Positions 1-64,000 of a DNA stretch of 64,000 bases are shown piece by piece. The stretch is from positions 54,176,997-54,240,996 of the forward strand of contig OW799237.1 of assembly GCA_941918925.1 (NCBI GenBank). Reading direction: 5' to 3'. Below the pieces are notes generated by a model that did no database searches, was not told the origin of the DNA, and saw only the letters and a program-made list of their open reading frames with translations. Made by a program: the position numbers and the translations under genes. This DNA is from Phyto melanocephala. Its lineage: Eukaryota; Arthropoda; Insecta; Diptera; Rhinophoridae. The stretch's first letter is position 1; every line of letters starts with the position of its first letter.

Positions 1-890
1 ATATTAGTCCTATGTGGTACTCTATTTCTGGCTGTGGTGCGTTGACGAATCTCCAGGTATTCCTGACGACACGGGCATTTCGGGTCGTCAGCTCTGTGCT
101 TTACATTTTTAAAATTCCTCCTAGCACAGTTGTAACATTTGTAGATAATGTTCTCACTATTAGCGGCTTTATTTAATTGACAATCTGCAAATTCGTGATT
201 ACCCGCACAGGCTGCACACACTATTACTCTGTTACAGTTCCTAGCACCGTGACCATACATAGAGCATTTGGTGCATTGAGTGGTCTTCTCCAGTAAACGG
301 CAATATTACTAAAATATCTTATTTTAAGTATATCCCTCTTCGACACTTGTTGACGATCGAATTCAATTAGATATAGCGTATCATCTGCGGTTGATCTTTT
401 CGTGGTGCTTTCCTTTACAGTTACCGGATTTATATTGAGTGAATTGTTAAATTCATCACAAATTATCTTAGTATACAAATAAGAATAAGACCAAACAACA
501 ATAATTTAAAGGTTTTTGCATCTTTTATTTCATGCGTATAAAATTGGTACTTCTTAGTTCTTAGTACATTTAAGGACTCGTTATACAGTATCCTTGAGCT
601 TGATATTATTTTTGTTCCAATGGACATTCATTTGAACATATACCTGTCTCCAATTAGTCCAAAAACTAATGAAAAACTATGGACAGAGTCCACTACAATT
701 GGTGGTATTTTCTCCTTGTGAGTATCATGTTCTTCATTTGCAAGTAGATGAAATATATTTGCATTATTGCTTTGTACTTCTGATGTTTTAGGCACTTTAA
801 ATTTTGGGCAATTACCCCAAAGCTTCTTTCTTTTTTGCGACAGCTTTGTCAGAATTACTATCGACTTTTTTATAAATAAAATAAATTTAA
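1..890 (-). pseudogene. LINE ORF1 (gag-like, CCHC) fragment
   Basis: Reading the minus strand from about 890 towards 1 gives the RNA-binding ORF1 of a non-LTR retrotransposon of the Jockey/I type. The distal part carries zinc knuckles of the forms C-x2-C-x4-H-x4-C and C-x2-C-x4-H-x4-C, then a third Cys pair followed by the family phrase HRADDPKC near the window edge. The proximal part (about 480-870) is in other frames and resembles the ORF1 stretch before the knuckles. At least two frameshifts break the frame, one just before the first knuckle near position 280, so this is a dead copy. It is cut by the window edge, so ORF2, if present, lies outside. Clade assignment is from motif memory and is tentative. 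Confidence 0.7.
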
Positions 891-1331
891 TAATTTAGAG
901 CAAAAAATAACACGATGTTAACGTTTTTAGGCAGAAATGCCAGATGAATCAATACTTACTTGATGCAACTCCAAGGCTTAAAAGGTTTCAAGTTGTTCCT
1001 AACACACACTTCTTGAAAGTTGGTTTCTTTGTAAGATGTTTAATAAAAAATGAATTAGAATTTTCTTTGTTAATGTTAAGGACTTTAATATCTTAACTGT
1101 CTGTTTGTCTTCATTTGTGGAAAAATTTTGACCCCACTTTTCTTGTAAAGACTTTAACGGCCCTTTTCACAAAGTGCGATTATAATTTAACATGAACTTT
1201 AACCGTAAGTTAGGCAAAATTGCATTTCACAAAGTACGGTTAGCATTTAACCGGCAGAAGTTAATCAAAAAGTCTCTGTTAAATTTAACCGAGCAAAATC
1301 TTCCGGTTAAAGGCTTTTATTAAAATAAAAA
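891..1331. other. no gene seen; TTAACCG-rich stretch
   Basis: No coding potential is recognised. Positions 1150-1320 contain several copies of TTTAACCG or its relatives, and similar words in the opposite orientation appear at 2220-2300. This could mark the ends of a decayed TIR element, but no clean terminal repeat can be drawn. Confidence 0.3.
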
Positions 1332-1741
1332 TAAACAAGTAAGAGCACTATATCCGGCTGTGCAGAATCTTTTATACCCACCACCGATTTGATGTTATTT
1401 TATAGCACAAAATTTATATTTTGTTTTGAACAGTAATCGCTATGGAAAAATATTTTTATACTAAAATACATATGTATCACTTTCTTTTTATAACTTCGAT
1501 ATGCTAGTAAATTGTTTTCGTAAATTTGCTCTTTCAATGAAAGTGTGCATTAAAGTAGGCGTGTCAATAAAGTTTCTGCTAATAAATACAACTTAGATAT
1601 TTCTATAGTCCTGCACTCTTCCAAAATCTTTATTCATAGAGAAATTATATGAATTTGAGATAAAGATAAGAATTTCTTCTACAAACGGAATGACAAAATG
1701 AATATACACGTATCATTTTTTTGGTGGTGGGTATAATAAGA
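1332..1741 (+). repeat. hairpin-headed dispersed repeat, copy A
   Basis: The head reads AACAAGTAAGAGCACTATAT, followed by a hairpin-like GGCTGTGC core and TTTTATACCCACCACC. The tail reads GGTGGTGGGTATAATAAG. The same head and tail recur at 10704, 22515 and 38340, and a related subfamily occurs at 9352 and 39887. No protein is encoded. The element family is not identified. The head and tail are complementary for CCCACCACC/GGTGGTGGG, so a non-autonomous DNA element is possible. Confidence 0.6.
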
Positions 1742-2340
1742 ATGTTATAATAAAATATAAAAATGTATACTTACCAAGGAACTGTATGTTAACTATTTTA
1801 AGTAAAAAATTTATTTGAAATATATTTGGGGATTTATATTTTTCTTTACCCAATTACAATAAATAACTCAGGTGTAAATTTTAATAATATTTTATTTAAT
1901 TAAGTTTAATTTAATGTTTAAATTTAGAATGAAATAAGTACAAGAAGATTATGATGTTGATTGCATCGCTGCCGACAGGAAAAGATATCGAGTAAATTCT
2001 CTCTTTTATGCAAGTGCATACAGCATGTGCTTTTTATATTTGAAACCCGATTACTGTCGCTATTCGGTAATTCGTATTTGGTAGTTGCAGGGTGCCACAT
2101 ATATATTTGTCTTCCATCAAAAAATTGCTAAGAATTTTTGTATATTTTTTTTTATTCTTTTCTTTCATTTCACGATTTTTCGTAAATAATAACAACCAGT
2201 ATTACCATACTTTTTCTATAAAGTTAGTGTTAACTAACCGAAAGATGGTGAAACGCAATACGCTAACCGTATGTTAAATAGTTTCGGTTAACGATATCGT
2301 CGGTTTGTTAATGTTCCTGTTAAATTAAAATAATCACAGA
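1742..2340. other. AT-rich, no gene recognised
   Basis: Long T-rich and A-rich stretches with no convincing coding frame. Short inverted copies of TTAACCG-like words occur at 2230-2300, mirroring those at 1150-1320. Confidence 0.3.
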
Positions 2341-2993
2341 TTATAAAACATTTCATGAGATGATTCCCGAACTTTGTATGGTGGACCAGTCTTTTTAGCA
2401 ATTGCTGTGAGACTTGTGTATTGGTCTGGCGTATATAAGGTGTTACTATTTAAATGCCTTATTACTTGCTTCTCAATAACGCTGTGCACATTGTCTGCTT
2501 CGTTTTAATAAGATACTTATGCGTAATACTTCGCAGATTATACTTATGTACTGCATGTGCATACATTAAAAGCAAGTACTTATTTTTTTGTTGTCTTGAG
2601 CAGTTTTTGACTTTTGTACAAGATTCTGAATTAATAAAAGCACACAAGTTCCGATCTCATTATTACCGTGTTTTCCTTCAAATTCAGTAAAAAAAAAAAT
2701 TTACGTACTTGGCGCTGAGATCAATTTGTAATAAATTGTAACAGTTAATTAATTAATGTAGTAAAAACAAGAAGTAAAGCCTTTTGCCAATGGTAAACCA
2801 GCCTGTAAGTCATAAACAGCTACATTGCTTTTTTTCTTATCAACATCTTTTTCTCTTCTGCATAGCTCCTTTTCTTGATGTGTAGTGTAATTTTCTATCA
2901 AATTTTGTTTTTCATTTAGGAAAACTTTGCATAGATCAAACTGATCTTTTTTGGTTTGAAAAAGCCAATGTTGAATTCTGTGCCAAATCTATA
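2341..2993 (-). pseudogene. unclassified transposon-type protein fragment
   Basis: On the minus strand from 2993 to about 2770 a frame (one frameshift in an A-run near 2950) gives a charged protein piece with FGTEFNI, KKDQFDLC, a Glu/Lys-rich stretch and VYDLQAGLPLAKG. This arrangement resembles a protein found repeatedly in insect and aphid transposons, but its superfamily is not one I can name safely. A further minus-strand piece at 2345-2460 (YTPDQYTSLTAIAKK) may be its C-terminus, separated by unrelated AT-rich DNA. The Tc1-like element begins at a TA right at the proximal edge, so the insertion interrupted this relic. It is non-functional. Confidence 0.4.
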
Positions 2994-2995
2994 TA

Positions 2996-3196
2996 CAGTG
3001 GCCGACGAAAGTCTACGTACGACCACAATTTTTGACATTTTAGAAGTCTAAAAACGTTAAATAAAAAACTAATGATGCAGTTTTGTTCCAAATTCAATTT
3101 TATTAATATAAACAAAAAAATATATTTTCCAACATTAACTTAAAAAATTATCGAAGAAAAACAATTAAAATACGTTGACAAAAGTCTACATACGAT
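2996..3196. repeat. left inverted terminal repeat of Tc1-like element
   Basis: About 200 bp matching 4419-4618 in reverse complement, with an outer and an inner transposase-binding-like word (outer GACGAAAGTCTACGTACGA, inner GACAAAAGTCTACATACGA at about 3177-3195). Confidence 0.85.
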
Positions 3197-3254
3197 ATTC
3201 AAGATAACATAAAAACTTATTTCAAGTATTAAAAACTACCACTAATTTTTAAAA

Positions 3255-4274
3255 TTAATACTTAGTTGGGTCACCATGGGCATCTATGACTGCCTGTAAC
3301 CTTCTTGGCATCGAATTAACTAAATTTTCTAACTCTCTAAATGAAATATTTTGCCATTCTTCTTGAATCTTCAGTCTCAGCATTCGGGCACTAGTAATAT
3401 TGTGATTTCGGATTTTTCGTTCTAGTATCTCCCACACGTGCTTAATAACGTTCAAGTCCGGACTTTGTGGTGGTGTGTACAACTGTCGTGGAGCATGGTA
3501 CAGCAGCCAATCTTTGACAATTAACGCCGTATGCTTCGGATCGTTGTCTTGTTGGAATATCCAACTTTCACCAAGACTTAAATTATTAACCGATTGTTTC
3601 AAATTTTGTTCTAGAGTAGATTTGTATTGATACCGATCCATATTACCCTCAATAAAAACCAGGTTTCCTACTCCAGAAGCAGCCACAGCACCCCAAACCA
3701 TTACACTACCTCCGCCGTGTTTAACTGTACTAAGTTTTTAGGATCCAACGCTGTATTTATTTTTCGCAAACTTTATCTCTCCCATCACTTCTAAATATGT
3801 TATATTTGGATTCGTCAGTGAATAAAACTCGTTTCCAGAAATCAAATCCCTTTTCAATATGCTTTTTAGCAAACTCCAAACGAAGTTTACAATTTTTTTC
3901 ACTTATTAGAGGTATTTTTCTAGGAGTTCTGCTGTGGTAACCATTATTATTTAAGGTTCTTTGTATGGTTCCTGGATGTACAATTATTTCTGATCTTCTG
4001 GCTAGCTCTTCGGCCAATTTCGAAGCATTCACCGTAGACTGTTTGTCCACTTCTTTTAAAATAAAGCTAACGTCTCTTCGATTGAGTTTCTTTGGACGAC
4101 CACTACGCAGCTTACTTTCAATAGTACCAGTGCTTTTATAATTACTGAATATTGTTTGAACAGTAGATTTACTTAAATTCAATAGCTTTGGTATTTCATT
4201 AAATGATTTTTTTCATTTCTGTACTTTACAACTAAATTTCTTACTTCAATTGAAATTTCTTTGCGACAAGCCAT
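3255..4274 (-). pseudogene. Tc1-like transposase, frameshifted, catalytic Glu lost
   Basis: The start codon at 4274 is followed by an N-terminal helix-turn-helix paired-like DNA-binding region (NLSKSTVQTIF, then the GRPKK AT-hook-like segment at about residue 60), and then the DDE catalytic core. The first Asp lies in LFTDES and the second in QQDNDPKHTA. The third position, in SPDLNVIKHVW, is Lys where Tc1-like DD34E enzymes have Glu; the spacing from the second Asp is exactly 34 residues between. There is a one-base frameshift in an A-run near 4207-4212 and a frameshift plus stop near 3705-3757. The protein would cut and paste its own element if intact; this copy cannot. Confidence 0.9.
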
Positions 4275-4418
4275 TATTCCGTTTTAATATTAACTAAATC
4301 ACTCTAATTCACAACTAAAAAGAATATAAATCAATCCTTTAACGCAATAATAGAAGTAAAAAATAAATAACGGCACTTTTGTGTTAGTATTCAACAACAG
4401 TAACAATTGCTTGTTTGT

Positions 4419-4618
4419 CGTATGTAGACTTTTGTCAACGTACTTTAATTGTTTTTCTTGAATAATTTTTTAAGTTAATGTTTGAATATATATTTTTTTT
4501 GCTTATATTAATAAAATTGATTTTGGAACAAAACTGCATCATTAGTTTTTTATTTAACGTTTTAAGACTTCTAAAATGTCAAAAAAGGTAGTAGTACGTA
4601 GACTTTTGTCGGCCATTG
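4419..4618. repeat. right inverted terminal repeat of Tc1-like element
   Basis: Reverse complement of 2996-3196, with the inner binding-like word at about 4418-4437 and the outer one ending at 4618. Confidence 0.85.
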
Positions 4619-4620
4619 TA

Positions 4621-4987
4621 TATAAAAATGAAACTCTGTGTGAGTGTGTGTGTGTTAGGTATAGACTCCAAAACTGTAAAGCCGATCGGACTCAAACTTT
4701 GGCAAGTTGTTGTACACATTCCAGGGACTGTTTATGGGTGGTAAAAAGTGGGATACGCCCATAAAAAATACGTTATAATTTTAAGATACTTGCACTTAAA
4801 CGATTTTTCTGAAACTTTGCACACATATTTAGCTGTCATGACTATCTAATTTCGTGATTAGAAAAGTTGTTAGGGCCACGCCCATAAAAAAGTTATAATT
4901 ATGAGGTACTTGCACTGGACCGATTTTTCTGAAACCTTGCACACATATTGAGCTGTCATGACTATACAATTTCGTGATTAGAAAATG
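4621..4987. repeat. two-copy tandem repeat, about 118-bp period
   Basis: Two adjacent copies share TACTTGCACT, CGATTTTTCTGAAAC, TTGCACACATAT and GAGCTGTCATGACTAT (about 4787-4866 and 4905-4986). The preceding part contains GTGTGTG runs and a phrase ending CCGATCGGACTCAAACTTTGG. This is non-coding repeat DNA that abuts, and probably interrupts, the BEL/Pao relic to its right. Confidence 0.6.
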
Positions 4988-5700
4988 ACCAGAATTTCGC
5001 CAACTCTGTGCATTACGAAAGCCTTGTCTTGGCGATAATCAGATTTTATCCAACTTATTACGGTCTTGGAGTCACTCCAAATTACTGTCAATGTCGGCTG
5101 TATTTTGTGACCTAAGACAGCAGCTTGTTAAAGACGAGGAATTGATATTACCTTAATAGGCGCACATTTAATTTTTCCGACGATAAAGCTGACATAAACT
5201 CCGCTTGTCGTGACTATGCGCCAGTAAGCTATAGAGGCGAATGCAGTTTCACTGGCGTCATTAAAAATATGAAACTCCATCGACATTTGAGGGCTCAAAA
5301 ATTCAGTGTGCTAACATCTTGGTAGATGAAAATTTTTTGCCATTCTTAAACTTTGAATCCACACGCGTTAATAAATATTTCCTGAAATTTCTTCGTCCCA
5401 TTTAACGCCTGTTCGCCATAGTTCCTGCAATAATACTTTACCATATATCAGCAAGTTCGAAGTCCGAAGGGATCGTATACTGACATGACCAAACATAATA
5501 ACTCTCGTTTCGTAGGACATCTTTCGCCAGATATCACTGCAGGAATGACTCGATTCAAGTGCAGTTCAAATATAAATTCATCTTTACCATTTTTTTTAGT
5601 ACATACCAAGCACTTTTTCAACATTGCCGCCACTATTCATATTAACGTTAGCGGATTGACTTTCTATCTTACCATTTAGTTCTTGTTGAACATACGAAGA
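4988..5700 (-). pseudogene. BEL/Pao retrotransposon pol fragment (RT end and RNase H)
   Basis: The minus strand encodes the end of a Pao-type reverse transcriptase, with TKRELLCLVMSVYDPFGL at about 5460-5530. It continues into the RNase H region with FNDASETAFASIAYWR (about 5210-5270), KCAPIKVISIPRL (about 5140-5180) and a [18 protein letters not shown] stretch (about 5040-5090) ending in [11 protein letters not shown]. The frame changes several times and contains stops, for example directly after SIPRL. The fingers and palm of the RT are missing between this piece and gag. It belongs with the gag relic at 5750-7323. Confidence 0.8.
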
Positions 5701-5749
5701 ATTTGAAACAATTCCTCGAAGTTTAAATATGACGGACTTGATGCTGATG

Positions 5750-7323
5750 GATTAAACTTTTGAGTTTGACCATATATCACACAACCCAGTGGTGTGTTGG
5801 CTGCAATAACACATTGATCCATCGCTCATTCACAGGCAATGTTAAGAATTTCTCGTATTTATACAAGAAATTTGGTTTTTTACATTTGATACAGTGTATC
5901 TTTTCCTGGAACTCGCAACCGACTTCACATACACTGGTCTTGTACTAGCATGGCACTGACCAGTATTATTATTTCTTGTTGTACCAGATAATGATGTGGT
6001 CGGCAAGTTTGTTGTAACTTTTGCAATAACTCTAGCTATTTGCTTAATCCAGGCATTTAAATGTTCTAACGTTGCGTACGGGCTTATCAGTGAAAAGTGC
6101 GAAGCCCATTCTATACACTTAGTCATCGGCATCTTTCCGACGAGCTCTTCAATCAACGTAGGATTACTCAAATATTGTATGGCATTGCAGCTTTTCAAAA
6201 ATGTTGTTAAATTTTGTACCTTTGTCAAAAATGACACTAAATTTTTCAAATGATTTTCAGGTATCATAGCTATTTTCTATCTTTTGTAATTGACTCTTAA
6301 TCAAAAGCTCAGGACGACCATATTTAAATTCAAACTGTTCGATTACTTGAGAAACTTTCTGGGGGTTATTAACAAGCATTCCACTTCTTCACGGGCATAC
6401 CCCTTTAAGCATTTCTGTAACCTAAATGTATTTTCCAAATCCGAGTATCCATACGCATTCGTATACTCTCTAAATGCTGTTATAAATACCGGCCATTGTT
6501 CGGGGTAACCATGGACCTCTGGTAATTCATACAATTTACGTGTAACCCCATGCATATTATTACATTATTATTAGCATTCGTGGATAAATTAGAAAAAGTG
6601 GGTATATACGTTGGCTGCGTAGTTACCGTATTCGTTGTATATGGCAATCCTGTATTTGCGTACATATTATTTGAGACACTACATGGCAATGAAGTTGGTA
6701 CAAACACTGTATGTGGCATCGACATATAATTTACATTCAAAGGTACGTAACTGGGTGAAATGTCAGACGGCGTAGAGTAAAAGTAAGTACTTTGCTGCTG
6801 ACGTTGTGCCAGCGTAGGCGGATCTGCAACTGGTGCAGTAGTTATCGATGGAATTGGTTGTTGTAGTAGACTATAATATATATAACGTTTGTAGAATTTG
6901 ATGTTAATTGTGACGGGTTGTGATAGGTAGTAGTTATTGTATCGTTACGTGGTGCATTTGCATCTCCGACAAAGTTTTGACCACTATGTGACACAACTAT
7001 TGTCGCAGGCGGAAGCTTATCAAATTGTTCTTGTAGTTGTGCTCTTTTGGCCTATTTTGGCTTAGCAGAAGCTATTCTATAGAACGTTGATTACTGTCCT
7101 CCAATACTTTCAATCTTTTCATTAAGCAGGTAATCATATCATTGTCATCTTGCTCTACTACAGTGTCATCAGCGCTTTTATCATTTATTGAATTGGCACC
7201 CTGAATATCGTCACAAGTTGCTGTTGATGTCACAGACATACTTACTATAAAATCTCCTAAATGTTTTGAAAGCTGTCCCTGTGTTGATCGGTGACTCCAA
7301 TTTGACATAATCAGTAGAAACAC
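5750..7323 (-). pseudogene. BEL/Pao retrotransposon gag relic
   Basis: From 7323 downwards: a Ser/Thr- and Asp-rich N-terminal segment, then at 6555-6343 the typical Pao gag core (LPEVHGYPEQWPVF, then a stretch containing FRLQKCLKG). At 6267-5842 follow NPTLIEELVGKMP and IEWASHF. A Cys-containing knuckle-like stretch ending in PVNERW near 5830 is in another frame. This is the nucleocapsid-forming half of a BEL/Pao element. Several frameshifts make it dead. No LTR could be drawn: the 3' side is replaced by the tandem repeat at 4621-4987, and the 5' side at 7324-8051 shows nothing diagnostic. Confidence 0.8.
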
Positions 7324-8051
7324 GGCTAATTTACGGACTACACCCCCAGTTGACAGAAATCTTCTTCTGGGAGTTGGCTATTAAAGATTGCAAAATCCAA
7401 TATAAACAGAATAATTCAAATAAAATTTTGTTCCGTACAAAAAACAAATTTATGCCTACAGAAGAAATAAACAAGGCTGTCTGCAATCGAATGATACGAT
7501 GTGATACGTTAAAGGGGAGTTTATTTCACTAAAATAATAATAAGTTTATTATAAATACAATACGAATCCAATTAAATTTCAAGTATATTAGATTTCACGA
7601 ACTTAAATATATTTTACGAACTACGACATGACCAGACAAACTCAGACCAACTTTGATAAACATGTCGTGTGTTACCTTTAAAACATTACATGTGTTGAGA
7701 CATCTGACAAAATTTAAATTAGAGCGCGCTCAAACAAAACATGTGACGTCAGCCGTTGGCAGAAATCTCTGCTGCTGCAAAGCAGTCAGCGACAGTTGCC
7801 TGTAAAAATACAATTTTGACAGACTTGTAAATTTACAAGTTTAAAAGTCAGATGTAAAAAATATGCCGTGTATTATAGCCTTTAGTTAATCGTAAAGAAG
7901 CAATGCAATTAACATAAAAACAGACATAACGGGATTTTTCCAGTGAAAAAATATAGTGATGAGAATGAAATGTAAGTAGCTAAAACGGGAATGGTTTTTT
8001 TCGGCTTTGCCGAATTACTTTATTTTTTACTTTTGCCGAATACTCATTCCA
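7324..8051. other. no gene recognised; possible LTR or leader of BEL/Pao relic
   Basis: About 730 bp with no convincing coding frame. Given the minus orientation of the gag relic, its leader and 5' LTR would be expected here, but there is no second LTR copy in the window to prove it. Confidence 0.25.
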
Positions 8052-8061
8052 TCTAGTAATA

Positions 8062-8636
8062 TTATGATTTCGGATTTTTTTGTGGTGGTGTGTACAACTG
8101 TAGTGGAGCATAGTACAGCAACCAATCTTTGACAATTAACGCAGTATACTTCGGATCATTGTCTTGTTTGGATTCGTCAGTGAATAAAACTCGTTTCCAG
8201 AAATCAAATCCCTTTTCAATATGCTTTTTAGCAAACTCCAAACGAAGTTTACAATTTTTTTCACTTATTAGAGGTATTTTTCTAGGAGTTCTGCTGTGGT
8301 AACCATTATTATTTAAGGTTCTTTGTATGGTTCCTGGATGTACAATTATTTCTGATCTTCTGGCTAGCTCTTCGGCCAATTTCGAAGCATTCACCGTAGA
8401 CTGTTTGTCCACTTCTTTTAAAATAAAGCTAACGTCTCTTCGATTGAGTGTATTTGGACGACCACTACGCAGCTTACTTTCAATAGTACCAGTGCTTTTA
8501 TAATTACTGAATATTGTTTGAACAGTGAATTTACTTAAATTCAATAGCTTTGGTATTTCATTAAATGATTTTTTTCATTTCTGTACTTTACAACTAAATT
8601 TCTTACTTCAATTGAAATTTCTTTGCGACAAGCCAT
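8062..8636 (-). pseudogene. Tc1-like transposase, deletion derivative
   Basis: It starts at the same Met as the first copy (8636), with the same A-run frameshift. After the first catalytic motif LFTDES the sequence jumps directly to QDNDPKYTA, so the region between the first and second Asp is gone. The frame then continues to PPQKNPKS and stops. The third catalytic motif is absent. This is a dead copy with a clean in-frame deletion. Confidence 0.85.
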
Positions 8637-8844
8637 TATTCCGTTTTAATATTAACTAAATCACTCTAATTCACAACTAAAAAGAATATAAATCAATCCT
8701 TTAACGCAATAATAGAAGTAAAAAAAAAAACGGCACTTTTGTGTTAGTATTCAACAACAGTAACAATTGCTTGTTTGTCGTATGTAGACTTTTGTCAACG
8801 TACTTTAATTGTTTTTCTTGAATAATTTTTTAAGTTAAAGTTAG

Positions 8845-9067
8845 GTAGGTAGGTAGGTAGGTAAGGCTGGTGCAAAGTTACCCTCACACCTTCACTCGGA
8901 GACCATTACGGTCCATTGTGACGCCTTAATAGAGAGAAAAATAGAATAAGAATAGAAATATTTAGAATAGAAGAGAAAGAGAAGCAGATAATTCCAGAGT
9001 CTCCGGCGGGAATCGAACCCGCAACCCCCAAACAACTAACTTGCCCTTTACCGACTAGTTCACAGGG
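8845..9067 (-). mobile_element. tRNA-derived SINE with 8-bp target duplication
   Basis: A 223-bp insertion in the Tc1-like right TIR, bounded by exact AAAGTTAG duplications at 8837-8844 and 9068-9075. Read on the minus strand it begins with a tRNA-like head containing a possible A box (TAGTCGGTAAAGG) and a perfect B box (GGTTCGATTCC) in the context GCGGGTTCGATTCCCGC. It ends in a (TACC)n-type tail. The unique middle is pyrimidine rich. A pol III-transcribed SINE mobilised by a LINE partner fits all of this. A fragment of the same family lies at 13076-13141. Confidence 0.85.
9009..9057 (-). promoter_or_regulatory. internal pol III promoter of SINE (A box 9045-9057, B box 9009-9019)
   Basis: The B box GGTTCGATTCC matches the eukaryotic tRNA consensus exactly. 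The A box TAGTCGGTAAAGG is a weaker match. The spacing between the boxes (25 bp) is short but within the range for tRNA-like genes. Confidence 0.7.
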
Positions 9068-9221
9068 AAAGTTAGAAAATATATTTTTTTTGCCTATATC
9101 AATAAAATTGAATTTGGAACAAAACTGCATCATTAGTTTTTTATTTAACGTTTTTAGACTTCTAAAATGTCAAAAATTGTGGTCGTACGTAGACTTTTGT
9201 CGGCCACTGTATATTACTTTA

Positions 9222-9951
9222 CTTTCAACCCTTTCTGACTAGGCAAGTCACTTGCTCAATTTAGTTTTTATTTTCTTTTATTTTTCTTTGAACTTGCTTT
9301 CATGTTCAGACTCAACTATTGACTTGCCCAAGTTTCGTTCTCTTTTACTTATTATACTCTTCACACAGTGAAAAGGGTACATATAGGTTTGTCACTCCGT
9401 TTGAAATTTCTACAATTATCAATTATCTACACATACATACAAACGTGGTATACTGGTTAGAGTGAGCCAAAAAATTTTTTTATTTTATATATTATTCAAA
9501 TTTTTATTGTTTTATTTTTAATTTTTCTTTTAATTTATTTTTTTTTAACACATAAGTAAACTAAATTTGTAATATTTACTAAATTATTCGGGAAGAAGGG
9601 ATTAGAAAAATAAAATAAATTAATATTGCTAAATTTATAATATTACAATGGGATGTTTTTATACATGTATGTTTTTTATATGTATGTACGTATTTCATAT
9701 GAAATAAATGGTGATATAAACAATTGTTGTTGCATGACTACACGTTGTGAAGGGTATATAAGATTCGGCATGGCCGAATATAGCACTTGTTTGTTTTTAT
9801 ATCTTTTTTGTTTTTTGGTTTCTCAACAAAAACTTGCTCGTACTTGCCGAGTACAGGCAAGTGTGTACTCAAATATGAGCAAGTTTCTTCCTCTTAACCC
9901 GACCTTACCCCTTTTGTCTATAAACAAGTGACTTGCCTAGTCAGAAAGGGG
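9222..9951. mobile_element. TIR element of unknown family with nested repeat
   Basis: Inverted ends CCCTTTCTGACTAGGCAAG (left, 9228 onward) and its complement ending at 9950, with further short inverted words (ACTTGCTC, ACTTGCC) inside. No transposase is encoded. The middle, 9352-9792, is a later insertion of the hairpin-headed repeat. No convincing target duplication is seen. Confidence 0.6.
9352..9792 (-). repeat. hairpin-headed dispersed repeat, copy B
   Basis: Read on the minus strand the head is ACAAGTGCTATATTCGGCC, then ATGCCGAATC and TATATACCCTTCACAACGTG. The tail ends in a GAGTATAATAAG-like sequence. It shares its body with copy E at 39887-40560, including ACGTGTAGTCATGCAA. It is non-coding and of unknown family. 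Confidence 0.65.
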
Positions 9952-10703
9952 TGTTTGGATGCCATTTTGAATTTTAATATTTTTTTATAATGTACTCTAT
10001 TCTACTTAAGTATAATCAGATGTCTTGAAGTTGAAAATTTTATAAATTTAAGTGAAAATACTGAGTTATATTTTAGACTCTTAAAAGACATAAAGAAAAG
10101 TTTCTGCTTATATTTTTAAATATTATTCAGGCTGCAATTTATTTGAAATTTTCTTTAAAAAAAAAATTAATTCTGATAATGAAGGTATAATATGAAAAAT
10201 CATATTTTTGCCAACACTAGCCGAGTGAAAAGCATTTTCGAAACTGTTTGATCGGTGATAAAGTACTGGATGTAAATAAAATTTATTTAACACCTAGGCT
10301 TTTAGTTAATTAAATTCTATAAGTTATAAGAATTGCGCTATCGAAGTAGCGGGTTAAATGCTAGTAATAATAATAAAACATTATGACAATAAAATCAACG
10401 TAGCCGTTTCAATCATAAACCAAAGTCACACAAAAAATACGTTTCTCTTTGAAATCTGAATGCATGAGTTGACAACAACTGACTTTAAAGCTTACTTCTT
10501 CCTAATCAGAGTTTAAAACAAACAAAAAAACCAAACATAAGTTACAGTTACCTATTGTATTGAGAAGCTCTTTAAACGATCAGAAGGAATGTTGCCAGAC
10601 ATTATTTTTTAATATTTTCCAGCTAGATTTGTGATTTACCACAGTGTGCTAAAGACGGATATTGAAAGCATAACTAAAATGTATTACGAATATAAAAATG
10701 TTG
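9952..10703. other. no gene; contains an inverted piece of a repeat seen at 17080 and 22198
   Basis: The segment 10190-10370 read in reverse contains TAGCATTTAACCCGCTACTTC, which also starts the insertion at 17080. It also contains TTTCGAAAATGC and CACTCGGCTAGTGT, which recur at about 22240-22270. The rest is AT-rich without recognisable content. Confidence 0.4.
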
Positions 10704-11830
10704 AATAAAAACAAGTAAGGGCACTATATTCGGCTGTGCCGAATTTTTTATACCCACCACTAATGTGTACTTTTATAACACAAAATGTTGTACTTTGTTA
10801 TTAACAGAAATTGCTATGGAATTATCTCTATACCAAAACATGTATCATTTTCTTTGTATAACTTCTATATGCTAGTAAAATGTTTTCGTAAATTTAGCCT
10901 TTCAATGAAAGTGGGCGTTAAAGTAAGCCCTTTATTCTTCCAAAAACTTTGTCCATAGAGAAGTTATATTAATTGAAGATAAACCGTTATATGGGAAGTA
11001 GGCGTTAAAGTGAGCGTGTCATCTAAATTTTCTGGTGTAACAATGTCATTGACTAGAAGGACTTTTGTAGCAAATTTCTTCATCATATCTCTAATTTTAT
11101 CAGTTTTATGAGGTTTTAAATTTCCATTAACAGTAGATAACGTGAAAAGTGAGCGTTATAGTAGGCGTGCCGAAGTTGTTTCTGCTAATGAATACAACAT
11201 AGATATTTCAATATAGTCCTTTATTATTCCAAAATCTTTATTTATAGACAAATTATATCAATTTGAAATAAAACGTTATATGGGAGGTGGGCGTAAAAGT
11301 GAGCGTGTCACATTTATTTTCCGTTAGAGCAAAGCCTTTGACAAAAAAGCAATGCTTGCAAAATTTCAGAGTCGTACATCTAATCTTGTCAGTTTTATTA
11401 GGTTGTAAATTTGAAATATATACCGAAAAATGCACTGAGAAATTTTCGTACAGTTTGATCTATTACTCCTTTCCTAATGTATGTAATGTTTTTACTCAGA
11501 AAATATATATACGAAGTTTCATGACTCTACGTTAATGCGTTTGGAAATAATACCATTTTATGAGATGTTAGAAGGACACGGTTTCTTTGACCTACTTTTT
11601 TATTACGAGCTATAACTCTCTTCCTAATATTCCGATTAAGCACATTTTCAATACCAAACAAACCTTGTGCTCCACAAATATTCTGGCAAAATTTGAGCCC
11701 CCTAGCTTTTTCGGTCCGACCTCTATCGTGCTTTTAACAGACGAACGGACATAGCTAGATCGTCATACAATGAAACCCCAATTTAGAATATGTATACTAA
11801 AATGGATATTTCGATGTGTTAAAAATTTCA
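10704..11830 (+). repeat. hairpin-headed dispersed repeat, copy C (long form)
   Basis: The head AACAAGTAAGGGCACTATAT is followed by TTCGGCTGTGCCGAA and TTTTATACCCACCAC. The body contains repeated phrases (GTGGGCGTTAAAGTAAG, CCGTTATATGGGA, GCGTTATAGTAGGCGTG) that also make up copy D at 37255-38340. It ends near GATATTTCGATGTGTTA without the GGTGGTGGGTATAA tail, so it is 3' truncated. No open frame of note. The body seems to be built of diverged internal duplications. Confidence 0.65.
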
Positions 11831-11879
11831 ATTCAAATTTCATTAAATTGTAACATATATATATGTGGTATCACTTTGA

Positions 11880-13000
11880 TTCGGTTTTGGGGCATAGTAG
11901 AATCCTGGACCTCGTGGATAAAGAGGCTAGGTAGTCTTAAATTCCGATGGAGCGCATGAGTCGGGTGAAAGTGGTCGAAAGGCTACACACGCTCATAGCG
12001 GATGGATTCATGCACGATGAGTGCATGGAGAATGACATCAGTATTTTTACTTATGGGTCCTTTATGGACGGAAGGGCAGGTACTGGTATGTACTCATCTG
12101 AGTTGAACCTATTCTGCACCCTGAATCTGGGGGAGTACGTGTCAGTCTATCAGGCAGAAATACTTGGTTTGCTGCACGCGTTGGATCACCTGTTGGAATG
12201 TCGAATGTATGGGAAGAGAATTCTTATTGCACTTGACAACCAGTCGGTTATAAAACGTATGCAGCGGATAGATGTGAAATCCTCTTTGGTGCTTGAGTGT
12301 GTTCTAAAGCTCAATAGGTGTGCCTCTACAAATGAGGTAACGCTGGTGTGGGTTAAGGGACACATGGGCATAGCTGGGAATGAGGTTGCTGACGAACTTG
12401 CGAAAAAGGGGTCTGAGGCTGAATTTTGCAGACCGAAACCCAGAACTGCTCTGGGCAATGGGTTAGTGCGGGCGAACTTGCGAAGGTGGATGGAGGGAAC
12501 CACGTGTAGACAGGCTCGTATGGTGCTCAGGGAGCCACTTGGCAGGGGTGCAGTGAAGATACTCGGCTTTAATCGGAGTATGATGAGCTGGTTCACTGCG
12601 TTGATTACAGGACATGGGAACTTCAAATATCATCTGAAGAGGATGCAGATCGTGGATGATGATATTTGTAGAATGTGCCTGGAGGATGCCAAGACAGCAG
12701 CGCATGTAGTATTCGAGTGTCCGGCGTTGGCGAGCGGAGATTAAGGATCACAGGCAAGCACACGTTAAGTGTGAGTGCCCCTTAGTATGAGGGAGATGTT
12801 GGCGATTACAAAGGACTGTGCGATGAGGATTGTCGACAATCACCAGTCGGCAATCGTTTTCCTAGTACAGAGCAAACGCCGATTGTGGCGCGGGACTCAG
12901 TGATTGAAGGTATACTGATCGGTGGACACGAAATCACTGAGGAGCAAAGGGGGTCGAAAAGGAACCCGTGATAGTAGTGGTCTGTTTCGATATTCCCCCA
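11880..13000 (+). pseudogene. LINE ORF2 C-terminal part (RNase H and CCHC-like), LOA/Jockey-type
   Basis: An open frame from 11947 to 12744 contains an RNase H domain: the first motif reads FTYGSFMDG, then QAEILGLLHAL, then ALDNQSV, then WVKGHMGIAGNEVADELA. In this family the first motif is normally FTDGS, so the catalytic Asp has become Tyr. C-terminally there is LITGHGNF and C-x2-C-x7-H-x4-C (CRMCLEDAKTAAHVVFEC), the usual end of such ORF2 proteins. Upstream frames back to about 11880 look like the end of the RT connection. The 3' part to about 13000 is a non-open tail. It is 5' truncated, as is common for LINEs. Confidence 0.8.
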
Positions 13001-13075
13001 ACATGTGTATGTAACATATATAAGAATTTTTAAATTACATAGTAGTTTACCGATAAACAGTGATGATGATGAAAT

Positions 13076-13141
13076 CGTAGGTAGCTAGGTAAGGCTGGTG
13101 CAAAGTTACCCTCACCCAGAGACCAATGCGGTCCATTGTAA
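13076..13141 (-). repeat. SINE 3'-tail fragment
   Basis: Matches the plus-strand left end of the SINE at 8845-8915: GTAGGTAGCTAGGTAAGGC, then GTGCAAAGTTACCCTCAC, then CGGTCCATTGT. Only the 3' tail portion is present. It stops where the hAT-like remnant begins. Confidence 0.7.
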
Positions 13142-14395
13142 CTAGGGTTTGGGATTTCCCGGTCTTTTTATTTTCCCGGGAAACAGGAATTAAAAAAACG
13201 TCTTCCCGGGAATTCCCGGGATTTCCGAAAATAATTTCTTTTAAAATAAAAAATATTTGTTAACTTTAAAATCACGATTTGGTTAATAATTCATTGTTTT
13301 AGTAGTAGTTTATTTTCCATTAGACTCCTTATTGTGTCAGCATTACATCTTCCAGAAATATAAACTAAATCCAAATTATAAAAATAATTATTGGCATGTA
13401 AACAGAAATTTAAATATCTTTTTTGGGCAACACTACTCCACTCGTCTAATACAAGAGGAAACCTCAAATTGTCGCAAATTTGACTCGATATTGTTTTCAC
13501 CATCGTATTTTTAACGGCGTTGTAATATTTTACTACAATGTTTTTAGCATCAGTTTCATATTTTGGTAACGTCATATTTTTACTGAAAAAACTTTGACGA
13601 ATAAAAGAACTTTGTGTAATTGTTCATCGACTGCATTGAAACAATTTCTGGTAATGTTTGGGTGTCTAAAAAACTTTTTATGGTGGAATTATTTATTTTA
13701 TTTGGTGCAGGTGTTGAAGAATCGTTTTCAAATTTTATTTTGTGAACCAAAAGAAGGTGCCGTATGAGACCACTAGTACTACCGCACTCGAACATTAACC
13801 TTTTCGGAAAAATATTACATTGCTGCGTTTTCTACTTTTTGAAAATAGTTCCAAACTTCAAACATTTTGCTTCTAAACAAAGTGAATTTTATAAAAAAGT
13901 ATTATTAGAAAAATTCAATCATAAATAAAAAAAATTATACCTACAAATTCTGTGACCACTTTTCAAAACAATTTGTACATACGATTATATTTATAAAAAT
14001 GAACCACGGAAACTACTGCTGGTTTTACGGTTGTTATAAAACACATTCATATACAAGAAACATTTAATTATGTACATATGTCTATAATTAATTCACTTGA
14101 AATTTATAAGCTCTTATTAAAAATAATTCCAGAAAGTCGTTAACTTTGGCGTGAAATATTTTTGACCGATAATGTTTGCTTTTTTTTACATAGTCGTATT
14201 TGAGAAAAGTTGTAAATACTTAACAAACAAAAAACGCTAACAAATTAAAAACCTTACTTTTAATTCAAATATTCTTTAAATTTACCAAAACAGATAAGAA
14301 ATTAAAAATAAAATTAAATATATTTCCAAATATACTACATTTTTTTATTTCCCGTTTTCCCGGGAATAAGAGCAAAATTTTCCCGGAAATACTAA
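13142..14395 (-). mobile_element. hAT-like DNA transposon remnant
   Basis: The left end is TAGGGTTTGGGATTTCCCGG followed by several TTCCCGGGAA palindromes. Mirror-image CCCGTTTTCCCGGGAA and TTTTCCCGG words stand at 14350-14390. Between them the minus strand holds BED-finger and hAT transposase pieces. The right terminus is lost against the LINE fragment at 14396. Confidence 0.65.
13291..13795 (-). pseudogene. hAT-family transposase fragment with BED zinc finger
   Basis: From 13795: CGSTSGLIRHLLLVHK matches the second half of a BED finger (Cys, then His-x4-5-His). A low-complexity linker with FLDTQTLPEIV follows. After a frame break at about 13580, at 13575-13291, comes RFPLVLDEWSSVAQKRYLN, the first catalytic block of hAT transposases, whose Asp lies in LDEW. 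Later catalytic blocks and the dimerisation domain are missing. This is a dead fragment. Confidence 0.75.
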
Positions 14396-14815
14396 GTGGT
14401 TCATTCCATTCTACCCGCTATACTGACAAACATACAGTGGCCCGTAATGATGCTTATCATAGTTCTCACGCAGATCCTACCTCTGTCAAAAAGCAAATCC
14501 GAATCAGACTTACTGAGCATCAGCTACAACGTCCGTGATACTCTGCAGTCCGTTCGGCTGCTCCAGACTCGATTTGTCTCGCGCAGAACCCATTCCCTGA
14601 TCCTACCGAAATAGAAACCCAATGGAGGCCTAACCGCCTTCAGCCTATCAGGATCCACCTTTTCTGAGCCAAATTTGCCAACTTATTAGCCATTTCATTG
14701 CCGCTTATGTTTTGGAGTGACCCAGCACGCAGCATAGTCTCGACCAGCCCGGAGTTCACATAATAGCCATTCATGGTACTAATAGCCGCCTGGCTGTCCA
14801 CGTATAGGCTCCACG
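14396..14815 (-). pseudogene. LINE RNase H fragment
   Basis: On the minus strand from 14815: LYVDSQAAISTMNGYYVNS and, after a gap, GNEMANKLANLAQK, the third and fourth RNase H motifs of a LOA/Jockey-type ORF2. The sequence continues through stops and frameshifts to SIITGHCMF, the same LITGH region seen at 12600. Several disruptions; an old fragment. Confidence 0.7.
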
Positions 14816-14817
14816 AA

Positions 14818-15110
14818 AATCACCCCAATGAAATAACGCCCAAACGAGAAATGAAATATTCTCAAAATGTTTTTCATACATTTTTGGGTGTTATTTCATA
14901 TGAAATAACTCCCAATTTTTTGGGCCGTTTTTAATTTTTTTTTTTTTTTTGGAAATTATGCCCATTTGCGGTTTTCAAATTATGAAATAATCTCCAATGA
15001 AATAACACCCAACAAATTTTTAAAATTCGGGGCTTGTTTCATAGCGTGTATAATTTGGGTGTTATTTCATTTGGTATTCGGGGGTTATTTCATTTTTAAA
15101 GCTGTTGGTT
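14818..15110. repeat. cluster of ATGAAATAACNCCC words in both orientations
   Basis: Six or more copies of ATGAAATAACACCC or its complement GGGTGTTATTTCAT, some back to back (GGGTGTTATTTCATATGAAATAACTCCC split across 14888-14915), lie directly upstream of a MULE transposase fragment. This looks like the subterminal repeats or end of the MULE. Confidence 0.55.
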
Positions 15111-15487
15111 TTTTGCTTGTAAATAAATTATATAGAAATAGGCGTTTTACAAGAAAACTTTTAGCCTGTGAATATATTACAATATCTTTCGAATGTTTAC
15201 AGATATTTCCATTTGTGTTCATATTGACGAATAGAAAATCAACAAAATGCTACGAGCATTTTTTCAAATACATATATGATAATGTTCTGGATCTGGACGG
15301 TGCGACCTTCGTGACAGACTACGAAATTAGTCTACGGATGGCAATAATGATTGTTTTCCCCAAATCAAAAGTAATCGGTTGTTGGTTCCACTTCTGCCAA
15401 GCAGTGAGGAGGTACATAATAACAAAGTGTAACCAACTGGCAGCATTTATACATACAACGTATATTTTCTCCATCTTGAATTCATGA
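15085..15487 (+). pseudogene. MULE (Mutator-like) transposase fragment
   Basis: The C-terminal two thirds of an open stretch beginning at 14966 reads like the core of a MULE transposase: an LQIFPFVFILTNRKSTKCY block, then TFVTDYEISLRMA with the catalytic Asp in TDYE, then GCWFHFCQAVRR with the conserved C-x2-H. The first catalytic block and everything after the C-x2-H region are missing. The N-terminal part of the open stretch runs through the ATGAAATAAC repeat cluster and is probably not protein. Non-functional. Confidence 0.7.
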
Positions 15488-15540
15488 GCAACCATTTTTT
15501 TTTTACCGTTCCTTACGTATAATATATTAAGTTTTTTATT

Positions 15541-15713
15541 TACTAGCTTGTGCCCGCGACTTCGTCAGCGTAGTTATAGGGGTAAAAGGTATACATAGTA
15601 TTAAAGACAAAAATAAAAATATTTACAACACAAACAACCCGTTTTGGATGTGTTATGATGAGTTTGCCAACGACTTTGCGTTATTATCGTGATAAAAAGT
15701 ACCCTATATGTTA
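15541..15713. repeat. left part of a common insect retroelement-like repeat
   Basis: Begins ACTAGCTTGTGCCCGCGAC, a phrase typical of widespread insect repeats. The matching 3' part (CCGTTCAGCCGTTTTTGCGT, then GAGTAACAAATATCCAAAC) resumes at about 16895-16970, with the TIR element at 15714-16855 inserted between. The family assignment is not certain. Confidence 0.45.
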
Positions 15714-16855
15714 AGCTCTAAACACATAGACGCCAGCAGACTTCACAACTTTACGGCTTTAAATGTTGCCAACTTCAAATGCTGCTCTGAAGTCAGCTTC
15801 ATAATTATTTTGAAGACAGTAACATTTTTTTTGGTTTTTAAATTTTAATGGCAGAGGTACCTAACCAAAAAGCCAGGGAAACTTAGGTTCCCTCTCCGTG
15901 GAACGACCTATACCTCTGTATAGGAAGTCGGAGACATTGAAACAATAAATAAAATTGAGTTTAATGGTTCTCCTCCAGTTACAAACGTTGATTCAGGCAC
16001 CGGAGACACTCGAACAATAAATAAAAATTGGGTTTAATGGTTCTCCTCCAGTTACAAAACTTTGGTTCAGGTACCGCAGGTCGACTTATACCATTGTATA
16101 GGAAGTCGGAGACGTCTGAACAATAATTACTGCTGAGTTTTATGTAACTCCTCCAGTTTCATGTAAATTGAGTTTATATGGTTCTCCTCCAGTCACAAGT
16201 AAAATGAGTTTATTTGGTACTCCTGCAATTAAAACGAAAACACGCGGTTAACTGTAGAATAGTCTGGAAACTGTATCTAAAGCACAGTTACGCGACGCCA
16301 CACAGTTAACCACGCGAGAGTGAGACGCAAAACTCTAGAAGTCAGATAAAAAGGGACAACCTGATTGCCATTAAACGATAATGGCAAAAACGCGCGAGCT
16401 CTTAACCCGACCAGAGCTGAATCACGACTGTGGAAGACAGTAACAACATAATAATCAGCTGATGTGTATTTTAGCAATACAAATTTCAGGGATGCCGCAT
16501 ATATATTTTATAATGAATAAAATTAAATTTATTGATAAAAAATGTAATAATATCACTAAAAACTTTAAAAACACATTAATTTATTTCTTTATTGTATTTT
16601 TGTAATGTTCTTATATGTTTAATATTAAAAATAAGATTTTGTTCTTATTTTTCCAATTTAATATATATAATGGCAACACTATATTTGTTTATTGCTGCCC
16701 GTCAAAATAGAAAATAGCCTAAGTTGCCAGCAGCAGCAAATGCTGTTGTGCAGTCGTGCTGCCGTCAAAATAATCGTTTTCATTTAAACACATGGATTTT
16801 ATTTTTGACATATTGCCGCTTGCTGTCTGCTGTCGTCTATGTGTTTAGAGCATTA
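15714..16855. mobile_element. 1.1-kb TIR element, non-coding, family unknown
   Basis: Inverted ends CTCTAAACACATAGACG at about 15716 and CGTCTATGTGTTTAGAG at about 16836-16852, extended by CCAGCAGAC/GTCTGCTG. The interior holds about four diverged direct repeats around GGTTCTCCTCCAGTTAC (15960-16230) and an internal palindrome CGCGGTTAACTGT/CACAGTTAACCACGCG (16240-16315). No transposase is seen. Confidence 0.65.
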
Positions 16856-17079
16856 ATCTTGGTTGTTATCTATCTATGTGCCGAATTTAATTTAGTTCCG
16901 TTCAGCCGTTTTTGCGTGATTGAGTAACAAATATCCAAACATATAAACATTCACATTTATTATTATTATTTGTTGAAGCGACTTATATTATATTATTATA
17001 TTTATATTTATTTATATATATTTATATTTATTAATATATATTTATTTATATTTGTTTATAAATATTTATATATACATAC

Positions 17080-19093
17080 TAGCATTTAACCCGTTACTTC
17101 GATAGCGCAGTTCTTACTATTTATTGAATACTTAAGTTCTATTTATAATTATTAAATATTTTTGGTTCAATTTATGAAAATTTGTATCTCTGATTCAATT
17201 TACTTAGAAAAGTAAAAAGTTAAGTAAGGATATATCGGGCATATATATCCTAACTAAAATCAAGATCAATGCTACTGAGTTTCAAAAATTAATATTCATA
17301 ATTTGCAATAATGACCCTAAAAATAATAAAAGTAACATTTTTTCCTTTACTTAAACTTCTAATTGGTTTACTATTACCTACATTCAGAATTCTATGTATA
17401 CAAAATATAAAACAAATGAGAAAAGGTAATTTTTTGGTCGTCCATAGTATTAGGAGTTACATCTGAATTCAATAAACACTAATTTTAAGAATCTATGTTC
17501 ACAAACGTAAAAATGCAAAAGTACAATAAAAATGGTTTTTTTTGTGTCTCCAGTATTATTTTAATTCTCAACATGAATCAATCCTACCTTCATAAATGTA
17601 GAAAGTACCAAAAGTACAACAAAAATTCAAAAAAAGTACTTTTTTGGTCGACCATAACATTTTCAGTCTCACCTCGTATCAATAGTCACTATTTTCGAAA
17701 TTCTACCTTCGCAAACGTTGAAAATGCAAAAAGTACCATAAGAATTCAAAAAAGTACATTTTTGGTCGCTTATAACATTTTTAGTCCCACCTCGTATCAA
17801 TAGTCACTATTTTCGAAACTCTAGCTTCGCAAACGTCGTCTCACCTTGTATCAATAGTCTCACCTTGTATCAAAAGTCACTAATTTCAAAATTCTAGCTT
17901 CGAAAACGTAGAAAATTCAAAAAAGTAACATAAAAATTTAAAAAAGTACCTTTTTGGTCGCCCATAACATTTTTAGTCTCACCTGGAATCAAAAGTCCTT
18001 TATGTACAATCCTACCTTCATAAACGTAGAAAAACAAAAAGTACCATAAAAATTCAAAAAAGACGTTTTTGGTCGCCCATAACATTTTTAGTCTTATCTT
18101 GTATCAATAGTCCTTTATTTTACAATTCTACCTTTATAAACGTAGAATATACAAAAAGTACCATAGAGTTGCGAAAAAGTAAATTTTTGGTCCAAGTTCC
18201 GAACTCTAAGTTTAAAATGTTCAAATATCTACATATGTAACAAAATATTTTAATAGACATGATATAAAGTCAGTAAATCTACTATTTTTTGCAAAAAAGT
18301 AATTATGTTCTAAAAAGTACCAAACTCTTTTCCCGATTTTTCCCCTTTCTACCCTGTTATGAATGTGTTTCAATTTTTACTAAATTACATAATTTTTTAT
18401 GTCTGGTAAATCCTAATTATAAATTTTGTAAAAATTGGCCGTCAAATTAGGAATTACATACATTTTACGGAATTTTCCCCTTTGTGGTACCTTTTTTGTC
18501 CCAAAAAAAGTTTCCAAAAATTTCACCTTAATATTTGTCCATATTCTATTAGGCAATAATAATGATCAAATTTTGTCCCATTAAATAATATTAGAAAAGT
18601 TTCATTAAAAAAAAGTAGCAAAAAAAGGGACAGTTTTTACCCCTTATACATGTGAATTTGAAAAAAGTGCCGAATTTTTATTAATATATTTTTGCGGACT
18701 ACTTAAAACAGTTTACATTTTTTCCCTAGCTATATGTGTTTGGAAGTTACATACGGCACAAAAAAAGTACCAAATTACAGTTTTTTCCCCTTAGTGGTTG
18801 AAAATTAAAAAAAAGGCCAGACACCTGTCAGCTTATTTTTTGTACAAATTACAATTCTTTTTCAATTTTATTTGTATCGTTTTAAGTTTAGCAGATATAA
18901 GATTACCGATTTTACCCGTTTTTACTCTTTTTTACCCCCTTAAAATACGAATTTCCAAAAATCCCTTCTTAGTGGAGCTATACATCGAAAGAGGAACCGA
19001 TTGTCTAAATTTCATGTCTCTAGCTCTTTGCGTTTGCGCTGTGCGATGATGAATCAGTCAGTCAGTCAGTCACGTTACTCTTTTATATATATA
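17080..19093. repeat. 2-kb insertion inside the LTR, with ATATATATAG end
   Basis: Starts TAGCATTTAACCCGTTACTTC and ends CAGTCAGTCAGTCACGTTAC followed by TTTTATATATATAG. A reverse fragment of its start occurs at about 10330-10370. The interior is non-coding and includes the minisatellite at 17430-18180. It then contains a series of TTTTTCCCC-type pyrimidine phrases at 18350-18950. The family is not identified. Confidence 0.5.
17430..18180. repeat. minisatellite, about 118-bp period, about six copies
   Basis: Each unit contains TTTTTGGTCG, CATAACATTTTTAGTC, CACCT-GTATCAATAGTC, a TTCGAAATTCTACCTTC-like phrase, AAACGTAGAAAA and AAAAAGTACCATAAAAATTC. Units are imperfect, with a partial duplication of TCTCACCTTGTATCAA near 17838-17875. 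Confidence 0.75.
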
Positions 19094-19391
19094 GATATGT
19101 ATATTTCTTTAGAGTAGTAGAGTTTACTCTTTTGTTATTGCTATAACTTTTCTCATTTTTTTTAACACCATACGGTGAATTAAATTCCTTTTTAAGTTGT
19201 TTGTATTATTAATAGTTGAATAGTTGAACTAGACAGTAAGAAACTGTTAACATACATATATACATATATTAATCACAAAAATCTATAACAGCAAGAAGCT
19301 GTAAAATAAATTTGTTAGTTCTAAGAAGAACATCCGGCCTTACTATTTTTATAAGGATAAACCCCACCTGGGCTAGAAACAAGAGCCCACA

Positions 19392-20642
19392 TTTTGGTCC
19401 ATCGAAAAAATTCTAGGAAGGCCCTAGAATAGGAAAATAACCTGGAAAATCGTAAATGGTACATCAGTCACCATAACCTAAAATAATTTGGTTAACAGTT
19501 GTTCTACCGTAACAACGACTCCAGCATTAAGGTATTTGCTCTACCGCAGCATCTATAAATATCATCATCAGCCTGGAAGACAGTGTCCGAATTTTTAATA
19601 TTCCTCAACAAAAAACATCAGTACCGGCGGAGAAATTGCAACTAGCACAAAAAAAAACAATAGCCCACATCATTAGTGTCAACACGAATCATCGTTAGCA
19701 CCATCGTAGATGTAATTTTCAACAGATCAAACACCAGAAAGGAAATAATTGGGTATGTACAGAAATTGAATTTATTTAGTGCAATTGTTAATTTTTTTAT
19801 AAAGAAAAGTGTGGATTGTTAGTGAAAATATAATTAAAAATTCATAATTAATGCAAATCAACATAATTATCATTAATATGAACATAACCACACATTTACT
19901 AAAAGTGTACTATTAGATTTAAAAATGTACCCAAGTGCCATCACTGGTAACAAGTAAAAGAAAAAACATACACACATGTACGTAGATAACTACATGTTAA
20001 TAATTTGCATGTCATCAATAGCGCAACTGCTTTGAAAAATAAAACCACATAAAATAAAACGAAAGAACGAAAAGGTAAAATGTACGTATGCGTGCGTACC
20101 AGTGCATTTAAAACTACGTAAAAATTGCAAATCAACAATACAAAAAACACCACCTATCCCGTTTGTATAATTGTGCCAAACCAGAATAATAAAACCACAA
20201 AAGTATAATTTTCTTAATCACACGATTAGTGATGTAAATCAGAATAGTGAAACAAAAACAAGACAACAATATATGTATATCAACATACATACATACATAT
20301 ATACATACAAGAAGAAGAATAAAAAGTTAAAATAAATTTTTCTGAAAGTGTGTATTTTGTAGTGAGGAAGAAAATATAAACGATAAAAAGAATATTTATA
20401 TAATAAAAAAGGAAAAATAACAATTTATGAAAGAAAAAAAATAAACTAAGTAAAATTGTGTCGTAAGGCAAAAAAGTGAAAAATTAATAAGAACAAAATA
20501 AATAAAATAAAGATAAAACAACGTATTGGAAAAAAAGAAGTGGAAAAAAGTAAAAAAAAACAACAACAACAACAAACAAAAGTAAATTAATCAACCACCA
20601 CAGTTCCTACAGAAGAGAAAATACGTAGGCAGTTACAAAATT
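19392..20642 (+). other. untranslated leader, A-rich, no long frame
   Basis: It follows the LTR directly. A candidate primer-binding site starts at TGGTCCATCGAA (19395). Downstream is A-rich with (CAA)n at about 20558-20575 and very few long frames. In the single-element model this is the BEL/Pao leader. It also resembles the 5' untranslated region of a fly gene, and that possibility is kept open. Confidence 0.4.
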
Positions 20643-20687
20643 ATGTCGAACAGGAAATATAAGTGCGACTTTGGCCCCAAATATACG
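20643..20687 (+). CDS. candidate 15-codon first exon ending at a GTGAGT donor
   Basis: ATG at 20643 in the context AAAATTATGT opens 15 codons (MSNRKYKCDFGPKYT) and runs exactly into GTGAGT, a consensus 5' splice site. It follows a (CAA)n-containing A-rich leader. It might be a spliced leader peptide of the BEL/Pao element or an N-terminal exon of something else. No matching downstream exon can be pointed to. Low confidence. Confidence 0.2.
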
Positions 20688-20901
20688 GTGAGTGAAAATT
20701 AAAAGAAACAATTTTTGTCAAAATTTAAGCAGTTGGTTAAATAAAATAAAAGCAACTAGGGTGGCTCAAAATTGTTGAAATCAACACGGCCATTAGGAAA
20801 ACAAAAATTGCTTTTAATAAATTATTATAACTCAAAAAAAATAAAAAATTTTGGAAAAGAAAATAATAGAGTGGTGTAAAATTCAAATAAAAGGATAATA
20901 T

Positions 20902-20992
20902 TTATATTTTTAATCAGGCTTGAGTTCATATTTTTAATATTCTTTATTTTAACAAATGAACTCAAGCCTGATTAAAAATTTAAATATTAGTT
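20902..20992. repeat. palindrome with a direct copy 1.4 kb downstream
   Basis: Arms TTTTTAATCAGGCTTGAGTT and AACTCAAGCCTGATTAAAAA flank a short AT loop. The right arm plus its continuation (AGTTTAAAACAAAAAAGTTC) recurs as a direct repeat at about 22340-22425, on the far side of the hAT MITE. Confidence 0.7.
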
Positions 20993-21322
20993 TAAAACAA
21001 AAAAGTTCAACAAAAATAAAAATTCAATTTGCATAAACACAGGGCACGGTGCAAAAAAATCATTCATTCACTGTTGGGCAGTCAACATTTCGTTGTATAC
21101 TGACCTCACAGAAAATAAAACAAATGATTATAAACATTGATTGTTAAAAACAATTATCTGTTCTTATAGCTACCTAACTGGTGGCTAGAGCAGGACAAAA
21201 ATAGTGAAATAAATGAAAGATAATAACAAACAAAAGTAAAAGGGTTGCTGTTTGGTTAAAATTTAAATCTACTCATTGTGGTAAAATATATGAAAAAGGT
21301 GAGTTAAATAGATGATATTTAC

Positions 21323-22176
21323 CAAGGTTGGCAACCGAAACGAATAACGGTATTGGTATCGGTATCGGTATAAAGTTTTTTATTATTTCGTTAACGGTAT
21401 CGGTATCGGTATTTTAATTATAACGGTATCGGTATACCGGTAGTAGTGCTACAAACCGGTATTGGCTAAAAATAAAAGATTTTGAACATATACATATTTG
21501 ATTTTTATTTATTTATTTAATTAGCAAAAATATTAACTAAACATTAACTTCTTTTCTAAATATTATATTTAGTAAGTAATATTAGGAACACACACATGTT
21601 CTTTTTCCTTGAGGCATTTTGCTCTGGTTATCATATATTGTTCAAATATTTTTTTAATACTTTTAAATTAAGTTTGATCACTTAAGTTGTGCGCGTCACT
21701 TTTAATTGCTTCAAAGAATAGCTTATTTCAGTTTATTCAGTTGTAACAATACAAATTTATACAGGTGACCTTAGTTATAACAAATCTTATATGTTTAATT
21801 TTTTGGTGGAAATTTGTTTGCAAGAAACAAAGAACAGCTGACACACTGCAACCATCTATATAAATTCTCCTTGGCCAGTAGCAAAACAATGGCAGTGTTG
21901 TCATCGTGGAGTGTGAAGGTTAAAAAGCTATTTTAACTAACATAATAGTGTTGAACATATAGAAATTTGATGCTATTTGCTTAATTGGTATGCATTTTAA
22001 ATACCGAAACACTGAAATTATGATACCGGTATAATACCAGTATTAAGGGAAACGGTGTTTGAATACCGGTATTTTACGCAAAAAATTATTTGGGTATCGG
22101 TATTGATACCGGTAATCAATTTTAAACGGTATTTAATCGGCATCGGTATCTATAACGGTATCGGTTGCCAACCTTG
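21323..22176. mobile_element. non-autonomous hAT element (MITE) with 8-bp TSD
   Basis: An 854-bp element with ends CAAGGTTGGCAACCG and CGGTTGCCAACCTTG, flanked by exact ATATTTAC on both sides (21315-21322, 22177-22184). The subterminal zones are packed with GGTATCGGTAT and ATACCGGTA words in both orientations. No transposase is encoded. The 8-bp duplication and CAAGG start fit hAT. Confidence 0.85.
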
Positions 22177-22514
22177 ATATTTACAACCAACATGTAACCA
22201 CCGATCAGAGAGTGCTTATGATGAAATCCTAGCTGGTTTCGAAAATGCATTCCACTCGGCTAGTGTCGGTAAAAATATAATTTTTCAAGATTTATTCTTT
22301 CATTTGTCACAATTAAAAAAAATTCTTTGTAAAAATAAAGAATATTAAAAATATGAACTCAAGCCTGATTAAAAATTTAAATATTAGTTTAAAACAAAAA
22401 AGTTCAACAAAAATAAAAATTTAATAAAAGGATAATTTCGAGTAATGTGGTTAAACAAATAAACAAATAAAATAGTACCAAAGGTTAAACAAATAAAACT
22501 TAAAAGGATAAAAA

Positions 22515-22621
22515 TTAACAAGTAAGAGCACTATATTAGGCTGTGCCGAATCTTTTATACCCACCACCAATTTCGTGTACATTTAAAGCACAATATTTAT
22601 TATTTTGTTAATCATTATGGA
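22515..22621 (+). repeat. hairpin-headed dispersed repeat, copy D, left part
   Basis: The head AACAAGTAAGAGCACTATAT, GGCTGTGCCGAA and TTTTATACCCACCACC continues as in copy C up to TATGGAATAATC, where the Polinton is inserted. The remainder resumes at 36596. Confidence 0.75.
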
Positions 22622-22627
22622 ATAATC

Positions 22628-23276
22628 AGTAGTATATTTGTGGGCTTTCTGGGACACCAAATTCATCCTTATGGAGATTGCATGAGGATGAATTTTTGTT
22701 TTAAATTTTCATCCCAATGGTAATTTGCCATAAGGATGAATTTTTGTTAATAATTTAAAATATTCATCCCAATGGTAATTTCCATAAGGCTGATTTTTAA
22801 TTTTTGGTTGATATGCATTTTGTTATTGGTTTGTTTGTCTCAAGTTTCAATTAAAATTTTTTTATTGTCTGCAATTTACTCATACGGATGATTTTTTTGT
22901 TGTTAAAAATTTTTTTAAAATTGTGTTGTTAAAATTTTTTTTAAATTGTAATATGAGAAAATGCAAAGGTAAATTATTATTTGTAAATACATATATAAAT
23001 ACTTACATATATAAATATGTGTATACAAACTTACATGTTTTAGAAAATGTATGTGCAAAATTGTTTAAATAAGAATGTTAAGAGATGAATTTTCACAGAT
23101 GAATAATTTAAGAGAAAATAATTTTTATTGAATGTAATTATAGTTTTCCATAAAGATGAATTTTATTTTTTTAAAGATGAATAATTAAAGAGAAAATGAT
23201 CGTTTGAGTGATTTTTATTAAAACAGTAAAGAGGGATTGAATAAAAAAATATATGGAAATAAACTCAAGATATACT
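22628..23276. repeat. Polinton left terminal inverted repeat (649 bp)
   Basis: Reverse complement of 35947-36595. Inside, a unit of about 57 bp built on GGATGAATTTTTGTT, TTCATCCCAATGGTAATTT and CCATAAGG is tandemly duplicated (about 22685-22795). A further GAGATGAATTTTCACAGATG and AAGATGAATTTT are diverged relatives. Confidence 0.97.
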
Positions 23277-23442
23277 AAACCAACATTCTTAATTGATACA
23301 AAAATATATTAAAAAGTTACATGAGTATTTACATTCCTAATACTCAACCTATTTTTTAATTAGGTACCATTAAAAATTCCAAGAATGTATTAAAATGTCT
23401 TTAAAATTAAATTATTAATTGTTAAAAAGTTGCTAAGTTAAC

Positions 23443-23730
23443 ATGTCGAGAAATATAATTCTTAAATTTTTGGAAGACTTCAACGGATATATTTTTATTG
23501 AACACCTTTGTCTTATTAATAATTTTTTAAAATTAACACAGAGTTGTAAAGACACTGAGGAAATACCTGTGCATGGAAAACACGGTGTTCATTACAAAAA
23601 TTGTATTTGGGCAACGGATTCCACAACTGAGGGTCCTGACACATGCAGATGTATGATATACGGGCAGAAAAAAATTTTTATAGAGAATCTAATAAGGAGA
23701 TATTATTTATTGGAAAAACGTATAAAATAA
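23443..23730 (+). CDS. Polinton small protein, 95 residues, function unknown
   Basis: The first gene inside the left TIR, starting ATGTCGAG 167 bp past it. The product is basic and contains six Cys, the later ones in NCIW and TCRCMIYG. This could be a small metal-binding or disulphide protein, but no family is recognised. The C-terminus is Arg/Lys rich (LIRRYYLLEKRIK). A 3' AATAAA-type signal is not obvious nearby. It sits apart from the capsid block, in the terminal accessory zone where Polintons often carry lineage-specific genes. Confidence 0.55.
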   Translation: MSRNIILKFLEDFNGYIFIEHLCLINNFLKLTQSCKDTEEIPVHGKHGVHYKNCIWATDSTTEGPDTCRCMIYGQKKIFIENLIRRYYLLEKRIK

Positions 23731-24319
23731 CATTTTGTACATATATACAATAATTTAAACATAATTTGTGTTTCAGTTAATTAATTATTTATTCTACATT
23801 TTAAGTAAGCATTATTAATAAACAAAATTTTTCAAAACATAAAACAAAATCTTCTTTTTTCACGTATGTAGATGTGTATATGAAATACATTTGTTGTTTT
23901 GTCGTGTGCTATAGCTGAAATGAAATTTAACGCTTTAATTTTATGATAACAAAGTTTTTACATAAGACATTTGAAGTTTTATTATATTTTTTATTTCTTA
24001 AATTGCACTTTTAGTTGAAAAATAAGCTGAGTATATTTTTAAGTATTCTTGGAAGTTTTCCTGAAAGTTTATTGACTTTAAAATGTATTTTCTTTCAATT
24101 GTGTTAGACATAGTCATGATTATTTAAAAAATTGTAAGTTAACTAAAGAGACAAAATATGAAAGGTTGTTGACATTAGTAAACAAAATATTTACACTTTT
24201 GTTAGAATAGGTCAAGATTTTAGAATTTTGTATGAGTGTAAATTTTATGAATATGATAGAATTTTTCGTAACGTATTTAAACAATCAATCATTTTTAAAA
24301 AAACTGTGCAAGAAGCGAC
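23731..24319. other. Polinton intergenic, AT-rich
   Basis: About 590 bp without a convincing frame. It must contain the promoter of the 66-residue gene. No recognisable element beyond AT-rich DNA. Confidence 0.4.
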
Positions 24320-24520
24320 ATGGATTTTCTTAAAAAACCTAAGGAAAACGCTGTAAGCAAAAACAACCAAAACGGAGAAAGGACAATAGAAAAGGAAAGG
24401 ATACATATAGAGGAAGTGATCATCCTACCGCCAATAGACCTCCAACTATTCCTGGCATTATATGATGGGAATGACAACATTATTTTAAAAGCAGCGGAAA
24501 ATTTTGAAGCGAAAAAATAA
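24320..24520 (+). CDS. Polinton small acidic-helical protein, 66 residues, function unknown
   Basis: An ATG-initiated frame encoding a highly charged N-terminal half (Lys/Glu rich) and a hydrophobic segment IILPPIDLQLFLALYDG followed by a charged C-terminus. The DLQLFLAL core faintly echoes the DQILLALSL repeats of the zinc-finger protein at 34964. It converges with the protease gene across a 63-bp gap. No family recognised. Confidence 0.45.
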   Translation: MDFLKKPKENAVSKNNQNGERTIEKERIHIEEVIILPPIDLQLFLALYDGNDNIILKAAENFEAKK

Positions 24521-24583
24521 TCAACATCATTTTATTGTATTATTTGTTTATATATCTTTTTTTATTTTTATTTTCATAATTGT

Positions 24584-25036
24584 TTAAAAAAAAAAAATCT
24601 TAAATAACCTTAGTACTATTGTATCATTTTTATATAAGTTAAAATAATTAAAAATTCTTAATATTTGATTAAAAGATACATTTTTACTTCTTAAATAAAT
24701 AAAAATACAGCAGTATAAACCACATAAATTAGATGTTTCACTTTGAATTCGTCTTGTATTGCAGATGAAAGTTTTGGAATTTCTTCTTAAAAATGAAATG
24801 AATTGTTTAATAGGTGGTTGGCCAGCAGAGCAGAAGAATTCAGCTGCTTTATTTTTAGGAAAGTAAAATGCAACCCAATGCTGTCCAGGTTTATGTGATG
24901 GATCAGTGTTAGCAATATAAAAACATGGTTTTTTAACTGATTTTGTTGGTAATTTATTGCATGCATAAACACCTTTAAATTTACTCTTTGTTATATTGTT
25001 TGAATTCAAAGTATTTTTTATTGTAATTGCATTCAT
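24584..25036 (-). CDS. PRO: Polinton protease, adenain-like (C5-type) cysteine protease
   Basis: 150 residues, the family's usual size or slightly short. It would process capsid precursors during assembly. Visible landmarks: the catalytic His in GQHWVAFYF (about residue 53), the oxyanion-hole Gln in RRIQSE and the nucleophile Cys in NLCGLYCCIF. The residue that aligns with the acidic member of the triad, in the EFFxSxG motif, is Cys here (EFFCSAGQPP) instead of Asp/Glu. The start codon overlaps the stop of the major capsid gene as ATGA. The C-terminus is hydrophobic and Phe/Leu rich. The family call is firm; whether the enzyme is active is open. Confidence 0.9.
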   Translation of the reverse strand: MNAITIKNTLNSNNITKSKFKGVYACNKLPTKSVKKPCFYIANTDPSHKPGQHWVAFYFPKNKAAEFFCSAGQPPIKQFISFLRRNSKTFICNTRRIQSETSNLCGLYCCIFIYLRSKNVSFNQILRIFNYFNLYKNDTIVLRLFKIFFF

Positions 25037-26301
25037 AGCGTTTGAAAAATACTGCGAGACTTATCAATTTCTATTATGCTATCAAATTCACAATACACTA
25101 AACAGGTAATCGCTTCAGTAATTGGTTTTCCAAAACGTCCTTCAATGCGAATTGTCCCTTGATTTATTAAATTTCCACAGTTAGAGTTGTTATTATGATC
25201 AGGTGTTAAATCAAAAGCGAGCATAAAATATCCGTTATCAAAAAGTTCTTTAGTTATTTGATGACCTTTATCAAAATGATGAATTCCAGTTCCTTTAAAT
25301 AGTGTTTGATAACCACGGGTGCTTATAATTGTGCCATTATTATAGTTAAATTCAATTGGTTGTGCGGGAAATTGCACTCCATTAACAACCAAATTGAATC
25401 TTTGTAGGTTAAAATGTTGAAAGTTAAATGGATTTTCTTTTCTATCTCCTGTATAAGCTTTATTAGATACCATACCAAAAATTACAAAATTAGGTAGCTG
25501 TCCAAGTATAACATTATCTAAAGATAGCGAGTGGTTTCCAGGATGTATAGTAAATGTTTTTATTTCCACTCTCTTATATGGATATATTGCATTTTTTGAT
25601 TGCAACACGTTGTGATGTGCCATTAAAATATTATTATTGATAGCAAGATGATTTATGTATAAATTAGCTTCGTGTATTTTTAAATTACATTCATTTTTAT
25701 CTCCACCTTCTAAAATATAGAATTCGGGTTTCTCCAAATTTAGCGTTACCTTAATATCAACATTATTTAGCAAGTATTTTTGTTGATTAAACACATCTAC
25801 ATGAAGTTTTCCAAAAAGCTCTACTTTTTTTCCAATTTTAAATAATTTTCTTCTTTTATCTAATCCGGGGTTTTCTTTCTCAATTAATGAATTAATTTTA
25901 TTTGTATCAACTGCCCAACCACAAGATTCAAGATGTGTTGATGTTGCATCGTTTCCATAATTTAACAATGTTTCCATATATGCTCTATAGTGATAGTTAT
26001 TGTCAGGTTGGGATACATTTTTATTATTTAGATGAACTATACAGTTTCTAAATAATGAGTGTAAAAGGTTATTAACAACACTTCCGCTTCCTTTAAATTC
26101 AACGACTAGTCTAAGATAAATACTATTGAGATCTCTATAAGTTTCTCCATTTCCTAATGATACAAACTCAATAGTACTAGAATTATCCAAAGAAGCTATT
26201 GGGTTGTAGGATATTTCTTCAGTTTTAATGACACTGGTTTGAATTGGAGGAGCTTCAAATAAATCTAATTCACTTTTCATACATTCTATAAATCCAGACA
26301 T
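25033..26301 (-). CDS. MCP: Polinton major capsid protein, double jelly-roll (hexon-like)
   Basis: 422 residues. Recognised from the family-typical PYKRVEIKTFTIHPG and LGQLPNFVIFGMV region followed by a GDRKENPFNFQHFNL stretch, and from the C-terminal half with EFNYNNG and AFDLTPD. In Polintons and adintovirus-like elements this protein forms the pseudo-hexameric capsomers of an icosahedral capsid. The frame is uninterrupted. It overlaps the small basic protein gene upstream by 16 nt and the protease downstream by 4 nt, so the late genes are tightly packed. Shorter than many MCPs but covering both jelly-roll regions as far as can be judged by eye. Confidence 0.92.
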   Translation of the reverse strand: MSGFIECMKSELDLFEAPPIQTSVIKTEEISYNPIASLDNSSTIEFVSLGNGETYRDLNSIYLRLVVEFKGSGSVVNNLLHSLFRNCIVHLNNKNVSQPDNNYHYRAYMETLLNYGNDATSTHLESCGWAVDTNKINSLIEKENPGLDKRRKLFKIGKKVELFGKLHVDVFNQQKYLLNNVDIKVTLNLEKPEFYILEGGDKNECNLKIHEANLYINHLAINNNILMAHHNVLQSKNAIYPYKRVEIKTFTIHPGNHSLSLDNVILGQLPNFVIFGMVSNKAYTGDRKENPFNFQHFNLQRFNLVVNGVQFPAQPIEFNYNNGTIISTRGYQTLFKGTGIHHFDKGHQITKELFDNGYFMLAFDLTPDHNNNSNCGNLINQGTIRIEGRFGKPITEAITCLVYCEFDSIIEIDKSRSIFQTL

Positions 26302-26723
26302 TTCAAATTTCCAAAAATATCTTTAAAGTTCTTTCCTCTGCAACGTTTTAATTTATTCTGCGGTCTCTGTTTTAAACGTTTTAGTTTTATACGCTTCCCT
26401 TTGCCTCTTTGCATTGTTTTAATCTTGTCGATAGCAGCCTCTGTAATGTCATTCATGACTTTTCTTCCTTGATTTAATAAAATTTGTTTTACTGGTTTTG
26501 TTCCAATTTCCTCCAACATTTCTTTTCCAATATCTAATGATTTATTTTTTAAAATATGCAAACCTGTTTTCAATAAAGGTTTTAGATGGGAGAATAATGC
26601 TGAAAAAAGTGATCCAATACCACGACCATACTGTATAATTCTTGGTGTATGATATATTTCACCAATATTTTGTAAGTTATTTCCAGACTGATTATTATAA
26701 TAATTTGTATACATCACATCCAT
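26286..26723 (-). CDS. Polinton small basic virion-type protein (pX/pVI-like candidate)
   Basis: 145 residues. The N-terminal part is Tyr/Asn rich with IIQYGRGIGSLFSALFSHLKP, an amphipathic Gly-rich helix reminiscent of membrane-active minor capsid proteins of Polinton- and adenovirus-like agents. The middle is helical (KEMLEEIG, VMNDITEAAIDKI). The C-terminal third is strongly basic (KGKRIKLKRLKQR, KLKRCRGK), suitable for binding DNA. It lies immediately upstream of, and overlaps, the MCP gene, where Polintons carry such a gene. The role is inferred from composition and position. Confidence 0.65.
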   Translation of the reverse strand: MDVMYTNYYNNQSGNNLQNIGEIYHTPRIIQYGRGIGSLFSALFSHLKPLLKTGLHILKNKSLDIGKEMLEEIGTKPVKQILLNQGRKVMNDITEAAIDKIKTMQRGKGKRIKLKRLKQRPQNKLKRCRGKNFKDIFGNLKCLDL

Positions 26724-26763
26724 GGTTGTAATAAAAATGATTTATCTTTCTATTACATAATCA

Positions 26764-27669
26764 TTATATACGTTTCTTTTTAAAGTGTAAAGTGCAATAA
26801 ACTGGAATATATTCTAACAACTCCATTACTTTCCCTTCATCATTTCGAATCATTATTGAAATATCATTAATATTAAAAGTTTCGATTGGAAAATATTCAA
26901 TACGGCTAAAATGAATATAATTTTTTAATGTCGATATTGAAAATATTTTTAAACATTTCGTTTTTTTACTTCCTACGTATCGAGGTTTAATTATATCAGT
27001 GTAAATAAATACGATTTCATCTATTCCAGTGGATTCATTTTTATTAATAAAGTTGTTTATATTGGTAGGCAAATCATTTAAAGATTTATCTAAAATATAT
27101 TTTTTTGACGATAAAATAGAATCTTTTCTATTAGCTTCAAACTCTTGATCAATAGTTTGAGCATTTTGTTTGATATTTGAGCTACCTTTATTTTCGTTTC
27201 TTTTTATATTTGAATTTCTTTTATTGTCACCTTTCTTTTCTTCGAATGGTGTTATAGTTTTTAGAATATTATCATCCACATTATTTAAACGTTTTGAAAT
27301 TTTATAACCATTCTCTAAATTTGTTTTTGTTTGCTCGTTTGTTTTATTCATAAGTTCTTTAAATTTCAATTTAATACTTTCATGATTAATATTAACATCC
27401 GGATTTGGTGTTTTTAATATTTCATAATCTAAAGGTTGGTTTAACACATTTCGTTTTTTACGTTTTATAACATTTTCATTATCTTCTTTTTTTGTTTTAT
27501 TCATTAATGAAAAAGAAATATCTGATAATCCAACTACCCATTTATCGTTTAGGTATAAAGATTGCTTTAGCAAATTTGTAAAAGTGCTTGAAGAGTTTTT
27601 ATAAATATCTGTTGAATCATTACTTAATAAAGTAACATAAAGATCACTTTCTTCCATACTTGAAGCCAT
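26764..27669 (-). CDS. Polinton minor capsid (penton-type, PY-like) protein
   Basis: 301 residues from the ATG at 27669 (an upstream in-frame TTG is not a likely start). The N-terminus has YVTLLSNDSTDIY, then LNDKWVVGLSDISF. The C-terminal part has DEIVFIYTDIIKPRYVG, IEYFPIETFNINDISIMI and a final YCTLHFKKKR. These blocks match the single-jelly-roll penton-type protein that closes capsid vertices in Polintons. Between them, about residues 60-205, lies a Lys/Asn/Glu-rich low-complexity linker, which looks like an expansion. The gene sits between the small basic protein and the integrase, in the same orientation. Confidence 0.85.
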   Translation of the reverse strand: MASSMEESDLYVTLLSNDSTDIYKNSSSTFTNLLKQSLYLNDKWVVGLSDISFSLMNKTKKEDNENVIKRKKRNVLNQPLDYEILKTPNPDVNINHESIKLKFKELMNKTNEQTKTNLENGYKISKRLNNVDDNILKTITPFEEKKGDNKRNSNIKRNENKGSSNIKQNAQTIDQEFEANRKDSILSSKKYILDKSLNDLPTNINNFINKNESTGIDEIVFIYTDIIKPRYVGSKKTKCLKIFSISTLKNYIHFSRIEYFPIETFNINDISIMIRNDEGKVMELLEYIPVYCTLHFKKKRI

Positions 27670-27729
27670 CTTCAAAAGAAATAATTGAAGTTAGTCGTTG
27701 TTTGCTATACATATATGATTAAAATTGGG

Positions 27730-28656
27730 TTATTCGCCTATGTCGGTTTGATGAATCCATGAATTATGTTCCTTTCCGAAACCTAGCCATTTTACAAACA
27801 GCTTTTTTCCACGACGTTTCAACACTTTTTCTACTAAATAAACGTTGGGAACTTTAGTTTTTAATAATTCTTCTTCATAAAATCCACCTTTTATTATATT
27901 TCCCTTAAGATCTTTAAGTTGATATGTTATTGGATTTGTTACAAAACTTTTATTTATTTGAAAAACTTCTGAAGACCAATTTGGTGTATATCCTTTCTCA
28001 AAAACATTTTTATATTTGCTTATGCGAACAAAATCATTTGTCTTATATTTTCCTCTTTTAAATATTTTTAAGTTATTGTATATAGTTCTAAGAAGCCTTT
28101 TTTCATTTTTCTTGTTAACAGAGTTGGGTCTCATTTTAATAGTACGGTGATAAGATGAATTATACTCTTGCAATAATTTATCTAATATATTTATCCACTT
28201 ATAATTTCCTTGCATACTGAATTGTTTCCACATTTTAGTTTTTAAAGTTCTGTTAAAACGCTCAACTACAGATGCCTTCATATTTGAAAAAGTGTGATAA
28301 TGATTAATATTAAGTTTTTTCATTAGACTTTTAAAGTCTTTATTATAAAATTCTGTTCCTTGATCAGAATGAAGATTTTTGGGAGATTTTTGTTCGTTCA
28401 ACTTTATAATATTTTTAAATGCTTTTGAAATCTCTGTTCCTGTTTTAGATTTCAGTGGTGCAGCATACGCATACTTTGAGAATACATCTATTACAGTAAG
28501 CATATACTTGAAACCTTTATTAAATTTTGAATATGGAATCATCTCCACTAAATCTATTTGCCATGTATCTAGAATCCCCTTCTGAATAAATCGTCGACGT
28601 TTAAAGTTTTTTCTTGCTTGACGATGAAGTTCATTAACAAGAGTTTGTTTACTCAT
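27730..28656 (-). CDS. INT: Polinton integrase, retroviral type with chromodomain
   Basis: 308 residues. The rve core runs from WQIDLVEMIPYSKFN (first Asp, about residue 34) through TVIDVFSKYAYAAPLKSK and HSDQGTEFYN (second Asp, about residue 98) to ASVVERFNRTLK (Glu, about residue 132). By my count 33 residues lie between the last two. The C-terminus is a chromodomain: YLVEKVLKRRGKKLFVKW ending in SWIHQTDI. A complete N-terminal HHCC finger is not visible, only a basic RKNFKRRRF segment. This enzyme would join the element's AG ends to 6-bp staggered target DNA. The frame is intact and it is divergently arranged with the ATPase. Confidence 0.95.
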   Translation of the reverse strand: MSKQTLVNELHRQARKNFKRRRFIQKGILDTWQIDLVEMIPYSKFNKGFKYMLTVIDVFSKYAYAAPLKSKTGTEISKAFKNIIKLNEQKSPKNLHSDQGTEFYNKDFKSLMKKLNINHYHTFSNMKASVVERFNRTLKTKMWKQFSMQGNYKWINILDKLLQEYNSSYHRTIKMRPNSVNKKNEKRLLRTIYNNLKIFKRGKYKTNDFVRISKYKNVFEKGYTPNWSSEVFQINKSFVTNPITYQLKDLKGNIIKGGFYEEELLKTKVPNVYLVEKVLKRRGKKLFVKWLGFGKEHNSWIHQTDIGE

Positions 28657-28715
28657 ATTTATTTAAGGAATGTAAAGCTTCGATTCATTTACGTGTTGTG
28701 TATGAATGTGTAAAC
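28657..28715. promoter_or_regulatory. shared divergent promoter region, integrase/ATPase
   Basis: Only 59 bp separate the two divergent start codons (28656 minus, 28716 plus), so transcription starts of both genes must lie here or inside the neighbouring coding sequences. No TATA box is evident. Confidence 0.4.
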
Positions 28716-29384
28716 ATGTTTCAACAGTTTATATATCCATTTACAATGATGGTGTGTGGTCCTTCAGGTTGTGGGAAATCTACATTTATTAAAAATTTGA
28801 TTGAAAATCAACACTTAATATCTAAAGGCATTGATCGAATTGTATGGTGTTTTTCTGAAAAAAATTCACTACCATTAATAAAAAATGTTCAGTTTATTAA
28901 AGGAATTCCAGAAACTTTTAGTACTAATGATAAAGAATCAACTTTAATAATATTGGATGATTTAATGCTTGAATCGTCAAATAAAAAAGTTTGTGAACTC
29001 TTCACTAAGGGGTCACATCATAGAAATTTAGCTGTAATTTTAGTAACACAAAACATTTTCCATAAAGGCGCTTATTCAAGAGATATTTCTTTAAACTCTA
29101 AATATATAGTAATGTTTAAGAATCCAAGGGATAAGTTACAATTTCATCATTTGGCTCGTCAAGTATATCCCGAAAATTCAAAAGCTTTGGTTGATGTATA
29201 TAATAAATGCACTCAACATGCTCATGGTTATTTATTAATTGATCTTACACAACAAATACACAACGCATTAAGATTCAGATCTGATATATTCAATAATACT
29301 CACTATTCAATATTTGCAAATATAAACAATGACTTCCAATCTAAAATTGTTGAGGGAGAACAAACATATTCTTTATGTTCTTAA
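28716..29384 (+). CDS. ATP: Polinton genome-packaging ATPase (FtsK-HerA/A32-like)
   Basis: 222 residues from the ATG at 28716. An upstream in-frame GTG at 28698 would add six residues but is not a eukaryotic start. Walker A is GPSGCGKST (about residues 14-22), Walker B is LIILDDLM (about 75-82), and the following polar strand is VILVTQN. It would pump element DNA into preformed capsids. The frame is open; the C-terminal 56 nt overlap the next gene in another frame. Length agrees with the family. Confidence 0.95.
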   Translation: MFQQFIYPFTMMVCGPSGCGKSTFIKNLIENQHLISKGIDRIVWCFSEKNSLPLIKNVQFIKGIPETFSTNDKESTLIILDDLMLESSNKKVCELFTKGSHHRNLAVILVTQNIFHKGAYSRDISLNSKYIVMFKNPRDKLQFHHLARQVYPENSKALVDVYNKCTQHAHGYLLIDLTQQIHNALRFRSDIFNNTHYSIFANINNDFQSKIVEGEQTYSLCS

Positions 29385-29673
29385 AAAAGCGAAGCCCAAA
29401 CTACGTAATGCAATTTTAAAATATGTTGATGATGTTGCTATTAAAGCTATACATGAAATACTTTTCAATGTTATTAAAAAAAATCATAAAATAAACAAAA
29501 CAGTTTTTGAAAAATTAAAACCATATAAAAATGCGATTAGAAAAGTTTGTTCACCACAAACCTCTATGAAACAAAAGAGGAAACATCTTATTCAAAAGGG
29601 AGGATTCTTACCAATTATTATTTCTTCAGTATTAAGTGGAGTTATTGGAAAAATTTTGGAAAATGTCAAATAA
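29329..29673 (+). CDS. Polinton small conserved basic protein, hydrophobic C-terminus
   Basis: 114 residues. The layout is KAKPKLRNAILKY near the N-terminus, a helical middle, then KQKRKHLIQKGGFLPIIISSV and a Gly-containing hydrophobic tail. Small genes with the KPK-R-AI-K and LIQ-GGF pattern occur next to the ATPase in many animal Polintons. The function is not established; a virion or core role is plausible. It overlaps both neighbours (56 nt with the ATPase, 11 nt with the next gene), suggesting shared transcripts. Confidence 0.75.
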   Translation: MTSNLKLLRENKHILYVLKKAKPKLRNAILKYVDDVAIKAIHEILFNVIKKNHKINKTVFEKLKPYKNAIRKVCSPQTSMKQKRKHLIQKGGFLPIIISSVLSGVIGKILENVK

Positions 29674-30268
29674 TTTATCTAAACTAATAGTTATACAGCC
29701 ATCAGTTTATGAGAAGTTTATAAACAAAAATTCTGATTCCACCTTTTTGCATCGAAAGCTTTTACCACTATATGCTTCACACACGTTAAAAGATATTAAC
29801 AAATGGTATTATATTAAGCAAGAATTAGCGAAATATTTAATTGAAAAACAAAAATCATCAAATCAGATCATAAGTTCTAAATATAACAATTTACGTGATA
29901 ATGAAACTCAGACAAGAAAAACATACAAAAAGCATATTGAAACTCAAACAATGCAATCAAAGCAAAGTAGTGTTGGAACACAATGTAATATAAACTTGCC
30001 AGAGGATATTTATACTTACGATCACGATGATCAAATTGATATGGATACAACAGTACAAAAAATAAATCCTTCTTCTGCATCTTCAGTAGGCAAACGACTA
30101 AAAAATTTTTCAAATAGTGGAACACCAAAAATTAGAATATTATCAAAGGAAGAAAATCATACAAAATTGAAGCAATCAACTTTACCGTATCAGTATTCCC
30201 CACGAGTAACTAGAAATCGTAAAAAGTTAGATTATGAAACTGAAAATGTACAATGGCAAAATATTTAG
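29663..30268 (+). CDS. Polinton accessory protein, 201 residues, Thr/Gln/Ser-rich
   Basis: The start at 29663 (MSNNLSKLIVIQP) is chosen because it overlaps the previous stop by 11 nt and leaves the more typical N-terminus; an upstream Met nine residues earlier is possible. The N-terminal 60 residues have HRKLLPLYASHTLKDINKW and ELAKYLIE, like proteins found after the GGF-containing gene in other Polintons. The rest is hydrophilic with NETQTRK, IETQTMQ and VGTQCN, three spaced TQ-containing repeats resembling light-chain (LC8) binding motifs, and a basic C-terminus. AATAAA at 30271-30276 lies just after the stop. Confidence 0.65.
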   Translation: MSNNLSKLIVIQPSVYEKFINKNSDSTFLHRKLLPLYASHTLKDINKWYYIKQELAKYLIEKQKSSNQIISSKYNNLRDNETQTRKTYKKHIETQTMQSKQSSVGTQCNINLPEDIYTYDHDDQIDMDTTVQKINPSSASSVGKRLKNFSNSGTPKIRILSKEENHTKLKQSTLPYQYSPRVTRNRKKLDYETENVQWQNI

Positions 30269-30431
30269 AAAATAAAACACATTTAATAATTGAAAATATA
30301 AAGTTTGTTTATTATTGATAAAAAAATATAATTTCTTAAAATAAATAATTGCAATAGTTATAGTTTGTTTACATAAAAGTTTAATGTATTTAGAATTAAT
30401 ATACAACAATTATTATGGAATTTTGTATATT
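30269..30431. terminator. convergent 3' region with polyadenylation signals
   Basis: The 163 bp between the converging accessory gene and the polymerase gene holds AATAAA on the plus strand (30271-30276) and on the minus strand (TTTATT at about 30307-30312). Confidence 0.55.
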
Positions 30432-33400
30432 TTAATATTCTATTTCCATTAGAAATTTATCTAAACTATCATCATTATTAAAGCTCTCTATAATATAATT
30501 TTGATCTACAAATTCTACTTCATTATCATTTATTTTACAGATATCTTTATCATTATTATATTCTATATCCATTAAATAATAATCATCACTATCATTATTA
30601 ATAAATTTTTCTTTATAGTGACCCCAAGCTAGGGTATTAATGTTATTCACACATATAAATCTTTTATTATCTAAATAGCTTAAGGATATCTTGTTAATAA
30701 GGGATGTATATACAGTGTGTAGTTTTGATTTAAAAATATACATATTTCTATAGTAAATTTTTTTATTATATAAGCAATTTTTGTAGTCAGAAAGACTTAG
30801 TTTTTTTGTTACGTTCACTTTGACACCCTTAGCTTTTTTAACTTCTTCCATATTTTCTGTTTTAAACGAATACATTTTCGCTCTCAACCCAACAAACTCT
30901 TTCATTATCTTCCCAAAATTTTCATCTTTCATCATACCTAAGACCTTTTTGTTTTTTTGTGGAATATGAAATTGATTATTAGCCTCATATTCAGATGTGT
31001 CAAACCTATCTTCAATATCTTTTTTAATGTCTTCATAAAAGTCATCCGTTTCTATTGTGTATATAAATGAATCTGTATCCATATAATTAAGTTCAACTTT
31101 AGTTTTATATTTAGGTATCATATATTCATAATGGAAATCATACATCTTCCATTTTGAAAGTTCTAAAATTGTAAAACCTAAATAAATTGGCTTATTATAG
31201 TATGAGTAAGTTCTATTTAATTCAACCGCGATCATATTTTCTTCAAATATATTACAAGAATTAAATTCTGGCTTAGCAATGAGGGCACGTGCTCCAAGTT
31301 TTTTACCAATACTTTCCCATTTATTCACAATTTTAATATCTTTACGTTTATCAACGTTTTCCATTGTTTTACCGTAAACAGCATTGTTTAATAATTTAAA
31401 AAAATTTTTTTCAAATGAGTTTTTCGCATTAGTTCTATGAAAGTTATTCAAGGAAATATATTTCTTTAACCAATTGGATTGTCGAAACTTTAATATTCTA
31501 TGAATTTTGGCTAACTTTAAACCATGTTTTAAACATTGCTGCAAATTTTTATAATGAATTATATATTCATATTTATTATGTAGATCAACAATCAATTTTG
31601 TTTCTTTTGACTCGGGAGGTTTTTTATTTTCACAACAGAATGGTAGATTATTATGAATGTCATGGATTTCAACTGGATATATCAGATCAACTTCTAATAT
31701 ATATCCAACACTTGAATCAGTGGGAATTGAGTTCAAAGAAAAATTATTAATATCTTCTACCCACTCAAAATTACCCTCAGGCAGAGCTTCTGACATTGCC
31801 CAACCATATAAATTGTTTGCATCTAAATACATTAAGTATTTAGAAGGTAATTCATTATTATAGTCTGATAAATATTTATTATTTGCAATTGAATGTCTTT
31901 TTGTACATTGTACTATTCCTCCCCTAATCCCCCTTTGAATAAATGTTATCATGTCTTTATCAGTAAGTAAATCTAATTTAATATCCGTTATTTTTAGCAT
32001 GGCATCCCATGAAAGTCCCGGAGCTGTGTAATAGTGACATGGATCTAATTGATAAATGTTTTTACAAACTGTTCTGAAATTCTCAAAAACATCTGCTAAT
32101 AATAAAACATCCGTCTTTAAGTACAACATTAAATAATCTTCTAAGTTTTTGCAATCGAAAGTTTTCCAAACTTCTTTCGCGTGTGTGTAATCTTCTAGAG
32201 AACATTGTGTATCTGTTAACTTATTATAAAAATCTGCAATATTAGGTAAACTATTTTCCAAAAGCTTTTCAATAGAATTTAAATAATTATAAGGAAATAC
32301 GCCTTTTCTTATAAGTAAATTTAATTTACTTTCATCATTATACATAGATTTAACAGTCTTTAAATCTCTTTTTTCTAAATTTTTCACAAGATTGTCTAAA
32401 CTGGATGGCATGAATCTATATGAGTCAAGAAATCTTATTTCAATGTTATTATCTTCAATTTTTACTGTTTTTGATAACGATATATAGAGTTCTTTATTTA
32501 AGGGGATAATATTAATTGAACCATCGTCAATTTTGTTCAACTCCTTAACAAATAAATGACAATCGTAAGATGAAAAGTTATGGAAAATAACGGGGAAAAA
32601 CTTTGGAGTTTTATAATTGATATTACATGAGTTATGTGCTGGCCCCCTATATTTTCCACTGAAATGACAGTGATCTCTTACTTTAACTTCATTTACAATA
32701 ATTTTAGAGCAAATATGACAAATGTCATTTCTATCGAAATCAAGTTTTTCCAGTTCAGTTAAGGGTGTCATTGTTTTACTTTTTGAGATGAAATTTAAAT
32801 ATAAATATTTAACATCATTCACCAGACTTTCTATAAATAATTTTGGTGACTCTAATCCCTTAAAACTGCAAAATTTGTTTAAACTATTACTAAAACTACA
32901 TTTTATATAATAAGCAAATGCATATGGAATATGTCTATCAACTAAAGTCGTTGATGAAATATCCCCTTTCGGAATGCATGTTTGAATATTTTCAAATATG
33001 CACTCCGAATCTGCATATATAACAAACGGTAAGTCTAACTTATTGCTAAAATTGTTAAATTCTAAAACAGACTTATCTGGGCTTGGGACGTATGATATTC
33101 TTTTTGTGCAATTCTTCTGGTGTTTCTGAAGTTTCACTTTTTGATGAAAATACTGTAAACAATCATCACATACAAAAATACTTTCATGATGTCTTGTTTG
33201 TTGAGATTTAATAAGTCTGCAAAAATTAGAATATAAATATATAAGTTTAACATATAAACTAAATAGAAAGAAATGTAGTACAAGATAAAAATAGCAATTT
33301 AAAGTAATTTTATGCACTTTTACTAACCTTGAAATATTTTTAATCCACACATAATGTGAAACAACATCCTCTCCAATACATTTTTGAAGAAATAGAATGT

Positions 33401-34286
33401 TGATGTGCTTAATTTTTTTCGCTTTTGTTTTATAATAGGGACCCAATACTAAGTCTGCTTTTTCATCATAGCCAAAAACATTTATACTAATATTATGATT
33501 GTTGCTTTCAAATATTTTTATATCTTTAATTTTTAGCGGGAAGCTTAATCCGTTGAAATTTAAACTGTAACCATTTATATTTATAATATTAAAACTGATA
33601 TTTACTTTATATTTAAAAGTGCGCTCTGCATGTGTTTTTAAATCTGAAATGGCTGATATTATGCACCATTTGAAACAAAATTCATCATTATTTTGTACAT
33701 TTATGCAGGCCTTTTTTAATGTTAATTTTTTCGGTAACGGAATGTATGATGTTCCTCTTAATGGTTGATGTTTATTTAAGTTGACTTCAATTTTAATGAG
33801 TTGTATAAGAGTCCAACCACTGTCCTTTTCCTGAAATTCCTCCATTTTCTGTAAAATATTTTGAGTTTTTCTCTCAAATAGATCATCAAACTCCTCCATG
33901 TTGAAAATTTCCTTCATTTTTGTTTGGAAGGTTTTCACTTCCAATGGAGTGTCTTCTAAGGTATCCATGTTAGGCTTGGCGTACAAGGCATAAAACTCCA
34001 TATTAAATTTCAGGGCATTATGTATTTTTAAAAATTTATTAACCTCCTGCTTAATTGGTGCGCAAGCCTCTTTCATAAATAGCTCTGGTAAGAGGCATTC
34101 TTCTTTTTTATTGTCATAAGATAGAGTTAGCAATCTAGATTTAAAGGCACTTCTAATTATCTTCACATCTAATGGAGATTTTTTAGAAACCACTCCTTTT
34201 GAACAAGATGCATGAGTCCTCTCATGCCTTTTAAGACTTTCGATATCACTAAAAATTGTTTTACATTCATAACACACAAAAGCCAT
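30432..34286 (-). CDS. POLB: Polinton protein-primed DNA polymerase B, one intron
   Basis: Unspliced frame of 1284 codons; removing the intron at 33217-33327 gives about 1247 residues. N-terminal C2H2 finger FVCYECKTIF...KRHERTH (residues 3-24) and a second one after the intron (CDDCLQYF...KHQKNC). Exo I is YADSECIF; an endonuclease VII-like Cys/His block CHIC...DHCHFSGKYRG follows, then Exo II FSSYDCH and Exo III YLKTDVLLLADVF. Polymerase motif A is YLDANNLYGWA, motif B is KLLNNAVYGKT and motif C is YMDTDSFIY, with GLRAKMY downstream. All catalytic Asp residues are present. It would copy the linear element from terminal protein primers. Confidence 0.96.
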   Translation of the reverse strand: MAFVCYECKTIFSDIESLKRHERTHASCSKGVVSKKSPLDVKIIRSAFKSRLLTLSYDNKKEECLLPELFMKEACAPIKQEVNKFLKIHNALKFNMEFYALYAKPNMDTLEDTPLEVKTFQTKMKEIFNMEEFDDLFERKTQNILQKMEEFQEKDSGWTLIQLIKIEVNLNKHQPLRGTSYIPLPKKLTLKKACINVQNNDEFCFKWCIISAISDLKTHAERTFKYKVNISFNIININGYSLNFNGLSFPLKIKDIKIFESNNHNISINVFGYDEKADLVLGPYYKTKAKKIKHINILFLQKCIGEDVVSHYVWIKNISRLVKVHKITLNCYFYLVLHFFLFSLYVKLIYLYSNFCRLIKSQQTRHHESIFVCDDCLQYFHQKVKLQKHQKNCTKRISYVPSPDKSVLEFNNFSNKLDLPFVIYADSECIFENIQTCIPKGDISSTTLVDRHIPYAFAYYIKCSFSNSLNKFCSFKGLESPKLFIESLVNDVKYLYLNFISKSKTMTPLTELEKLDFDRNDICHICSKIIVNEVKVRDHCHFSGKYRGPAHNSCNINYKTPKFFPVIFHNFSSYDCHLFVKELNKIDDGSINIIPLNKELYISLSKTVKIEDNNIEIRFLDSYRFMPSSLDNLVKNLEKRDLKTVKSMYNDESKLNLLIRKGVFPYNYLNSIEKLLENSLPNIADFYNKLTDTQCSLEDYTHAKEVWKTFDCKNLEDYLMLYLKTDVLLLADVFENFRTVCKNIYQLDPCHYYTAPGLSWDAMLKITDIKLDLLTDKDMITFIQRGIRGGIVQCTKRHSIANNKYLSDYNNELPSKYLMYLDANNLYGWAMSEALPEGNFEWVEDINNFSLNSIPTDSSVGYILEVDLIYPVEIHDIHNNLPFCCENKKPPESKETKLIVDLHNKYEYIIHYKNLQQCLKHGLKLAKIHRILKFRQSNWLKKYISLNNFHRTNAKNSFEKNFFKLLNNAVYGKTMENVDKRKDIKIVNKWESIGKKLGARALIAKPEFNSCNIFEENMIAVELNRTYSYYNKPIYLGFTILELSKWKMYDFHYEYMIPKYKTKVELNYMDTDSFIYTIETDDFYEDIKKDIEDRFDTSEYEANNQFHIPQKNKKVLGMMKDENFGKIMKEFVGLRAKMYSFKTENMEEVKKAKGVKVNVTKKLSLSDYKNCLYNKKIYYRNMYIFKSKLHTVYTSLINKISLSYLDNKRFICVNNINTLAWGHYKEKFINNDSDDYYLMDIEYNNDKDICKINDNEVEFVDQNYIIESFNNDDSLDKFLMEIEY
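33217..33327 (-). other. 111-bp frame-neutral intron in the polymerase gene
   Basis: Read on the minus strand: exon ...TTTCAAG, then GTTAGTAAAAG at the 5' site, a pyrimidine-rich TCTAATTTTTGCAG at the 3' site, then ACTTATTAAATC. The length is a multiple of three with no stop, so an unspliced reading inserts 37 mostly hydrophobic residues between KNIS and LIKSQQT, where the family is continuous. Confidence 0.85.
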
Positions 34287-34613
34287 TTTTATTTTAAGTT
34301 TTTCTTATTTTATTTAAAGAAGTTTAACAATTTGTTAACTTAATTTTAAATTACAGTTTATATTATTTGTTTTAGATTTACACACAAAATCTTTAATTTT
34401 TATACAGACAAATTGACCGATTACTTTAGTGAACAATACTATGAATTGCACTGGCTATTGCTTTTACTTATTTAAATATTAAATTCATATTTGGTTAGCT
34501 TTGTTCAAGGTCATTTTGAAATGTGTACTGTTGTTCTTTAAATTATTACATAATTATGCTTTTTAGTTTGTTGACTCTAATTATAAAATTCTTATGTCTA
34601 TATATGTATGTAC

Positions 34614-34660
<47 letters not shown>

Positions 34661-34963
34661 TATATGTTAAATTCAAAGTTAAATTTACCTGAAATTAAAG
34701 TGGCGTTTTTATCGGATTCTATTTCAAAATATGCTTGGTTTATCATTTTTGAACTCAAATCAAATTGTTCGAAAAATATGAGGTGTTCTAATATATATAC
34801 ATAAAATTCTTATACAATATTATATATGTATGTATGCTAAAATCAAAGGCAATTTTAAAATTAAATTCAACGACTTCCTGGGATTATATTTCAAAATATG
34901 CTTTGTTTAAAATTATGAGGCTTTCTCAATAAATATTTTGAAAATAATTTTTAATTTAGAAAA
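34287..34963. promoter_or_regulatory. divergent upstream region with (TA)n microsatellite
   Basis: 677 bp between the divergent polymerase and zinc-finger genes. About 34600-34665 is a (TA)n run of some 40 bp. Two diverged copies of AAATTCAAAG...ATTTCAAAATATGCTT (34670-34735 and 34845-34905) look like an old tandem duplication. Confidence 0.5.
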
Positions 34964-35413
34964 ATGGACTCAAAGTTAAAGTGCGAGTTTTGTCGCTATG
35001 TTTCTTTTTTAAATGTCGCAAACAAAAAAAGACATTTTTTAAATTTTCATAATTTTGCCTTTAAAAAGGCTAAAAGTTACAAAAAAATAAAACCATCCTC
35101 ATATATAACAGATATATCAGGATGGCTACCAACAACATCACCCACATCAACAGCAGAACAATCAACAACATCATCAACTGCAATATCAGGATGGCTACCA
35201 ACAACATCATCCACATCAACAGCAGAACAATCAACAACATCATCAACTGCAGTGTCATCATCATATGAGCAATATATGGATGAGGATGGTGACCAAATCT
35301 TATTAGCCTTAAGTTTAGATTCAACAACATTATCAGCTGCACCACCATCATATGAGCAATATATGGATGAGGATGGTGACCAAATCTTATTAGCCTTAAG
35401 TTTAGATTTTTAA
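34964..35413 (+). CDS. Polinton C2H2 zinc-finger protein with duplicated acidic tail
   Basis: 149 residues. One C2H2 finger (CEFCRYVSF...KKRHFLNFH, residues 7-29) and a basic stretch, then two copies of a 23-residue Ser/Thr-rich unit beginning ISGWLPTTS. Next come two copies of YEQYMDEDGDQILLALSLD, the second at the extreme C-terminus. The DNA is duplicated as well. The acidic-hydrophobic tail resembles a transcription-activation or ubiquitin-interacting (UIM-like) motif, although the usual Ser four residues after the Ala is Asp or Phe. The gene lies in the accessory zone near the right TIR. Function is unknown; a DNA-binding regulator or host-interaction factor is a guess. Confidence 0.7.
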   Translation: MDSKLKCEFCRYVSFLNVANKKRHFLNFHNFAFKKAKSYKKIKPSSYITDISGWLPTTSPTSTAEQSTTSSTAISGWLPTTSSTSTAEQSTTSSTAVSSSYEQYMDEDGDQILLALSLDSTTLSAAPPSYEQYMDEDGDQILLALSLDF

Positions 35414-35510
35414 GAAACAAAGAATAAAACAAATGATTTAATATTTTTAAATTAAAAAAATGTATTTTTATTTATTTACTTTATGGTAGAGGTTTTTAAC
35501 ATTTAAATTC

Positions 35511-35813
35511 TTAATTGTAGTTTAATTCAAATACTGCTAAACCATTTGCTGATTGTCGCCCTTTGTAAATAATTGTCCACACTTTATCATTCATTTCAGA
35601 TAAGTATGGATCTTCTTTATTTAAAAATTTTGTAATTCTTTGAGGAAGATAAAACCATTTATTATTATCCAAATATGCTATGACTTTTGATCCATATTGT
35701 GATTCCTTCCACTCAAACCTTAGGACTTTATATGGTTGATGTAGGGGGATATCATCAATTTTTGTATACTGAGGTATTAAACCTTGGGCAATATTTATTA
35801 TTTGATCATACAT
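35511..35813 (-). CDS. Polinton 100-residue protein, beta-rich, possible OB-fold
   Basis: The last gene before the right TIR, transcribed inward from 35813. PLHQPYKVLRFEWKESQYG, then KVIAYLDNNKWFYLPQRI and WTIIYKGRQ suggest a string of beta strands as in an OB-fold. Similar small proteins with a YG-x5-LD...LP-R pattern are, to my recollection, common in insect mobile elements, but I cannot name the family. A single-strand DNA-binding role would suit a protein-primed replicon. Speculative. Confidence 0.55.
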   Translation of the reverse strand: MYDQIINIAQGLIPQYTKIDDIPLHQPYKVLRFEWKESQYGSKVIAYLDNNKWFYLPQRITKFLNKEDPYLSEMNDKVWTIIYKGRQSANGLAVFELNYN

Positions 35814-35946
35814 CTAAAATATTTTAAATAAAATTAGAAAAAACTTCTAAATATGATGCGATTTCTTACCATTTTATTAAGCATACTTTTAAGTATTGAT
35901 TAGACTAATGAGGAAAAATATTATCATTATCGTTCTTTTATATATA

Positions 35947-36595
35947 AGTATATCTTGAGTTTATTTCCATATATTTTTTTATTCAATCCCTCTTTACTGT
36001 TTTAATAAAAATCACTCAAACGATCATTTTCTCTTTAATTATTCATCTTTAAAAAAATAAAATTCATCTTTATGGAAAACTATAATTACATTCAATAAAA
36101 ATTATTTTCTCTTAAATTATTCATCTGTGAAAATTCATCTCTTAACATTCTTATTTAAACAATTTTGCACATACATTTTCTAAAACATGTAAGTTTGTAT
36201 ACACATATTTATATATGTAAGTATTTATATATGTATTTACAAATAATAATTTACCTTTGCATTTTCTCATATTACAATTTAAAAAAAATTTTAACAACAC
36301 AATTTTAAAAAAATTTTTAACAACAAAAAAATCATCCGTATGAGTAAATTGCAGACAATAAAAAAATTTTAATTGAAACTTGAGACAAACAAACCAATAA
36401 CAAAATGCATATCAACCAAAAATTAAAAATCAGCCTTATGGAAATTACCATTGGGATGAATATTTTAAATTATTAACAAAAATTCATCCTTATGGCAAAT
36501 TACCATTGGGATGAAAATTTAAAACAAAAATTCATCCTCATGCAATCTCCATAAGGATGAATTTGGTGTCCCAGAAAGCCCACAAATATACTACT
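35947..36595. repeat. Polinton right terminal inverted repeat (649 bp)
   Basis: Reverse complement of 22628-23276 over the full length, with no mismatch found by eye. It ends CAAATATACTACT followed by the target duplication ATAATC at 36596-36601. Confidence 0.97.
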
Positions 36596-38340
36596 ATAAT
36601 CTCTTTATAATAAAATATGTATCACTTTCTTTGTACAGGGTGATTAAATTTTAAGGGCCCATGTTGAAGATGAACTACACCTAGTCTTTAAATTTGTTTT
36701 CTGCATTTCACTTGACATTTCTCAATCTCAAACTTACTCAATTTGATCCGTGGAAAGATACTCAAATGAGCAACGCTTTAAAGTTGTTCAGGTTTTTTAT
36801 AAAAATAGGCGTTCAAATCAAAATGCATTTTGTGCACTTCGTAATTCTTTTGTTCAACATAATCGTTCAAATTCGTCCACAATCGGGAGAATTGTAAAAA
36901 ATATTAAAATTTCTTCAAAACAGGTCTATATAAAATGTTAGAAAATCTGTGAATGCCTTCTTAGTTCGTTGAATGGGATCCACTGCTGGTTTTTGAGATA
37001 GTGTGGCAAAAGAGCAGTCAACCTCGCCTCATCATCATGCCCAACAATTGAGCATCAACATTGTCATTGAAAATTTGGACCATCAGATAGAGGTGGGGCG
37101 CCAAGGATGGGGGGCCATTTGGCCGATATTTTGTTAAATACATAATTGAACCATACAAATATTATAATTACAAAAAGAAATAATAATAACATCCTAAATA
37201 ATTTGTGTTCTATTTAAATTCAACATCGGTCTTTAAAATTTAACCACCCTTTAAAACTTCGATATGCTTCTAAAGTGCTTTTGTAAATGTAGTCTTTCAA
37301 TGAAAGTGGGCGTTAAAGTAGGCGTGTCAATAAAGTTTCTGCTAATAAATACAACTTAGATATTTCAATATAGTCCTTTATTTTCCCAAAAACTTTGTCA
37401 ATAGAGAAATTACATGAATTTAAGATAAACCGTTATATGGGAGGTAGGCGTTAAAGTGGGTGTGTCACCTAAATTTTTTGGAACAACAATAACATTGATT
37501 AAAAGGATATACGTAGCAAATTTTATCATCATACCTCTAATTTTGGCGGTTTTATGAGCTTTTAAATTTCATTAACGGTAGATAACGTGAAAAGTGGGTG
37601 TTATAGTAGGCGTGTAAAAGTTGTTTTTGCGAATGAGTACAACTTAGGTGTTTCAATATAGCCCTTTGTTATTCCAAAATCTTTATTAATAGAGAAATTA
37701 TATGAATTTTAGGTAAAACGTTATATGGGAGGTGGGCGTAAAAGTGGCCGTGGCACATTGATTTTCCGTTACAAAAAAGCGTCTCACCAAAAAGCAAAGT
37801 GCAAAATTTCAGAGTCGTACATGCAATTTTGTTGCTTTTATGACGTTCTTGTTTTTAAATATAGCGAAAAATACACTGTGCGGTATAAATTTTTTGTACA
37901 TTTTGATCGATAACTCCTCTCCTAATCCATAGATAATAATTTAGATAATTTTCGGGGAAAAATATTGTTTTTACATATATATTCGAAGTTTCATGAGTCT
38001 ACGTTAATGCGTTTGGACACAATTCCATTTTATTCGATGTTCGAAGGACACGGTTTTTTCGACCTACTCTTGCTTTTCGAGCTATAACTCTCTTCCTGAT
38101 ATTCCGATTTAGCCCATTTGCAATACCAAACAAACCTTGTCTATAAGAAAGATTCTGTGCGACCTCTATCGTGCTTTCAACAGACGGATAGACGGGCATA
38201 GCTAGATCGTCATCAAATCAAACCCTGATTCAGAATACATATACCTTATGGGGTCTAAAATGGATATTTCGATGTGTTACAAACGGAAGGACAAAATGAA
38301 TATACCCCCACCATTTCTTTGGTGGCGGGTATAAAAAAAA
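36596..38340 (+). repeat. hairpin-headed dispersed repeat, copy D, right part
   Basis: Continues copy D after the Polinton: CACTTTCTTTGTA, then (after the mariner MITE at 36644-37252) CTTCGATATGCTTCTAAAGT and the repeated phrases seen in copy C (GTGGGCGTTAAAGTAGGCG, ACCGTTATATGGGAGGT, GGCGTGTAAAAGTTG). It ends with GGTGGCGGGTATAA at 38321-38335. Non-coding. Confidence 0.75.
36644..37252 (+). mobile_element. internally deleted mariner element
   Basis: Ends CAGGGTGATTAAATTTTAA and TTTAAAATTTAACCACCCT are inverted, with TA on either side. A plus-strand frame encodes an N-terminal helix-turn-helix transposase piece (MERYSNEQRFKVVQ, FYKNRRSNQNAF) and, after a large deletion, a C-terminal GHLADILFNT-like end in another frame. 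It belongs to the same family as the fragments at 59955 and 61364. It inserted within repeat D. Confidence 0.7.
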
Positions 38341-38477
38341 ATGTTAAAGAAAATAGTAAAAAAGATAAAGCAAATTATAAAATTAAAAAGTTGTAAAAAA
38401 TAAAAAAACATAAAAAGGGCATAATAAGGTGTCCATTGTGAATTGCTGTTATAAGAATAAATTTGGTACATTTGAAA
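38341..38477. other. A-rich leader, no gene
   Basis: A-rich DNA between repeat D and the 65-bp tandem array; in the single-element model this is BEL/Pao leader. Confidence 0.4.
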
Positions 38478-38830
38478 AAATTTTGGTGTTATTTTGGCCT
38501 ACCGTTGTCAATAAAAAATTTAAACCAGAAAATTGAAACCAAAAATTTAAAATTTGACACACTTAAATAAATTGTGTGATTCTGGCCTACCGTTGCCACA
38601 AAAAATTTAAAATTTAATACACTTAAATAAATTTGGTGTGATTCTGGCCTACCGTTGATACAAAAAATTTAAATTTTGATACACCAAAAAGAAAATTGGG
38701 TGTGATTTTGGCCTACAGTTGCCACCGAAAATTAAAACTTTTATATACTTAAATAAATTTGGTTTGATTTGGCCTACAATTGCCACTTAAAGTCTAATCT
38801 TTAATATACTTCAAGAAATAGTTATAAAAC
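38478..38830. repeat. tandem repeat, about 65-bp period, five copies
   Basis: Units share TTTGGTGTGATTCTGGCCTAC, a CGTTGCCAC-like word, AAAAATTTAAAATTT and ATACACTTAAATAAA. It lies in the leader just before gag. Confidence 0.75.
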
Positions 38831-38937
38831 CAGAGTGAAAACTTGCTGCAAGTAACCCCGAAATTTGAGACGAGTTTATTTAAAGAGGTAATCTGCACAT
38901 TGTACTATTTAGTAGTTATTCAGGTTTAAATAGAAAA

Positions 38938-41060
38938 ATGGTCTCAAAAAGAAAGTGTAAGGCTGATATTCAACAAGTGGCGACTTTTTGCGCTGCATTT
39001 GGAAAACTTTCTTCGGAAAACCTCTCACACGAACTCTTAGAGGTGAAGCAAATACAATTAGAGCGCAGATGGTCCAAGATAAAAGAAACTTTTGAAGATT
39101 TCAGCGCGGGGCAGAGAAGATAAAAGAAGAAGAAAGCTTAGAAGAGATAAGAGCTAAATTTGAAGAAGCTTGCGAACAGTACCAGCTGGTTAAAGCGAAA
39201 ATCATGCGCATATTAAGAGAAAAGTCTCCCGAACCAAAACCAACAGGTGATCGTCGAGCAGCACTTAAACTCCCTGCGGTCGAAATAAAAACTTTTGAAG
39301 GAGGTTTTGATAAATGGCCAGCATTCAGGGATATGTTTATGGCAGTTGTGGGAAATGAGGCTTTGATGACTCCAGCCCACAAATTATATTATTAGCACAG
39401 CAAAACAAGGGGGGAGGCCTACCAGCTCATTAAAGATTATGAGTTGGTAGATTATAATTTTGATTTAGCTTGGCAAGCATTGAAAGCTCGTTATGAGAAC
39501 AAGCGCATTTTAATCAACAATCAGATCAGAAGAATTTACGGTTTACAGGGCTCTCAGAATGAAACAATACAATTTTTACGTAAGCTTCAAAATACAGTTA
39601 ACGACGGGTTATCAATTATTTAATCATTTAAAGTAGAAGTTGCAAGCAATTACCTCTTTTTGATGCATATTTGTTCTTTAAAGCTCCCTGAAGAGACTTC
39701 GCGTGATTGGGAAAACTCGCTTACAAATCATAAGGAGTTACCAAACTGGGAACAATTAAATAAATTTTTATCCGATAGAATAGAGACATTAGAAACGTGT
39801 AACAACTTGAGGAAGCCGTCCAGCCGGGACAATCATAATATTAAATCTCAAGTTTTTTACTCTACGACGGAGTCAGAAAAGAACAAGTAACAGTGCTATA
39901 TTCGGCCGTGCCGAATCTTATATACCCTTCACAACGTGTAGTCATGCAATAACAATTGTTTGTATCAGCATTCATCTCATATAAAATACGTACATATGTC
40001 TATACTGGTTAGAATAAATGTGGCATCGAATCCCAGCTTAACCAAAAAAAAATTTTATTTAATATATTATTTATATTTTATTATTTTTTTTAATATTTTT
40101 TAAACAATTTTTTTAAAAAAATTTTTTAAATTTTTTTTTTTATATTATTTTTTTTTTTTATTTTTAATATATTTTTTTTTGTAATTTTTTTTTTTTGGTA
40201 TGTTTTTACATGTTTCTATGTATGTATGTTGTTGTTGTAATTGTGAAAAAAACGAGGTGGTCGTGGTTTTTTCCTCATATCTCAGAAAGTTATGGGGCGA
40301 TTGTGCTGAATTTCAATAGCGATTCATTCCTGGATATTTCCAAGAGATTAATACCATATACAGATCTGAGGAACATATAGTTGCTTCTAAAAGTTGATTT
40401 CAACCAACACACGGACAGACGGTCAGGGCTTAATCGACTCCTCTATTCATAAGCTTTCAGAAAATATATACTTTATGGGGTCGGAAATGAAAATTGTAGA
40501 AATTACAAACGGAATGACAAAGCTATATATACCCTTGTGCACCACAGGTAAAGGGTATAAAAAGATTATTTGCAAGAAATGTAAGCAAAGTCATCCTTTG
40601 CGATTTTGTACATATTTTAAAAGTTAAGCCGTCAACGATCGAATTAAATACGTATATTCTAATAAGATTTGCGCAAACTGTTTTTCTCCACATCATTTTC
40701 GAACAAAATGTCCTAGTGCCAGTAGTTGCATTAAATGTAATAAGCGACATCACACGATGTTACATATTGAGAATGAACAGCCAAAAAGAAGTCCAGTAAG
40801 ACAGACGTCATCACAACTAAATCGCCATAACAGCGAAAACCCATCTGGCTCAGGCACTCAACGCAACGCCATTTTATCAAATGGTACCTTAACGCGGCCT
40901 ACCACTACTAATGGAAACGAAGTCGAGTCGGTAAAGGTCAACATGATCCCACACAGGTATACCACTTTTTTACCCACGGCTTTGGTGTATATAGAGCACT
41001 TTCTGGATTTGGTGATACGGTAGTTGGCAATTCTAAAGGAAGATGTCATCTAACAGTAAA
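38938..41060 (+). pseudogene. BEL/Pao gag, frameshifted and interrupted by repeat E
   Basis: Starts ATGGTCTC, MVSKRKCKADIQQV. Pieces in changing frames cover the whole gag. These are a coiled-coil N-terminus to about 39120; LKLPAVEIKTFEGGFDKWPAF (39260-39330), the Pao gag core; then KARYENKRILINNQI (39485-39525), FLRKLQNTVNDG, and KLPEETSRDWE to 39885. After the insertion at 39887-40560 the reading resumes with zinc knuckles CKKCKQSHPLRFC and, past a stop, CANCFSPHHFRTKCP and CIKCNKRHHTMLH. Stops and frameshifts near 39121, 39394, 39621 and 40626 make it dead. Confidence 0.85.
39887..40560 (+). repeat. hairpin-headed dispersed repeat, copy E, inside gag
   Basis: Head AACAAGTAACAGTGCTATAT, TTCGGCCGTGCCGAA, then CTTATATACCCTTCACAACG. 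Tail GACAAAGCTATATATACCCT and GTAAAGGGTATAAAAAG. It splits the gag codons for ESEK and IICKKC. AAAAG at both edges may be the target duplication. It is the same subfamily as copy B. Confidence 0.8.
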
Positions 41061-43360
41061 ATCTAGAATTTCCAATTTTGAAAATAAAAATGCAAGTTAT
41101 TGCAGTGCCGACTCTAGCGCATTTTATGCCTTCAAAACCTATCTCAACACAATGTTTAGAAAACCTAAAAGATCTGCAATTGGCAGATCCCTATTTTTAT
41201 AAACCAGCAGCAATTGAGATGATTATTGGTAGCGACTACTTGCCGTTTATAAATCTTAGCGGTGTTAAAATGAATATAGGTAACAATTTGGAAGCTCGAG
41301 AAAGCCATTTTGGGTGGTATTTGATGGGACCCGAACCCTCTACCGAGGTACAGTCTTTTCATACTATGGTACACCCTTCACAAGTTTTAGCGCTAAATGA
41401 GCAATTAAAGCAGTTTTGGGAAATTGAAGAAGCCGAAAATACAAGTTTGCGTCCGACAGCGACCTTTTTTGCGAAAATTTTTATAAGCGCACAACTATTA
41501 GGCAATCTGATGGGCGCTATGTTGTACGACTACCGTTCAAAGAACAATATTCACATGAAATCTTTTTGGGTCCATCTCGGAATATGGCGCTCGCGCAGTA
41601 CCACCGGATGGAAAAAACTTTGGACAAAACACCAGAGCTAAAGGCCCAATATACTGAGGTGCTACAGGAATATTTGGACTTGGATCATATGGAGCCAATA
41701 TCATATTTTGACCCGAAAACTGAAAAGGTGTCTGCATTTTTCCTGCCTCATCATGCGGTCATCAAACCCGAAAGCAAATCCACAAAAGTCAGAGTGGTTT
41801 TTAATGGGTCGAAGAAAACAGACAGCGGTTTTTCCTTCACCAAGGGCCACCGCTACAAAATGACTTACTGCTACTCATCCTTCGATGGCGAAACTGGCAA
41901 TACGTCTTTACAGGCGATATTCAAAAAATGTATCGACTTATTTTGGAGGACAAGGTTGATCGACCGTATCAACAGATCTTATTCCGCAATAGAGCAGATG
42001 ACCCCGTGAAAACATTTCAATTAAAAACGGTGAGGTTTGGTGTGAATTGCGCACCATATTTGGCGACAAGAACTCTACTAGAGTTGAGCGAAGACTGCTG
42101 ATACATATTTCCAAAAGCATCAACAGTTTTGAAGTCCGAGGTGTACGTCGACGACATCCCATTGAGGACGCTAAGCTCAAACAAGGTGAGCTTGTCAAAG
42201 CTTTGAAATCTGCCGGATTTCCACTCAAGAAAATGACAGCAAACCACCAGATGCTGCTAAACAATTTACCCCGGGAGGATCTTCTTGATGAAGATTTTTT
42301 GAAGTTCAACGACACCAGTACTGTTAAAACGTTAGGAATACGTTGGAACGCATTAGAAGACAAATTTTACTATACCGTAGAGTCGATTGAGATTACCCCA
42401 TCCGCTACAAAAAGAAAAATCTTGTCCGTAATTGCAAGGTTATTTGACCCACTTGGTTGGTTAGGCCCTATAGTAATAGTGGCAAAAATTCTCATGCAGG
42501 AACTTTGGGAGGAGAAGTCCGACTGGGATGAAGCGGTATCTCAACCTTTACTTTTGAAATGGAACTTTTTTTTGAAGAACTTGCCATTTATTTCTCAAAT
42601 TCAAATCCCTAGATGGGTGAATTTTTCCCTAAAGTATCACATCCAGATACATGGCTTTTGCGACGCCTCAGAGAAGGCGTATTGTGGCACTATATATATT
42701 AGAACTGAAAGTCCAGATAGTCAAATAAGTAGTCATTTATTTGTGACTAAGACAAAGGTGGCTCCAACTAAGCGTACTACACTACCTAAACTCGAGTTGT
42801 GCGGAGCATGGTTGGTCACAAAACTCATCCGAAGTGTACTTACGAATTATAAATTCTACGAATTATATTTATGGACAGATTCGTCTATAGTCTTAGGGTG
42901 GTTACAGAAACCCCCAAAAACCCTTAAAACTTTTGTCGCACATCGTGTGACGCAAATAATCAGTATTGCTAGCACAAACCACTGGAAACATATCAAAACC
43001 GAAGAGAATCCAGCTGATATGGGCACTCGCGGCTGCACCCCTCAGGATCTAGCCGATTACAAGCTATGGTGGCATGGGCCTACCTGGCTTCAACTTCCTA
43101 CGTCTCTTTGGCCGACACCAAGAACTTTTGATCCAACAGATTTGGAAACAAAAAAGGTAACCAGTCTTCATCTTGATGTGAGTCGTACAAACGTTCTCGA
43201 AGAATTTTCATCCTTTTCAAGGGCTCTACGCTTCCTTTGTTATCGAATGCGTTTTATCAACCATTTATTGAAAAGGCCCTTTTCTACCGAAGATTTCATC
43301 GCTGCGCAGGAAATAAGCGCCATGAGAATTCGACTATTTTCGTTAGCTTAACGGAAAACA
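41061..43360 (+). pseudogene. BEL/Pao protease-RT-RNase H region
   Basis: 41078-41641 carries a Pao-type aspartic-protease-like and linker region (EMIIGSDYLPFI, SHFGWYLMGPEP). 41640-41830 enters the RT (YFDPKTEKVSAFFLPHHAVIK, TKVRVVFNGSKK), continuing in a shifted frame (WRNWQYVFTGDIQKMYR). The catalytic YVDD is encoded at about 42138-42152 in yet another frame. From 42280 one long frame to 43351 gives the RT thumb (RKILSVIARLFDPLGWLGP), RNase H (HGFCDASEKAYCG, TTLPKLELCGAWL, LWTDSSIVLGWL) and the AHRVTQI and ENPADMGTRG motifs. At least three frameshifts. Confidence 0.88.
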
Positions 43361-43975
43361 AATCAATAAATCAGAAAAGTAGACTACTTAACCTTAATCC
43401 TTTTATCGATAAGGACGATCTTCTGCACTCTGAGCACCATATTATGTTACGAGCTATTCGTCAAGGATTCTATATTCCCCGGCTAAAAAATCTTGGGCGA
43501 AAATACATACGAGAGTGTCAAGCATGCACTATTTACAAGCATAAGTTCCAGCACCAAATTATGGTCGTTTACTACATTTCTCGTACGAATCGAAGCTGGT
43601 CTTAACTCGAGACCACTTTCGCCCCTCACTGAAAACCCTAATGAACTTTTGCCTCTTACGCCTGGTCATTTTTTGAGAGGAGCTCCTATAACTGCATTAC
43701 CAGAAGCTCCTGTAGAATTTCCACCTGAAGAAATCCAATACATAATACGATGGGAACGATTGAAAGCACTACAGCATATTTTTTCACGTCGTTGGAACTT
43801 CAACGTCGTTTCAAATGGAGAACTGAACGTGACAACCTTAAAATTAATGATATCGTTGTAATTAAGGATGATTCCTTACCCCCTACAGAATGGCATCTCG
43901 GTAGAGTCACCAACGTCAACGAGTCGCCGAATTGCAAACCAACAAAGGTATCATACGGCCGGTTGTAAAGTTATG
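43361..43975 (+). pseudogene. BEL/Pao integrase with catalytic core deleted
   Basis: The N-terminal H2C2 zinc-binding domain is visible (HHIMLRAIRQGFYIPRLKNL, ending in CQACTIYKHK). The text then jumps within about 15 bp at 43560 to FLVRIEAGLNSRPLSPLTE and LTPGHFLRGAP, which follow the core in this family. So the D-D-E core is missing. The C-terminal INDIVVIKDDSLPP block (about 43845-43890) is present in another frame. Confidence 0.82.
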
Positions 43976-44175
43976 TTTATTACCTACCGGAAACCACTCA
44001 TCCACTAAACAAATTATGAAACCAACCCCTACAGAATGGCATCTCGGTAGAGTCACCAACGGTACGAGTCGCCGAATTACAAACCAACAGAGGTATCATT
44101 ATACGACCGGTTGTAAAGTTATGTTTATTACCTACCGGCAACCACTCACCCACTAAACAAATTATGAAACCAACA
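43881..44175. repeat. 145-bp tandem duplication at the end of pol
   Basis: Two copies of CCCTACAGAATGGCATCTCG, GGTCGCCGAATT-type text, GGTTGTAAAGTTATGTTTAT and ACAAATTATGAAACCAAC, starting about 43881 and 44025, with a few substitutions and small indels. Confidence 0.85.
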
Positions 44176-44828
44176 CTTAAAAATTGCTAAACTTGTCCAC
44201 ACTAAATATTAATTTATAGATTCCAATTGCACTGGATAATTTTTGTTTCTGTATGTATTTTTTCTCTTTTCTCTCCTAAACAGACAACTGGCAAAACAAA
44301 AGGCCATTTCTGCGGAAAAAATCATCCGCTGAAATATTGTATGGTCATTTGATGTAAATTCCAAGAGGGCTAATATCGTCAATAAAGAAATCGTTGCAAA
44401 GTAGAGCTCGCACCCAACAAACTGTGCAACGCTTAACACTACTCGATGCTTCATAAAGAAAAAAGAGATCCCCATTCATTAAACTTTGAGGACATTCCGC
44501 CCTGTGACAACTATGATGATAAAGAACCTGACGCAGTACCACTAACTGCGTATTGCCCTCTACTTGAGGCGCCTAGCGCAGAACCATCGACTGTGTATCA
44601 GTCCCAACCTGAATCCTCTATCAAAGAATTAGCAGCGGTTTGCTACCTATATGAGGCCCTTTCTGCAAAAAAAAATCAACAGCTGACAGTACCTCATTTA
44701 CGCAAAAACCACAACATCTGCCAATAATACGGCTCACCGAGCCTTTTCTCAACCATAGAAGTCCCGCTCGAAGATGAACCCTATGTGTATTTGAACAGGT
44801 TTGCTCCTGTCATCCTCGCCCGGGAGAA
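44176..44828. other. 3' untranslated region of BEL/Pao element; short frame at 44446-44727
   Basis: A 93-codon plus-strand frame (LHKEKRDPHSLN, DNYDDKEPDAVP) has no recognised domain and is probably not a gene. The segment ends in CCCGGGAGAA before the LTR, a weak polypurine tract. Confidence 0.4.
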
Positions 44829-45233
44829 TGTTGAAGCGACTTCAACTCTATTTTATATATTTATATTTATTTATATATATATATTTATATTTGTTTATAT
44901 ATATTTATATATACATATATGTATATTTCTTTCTGTGTAGTTTCATAAATTTTATGTAGAGTTTACTCTTTTGTTATTGCTATAACTTTTCTCATTTTTT
45001 TAACACCATTACGGTGCAGTTACGGTGAATTAAATTCCTTTTTAAGTTGTTTGTATTATTAATAGTTGAATAGTTGAACTAGACAATAAGAAACTGTTAA
45101 CATATATATATTAATCACAAAAATCTATAACAGCAAGAAGCTGTAAAATAAATTTGTTAGTTCTAAGAAGAACATGCCTCCTTATTATTTTTATAAGGAT
45201 ACACCCCACCTGGGCTAGAAACAAGAGCCCACA
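44829..45233 (+). repeat. 3' LTR of BEL/Pao element (405 bp)
   Basis: TGTTGAAGCGACTTCAAC ... GAAACAAGAGCCCACA, with AT-rich U3. Matches 16971-17079 plus 19094-19391. Followed by TTATT. Confidence 0.85.
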
Positions 45234-45403
45234 TTATTATTGTTTTATTTGGTTAAGAATTTGGGTAAAAGGTCTACTGATGATCTGGTATAAGCACTAT
45301 TAAAATGCATATAGACCAACTTAAACCCAACAACCAAATAAAATATTGAAAAATTAGTTGGGAGCATATCCCGAATAATTAAGTAAATTATTATTATTAT
45401 GTA

Positions 45404-46148
45404 AGTTAAAGGAATCCTAGTTGGATTCTTTAAAAAAAATTTCATTAAGGTGCTACAACTGCACCGCCACAAATAAAACACACAAGGATTAAAGTTTTAT
45501 TTATTAAAGATTTCGATTCAAATAACTTTTAATTTACTTATTAAAGATTTCGATTCAAATAACCTTAAATTTATTTATTAAAGATTTCGATTCAAATAAC
45601 TTCTAATTTCTTTATTAAACTTTTAATTTATTTATTAAAGATTTAGATTCAAATAACTTTTAATTTATTTATTAAAGATTTCGATTCAAATAACCTTAAA
45701 TTTTTTTAAATAAAGATTTCGATTCAAATAACTTTTAATTTATTTATTAAAGATTTCGATTGAAATAACTTTTAATTTTAAACGAGATTTTTAGAACAAC
45801 GAACCGATGAGATTCGACGCGTAACCAAGACTGCCTGCTCTTTGACAAAGTTGTTAGCTGGCCAACTGTGGTCACGTTGCAACTGCATGCGCGAATATTC
45901 ATAACACCAACACGCGCGAACATGCAGACGCTGACACAGCAGAAGTGTATTCCCATGCCATCTGACACCCTGCATACAGATATCTGCTGGATACGCGTGT
46001 GAACGTTATTAAGTTATTTTATGCTAACACCGCCGAATGCAACTTGCTGGCAGCGTTGCTGTTGGATACACGTGTAAACATTATAAAGTTATCTCATGCT
46101 GACACTGCCGAATGCAACTTGCTGGCAGCGTCGTCGGTGTTGTTAACT
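45404..46148 (-). repeat. 3' LTR of gypsy-type element (745 bp)
   Basis: Carries a tandem array of about 39-bp units (TTTATTAAAGATTTCGATTC, AAATAACTTTTAA) at 45495-45775, and a second diverged pair of CGTGTGAACGTTATTAAGTT-like units near 45995-46120. About 75 bp longer than the 5' LTR through extra array units. Confidence 0.93.
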
Positions 46149-46157
46149 CCTCCCTCC
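46149..46157 (-). promoter_or_regulatory. polypurine tract of gypsy-type element
   Basis: GGAGGGAGG on the minus strand directly abuts the 3' LTR, the plus-strand primer position, which fixes the element's orientation. Confidence 0.8.
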
Positions 46158-47574
46158 TTAAAAATCTGCGTCCCGCAGATCTGAGGATTAATAGCTGAGG
46201 GCTGCACATGAATTTTTGGAAGGTTCAGTTTTCGTGTTTGCTGGTACCATAGCCATCCGATACAGGTTAGCATCATGAGAATGATGATAGCATTAATTCC
46301 GAAAGAATTATTGAATTTTGCACCCAGTTGATTAAGCCTGTTTATATTGGCGAGGCTGACCTGGTGAACATACTTGATATCTAGTATAAGATCGTCATGT
46401 GTTAGCTTGATCCTTTACAATTGAAGTGCTCGAGTACGTATGATTTCTTATTACCAGCGACTCGTTGAAAAGTTGGATAAGGTAGGTACCATTCAGGAAT
46501 CTGATTTCACCATTGCAGTCGTTTGATCCCTCAAAATTCGAAACGTATATGATGTCTTCTGTCAATACTTCCACAATCCCTTCTTGCCTGAGTTTATATC
46601 TGCATTTTGCTGCGGCCCCTTTTAAAATTAGCGCAAGACAATCATCATCTGTCAGCTTAATTAGAGCGGATCTCTGACATACCGTAGAATTGCTAATAGA
46701 TTAACAATTATCTTTAATACCATAAGCCTCGGCCTCATTTACCAAGACTCGGTCGAATTCCAAAGCGATTTGCCTCTCCTTATTAATGTTGGCTCTTATA
46801 ACGAGTTGCGTGTATACTTCTTTACCAAGCTTGGGTATTGATAGAACATATAGTAGGAGTGAACCATTGGTATAAATAGAGGGTGTGCCATACTCCACTG
46901 CTTCTATTATATTATTGTATGGTAGCGTTTCGACTTAATCAATAATTCTGTTAATCTCAAGTTGAAGTAGGTTTGTATTAACAATACCTTTCTTCGCCAG
47001 CTGGCAAGCTCGGATGATTTCATTTACTTCATCTTTTTTGCTCAATTAAGTTGTAATCTTTTCCTTTTGTTACGTTATTTAATTTGGCGATAACCTCATT
47101 AATTTTCTGTACAACTTGGCTCGTTGTTTGTTGTAGCTCCTTATTAATTCTATATTGTTCGTTATTGTTTGTCACTATGCTATCTTGACTTTTAAGTATG
47201 GCGTTCCAGTCTGAGGCGTCCGGGCTACCAGCCAACCATTTCCATGCAGACCCAATCCAATGAACTGATCGAGGTGCTCTTCTTTTTACATTTTTCAATT
47301 CGCTGAGTCGATCTTGTGTCTGAATCAAGTGGTGCAAAATAAATTCCTTATTCCTACTTGGTGGAATGTGGGTTTGGACAATAGATGATATGTTGTCTAT
47401 CATTGTTATATACTCTTCCAGATTTATAATGTGTACCAACTTAAGATTTCCCTCAGCTATCCAACCATGACCGGTTCTCAATGATGTTATTGGTGCTTCA
47501 TAGCGACAGATTCGCATCGCCTTACAAAAATAGATCAGCTCAAGCGCTAGTAAAATAGTTATATTGAAATGCAT
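46158..47574 (-). pseudogene. env: errantivirus-type envelope gene, frameshifted
   Basis: From the Met at 47574 there is a hydrophobic signal-like N-terminus and an ectodomain part. Then comes a basic cleavage-like site (NVKRRAPR, about residue 102) followed by SVHWIGSAWKWLAGSPDAS, the hallmark segment after the cleavage site in gypsy-type envelopes related to baculovirus F proteins, and then a helical Asn/Gln/Lys region. The open frame ends at 47029 (181 residues). Further pieces in other frames run to about 46180, including 46898-46701. Frameshifts and stops prevent a full-length glycoprotein. Described as a relic only. Confidence 0.85.
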
Positions 47575-47864
47575 ATCTAGAAAATTCTCGAAAGAAAAAA
47601 AGATTCTTATGTAATATGCTTAATAGTAATTTTAAAGTAAAAAAAAATATTCTTTCTCTATCTCCTTTTTTTATTTAATAATAATTATATTGAAAGGTGT
47701 ATTAAAAAGATTTTTAAATGATATGTTTAGTGGTTTTTCCTTAAAAAATTCTCTTTTAATAAATTTTTATGTATATACTTAATTATATTCCTAATAGTTA
47801 AATATAAAAAAATTACTGGAAGAAATATTTACGCGCATATTAATGGAAAATTTCGTATTTTCCT
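47575..47864. other. AT-rich pol-env spacer
   Basis: Runs of A/T between the env start and the mariner insertion. The env splice acceptor of such elements would lie here, but no clear one is identified. Confidence 0.3.
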
Positions 47865-48640
47865 TATATCGGCTGTCCCAACTAGAACGCAATTTTTAAA
47901 TTTTAAATAAAACAGATATTTAAAAAAAAATCGTGAAACTTTATTATATCGTAAAGTAGACAGAATGAGGTTATGTATGGACAATATATCGTGCATATGG
48001 CCGCCGCGGCTGGCACACACAAGATCTTTTAATGAAATTTTCAATGACCTTTTTGCATAAATGCTGCAGTATTTCATTAATGCAGCGTCCAATTTCCTCT
48101 TTTAACGCTTGAGTCGTCGTCGGCTTATTCGCGTAAACCATCGACTTCAAAAAACCCCAAAGAAAAAAATCTAAAGGTGTTAAATCACACGATCTAGGCG
48201 GCCAATTCTGGTTTCCAAAACGCGAAATAACATTACCGGGAAATGACTGATGCAGCAATTGAATTGTTTCTCTGGCTGTATGACATGCTGGCTTCAGTTC
48301 CTGAGTGAATTGAAGTTTGTATGCGTGAAGATGCATATCTTTCGTCAAAATTCGCTGCATAGCCAATTTGCTGAGCTCGGTGTCGAATTGAGGTGGATGG
48401 AGTTTGAGCAACATCATCACGTACAGCTGCGACATTTTCGGTCGATCGACCTGGTCGAAGGCGCGATGTTGTCTTTACGTCACTAACAGACCCAGTTTCG
48501 GCAAATTTATCCATTAATCTCTTTACAGTTAAATTGATCACAATTTGCGAACTGTAGCCGCAAAACTTTCACCATTTTGGTAAAACAATTTCACAATGAG
48601 AATGCGTTGTTCATTCGTTCATTAAGATTAACTATTTATA
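47865..48640 (-). mobile_element. mariner-type transposon, internally deleted
   Basis: The minus strand carries transposase pieces. 48541-48233 is a helix-turn-helix region (NLTVKRLMDKFAETGSVSD, GRSTENVAAVRDDV). 48435-47971 contains LTKDMHLHAYKLQ, then after a deletion of the central catalytic part NQNWPPRSCDLTPLDFFLWGF, with the third catalytic motif, and YARYIVHT at the end. The left end reads CGGCTGTCCCAACTAGAAC. Terminal repeats could not be matched by eye. It lies in the gypsy-type element between pol and env. Confidence 0.75.
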
Positions 48641-48686
48641 ATGGTAATATGCTCATGCGACGGGAAAAATCGTTGTATTTTGTATT

Positions 48687-51600
48687 CTATGGGGAATTTT
48701 TCCTCGCGCCTGGTCTTCTTAAATTCTTAATGTGTTCCTTGTGAATCTTTCTTCCACTTCTCGTTAGCACTTTGACCCTATTCTCTTTCTCCACTATCTC
48801 CTTCTTGTAAAGAGCTTTATTTTTCCCTTTAATTGTTTTGATTGCTACATAAATTCTATCTCCCTTTCGATATTTTATCGGGCTTCGTTTCTTCCTATTT
48901 ATTCTCGCATTACGAGCAGTCATATGTCTTCTTAACATGCCGGAGGTCTCTATTTGCCTTACCCTGTACTAGCAACAATTTCTCGTAACTCACCCCAGCA
49001 GTTCTGTTAAAAAACATATCACGAGGTCTCTTCCTCGTTACCGAATGAATGCTATTATTATACCTATCCACACAAATTTCTATTAACTCTTTCACGGAAA
49101 GGTCCGGATATTCTACCCTCAAACACCTGTATATCTCCCCTATTGTTGAGTGTAGCCTCTCGACCTGACCGTTTACCTTACTCCGTTGCGTGGGAGTTAG
49201 ATACAATTTGATTCCAAGTGACCTAATAAAGGTTTCTACAAGCGGGCTTATAAAACTTCGTTCATTGTCTGTCACAAGAATCTTGGGTGCCGTAAAAAAA
49301 TGGAGGATTCTAATCAATGTCTTCCTAACTTGTAAAAATGACCTATCTTTTATACTAAAGAACTTAGCAAATGAACCTCTGTCCGTGGATTTCCATAATA
49401 TCCATGTGAAGAATTTCGCATGGGTACCTCGGATCAGGGGTTCTTTGGTGATGTGGTCGTGAAGGATTCCTATCATATTTACAACGATTGCAAACATCGC
49501 AACCGACTACGTATTTTCTTATAGAAGCGTTCATGTGGGGGAAGTAAAACTGTAACTGTAAAATTTGTTCCTTATTCTCCCTAGAGTTACGGTGTGCCCT
49601 TCTATGTTCAGCTTCGATAATTTCGAACTGACGATCTTTCGAAGTCACATCTGACACCATCTTCTTTGTAACCCTAATCTTATAGCGGGTAAAATGGTTT
49701 ATATAAATCTCCTGCATTAAACCAAGCAACCTTTCAGAAATTTTCACTCCATTGAGAATTTTTGGTCACAACCTCTCTCTTAATGCAGTGATAAGTGCAT
49801 CCGAATTCCATTGTCGTGAGGATATAAAGTGCCGAGTGTACCCTCAATGGGGTTCCTCGCTCGCTGCCATATCTATACCGATTCCAATTATTATATGATT
49901 CCTAAACACATTAATGGGAACCTCAACATGGGGTATCAAATCCGTGGAGTCTTGATCAGCACTGTGCATTGACAAAAGGTCACTATCTCTATTTCCCTCT
50001 GAAGCAGTGACCGTATCACCTGATGTATCGACATTTCCTTCCGAGACGCTCTTAGTCTCCTCAGAGTCTATTACTCTTTCTTCACTAGCCGTATCTGTAG
50101 TAGAGTGATATAAGTGATTCGATAAGACCTTCAGCCTGGAAAGAGCGTCAGCCACATAGTTTGATTTACCAGGTTTATAAATCAACTCGTGGTTGTACTC
50201 TTCTATGCGGGCCTTCCATCTCTTTCATTTAGCATTGAAGTTCCTGTTACCCAACGCAAACGTTAAAGGCTGATAGTCAGTGTACATTCGGATCTTTTTT
50301 GCTCCATAGAGATAATTTCCAAGATTGTCAAGAGCCCAAACGATAGCCAACATTTCCTTCTCGTTGGTCGCGTAGTTTTCCTCCGTTCTATTTAGTGACC
50401 GAGAAATATAAGCTATGGGCTTATCCCTACCGATCTCGCCCTGCGACAACACGGCACCTAGTACATAATTAGAAGCATCATTGGTTAAATTAAAAGGTTT
50501 TTCGAAATCCGGGAAGGCCAGTATTTCGGCCGTTGTTAACACTGCCTTCAGAGAATTAAATGAGTCAAGAGCGTCAGCATCAAAAAGTACCATTCTCGAC
50601 TGACTTGCCTTTACCGGAGCATGCTCGCCCCGCGTTAAGCTGGTGAGTGGCTTAGCTATATTCGCATAATCACGGATGAACCTTCTATAATAGGAGGTCA
50701 TCCCTAGGAAGCTCTTCAGCTCCTTAAGGTTCGTGGGAGGCAAAAGATTTCCAATAGATTTGACTTTATTCGGATCCGGTCTAATCCCCTCAGATCCCAC
50801 AATATACCCAAGAAATTCGATCTCCGTTTTCATAAAATGGGTTTTGTCCAAATTAACTTTTAGGTTAGCTTCATAAAGTCTAAAGCAAATATGGTGTTCA
50901 CATTCCTCAAGTGATCTTCAACATCCTTTCCGATCACGATGATATCATCAATATACATATAACAAATCTTCCCTATGTATTCATGAAGGACGTCATCGAT
51001 CATTCTCTGGAATATGGCGGGAGCATTCCTTAGCCCAAAAGGCAATCTTAGGTATTCAAACTTGCCATTCATGGTCGAAAAAGCCGTTTTAGGAATGTCC
51101 CTTGGTCTCATGGCAATTTGATGAAAGCCTGAGGTCAGATCAATTGTCGTAAAATCCTTAGTGCTCCCAAGGCTAGCTAAGGTTAATGTTATGTCAGGAA
51201 TAGGGTAAGTGTCAGGAATTTTCACCGCATTCAAACGCTTGAAATCGACCACCATCCGATATTGTTTTTTGCCATTAGGTTTCGGTTTTCTGGGCACCAC
51301 CCAAATTGGAGAGTTATACGGACTTTTAGAAGGTCTTATGACACCTTTCGATAACAATTCCTGAATTTGCCTTTCCACTTCCTCCCTCATACACACAGGA
51401 TAAGGATAACTCTTAGTAAAAATTGGTTCATCTGTGCTAGTTTCAATTTCCGCTTTGATGTTCGTAGATGCCAATTCGCTTTCATCTAGCGGCCCAAAAA
51501 TTGGTTGGTATTTTCCTATAAGACTCCCTATTCTATTTTCCATCTCCGGCGAATAAAATTCATCCATAATATAGTTCAGTTCATTGGTCAATTTTCCCCT

Positions 51601-51894
51601 CAAAGGAATCTGGATATTCTCATTCAAAATAAGGATATTCTTCTTCCTATCAACTACAGCGCCTTGCTCTTTCAGAGTGTCGTCACCGATTATCCCATCG
51701 AACGTTCCCAATTCAGGTAAAATGTAAAAAGTAATTAACCTATCTATTCCTACAAACTTAAAGAATTGCCCAGTCACCTCTCGTTCTATGTTCATATTTC
51801 CCCCGACCGACCGAACAACCACTGGCTCATCTAGGAGTGTACTACCAAAGGACAGTAGAGGACTGCAAAACATCTTTGTTTGTGCCAGTATCAT
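48687..51894 (-). pseudogene. pol: errantivirus-type pol (protease, RT, RNase H, integrase)
   Basis: 51894-50860 holds the protease end (FDGIIGDD) and RT (PYNSPIWVVPRKPKP, MVVDFKRLNA, LPFGLRNAPAIFQ, catalytic YIDDI). A one-base shift near 50870 leads to 50851-50225: RT thumb and RNase H (LGMTSYYRRFI, NDASNYVLGAVL, NEKEMLAIVWAL, YTDYQPL). An in-frame TGA near 50225 precedes YKPGKSNYVADALSR. 49747-49364 has the integrase zinc region (H-x4-H...C-x2-C: VGCDVCNRC) and the first Asp (LHMDIMEI). 49497-48910 has the second Asp (VTDNERSF) and Glu (VNGQVERLHS). 48938-48687 is the basic C-terminus. Several frameshifts; not functional. Confidence 0.9.
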
Positions 51895-51971
51895 TTAGGA
51901 ATCAAAGGATGTTCTTGTCTTTTATTTCGTATTCTATGTAGGGCAAGCTGGTTGGCTTGCTCCCATAAAAT

Positions 51972-52953
51972 TTACTTCACCAAGTGTATTTTCAGAGATT
52001 GTGTTTTCCCTTGTAAATCGCCTCCTATATTCACCTTATCGACGTCTTCGAAGGTTTCTATGTGATACAAGCGAGCATGCTTGTTAGCCGAATAGGGTTC
52101 AGTTCGTGCACCCCTCTTTTCCGCGGTTCTCGGGTTATTAATGTAATCCACCTGACGTGATTGCGTGGACCTATCCACAGCCATAGCAGGTAGTCGAGGA
52201 GGTAGTGTAGGCTTACCAATAGGATTATAAGGATTCACTTTGGGGTTCCAACCTTGTGGTCGGAAATTTTGCCGAGGCCAATTCGATCCAGCTCGCATTG
52301 GTAAGGGTCTTTGCGCTCTGGAAAATGATGGACGAATCCCCACGTCCGTGGACAAAGGATCCATAATTCTGTGGTTCGCTTTGGTGTACAAAATGTTATT
52401 CTTCAAAGTTAAATTTTGCAGCCCTAAGCAGGCAGAGTACGCCTCTGGAAGAGTTCTGGGTTTTTGGATTATTATCATACGGGATAAATCAGGCTTTAGG
52501 CCGCGTATAAAAACGTCCAACGACCTATTGCGGTAAGTCTCAACGAGCGCTTTCATTGTCTCCTCGCTGTAAGACTCAGTTTTCAATTTATTCACAATCA
52601 GGGATAGCTGATGATTAACCGTAGAGTAAAATTCATCAACTGACGACGAATTCTGAGAAAGCTGATTAAGCTGGTGTTCCAGCGTTTGAAGATCCCTTTT
52701 ATCAGCGTAGTGGAGTGACAGTACCGTCCTCATATCACTCCAATTACTGTCGAAAACATTATAGGCTACTAGGGCAGTGTCCGCAGCCCCCACAATTTTC
52801 TGGCGAATACTCTGAATGATAACCCTCCTTCACGATTTCAAAATCTTTTAGGATTGCTTCCACTGAATGGACCCAAGACACGTATTGAGTGGGATTTCTA
52901 TCAAACGTTCTTAACTCCTTCACACTATCAGGTAAGCGACTAATGTCCTTCAA
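51972..52953 (-). pseudogene. gag: errantivirus-type gag, frameshifted
   Basis: 52953-52820 (LRTFDRNPTQYVSWVHSVE) and 52793-51972 are two frames of one gag separated by a shift near 52830. The second contains a helical capsid-like region (LSLHYADKRDLQTLEHQL, FIRGLKPDLSRM, EAYSACLGLQ) and a basic Pro/Arg-rich C-terminus with no CCHC knuckle, as is usual for gypsy-group gag. Partial overlap with pol is not preserved. Confidence 0.8.
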
Positions 52954-54035
52954 GTCATCCTCGGTGCGTGGTCGCTAAAGGTGCCTAACCTCATCATCTA
53001 TTGGGAGAGCTAAGTTTCCCTGTATGCCCTCAAGTTAACTTAACCTACTTAGTACTTGACCTAATACATCATCACGCCCTGCCGACTCGATTTTCGTTAG
53101 ACGCGTCTCGACAGACCGAATTTGTTCCATGAACCTATTGATTGCCCCCCCTCATAGTAGTTACAGTAGCCTTTAATTCTTCCATTCTTATATTCGCCTA
53201 TTTGTATTCCCTTGGAGAAGTGTTTTTGCTCTTACTATCTTTTGCTAACGAACAGTTAAAAGAAGGATTCACTCACCTGTTGTATCAGGAACACTTGGCA
53301 GGACAAAACGCACTTGATCACTTTCGAAATTTACACTAATAAATACCCCACTGGTAAATACACTGGTAAATATTTCTTTCATTTATCTTTAAATATCTTT
53401 TAGATTTAAATATATATATTTATATTTTGCTTGATATTTTTCAATATAATTTTCTATTTACTTCATGTATATATTTTTATCTAGGTCTTTCTCTTTTTTT
53501 TCAAAGAATTTGTTTTCCTCTCAAAAATTTTATAACTTCTCTTTAATTTTATTTATTATCCTTAATTTAGTTTTTTTCAATTTCAATTAAATTCTTTTCA
53601 CTTAAAAAAAATTTTTTTGGAATAAATTCTAATATAATTTCCTTATTTATTTTATTCCTCAAAGAATTTGTTTCACTCTTAAATTCCTTAAATGTTTTTT
53701 CTTTTGATTTTTATTATTATCTTGGGTTTAATTTTCTTTTTTTTTTTATATGTTCCAATATAATATTAAAATTTCTTTATATATTTTTTGCTTTGGAATT
53801 TCATCAATTATTTTATTTCAACTTTTTCAATTTAAAATAAAAAATTTATTTTGTTTTCTCTTTCTACTAAACTTTTAAATTTTTTGTATAATTTTACAAA
53901 ATTTTTATTATTTTTATCGGTACGCTTACTTCTTTCTTTTTTCCTTTTCTCTTTTTTTTTTTTAATTCCCATATTAAATTTTGTATCCTTTTGTTTTAGT
54001 TTGAGCCTTGGTTAGCGCGGCGCGACCAACTAGGA
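52954..54035. other. gypsy-type leader, T-rich
   Basis: From about 53340 to 54000 the plus strand is very T-rich, with loose repeats of CTCAAAGAATTTGTTTC. No gene seen. Confidence 0.4.
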
Positions 54036-54668
54036 AGGGGGTGCTTTAATACCATGTGAGATAAGGCCATGATGGCGAGGCCAGATTACAATACTTAACT
54101 TAAGTGTCTCCGAGAAGACATTTTTTACAGAAAGTTATTATTATTGGAATCTGGCTTCGCATACTAAAGTTTTTCCGCGTGGCGGACTGCGGCCGTGCTT
54201 ACGGGTTTTCTCCTCCAGTTGAACGCGGCAGGTGGCTTCGCTGAATAAAGTTTTCCTGCGTGCGTCACAAGAATAAAAAAATGTCTTTTCCCGGAAACAG
54301 TAAAGTTTAGTATTGAAATCTGGCCTCGCATACTAAAGTTTTTCCGCGTGGCGGCCTGCGGCCGTGCTTACGGGTTTTCTCCTCCAGTTGGACGCGGCAG
54401 GTGGCTTCGCTGAATAAAGTTTTCCTGCGTGCGTTACAAGAATAAAAATTAATTAATTATAAAAATAATAATAACAATATTCTGAAAAAATATGGCTTTA
54501 TCTCTCATTTGCGAAAAAAAAATATGGCTTTATCTCTCATTTCGCAAAATTTTAAATATGGCCTTACATCTCAATGATTGGGCAATAAGGCCATTATGGC
54601 TTTATCTCCCATTCAATTGAGCAATAAAGCCATCCTGGCCTTATCTCACATGCTATTAAAGCACCCCC
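54036..54668. mobile_element. MITE with 8-bp target duplication in the gypsy leader
   Basis: Ends GGGGGTGCTTTAATAC and GTATTAAAGCACCCCC-like (TGCTATTAAAGCACCCCC), with inverted CATGTGAGATAAGGCCA. Flanks AACTAGGA and AACTAGAA form an 8-bp duplication with one mismatch. The interior has a tandem duplication of about 160 bp (GCATACTAAAGTTTTTCCGC, TTACGGGTTTTCTCCTCCAG) at 54155-54448 and then about four copies of TATGGCTTTATCTCTCAT. Non-coding; the TSD length suggests hAT. Confidence 0.8.
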
Positions 54669-54973
54669 AACTAGAAATCCTTTTTTGTCACGTTCTTATT
54701 ATTCCTCGCGGAAGATCCGTAAGATTCCTTTTTGGTGGTCCTCTTTAATAATCGTGGACTCCTACTAAAGAACGGGAGTCTCCGCTTTCACTCTGGTAAT
54801 ATTCTGTGATTTTTATTATTGAGATCACCAGGAATACCAGTTTGGCGAAGGAGGACAACTTATTTCTTTATTTTACTTTATTTTAGTGATATACGCTTCT
54901 GGAGGGTCCCGTAGGAATCGCAGAAACTTATTTATTTATACTTCACTTAAGGACTCCGTTCCTTATTGGAAGG

Positions 54974-54991
54974 GTCCCTGCTCGGGCGCCA
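54974..54991 (-). promoter_or_regulatory. primer-binding site, tRNA-Lys type
   Basis: On the minus strand TGGCGCCCGAGCAGGGAC, sharing its first T with the end of the 5' LTR. It closely resembles the lysine-tRNA primer site of retroviruses. Confidence 0.8.
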
Positions 54992-55660
54992 GTTAAAGGA
55001 ATCCTAGTTGGATTCTTAAAAAAAAAATTCATTAAGGTTCTTCAACGGCACCGCCACAAATAAAACACACAAGGATTAAAATTTTATTTATTAAAGATTT
55101 CGATTCAAATAACTTTTAATTTTTTTATTAAAGATTTCGATTCAAATAACCTTTAATTTATTTATTAAAGATTTTGATTCAAATAACTTTTAACTTCTTT
55201 ATTAAACTTTTAATTTATTTATTAAAGATTTCGATTCAAATAACTTTTAATTTATTTATTAAAGATTTCGATTCGAACAACTTTTAATTTTAAACGAGAT
55301 TTTTAGAACAACGAACCGATGAGATTCGACGCGTAACCAAGACTGCCTGCTCGCTGCCAAAGTTGTTAGCTGGCCAACTGTGATCACGTTGCAATTGCAT
55401 GCGCGAATATTCATAACATCAACACGCGCGAATATGCAGACGCTGACACAGCAGAAGTGTATTCCCATGCCATCGGACACCCTGCATACAGGTATCTGCT
55501 GGATACGCGTGTGAATGTTATAAAGTTATTTTATGCTGACACCGCCGAATGCAACTTGCTGGCAGCGTTGCTGTTGGATACGCGTGTGAACATTATAAAG
55601 TTATTTCATGCTGACACTGCCGAATGCAACTTGCTGTCAGCGTCGACGGTGTTGTTAACT
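54991..55660 (-). repeat. 5' LTR of gypsy-type element (670 bp)
   Basis: Matches 45404-46148 with fewer tandem units (array at 55085-55290). Outer end ...GTTGTTAACT followed by TGTA. Confidence 0.93.
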
Positions 55661-55664
55661 TGTA

Positions 55665-56309
55665 TGTACATGAAAATAATTTTTTGGTAGGTGGGTTCAA
55701 AAATAAATATATTGGAAATATTAAACAAGTCTTTGTCCATACTTCCTCACATCTTCATTACAGAAAATTACTGCCTTCTTTACAATATTCTGTGGTTTTC
55801 ATGGGCAACCGCGTATGTTCATTTTATACGATCTTGAGTTAATAATGCCATGTTGCTTGGTTTTAGACGGCCTTTACTTGGTTTTCAAAAATTTTCAAAT
55901 AATATGGACCCATTTCGATTATTTTAATGGCATATCAACGTAACTTCTATATATATTCAAAAATCGTTCAGCACTAACACGGTTTTGTAAATATCCTGAA
56001 AAATTTGATTTTAAGACATACGTTGGGCAACCACAGTATTGTTACTATAATAACATCTCCCATGAGTTGGATTTTTAAGCCATTCGAAAGTTTTAGGATA
56101 GCTTGTTGGTGGCTGATCTGAAATTGCTTCCATCGTATAAGGGAAAATAACTGCACTGGACTTATCCCATTTACAAAACCAAAAGTAGTCATTACTAAAC
56201 GAGCTTTGTATGCTCCTTCACAAAAAAAATTGATTATGAATGCTGGCACACTTTCGAAGTTGCATATATCCTTATTATAAAGAAGACGCCTGCGAATTTT
56301 GGGCATAAT
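55665..56309 (-). other. unrecognised; 110-codon minus-strand frame at 56306-55974
   Basis: The frame begins MPKIRRRLLYNKD and contains a Phe/Ile-rich middle (TTFGFVNGISPVQLFSLI, KLSNGLKIQLMGDVI). No known domain is recognised. It abuts the LINE relic and could be part of another transposon or chance. The remainder is AT-rich. Confidence 0.25.
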
Positions 56310-57600
56310 TTAATTTTTGTTGCTGATGGGGTTTATATCATTTCCAATTTTTTGGAGTTTATTTCTATATGACTTTCTGATATCTAGATCCTTAATATAG
56401 ACCTCCGCTTCAATGACCCCCATCTTAGAGCCATCAGTAAAAACAGAAAAGCCACTAAACAGTATGCCCTTGCCTGACCAGTTCTCTCTGACTGGCATTA
56501 CCACCCTCGGCAGACGCCCAAAATCGACCCTAGCACACATAATCCGTGGAGTAGGGCAAGCCCATGCAATAACCACCACCGCTAATTTAACCTAAGATCC
56601 GTGAATGACCCTGCATGAAATTTTCCAACAATCCTAGCTCCCTCAGTCTAAGAATGCCCCTGGCTGCCATTCCCCTTACATACTGCTCAATAGGCAGAAG
56701 ATGATGAATAACATCCTGAGGAGTTCTTCTCATGGCCCTGTCATGCCGATCGAAACACCTCTGAGCCGTAGGCAGAAGATGACTGTGACTATCCAGCCTC
56801 AGTCCTACCACCAAACACAGCATCCATATATAAGAATGGGTCTGACCACCGAAATATAAAGCCACTGACGGGCAAAGTCCCCAGCTCCTACCTATCGATG
56901 ATCTGCAAGCATAGTAGGTATTGAGACCTCTCCTCGATTTATCCTTAGTGTTCCTCTCCCAGGTCAGCTTGCTGTTCAGAAAAACTCCCAAATACTTAGC
57001 ACTATCGGATAGTCTAAGCTCTAACCCTCCCAGTACAGGTAGCCTAAATCCTTCCATATTATACCTACTAGTAAAAAGAACTAACCCTGTCTCTTTGGAT
57101 TGATTCCCAGACCCTTATTAGTAGCCCATGCTGACAGAAGGTGCCCACAAAACACTCAACACCCGTCGGAGACGACTCTCAATCTCTAAGATTACCATTC
57201 ACCAGTCCTGAAAAAGAATCCCAATTTGTCCTCGGATTCCTATATGGACCACTTTTCGACCAAAGACTACACTAAAGGATTGACGACTATTGTCAGAAAA
57301 GGAATAACCTGAATCTACCCTCCAATCCTCTTCTAAATCCCTATGGTTCCTTAACGTTATATATATTACTGCCTCCCTATTCCTAGTTCTTTATGTTGGC
57401 GTATTCGCCCTATTACATATATAGAGACTACTAGCAATAATGAAATCAAAAGCAGACTCACCTCGTTTGTTGATGTCGGAACTCCCCCATTGGGTATGGT
57501 GTGCGTTAGCGCCACAACCCAATACCAATCTCAAACCTTGAGTATTCCACCAACTCTAACGTTCTCACTAGGTGGATCGATAGCCTCATATGGTAAGTAT
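56310..57600 (-). pseudogene. LINE ORF2 relic (endonuclease, RT thumb, RNase H start), LOA-type
   Basis: In minus-strand order: about 57530-57200 is an endonuclease C-terminus (GCGANAHHTQWGSSDINKRG, FSDNSRQSFSVV). After a deletion of most of the RT comes KGLGINPK at about 57110, then 57057-56587 with LSDSAKYLGVFLNSKLTWE, the RT thumb of this LINE group, and HHLLPIEQYV. Finally RNase H starts with SVFTDGSKM near 56450. Stops and shifts occur throughout. Confidence 0.8.
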
Positions 57601-58760
57601 GTCGATGAAAGTGTTAGGACCGTTTTGTCCTGACTCGATTTCGTCGAGAAGTTTGTTCTCTAACACCTGCCATCTCTCTACACTGATCCTACCATCTGTA
57701 TACGTGCGATCGATGACAGCCGCTAGAATACCGTCCTTACTCGAAGGTGCCCTCAGATTTCTTGATGTCGAGGGTTGGTCGTCTCTGGAGCCATTGCTCC
57801 TAATAATTTCTTTACGGTGATCACGAAGAGAGCCGATTACAGCTTGACCAACCCTCTTAGCCGCAGGGGATTTTTGGTCATCATCAGACCTCACTCTTCT
57901 TACGCCCCCTGTTCTGGAGCATTTTGTAGGGTTTTGGACGGTGATCACCAGATTTCCCTGCATATGCAGACTGGTTTGTTCTCTTCGCGCCACTAGTAGA
58001 GGGTAAATTGTCACCAGGCCTCAATTAATACTTTTACTATGAAGAGGGCCGGGTAGTGTACTATTTTCCCCCTTCTCCATTATACTTGCTTCCTCCTCAA
58101 AAGATACTATGACAACAGTTGACTCCCCAGCGGCCTTTGTTGTATATCCCGCAGGATAGGAAACCCCAGGATAGCATCGATAGAACCGTAAATTCGTTCG
58201 AATATAGCCACGTTCTTCCGGTGCTTCCTGAGCAGATGCCTATCTCGCCTATCGTGCAGTGAAGAGTCCTTTTTAGCTATCTTCCAGAAAGGCTAAGGAG
58301 ACATTTACACCACTCTTGGCCTTCTCGAGACTCGTTCGTCCTTCAGATATGACCTGTTCTGTCGTATCCTGTCGAACAAAGTTACTCGATTCACTCGCCA
58401 ACCTACTCACTGTCCCGAGTGTGACCCCAGAAATAAGCGTTATTTCGTGCTCATCCCCAGATCCCAAGTCCAGATCGCCGAGTCTTTCCGAGGCCCAGTA
58501 CGAGACAGGGAGATTGGAGAGCCAATCTCCTCCATCATTGTCAGTTCTGTTTCTAACTGACTTTCCTGTAGCAGAATATCCCTGCGAATACCCCACAGGT
58601 CCGAGTCTGAGGCGGACACTGAACCTATTGAGCAGTCTGTGATATCCTCCACACTAACTCCTTCTCTTACATCCTTTTGTTTTTCTTTATAAATATTATT
58701 CCGATTTGTTTCCAAGAGTGTTCCGTAAATAAGACTACCATTTCGCACAGTGAAGGATTG
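57601..58760 (-). pseudogene. LINE ORF1 relic of the same element
   Basis: Frames 58748-58440, 58596-58273 and 58014-57586 contain Ser/Asp/Glu-rich stretches (EDITDCSIGSVSASDSDL) and DRTYTDGRISVERWQVLEN, like ORF1 of LOA-type LINEs. The frame is broken several times. It lies directly upstream of the endonuclease part. Confidence 0.65.
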
Positions 58761-59366
58761 CTCAGATTAAGCTTAAATTAAGGATGGGATTGGATAACAT
58801 TTTGTTGTGTCGACCTTTAGTATTATATCTTGAGAGAATGACTGCGAGCTGTAATGCAACAACTATCAGCATTCGAACCCTAAACTAAATACCACAGCTG
58901 ACACTTAAGCCACCACATCACGGCAAGATTGTCATCCAGGTGATGGCTATATCTTAACTTATATTTATGTTTGCTGGCAAAACAGATTTTGTATTGATGC
59001 TGATTCTTGTACAGCGTTTACAACAAACAACTATGTTGGGAAAAATTCTCGATTCGTTATCACAGTAAATATATATGGAAAATACAGTAAACCAGAAGAA
59101 GTCATACATAAGGCATATATTAATGTATGTTTATTTAAATTAAATAATAGTGGAATGCTTAATAAACTATTGTTATATTTAAATTAATAAACTTTCATAA
59201 CGCAAATTTCAAGAGTACTCATTTTAGTTCATAAAAGGTACACACGAAACAATATATAAATATATATTATTATTTTAATAAAATACAATACATAATGCAA
59301 ATATTTGTAATAATACAGTCTTATTTGTCTTTGTTTTATGCATTCAATAATAAAATAGAAATTATT
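58761..59366. other. no gene recognised
   Basis: AT-rich with no diagnostic feature; the first 200 bp may be LINE 5' region. Confidence 0.3.
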
Positions 59367-59483
59367 ATGACCGCCGAAGGAATACGGCAGCACTTACTGC
59401 TTTGGAGTGTTGACTATTGGAATTTAGAAGGTAAAAAATGGCAGGAATTTTTAAGGCATATCAAGTCAAAGCATAATTTATAA
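59367..59483 (+). CDS. short frame resembling the end of a zinc-finger-type exon
   Basis: ATG at 59367 opens 38 codons with WNLEGKKWQEFLRHIKSKHN, reminiscent of the W-x2-F-x2-H-x4-H pattern at the start of some fly C2H2 proteins. It stops immediately after. Could be a relic or chance. Confidence 0.2.
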   Translation: MTAEGIRQHLLLWSVDYWNLEGKKWQEFLRHIKSKHNL

Positions 59484-59954
59484 TATTCATTTGGTTTAGA
59501 TTATGTATGTATGTAACGAGTCTTTCATTGAGATAGGAAATTTTTAAATTTCATGGTGGTCCGTATTAGAAATATACAGTTTTTCACGACTCGCATAATT
59601 CAAGCTTAATTTTATAGCATTGGTTATGTTGGCTTTTAATGTCCAATGTTGCATGTCGTGTTGAAAATACATTCAGAAAATAAGTTTGCAATCATCGATC
59701 TATGGCGCTCGCCGTTGACGTTGATGGCCTTATTAATGTTGTACTCACAAAAATATAAACCGATAACACTCCTAACACAAAATCCATATCAAACAATGAC
59801 TTTAACAGAATGCATTGGATCTAATGTGGAATGGTCTCATCCCAAATGTGACATTTTTAAAAATACAATTATATAAAGGGTCTAGCGTTTTTTTTTTTAC
59901 TTATTATTCGTGAATGGTAACACTTAGCTTATGTCTGATTTGACAGATAATTAG
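59484..59954. other. no gene recognised
   Basis: AT-rich intergenic DNA. Confidence 0.3.
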
Positions 59955-60440
59955 TTTTATCCTTCCGCTGAACGAATATGGTTGTGTATACGCTGAACAA
60001 CGCTGGGACATATTGCGACATTACTTTGGCCGGTTTTGCCAAAAAAAAAATCATCTTTTCAGATGATGCTTATTTTGATCTTGTCGGGTATGTAAACATG
60101 CAAAATTGTCGCATTTGGGCACAGAAAACCAGCACGCATACATTGAAAAGCCGATACAGCCTAAACGAGTCACTGTTTGGTGCGGATTTTGGTCCAGAGG
60201 CATAATTGGGCAATTTTTCTTCGTAAATGAGCAAGGAGTAGCCGTAGTCAGTGGCGATCGTTATCGGGCCATGTTGAACGAATTTTTGTTCACAAAAATT
60301 GAAGAGGAGGATATTGGCAACATTGGTTTCAACAGGACGGTGCTACGTGCCACACAGCCGAAGCTACACTTCTTTTATAGCATTTTCAAAAAAAAAAAGT
60401 TATTTGGCGGACCCTCGAGTTTGTTCATATCTGAATAAAT
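59955..60440 (+). pseudogene. mariner transposase fragment (central part)
   Basis: IIFSDDAYFDLVGYVNMQNC (first catalytic Asp region), then in a shifted frame TENQHAYIEKPIQPKRVTVW and CGFWSRGIIGQFFFVNEQG, up to NEFLFTKIEEEDIGNIGF. The second catalytic motif (normally QQDGAxxH) is disrupted. Same family as 36644 and 61364. Dead fragment. Confidence 0.8.
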
Positions 60441-61363
60441 TACTGCCAGTTTATCATTTAGCTTTAACAATATGGCCGCTGGCAACTTTCAAAGTTTTGA
60501 AGTTGGAAGACTTGTTACTTGTATACATTCATATGTACATACATTGTTATTATTATAACAAGAAACTTTGTGCTAACTAACTAGCTGCTTGTTTTTTATA
60601 TTTGTTTACAACTGTATTTGTTTCGATTTTGTTTTTTAAGTTTTGAAATTCTATAGTTTGTATTGAAAAAAATTTCTAGAATGCATAATACAAAGGGTGA
60701 TCCAACCACAATGCACGATGTTAACTGTGAGTCAAACTTTTTGACTAAAGGTTTTAAAAGCAGCACATAAACTGTATTGAATTTTTGGTAATTGTAGCAA
60801 CAACAGCACTTTAATCGTGTTGCACACCTTTTGTAAAATAAACGAAAGTTATAACGAGAATCAAAAAGCAAAAAGTTCAATCAATTTATTGCGCAATCAT
60901 TGCTTTGCTGATTGCTTAAGCAATTATTGCCGCATTCTATTTTCTTTGAATTTTTTGTTTTTATTTGCAGAAGCAAAGCCAAATTAAAATGATTTTATCT
61001 GACAATAATAATTTAGAGTGAGATATTCCAAAAAACATAAAAGTTAAAATATTAAATTTATATGTATATAAATTTCTTGTGTCGTGTTCACCACCCAATG
61101 AAAATAGACATAATTTAGCAATAAAGTGCCGTTATTCTGTCAAGGTTTTTTGCTTATGCTTAGCAATGTAAATTGCTACGTGGAGACACACCGTAATGAA
61201 ACTGAAAACACAAATTTATTGAATAATAAAAAAAGAATGAAGAAAATACAGATTATTGTGCAATTAAATAAACAAATAAAATAAAAGAATATAAAATTAA
61301 ATAAAGAAATGCAATTTAGCAAATATAAATTATTGTGCAATAACAAATTAGACAAATTCAACC
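60441..61363. other. AT-rich, no gene recognised
   Basis: About 920 bp with poly-A and poly-T runs and no supported feature. Confidence 0.35.
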
Positions 61364-61800
61364 ATGAGAGGTACCCAATTAAGCATTGCATTTGACTTTT
61401 ACGAAAATAGGCGTTCAAATCAAAATAGATTTTGTGTGGTTCGTTTTTTTTTTGGTCATCATAATCGAAATGTCTCCATAATCGAGAGAATTGTGAGTTT
61501 TTTGCGCAAGATATTTAATGGTCGTTTTATCTCACGTCGTGACGATGTTAATTGGCCGCCTTGATAATATGATTTGACACCATTGGACTTATTTCTTTGA
61601 GAATATTTGAAGGAAAAAGTGTGCGTCAATAAGCCAAGAACTAAATTCAATTAAAGAGCTAAACGATGAGGTAATTCGGTATATTAACGACATTTAGCCT
61701 CAATTTTATCTCAGTGTCATTGAGTATATGGTCTATCAATTAGAAGTATGCCACTATAGCCGGTATTTGTGTGATATTTTGTTTTACACATAATTGTTAA
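61364..61800 (+). pseudogene. mariner transposase, internally deleted copy
   Basis: N-terminal FYENRRSNQNRFCVV and IIERIV are fused by a large deletion to FISRRDDVNWPP, followed in broken frames by a YDLTPLDLFL-like third motif, NKPRTKF and a C-terminal RYLCDILF. Layout parallels the copy at 36644-37252. Confidence 0.75.
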
Positions 61801-61975
61801 AGATCTTTCTATCATTAAAACAAATTTTAAGATAACTATCTAAAAACTTGTTGTTTTATTAACAATTAACATCGTACATTTTGGTTGTTTCACCCATCTT
61901 CACAACTTTTACAAAAAATTAAATAACAATGTGTTATAAATAAGTACATAAATATCTTTTTCATACAACCTAGTT

Positions 61976-62128
61976 ATGGCTGATGGAGTTTTCAAATCAC
62001 GGGACATTGGATTACGTGCTCAAAAGAAAATTTTGTCCCGCATGGCGACAAAAAATATTGCAAAGGCATTTATTGATGGCACAACAGCATCACTACTGGA
62101 CAATTTATATCGCCTTTGTAAACTTCAT
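61976..62128 (+). CDS. TNFAIP8-family (Sigmar-like) gene, N-terminal coding exon
   Basis: 51 codons: MADGVFKSRDIGLRAQKKIL, RMATKNIAKAFIDGTTASLL and DNLYRLCKLH, almost unmistakable as the N-terminus of an insect TNFAIP8-like protein, the family of Drosophila Sigmar, a cytosolic alpha-helical lipid-binding adaptor linked to cell death and autophagy. The exon ends in phase 0 at GTAAGT (donor at 62129). Upstream AACCTAG at 61967-61973 could be a splice acceptor for a 5' untranslated exon. The remaining exons must lie beyond the window. This is the one clear host gene here. Confidence 0.9.
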
Positions 62129-62222
62129 GTAAGTGTAAAAAAAAAATACATTAAGATGTTATATTTTCCTAATAAACCGTAAGCAAAAAAAAAAAAAAAA
62201 GAATATTGGGAAATACATATAT

Positions 62223-62561
62223 TGTTACGTTTATACCTTTTATAAATGTTGGCTTATTTCCTTTAAATAAACTGAGAGTTCTTTTCGTATTGCAAATAAA
62301 ACAGTTGAAATTATTTATTAAATTAAGAGCACTTTATTTATTTAAACACACTCAGATATTGCTTTTATGTCGCTTTACTTATTTCACTTATGGTTATACA
62401 CTTTTATTATCAAACTCACTTTGATACGCACTTTACAAGCTCTACTGTAGTACTGATCATGTTAGCTGTGTTGTTCGGCTATTTATAGTAACATAGTTTT
62501 GTTCTGTAACATTCGACAAAGTTCTCGTATGTACACACTAGTTCATTTGAAAACCGTTACA
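62223..62561 (-). repeat. candidate gypsy-type LTR (339 bp)
   Basis: TGTTACGTTTATA ... CCGTTACA, terminal inverted TGT/ACA ends. Its first 70 bp resemble the segment starting at 62842 (TGTTACGTTTATAA, CTTTAAATAAACTG). No matching target duplication is seen. Confidence 0.5.
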
Positions 62562-62841
62562 TTTAAATTAAGACGTAATGTTAATGTTAAGTAATATGCA
62601 GGAATAATAAAAGTGCCTAAGAGTATGCTGCGCATAATAACTCACCTCAGCCGCACACAACTTAACATCATGTTCGAACAACCAGCGAACCAAACGAAAT
62701 GCTAAATGTACACAAACTAACACAAACAAAACTATTGCAATCCAAACTACTGCAAATATAACTAAAATAAAATTATAATCTAAATTAAGCTTATTAAAAT
62801 AAATCTGTAAAAATATGATCTAGTAATGTATATAAAAAATT

Positions 62842-63115
62842 GTTACGTTTATAAAAAAATTATTTGCTTTAAATAAACTGCGGTTCGTTTAATTGAAAAA
62901 AAATAATGGAAATTTACGGTATACAAATTTGGAGCCTTTTTTAATTTTTAATACAAAAGATTGAACATAATATTTTAACTTGTTATTATACTCTAATACT
63001 CCTACCAGCTGCTCCTGTTCAACTATAATGGTTATGATCTACAATGTTCTACAAATTCCTATAACAATAACACTATTTTCTCGAACCAAAAATACATAGG
63101 TTATGCAACATATGA
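62842..63115 (-). repeat. second, diverged LTR-like segment
   Basis: Starts TGTTACGTTTATAAA and shares TTTAAATAAACTG with 62223 onward, then diverges. It lies directly 3' of the integrase relic on the minus strand, where a 3' LTR is expected. Confidence 0.4.
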
Positions 63116-63990
63116 TAAAAAAGTTTAACCCTTACCCACACGTGTGGCATAAATTCGCCTTTACTGTAGTTAGCCAGGCGCTCCAGATGTACAACTTAAA
63201 TTTTTTATTTTGGGTTCCTATATTTCTGGATTCTTTACACAACATCATATATTTTGTATAACCTTATAAGGTCCATCCCAATGAGTTTGTAAGGAAAGTC
63301 CTTTTTCGTTGTGGGTAGTATAACCAGCAGACCCTTATTAAAGCCTTCTGAATTTGCTGCTCGATCGTATTTGGCCTTCATTTATTCGGCCACGTACTTT
63401 GTTGAGATTTTTATGTCCTTTCGAAGTTTTCTTCGTGCGCATTTATTGTAGTGAACTCCATAACGAATTCTAGATGACTTCGCAATTTTAGCTCGCTTTC
63501 ATAAATAATTTTGAAGGATCTTTGGGAGGTAGAGCCATAAACGGCTGACCTGTATCCAGACATATTTGGGTATCTGTTCATTTTAGTACGTTTGGTATTC
63601 ACTAACCGCTTTTCTCAAGTGTTCCTCAACCGTCGGCCATGGCATCATATTGTGAATATAGCGGAGTAGTCCCCGTTTTCCGGATATAATATAGTTCGCA
63701 CATTGAATGGAATATGACGGATTTAAAATTTCTTCCCTAAATGGAATGTCCGTGTTCCGTTTTAGCCTACTGCATTGGTATAGCGTATACCCCTGGCCAA
63801 TTGCTAAAATAATTACAAACGGCAATTTGAGGCAACATTACCGTCAAATGTATACAAAATACTAAACATGTGTTGCCAGTCATCCATAAATGGCAATATT
63901 GCCAACGAAAATACAGACTTACAACAAACGATAAAGAAACGGCTTCGTCTTGTATTGCCGTCGCCAAACAGAATAAGGGTGATTGTCGTT
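63116..63990 (-). pseudogene. gypsy-type integrase C-terminal relic
   Basis: Minus-strand pieces in changing frames. 63825-63583 contains WPTVEEHLRKAV. 63602-63411 has SAVYGSTSQRSFKIIYESEL and KLRSHLEFV, the region after the catalytic core. Then come MKAKYDRAANSEGFNKG and LLVILPTTKK (63385-63305), and finally YRIQKYRNPK-like and VVHLERLANY (63240-63165). These resemble the 412/mdg1-type gypsy integrase end. Frameshifted and partial. Confidence 0.6.
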
Positions 63991-64000
63991 TGTCATTTTG

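What the first reader, a model, noticed from the sequence alone, without database searches (positions are those of the whole stretch)
22628..36595. Structurally intact, apparently young Polinton/Maverick
Both 649-bp TIRs match over their full length by eye, the 6-bp duplication ATAATC is exact, the AG...CT termini are intact, and polymerase, integrase, ATPase, protease, major and minor capsid frames are all open. The surrounding elements are almost all decayed, so this copy is much younger than its neighbourhood. It is a candidate for a still mobile or virion-forming element in a fly.
Basis: partly seen in the sequence, partly recalled or inferred. Interest (0 to 1): 0.88.

Follow-up and report, generated by a model that had tools for sequence, protein, structure and literature searches.

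The report
Recently multiplied virus-like transposon in fly
The stretch is an intact, recently inserted copy of a virus-like jumping element (a Polinton) that has lately spread to dozens of places in what is probably a fly's genome, leaving behind mirror-image defective copies that also moved, which makes this animal a good place to ask whether such elements still replicate like viruses.

Summary
The two 649-bp TIRs are identical, the 6-bp duplication ATAATC is exact, and the joined flanks align through the junction with two other copies of the host repeat. Core genes are open: PolB, integrase, ATPase, protease, double-jelly-roll MCP, putative penton. PolB carries a probable in-frame 111-nt intron.

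The host genome (740 Mb) settles the larger question: this is one copy of a very recent burst. 54 of 100 listed MCP matches tie with the window's protein. 39 of 71 open-MCP matches also have open integrase and PolB (second part) in register. Of 49 ordinary identical-MCP copies, 38 showed both ends, 37 of these with exact 6-bp duplications. Against a second subfamily MCP dN/dS is 0.05-0.06.

The unexpected part: some integrated copies are fold-back palindromes without PolB. One has its own 6-bp duplication; another design sits at two unrelated loci, each with its own. They look like adenovirus-type defective genomes moved in trans. My one search for such Polintons listed none. Virions, expression and present-day mobility are untested.

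The parts
22628..36595 (+). Polinton/Maverick copy, 13,968 bp
   Evidence: TIRs, TSD, gene content
22622..22627 (.). target-site duplication ATAATC, left
36596..36601 (.). target-site duplication ATAATC, right
22628..23276 (+). left terminal inverted repeat, 649 bp, begins AGTAGTATAT
35947..36595 (-). right terminal inverted repeat, 649 bp, 100% identical
22659..22743 (+). subterminal imperfect inverted repeat (mirrored at 36480-36564)
   Evidence: DNA fold of 22628-22760 z -5.2 against shuffles
24584..25036 (-). adenain-type cysteine protease, 150 aa (His53, Cys69, Gln98, Cys105)
   Evidence: Pfam PF00770 E 5e-7; PDB 6lj9 E 2e-6
25033..26301 (-). major capsid protein, 422 aa, double jelly roll
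   Evidence: 977 homologues at E <= 0.001; model pLDDT 88 matches PBCV-1, Sputnik and mavirus capsid proteins
26286..26723 (-). small protein p145 between putative penton and MCP genes
   Evidence: open frame, dN/dS 0.26-0.28
26764..27669 (-). putative penton (minor capsid) protein, 301 aa
   Evidence: position one gene from MCP as in PMC4028283; 19 genomic matches tie with it and 33 tie at a 99% type, all 52 without stops; no penton match in Pfam
27730..28656 (-). RVE integrase with C-terminal chromodomain-like segment, 308 aa
   Evidence: PF00665 E 3e-16; PF00385 E 0.0019, below cut-off
28716..29384 (+). A32-like packaging ATPase, 222 aa
   Evidence: PF04665 E 1.4e-6
29329..29673 (+). small protein p114
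   Evidence: dN/dS 0.08
29663..30268 (+). protein p201, function unknown
   Evidence: dN/dS 0.24
30432..34286 (-). family B DNA polymerase (protein-primed type), frame of 1284 aa including a probable intron
   Evidence: motifs; alignment; 48 of 49 listed genomic matches of the second part without stops
33217..33327 (-). probable 111-nt in-frame intron of polB (GTTAGT...TTTTGCAG)
34964..35413 (+). 149-aa frame with two in-frame tandem duplications; C2H2-like start by eye
35511..35813 (-). 100-aa open frame
   Evidence: codon score above its five other frames; no Pfam match
22508..22627 (+). left part of the host repeat that was the target
36602..36640 (+). right part of the same host repeat

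Best explanation
22628-36595 is an intact, recently integrated Polinton, one member of a family that has just spread through this genome and is probably still mobile. Proposed cycle: a genomic copy is expressed; PolB copies it as linear DNA, primed by a protein at the AGTAGT ends (inferred); the integrase inserts the linear product with a 6-bp duplication (the duplications are shown). During copying the polymerase sometimes folds back or switches template, giving palindromic or end-swapped molecules that keep two good ends but lose polB. These are integrated too, with enzymes supplied by complete copies (duplications and polB loss shown, process inferred). The packaging and capsid genes are kept by purifying selection, so a packaged stage probably matters in the long run (inferred).
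For: Own genome: matches tied with the window's own protein number 54 of 100 for MCP, 48 of 128 for integrase, 32 of 49 for the second part of PolB, 48 of 49 without stops, and 62 of 154 for ATPase. 39 of 71 open-MCP matches also have open integrase and PolB second part in register, on C1-C6. Exact 6-bp duplications in 37 of 38 two-ended copies. TIRs identical in 12 of 39 pairs; left and right TIRs of one copy are more alike than between copies, 0 of 2000 permutations. 39 sisters tie over 1 kb of non-coding DNA (the 40 best of 164 candidates). Fold-back copies: P1 with TATATA on both sides, P3 with TATATC, P4 with ACTGTG, each with different host flanks on its two sides; P3 and P4 outer arms 99.9-100% identical with no flank similarity found. 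dN/dS against the second subfamily: MCP 0.05-0.06, protease 0.11, ATPase 0.12-0.16, integrase 0.15-0.16. MCP fold.
Against: No expression, polymorphism, extrachromosomal DNA or particle data were available. One assembly was examined. Copy counts come from the best-scored candidates, so they are lower bounds and biased to the youngest; the same lists also hold older, broken copies (for example MCP at 76% with 14 stops). Two loci with different duplications each show one TAA in the putative penton with equal scores (C1:166515653, C5:99024768; that it is the same stop was not checked), so capsid-defective copies may also spread; then the capsid is either supplied in trans or not needed for moving within a genome. 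Penton dN/dS is only 0.42-0.44. Fold-back P2 has no matching duplication (AAAAAA/TTTGTG). No terminal-protein gene was identified. Protease copies were not counted (search did not complete).
Confidence: 0.82

Rival explanations
1. The copies arose through repeated infection of the germ line by an exogenous polintovirus, not through jumping within the genome.
For: Capsid genes under purifying selection; several co-existing lineages, including a second subfamily with 97% MCP, 79-80% penton and a strongly diverged PolB; capsid relatives at 89-94% in unnamed contigs.
Against: Copies without polB (fold-backs) also spread, which needs helpers in the same nucleus; Pfam recognised no envelope or fusion gene among the 13 frames scanned; PMC8097293 (2021) says particles had not been observed.
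Confidence: 0.3
2. The many copies are segmental duplications or assembly duplicates, not independent insertions.
For: One copy, C1:59235052, shares its right flank with C5:47091763 and lacks a duplication.
Against: 37 of 38 two-ended copies have exact 6-bp duplications; in the 16 letters printed on each side I see no other shared flank; no similarity was found between P3 and P4 flanks.
Confidence: 0.03
3. The palindromes are sequencing or assembly fold-back artefacts, or inverted duplications made after insertion by host repair.
For: Near-identical arms are what a fold-back artefact gives; P2 lacks a duplication.
Against: P1, P3 and P4 have different host DNA on the two sides and a shared 6-bp duplication, which neither process would be expected to make; the same asymmetric centre (27352 joined to 29803) occurs at two loci in opposite orientation.
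Confidence: 0.07
4. A young but already silenced burst: the family was active within about the last hundred thousand years and is now shut off, for example by piRNAs.
For: 83 substitutions in 39 TIR pairs, about 0.34%, suggest about 0.10-0.15 My at recalled Drosophila rates; the window copy has private changes.
Against: 12 of 39 TIR pairs are identical and 39 sisters tie over 1 kb, so some insertions are very recent.
Confidence: 0.25

Closest known systems
Polinton/Maverick elements (polintoviruses); capsid assignment in PMC4028283 (abstract and passages seen)
   Same: PolB, RVE integrase, packaging ATPase, protease, double-jelly-roll MCP, putative penton one gene from MCP, TIRs, 6-bp duplication
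   Different: Very recent burst with 39 copies having three core genes open in register; mobilised fold-back derivatives
Intact vertebrate Mavericks, PMC8097293 (abstract and passages seen)
   Same: Intact copies with TIRs and 6-bp duplications; purifying selection on core genes
   Different: There 134 intact elements in 17 species, at most 38 in one genome by a stricter test (all genes), and intronless; here a fly, a probable polB intron, and palindromic derivatives
Drosophila-associated adintoviruses 1-3, PMC8363768 (passages seen)
   Same: 13.3-14.6 kb contigs; number 1 is described with PolB, integrase, capsid, protease and FtsK homologues; the authors think 1 and 2 may be integrated in other Drosophila species
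   Different: Those are contigs from pooled flies; here chromosomal copies with known ends and flanks
Polinton PolB genes of Lucilia and Calliphora
   Same: Nearest named relatives, up to 74% identical in PolB
   Different: Separate lineages; hosts differ
Adenovirus defective genomes in incomplete particles (Daniell 1976, seen only as a reference in PMC5033970; inverted-end structure recalled)
   Same: One end duplicated in inverted orientation; protein-primed replication
   Different: Here integrated with target-site duplications and, for P3/P4, found at two loci

Membership tests
Polinton/Maverick | Family B DNA polymerase of the protein-primed type with intact motifs | tested here: met
   Exo I-III and Pol A-C motifs present; alignment. 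Protein priming itself not testable here
Polinton/Maverick | Retroviral-type (RVE) integrase, often with chromodomain | tested here: met
   PF00665 E 3e-16; chromodomain E 0.0019, below Pfam cut-off
Polinton/Maverick | A32/FtsK-type packaging ATPase | tested here: met
   PF04665 above cut-off
Polinton/Maverick | Adenovirus-type cysteine protease | tested here: met
   PF00770 above cut-off, PDB 6lj9 and 1avp; Cys in place of the triad acid, shared by 12 of 30 relatives
Polinton/Maverick | Double-jelly-roll major capsid protein | tested here: met
   Model pLDDT 88; top PDB matches PBCV-1, Sputnik, mavirus
Polinton/Maverick | Single-jelly-roll penton protein | tested here: inconclusive
   Position fits; no penton match in Pfam; no model made
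Polinton/Maverick | Long TIRs starting 5'-AG and a 6-bp target-site duplication | tested here: met
   37 of 38 other two-ended copies
Polinton/Maverick | Terminal protein on the 5' ends of linear DNA | not testable with these tools
   Only indirect: AGTAGT terminal repeat and fold-back derivatives
Virus (virion-forming polintovirus) | Particles containing the element | not testable with these tools
   No particle or read data
Defective-interfering genomes | Palindromic or deleted genomes that keep both ends, lose replication genes and are multiplied in trans | tested here: met
   P1, P3, P4 structure and duplications; no polB in P3 and P4 as fetched, nor in the fetched parts of P1. Multiplication in trans is inferred from P3 and P4 at two loci
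Defective-interfering genomes | Interference with the complete genome | not testable with these tools
   Needs an experiment

The most novel reading that the evidence does not exclude
This fly carries a living polintovirus that replicates as protein-primed linear DNA in its germ line, still forms particles, and has acquired heritable defective-genome parasites: fold-back palindromes without a polymerase that ride on the complete copies, are integrated beside them and may be packaged, because they keep two copies of an end region.
Probability: 0.3. Interest if true: 0.95.

Novelty: new variant of a known kind. Interest (0 to 1): 0.8.

Why it matters
Whether Polintons are living viruses has been open since their capsid genes were recognised; the abstract of PMC8097293 (2021) states that their particles had not been observed. 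A genome with 39 copies that keep three core genes open, most of them near-identical, makes expression, linear DNA, empty sites and particles directly testable in one animal. The fold-back derivatives are a genomic record of how the element is copied, favouring linear, template-switching replication, and suggest that Polintons have their own defective parasites.

Tried and rejected
Protease Cys at the acid position as a sign of decay: rejected, since 12 of 30 relatives share it. Polymerase read as one continuous protein: thought unlikely, since 106 of the 120 PolB relatives in the file lack the 37 residues and 9 of 120 align only from residue 357 or later; 2 of 120 (P0138, P0233) have other insertions and 3 of 120 were not classed. 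Small frames p53, p61 and p82 as genes: rejected by codon score. Relatives in IMG/VR: MCP searches found none and PolB one distant contig, L001; no other gene of this element was found in the 13.6 kb held of it. Relatives in prokaryote genome contigs: none. Other Polinton remnants in the window: none by blastn of the element or tblastn of its frames. C4:14866-14881 kb: two inverted hybrid-end copies about 100 nt apart, left unexplained. Protease copy number in the own genome: not completed. Papers: nine of ten searches used.
Full report
Observation. The two terminal repeats, 22628-23276 and 35947-36595, agree in 649 of 649 letters and stop agreeing at the next letter. They begin AGTAGTATAT and are flanked on both sides by ATAATC. 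Joining the flanks with one ATAATC gives a sequence that aligns through the junction with two other copies of the same host repeat, at 1325-1490 and 10710-10858. The insertion is therefore exact and its target is known.

Genes. Left module, minus strand: protease, MCP, p145, putative penton, integrase. Middle, plus strand: ATPase, p114, p201. Then polB on the minus strand and two small frames. Pfam supports protease, integrase and ATPase. PolB keeps all six motifs. The MCP model (pLDDT 88, 62 sequences) matches PBCV-1 VP54, Sputnik and mavirus capsid proteins. The penton is assigned by position, one gene from MCP, as described in PMC4028283 (passages), and by a recalled pattern. The polB frame contains 37 residues missing from 106 of the 120 relatives in the file. 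At DNA level this is GTTAGT...TTTTGCAG, 111 nt, and leaving it out gives the usual protein context; it is probably an intron that lacks stops by chance (probability 0.06). The protease has Cys69 where adenain has Glu; 12 of 30 relatives have Cys and 18 have Asp, with His53 kept in all 30.

Surroundings. The neighbourhood is mostly older. A gypsy-like element has terminal-repeat pieces 89% and 94% alike, and its gag, RT, integrase and envelope pieces lie in several separate frames. One exception is a 678-bp pair at 3805-4482 and 8167-8842 that is 98.8% alike.

The family in the genome. The window lies at C5:54176997-54240996 of a 740-Mb assembly in 9 contigs. The TIR search scored 40 of 416 candidates; all 40 give full-length matches, and 14 tie at the top score, two of them the window's own; the other 39 of its 79 matches are short self-similar pieces inside TIRs. 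Below, 'tied' means equal to the window's own top score. MCP: 100 matches, 99 of 229 candidates scored, 54 tied. In my tally of the 85 rows that are full or nearly full length (1-422 or 1-417), 54 are tied, 17 near-identical and open, 10 belong to a 96-97% subfamily (B), and 4 have stops; the remaining 15 rows are partial or decayed. Integrase: 128 matches, 128 of 2903 candidates scored, 48 tied. PolB second part: 49 of 503 candidates scored, 32 tied, 48 without stops. Putative penton: 131 matches, 19 tied and 33 tied at a 99% type. ATPase: 154 matches, 62 tied. Protease: the search did not complete. 39 of the 71 tied or near-identical open MCP matches also have an open integrase and an open PolB second part in register within 60 nt, on C1-C6. 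These counts are lower bounds, since only the best candidates were scored.

Independent insertions. I fetched both expected ends of the 49 identical-MCP copies left after setting aside the window (one) and two palindromes (four MCP matches). 38 showed both ends; 8 showed one and 3 none in the fetched stretch. 37 of 38 have an exact 6-bp duplication. The exception, C1:59235052, shares its right flank with C5:47091763; otherwise I see no shared flank in the 16 letters printed on each side.

Age. TIR pairs are identical in 12 of 39 (window included); the 39 pairs hold 83 substitutions. With recalled Drosophila rates of 0.011-0.016 per site per My this is about 0.10-0.15 My on average, and at most 0.14-0.21 My for the window copy. 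Two cautions. TIRs of one copy resemble each other more than TIRs of different copies (mean 2.97 against 7.51 differences, 0 of 2000 permutations), and length variants mostly go together, so TIRs are homogenised when copied. And the window copy differs from its best-scoring sisters by about two changes in 1,000 non-coding bases and one in 527 (scores 1804 against 1795, and 951 against 947), so it is young but not the youngest.

Selection. Against two copies of subfamily B, dN/dS is 0.050 and 0.059 for MCP, 0.106 and 0.113 for protease, 0.124 and 0.155 for ATPase, 0.161 and 0.153 for integrase, 0.081 for p114, 0.28 and 0.26 for p145, 0.24 for p201, and 0.42 and 0.44 for the putative penton, with no stops. 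dS runs from 0.05 (integrase) to 0.24 (MCP), and PolB of a third B copy is saturated (dN 0.35), so the lineages are probably mosaics.

Fold-back derivatives. Inverted pairs of MCP matches led to palindromic copies. P1, C1:85942207-85955917, runs 22628 to 29466 and back from 29546 to 22628, sharing 7 letters at the turn, with TATATA on both sides and different flanks; the central parts of its arms are 99.97% identical. Two stretches of about 2.8 kb of P1 were not fetched; MCP and left-end matches lie in them. P3 (C1:55198269-55210647, TATATC) and P4 (C1:132566436-132578816, ACTGTG) share one design: both ends are 36595-35219, joined to 23708, with a turn between 27352 and 29803 that shares 10 letters. 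They lie in opposite orientation at two loci, with outer arms 99.9-100% identical and no flank similarity found. P2 (C5:52995605-53008505) is more complex, keeps two pieces of polB and has no matching duplication. P5, P6 and P7 are further fold-backs whose duplications were not established; P7 has left-type sequence at both ends, its outermost 200 nt on one side not fetched. No polB match lies in P3, in P4 or in the fetched parts of P1, so these must be copied with a polymerase from elsewhere. Five MCP matches at 92-93% with the same count of stops in the matched frame (2 TGA, 4 TAA), and two loci with one penton TAA each at equal scores (positions not compared), also hint that defective copies moved.

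Mechanism. Shown: exact ends, 6-bp duplications, many independent insertions, conserved genes, and palindromes that integrated as units. Inferred: linear extrachromosomal DNA, protein priming at AGTAGT, fold-back and template switching as the source of palindromes and end swaps, help in trans, and a particle stage. The palindromes resemble adenovirus defective genomes as I recall them (Daniell 1976 seen only as a reference in PMC5033970).

Known or new. The element meets every tested defining feature of Polintons except that the penton test was inconclusive. Intact Polintons are known: 134 in vertebrates, at most 38 in one genome (PMC8097293, passages), and three adintovirus contigs from Drosophila samples (PMC8363768, passages). 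My searches listed no paper whose title or abstract start describes palindromic mobilised Polintons or a comparable burst in a fly. Only asked for palindromes. The library lacks most subscription papers, and most listed papers were seen only as listings.

Host. Nearest named PolB relatives are blowflies (Lucilia, Calliphora; up to 74% identity). A brachyceran, perhaps calyptrate, fly is an inference; the assembly carries no name.

Noticed in passing
P0128, P0130, P0132, P0134, P0138, P0153: Six long blowfly proteins (Cochliomyia, Calliphora vicina, Lucilia cuprina; 1085-1192 aa) next to this PolB clade have substituted catalytic residues in exonuclease I and polymerase motif A, and five of six also in motif C. 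Long gene models with dead active sites in three genera suggest a domesticated Polinton polymerase gene.
   Followed up: partly
G000, integrase matches at 61-62% identity: A second Polinton family in the same genome: 31 further integrase matches listed, 28 of them without stops, on C1-C6; a lower bound.
   Followed up: no
protease residue 69, window 24584-25036: Adenain-type proteases related to this one split into those with Asp (18 of 30 relatives) and those with Cys (12 of 30) at the triad acid position; catalysis with Cys there would be unusual.
   Followed up: partly
G000:C4:14871300-14876800 (L025): Two near-identical hybrid-end subfamily-B copies face each other across about 100 nt.
   Followed up: partly
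G000:C1:59235052 and C5:47091763: Two copies share the same right flank but not the left one; ectopic exchange or an assembly join.
   Followed up: no
window 3805-4482 and 8167-8842: A 678-bp direct repeat pair, 98.8% identical, younger than most of the neighbourhood.
   Followed up: no
window 34964-35413: Frame with a C2H2-like start and two in-frame tandem duplications (69 and 87 nt units), possibly a fast-changing regulatory protein.
   Followed up: no
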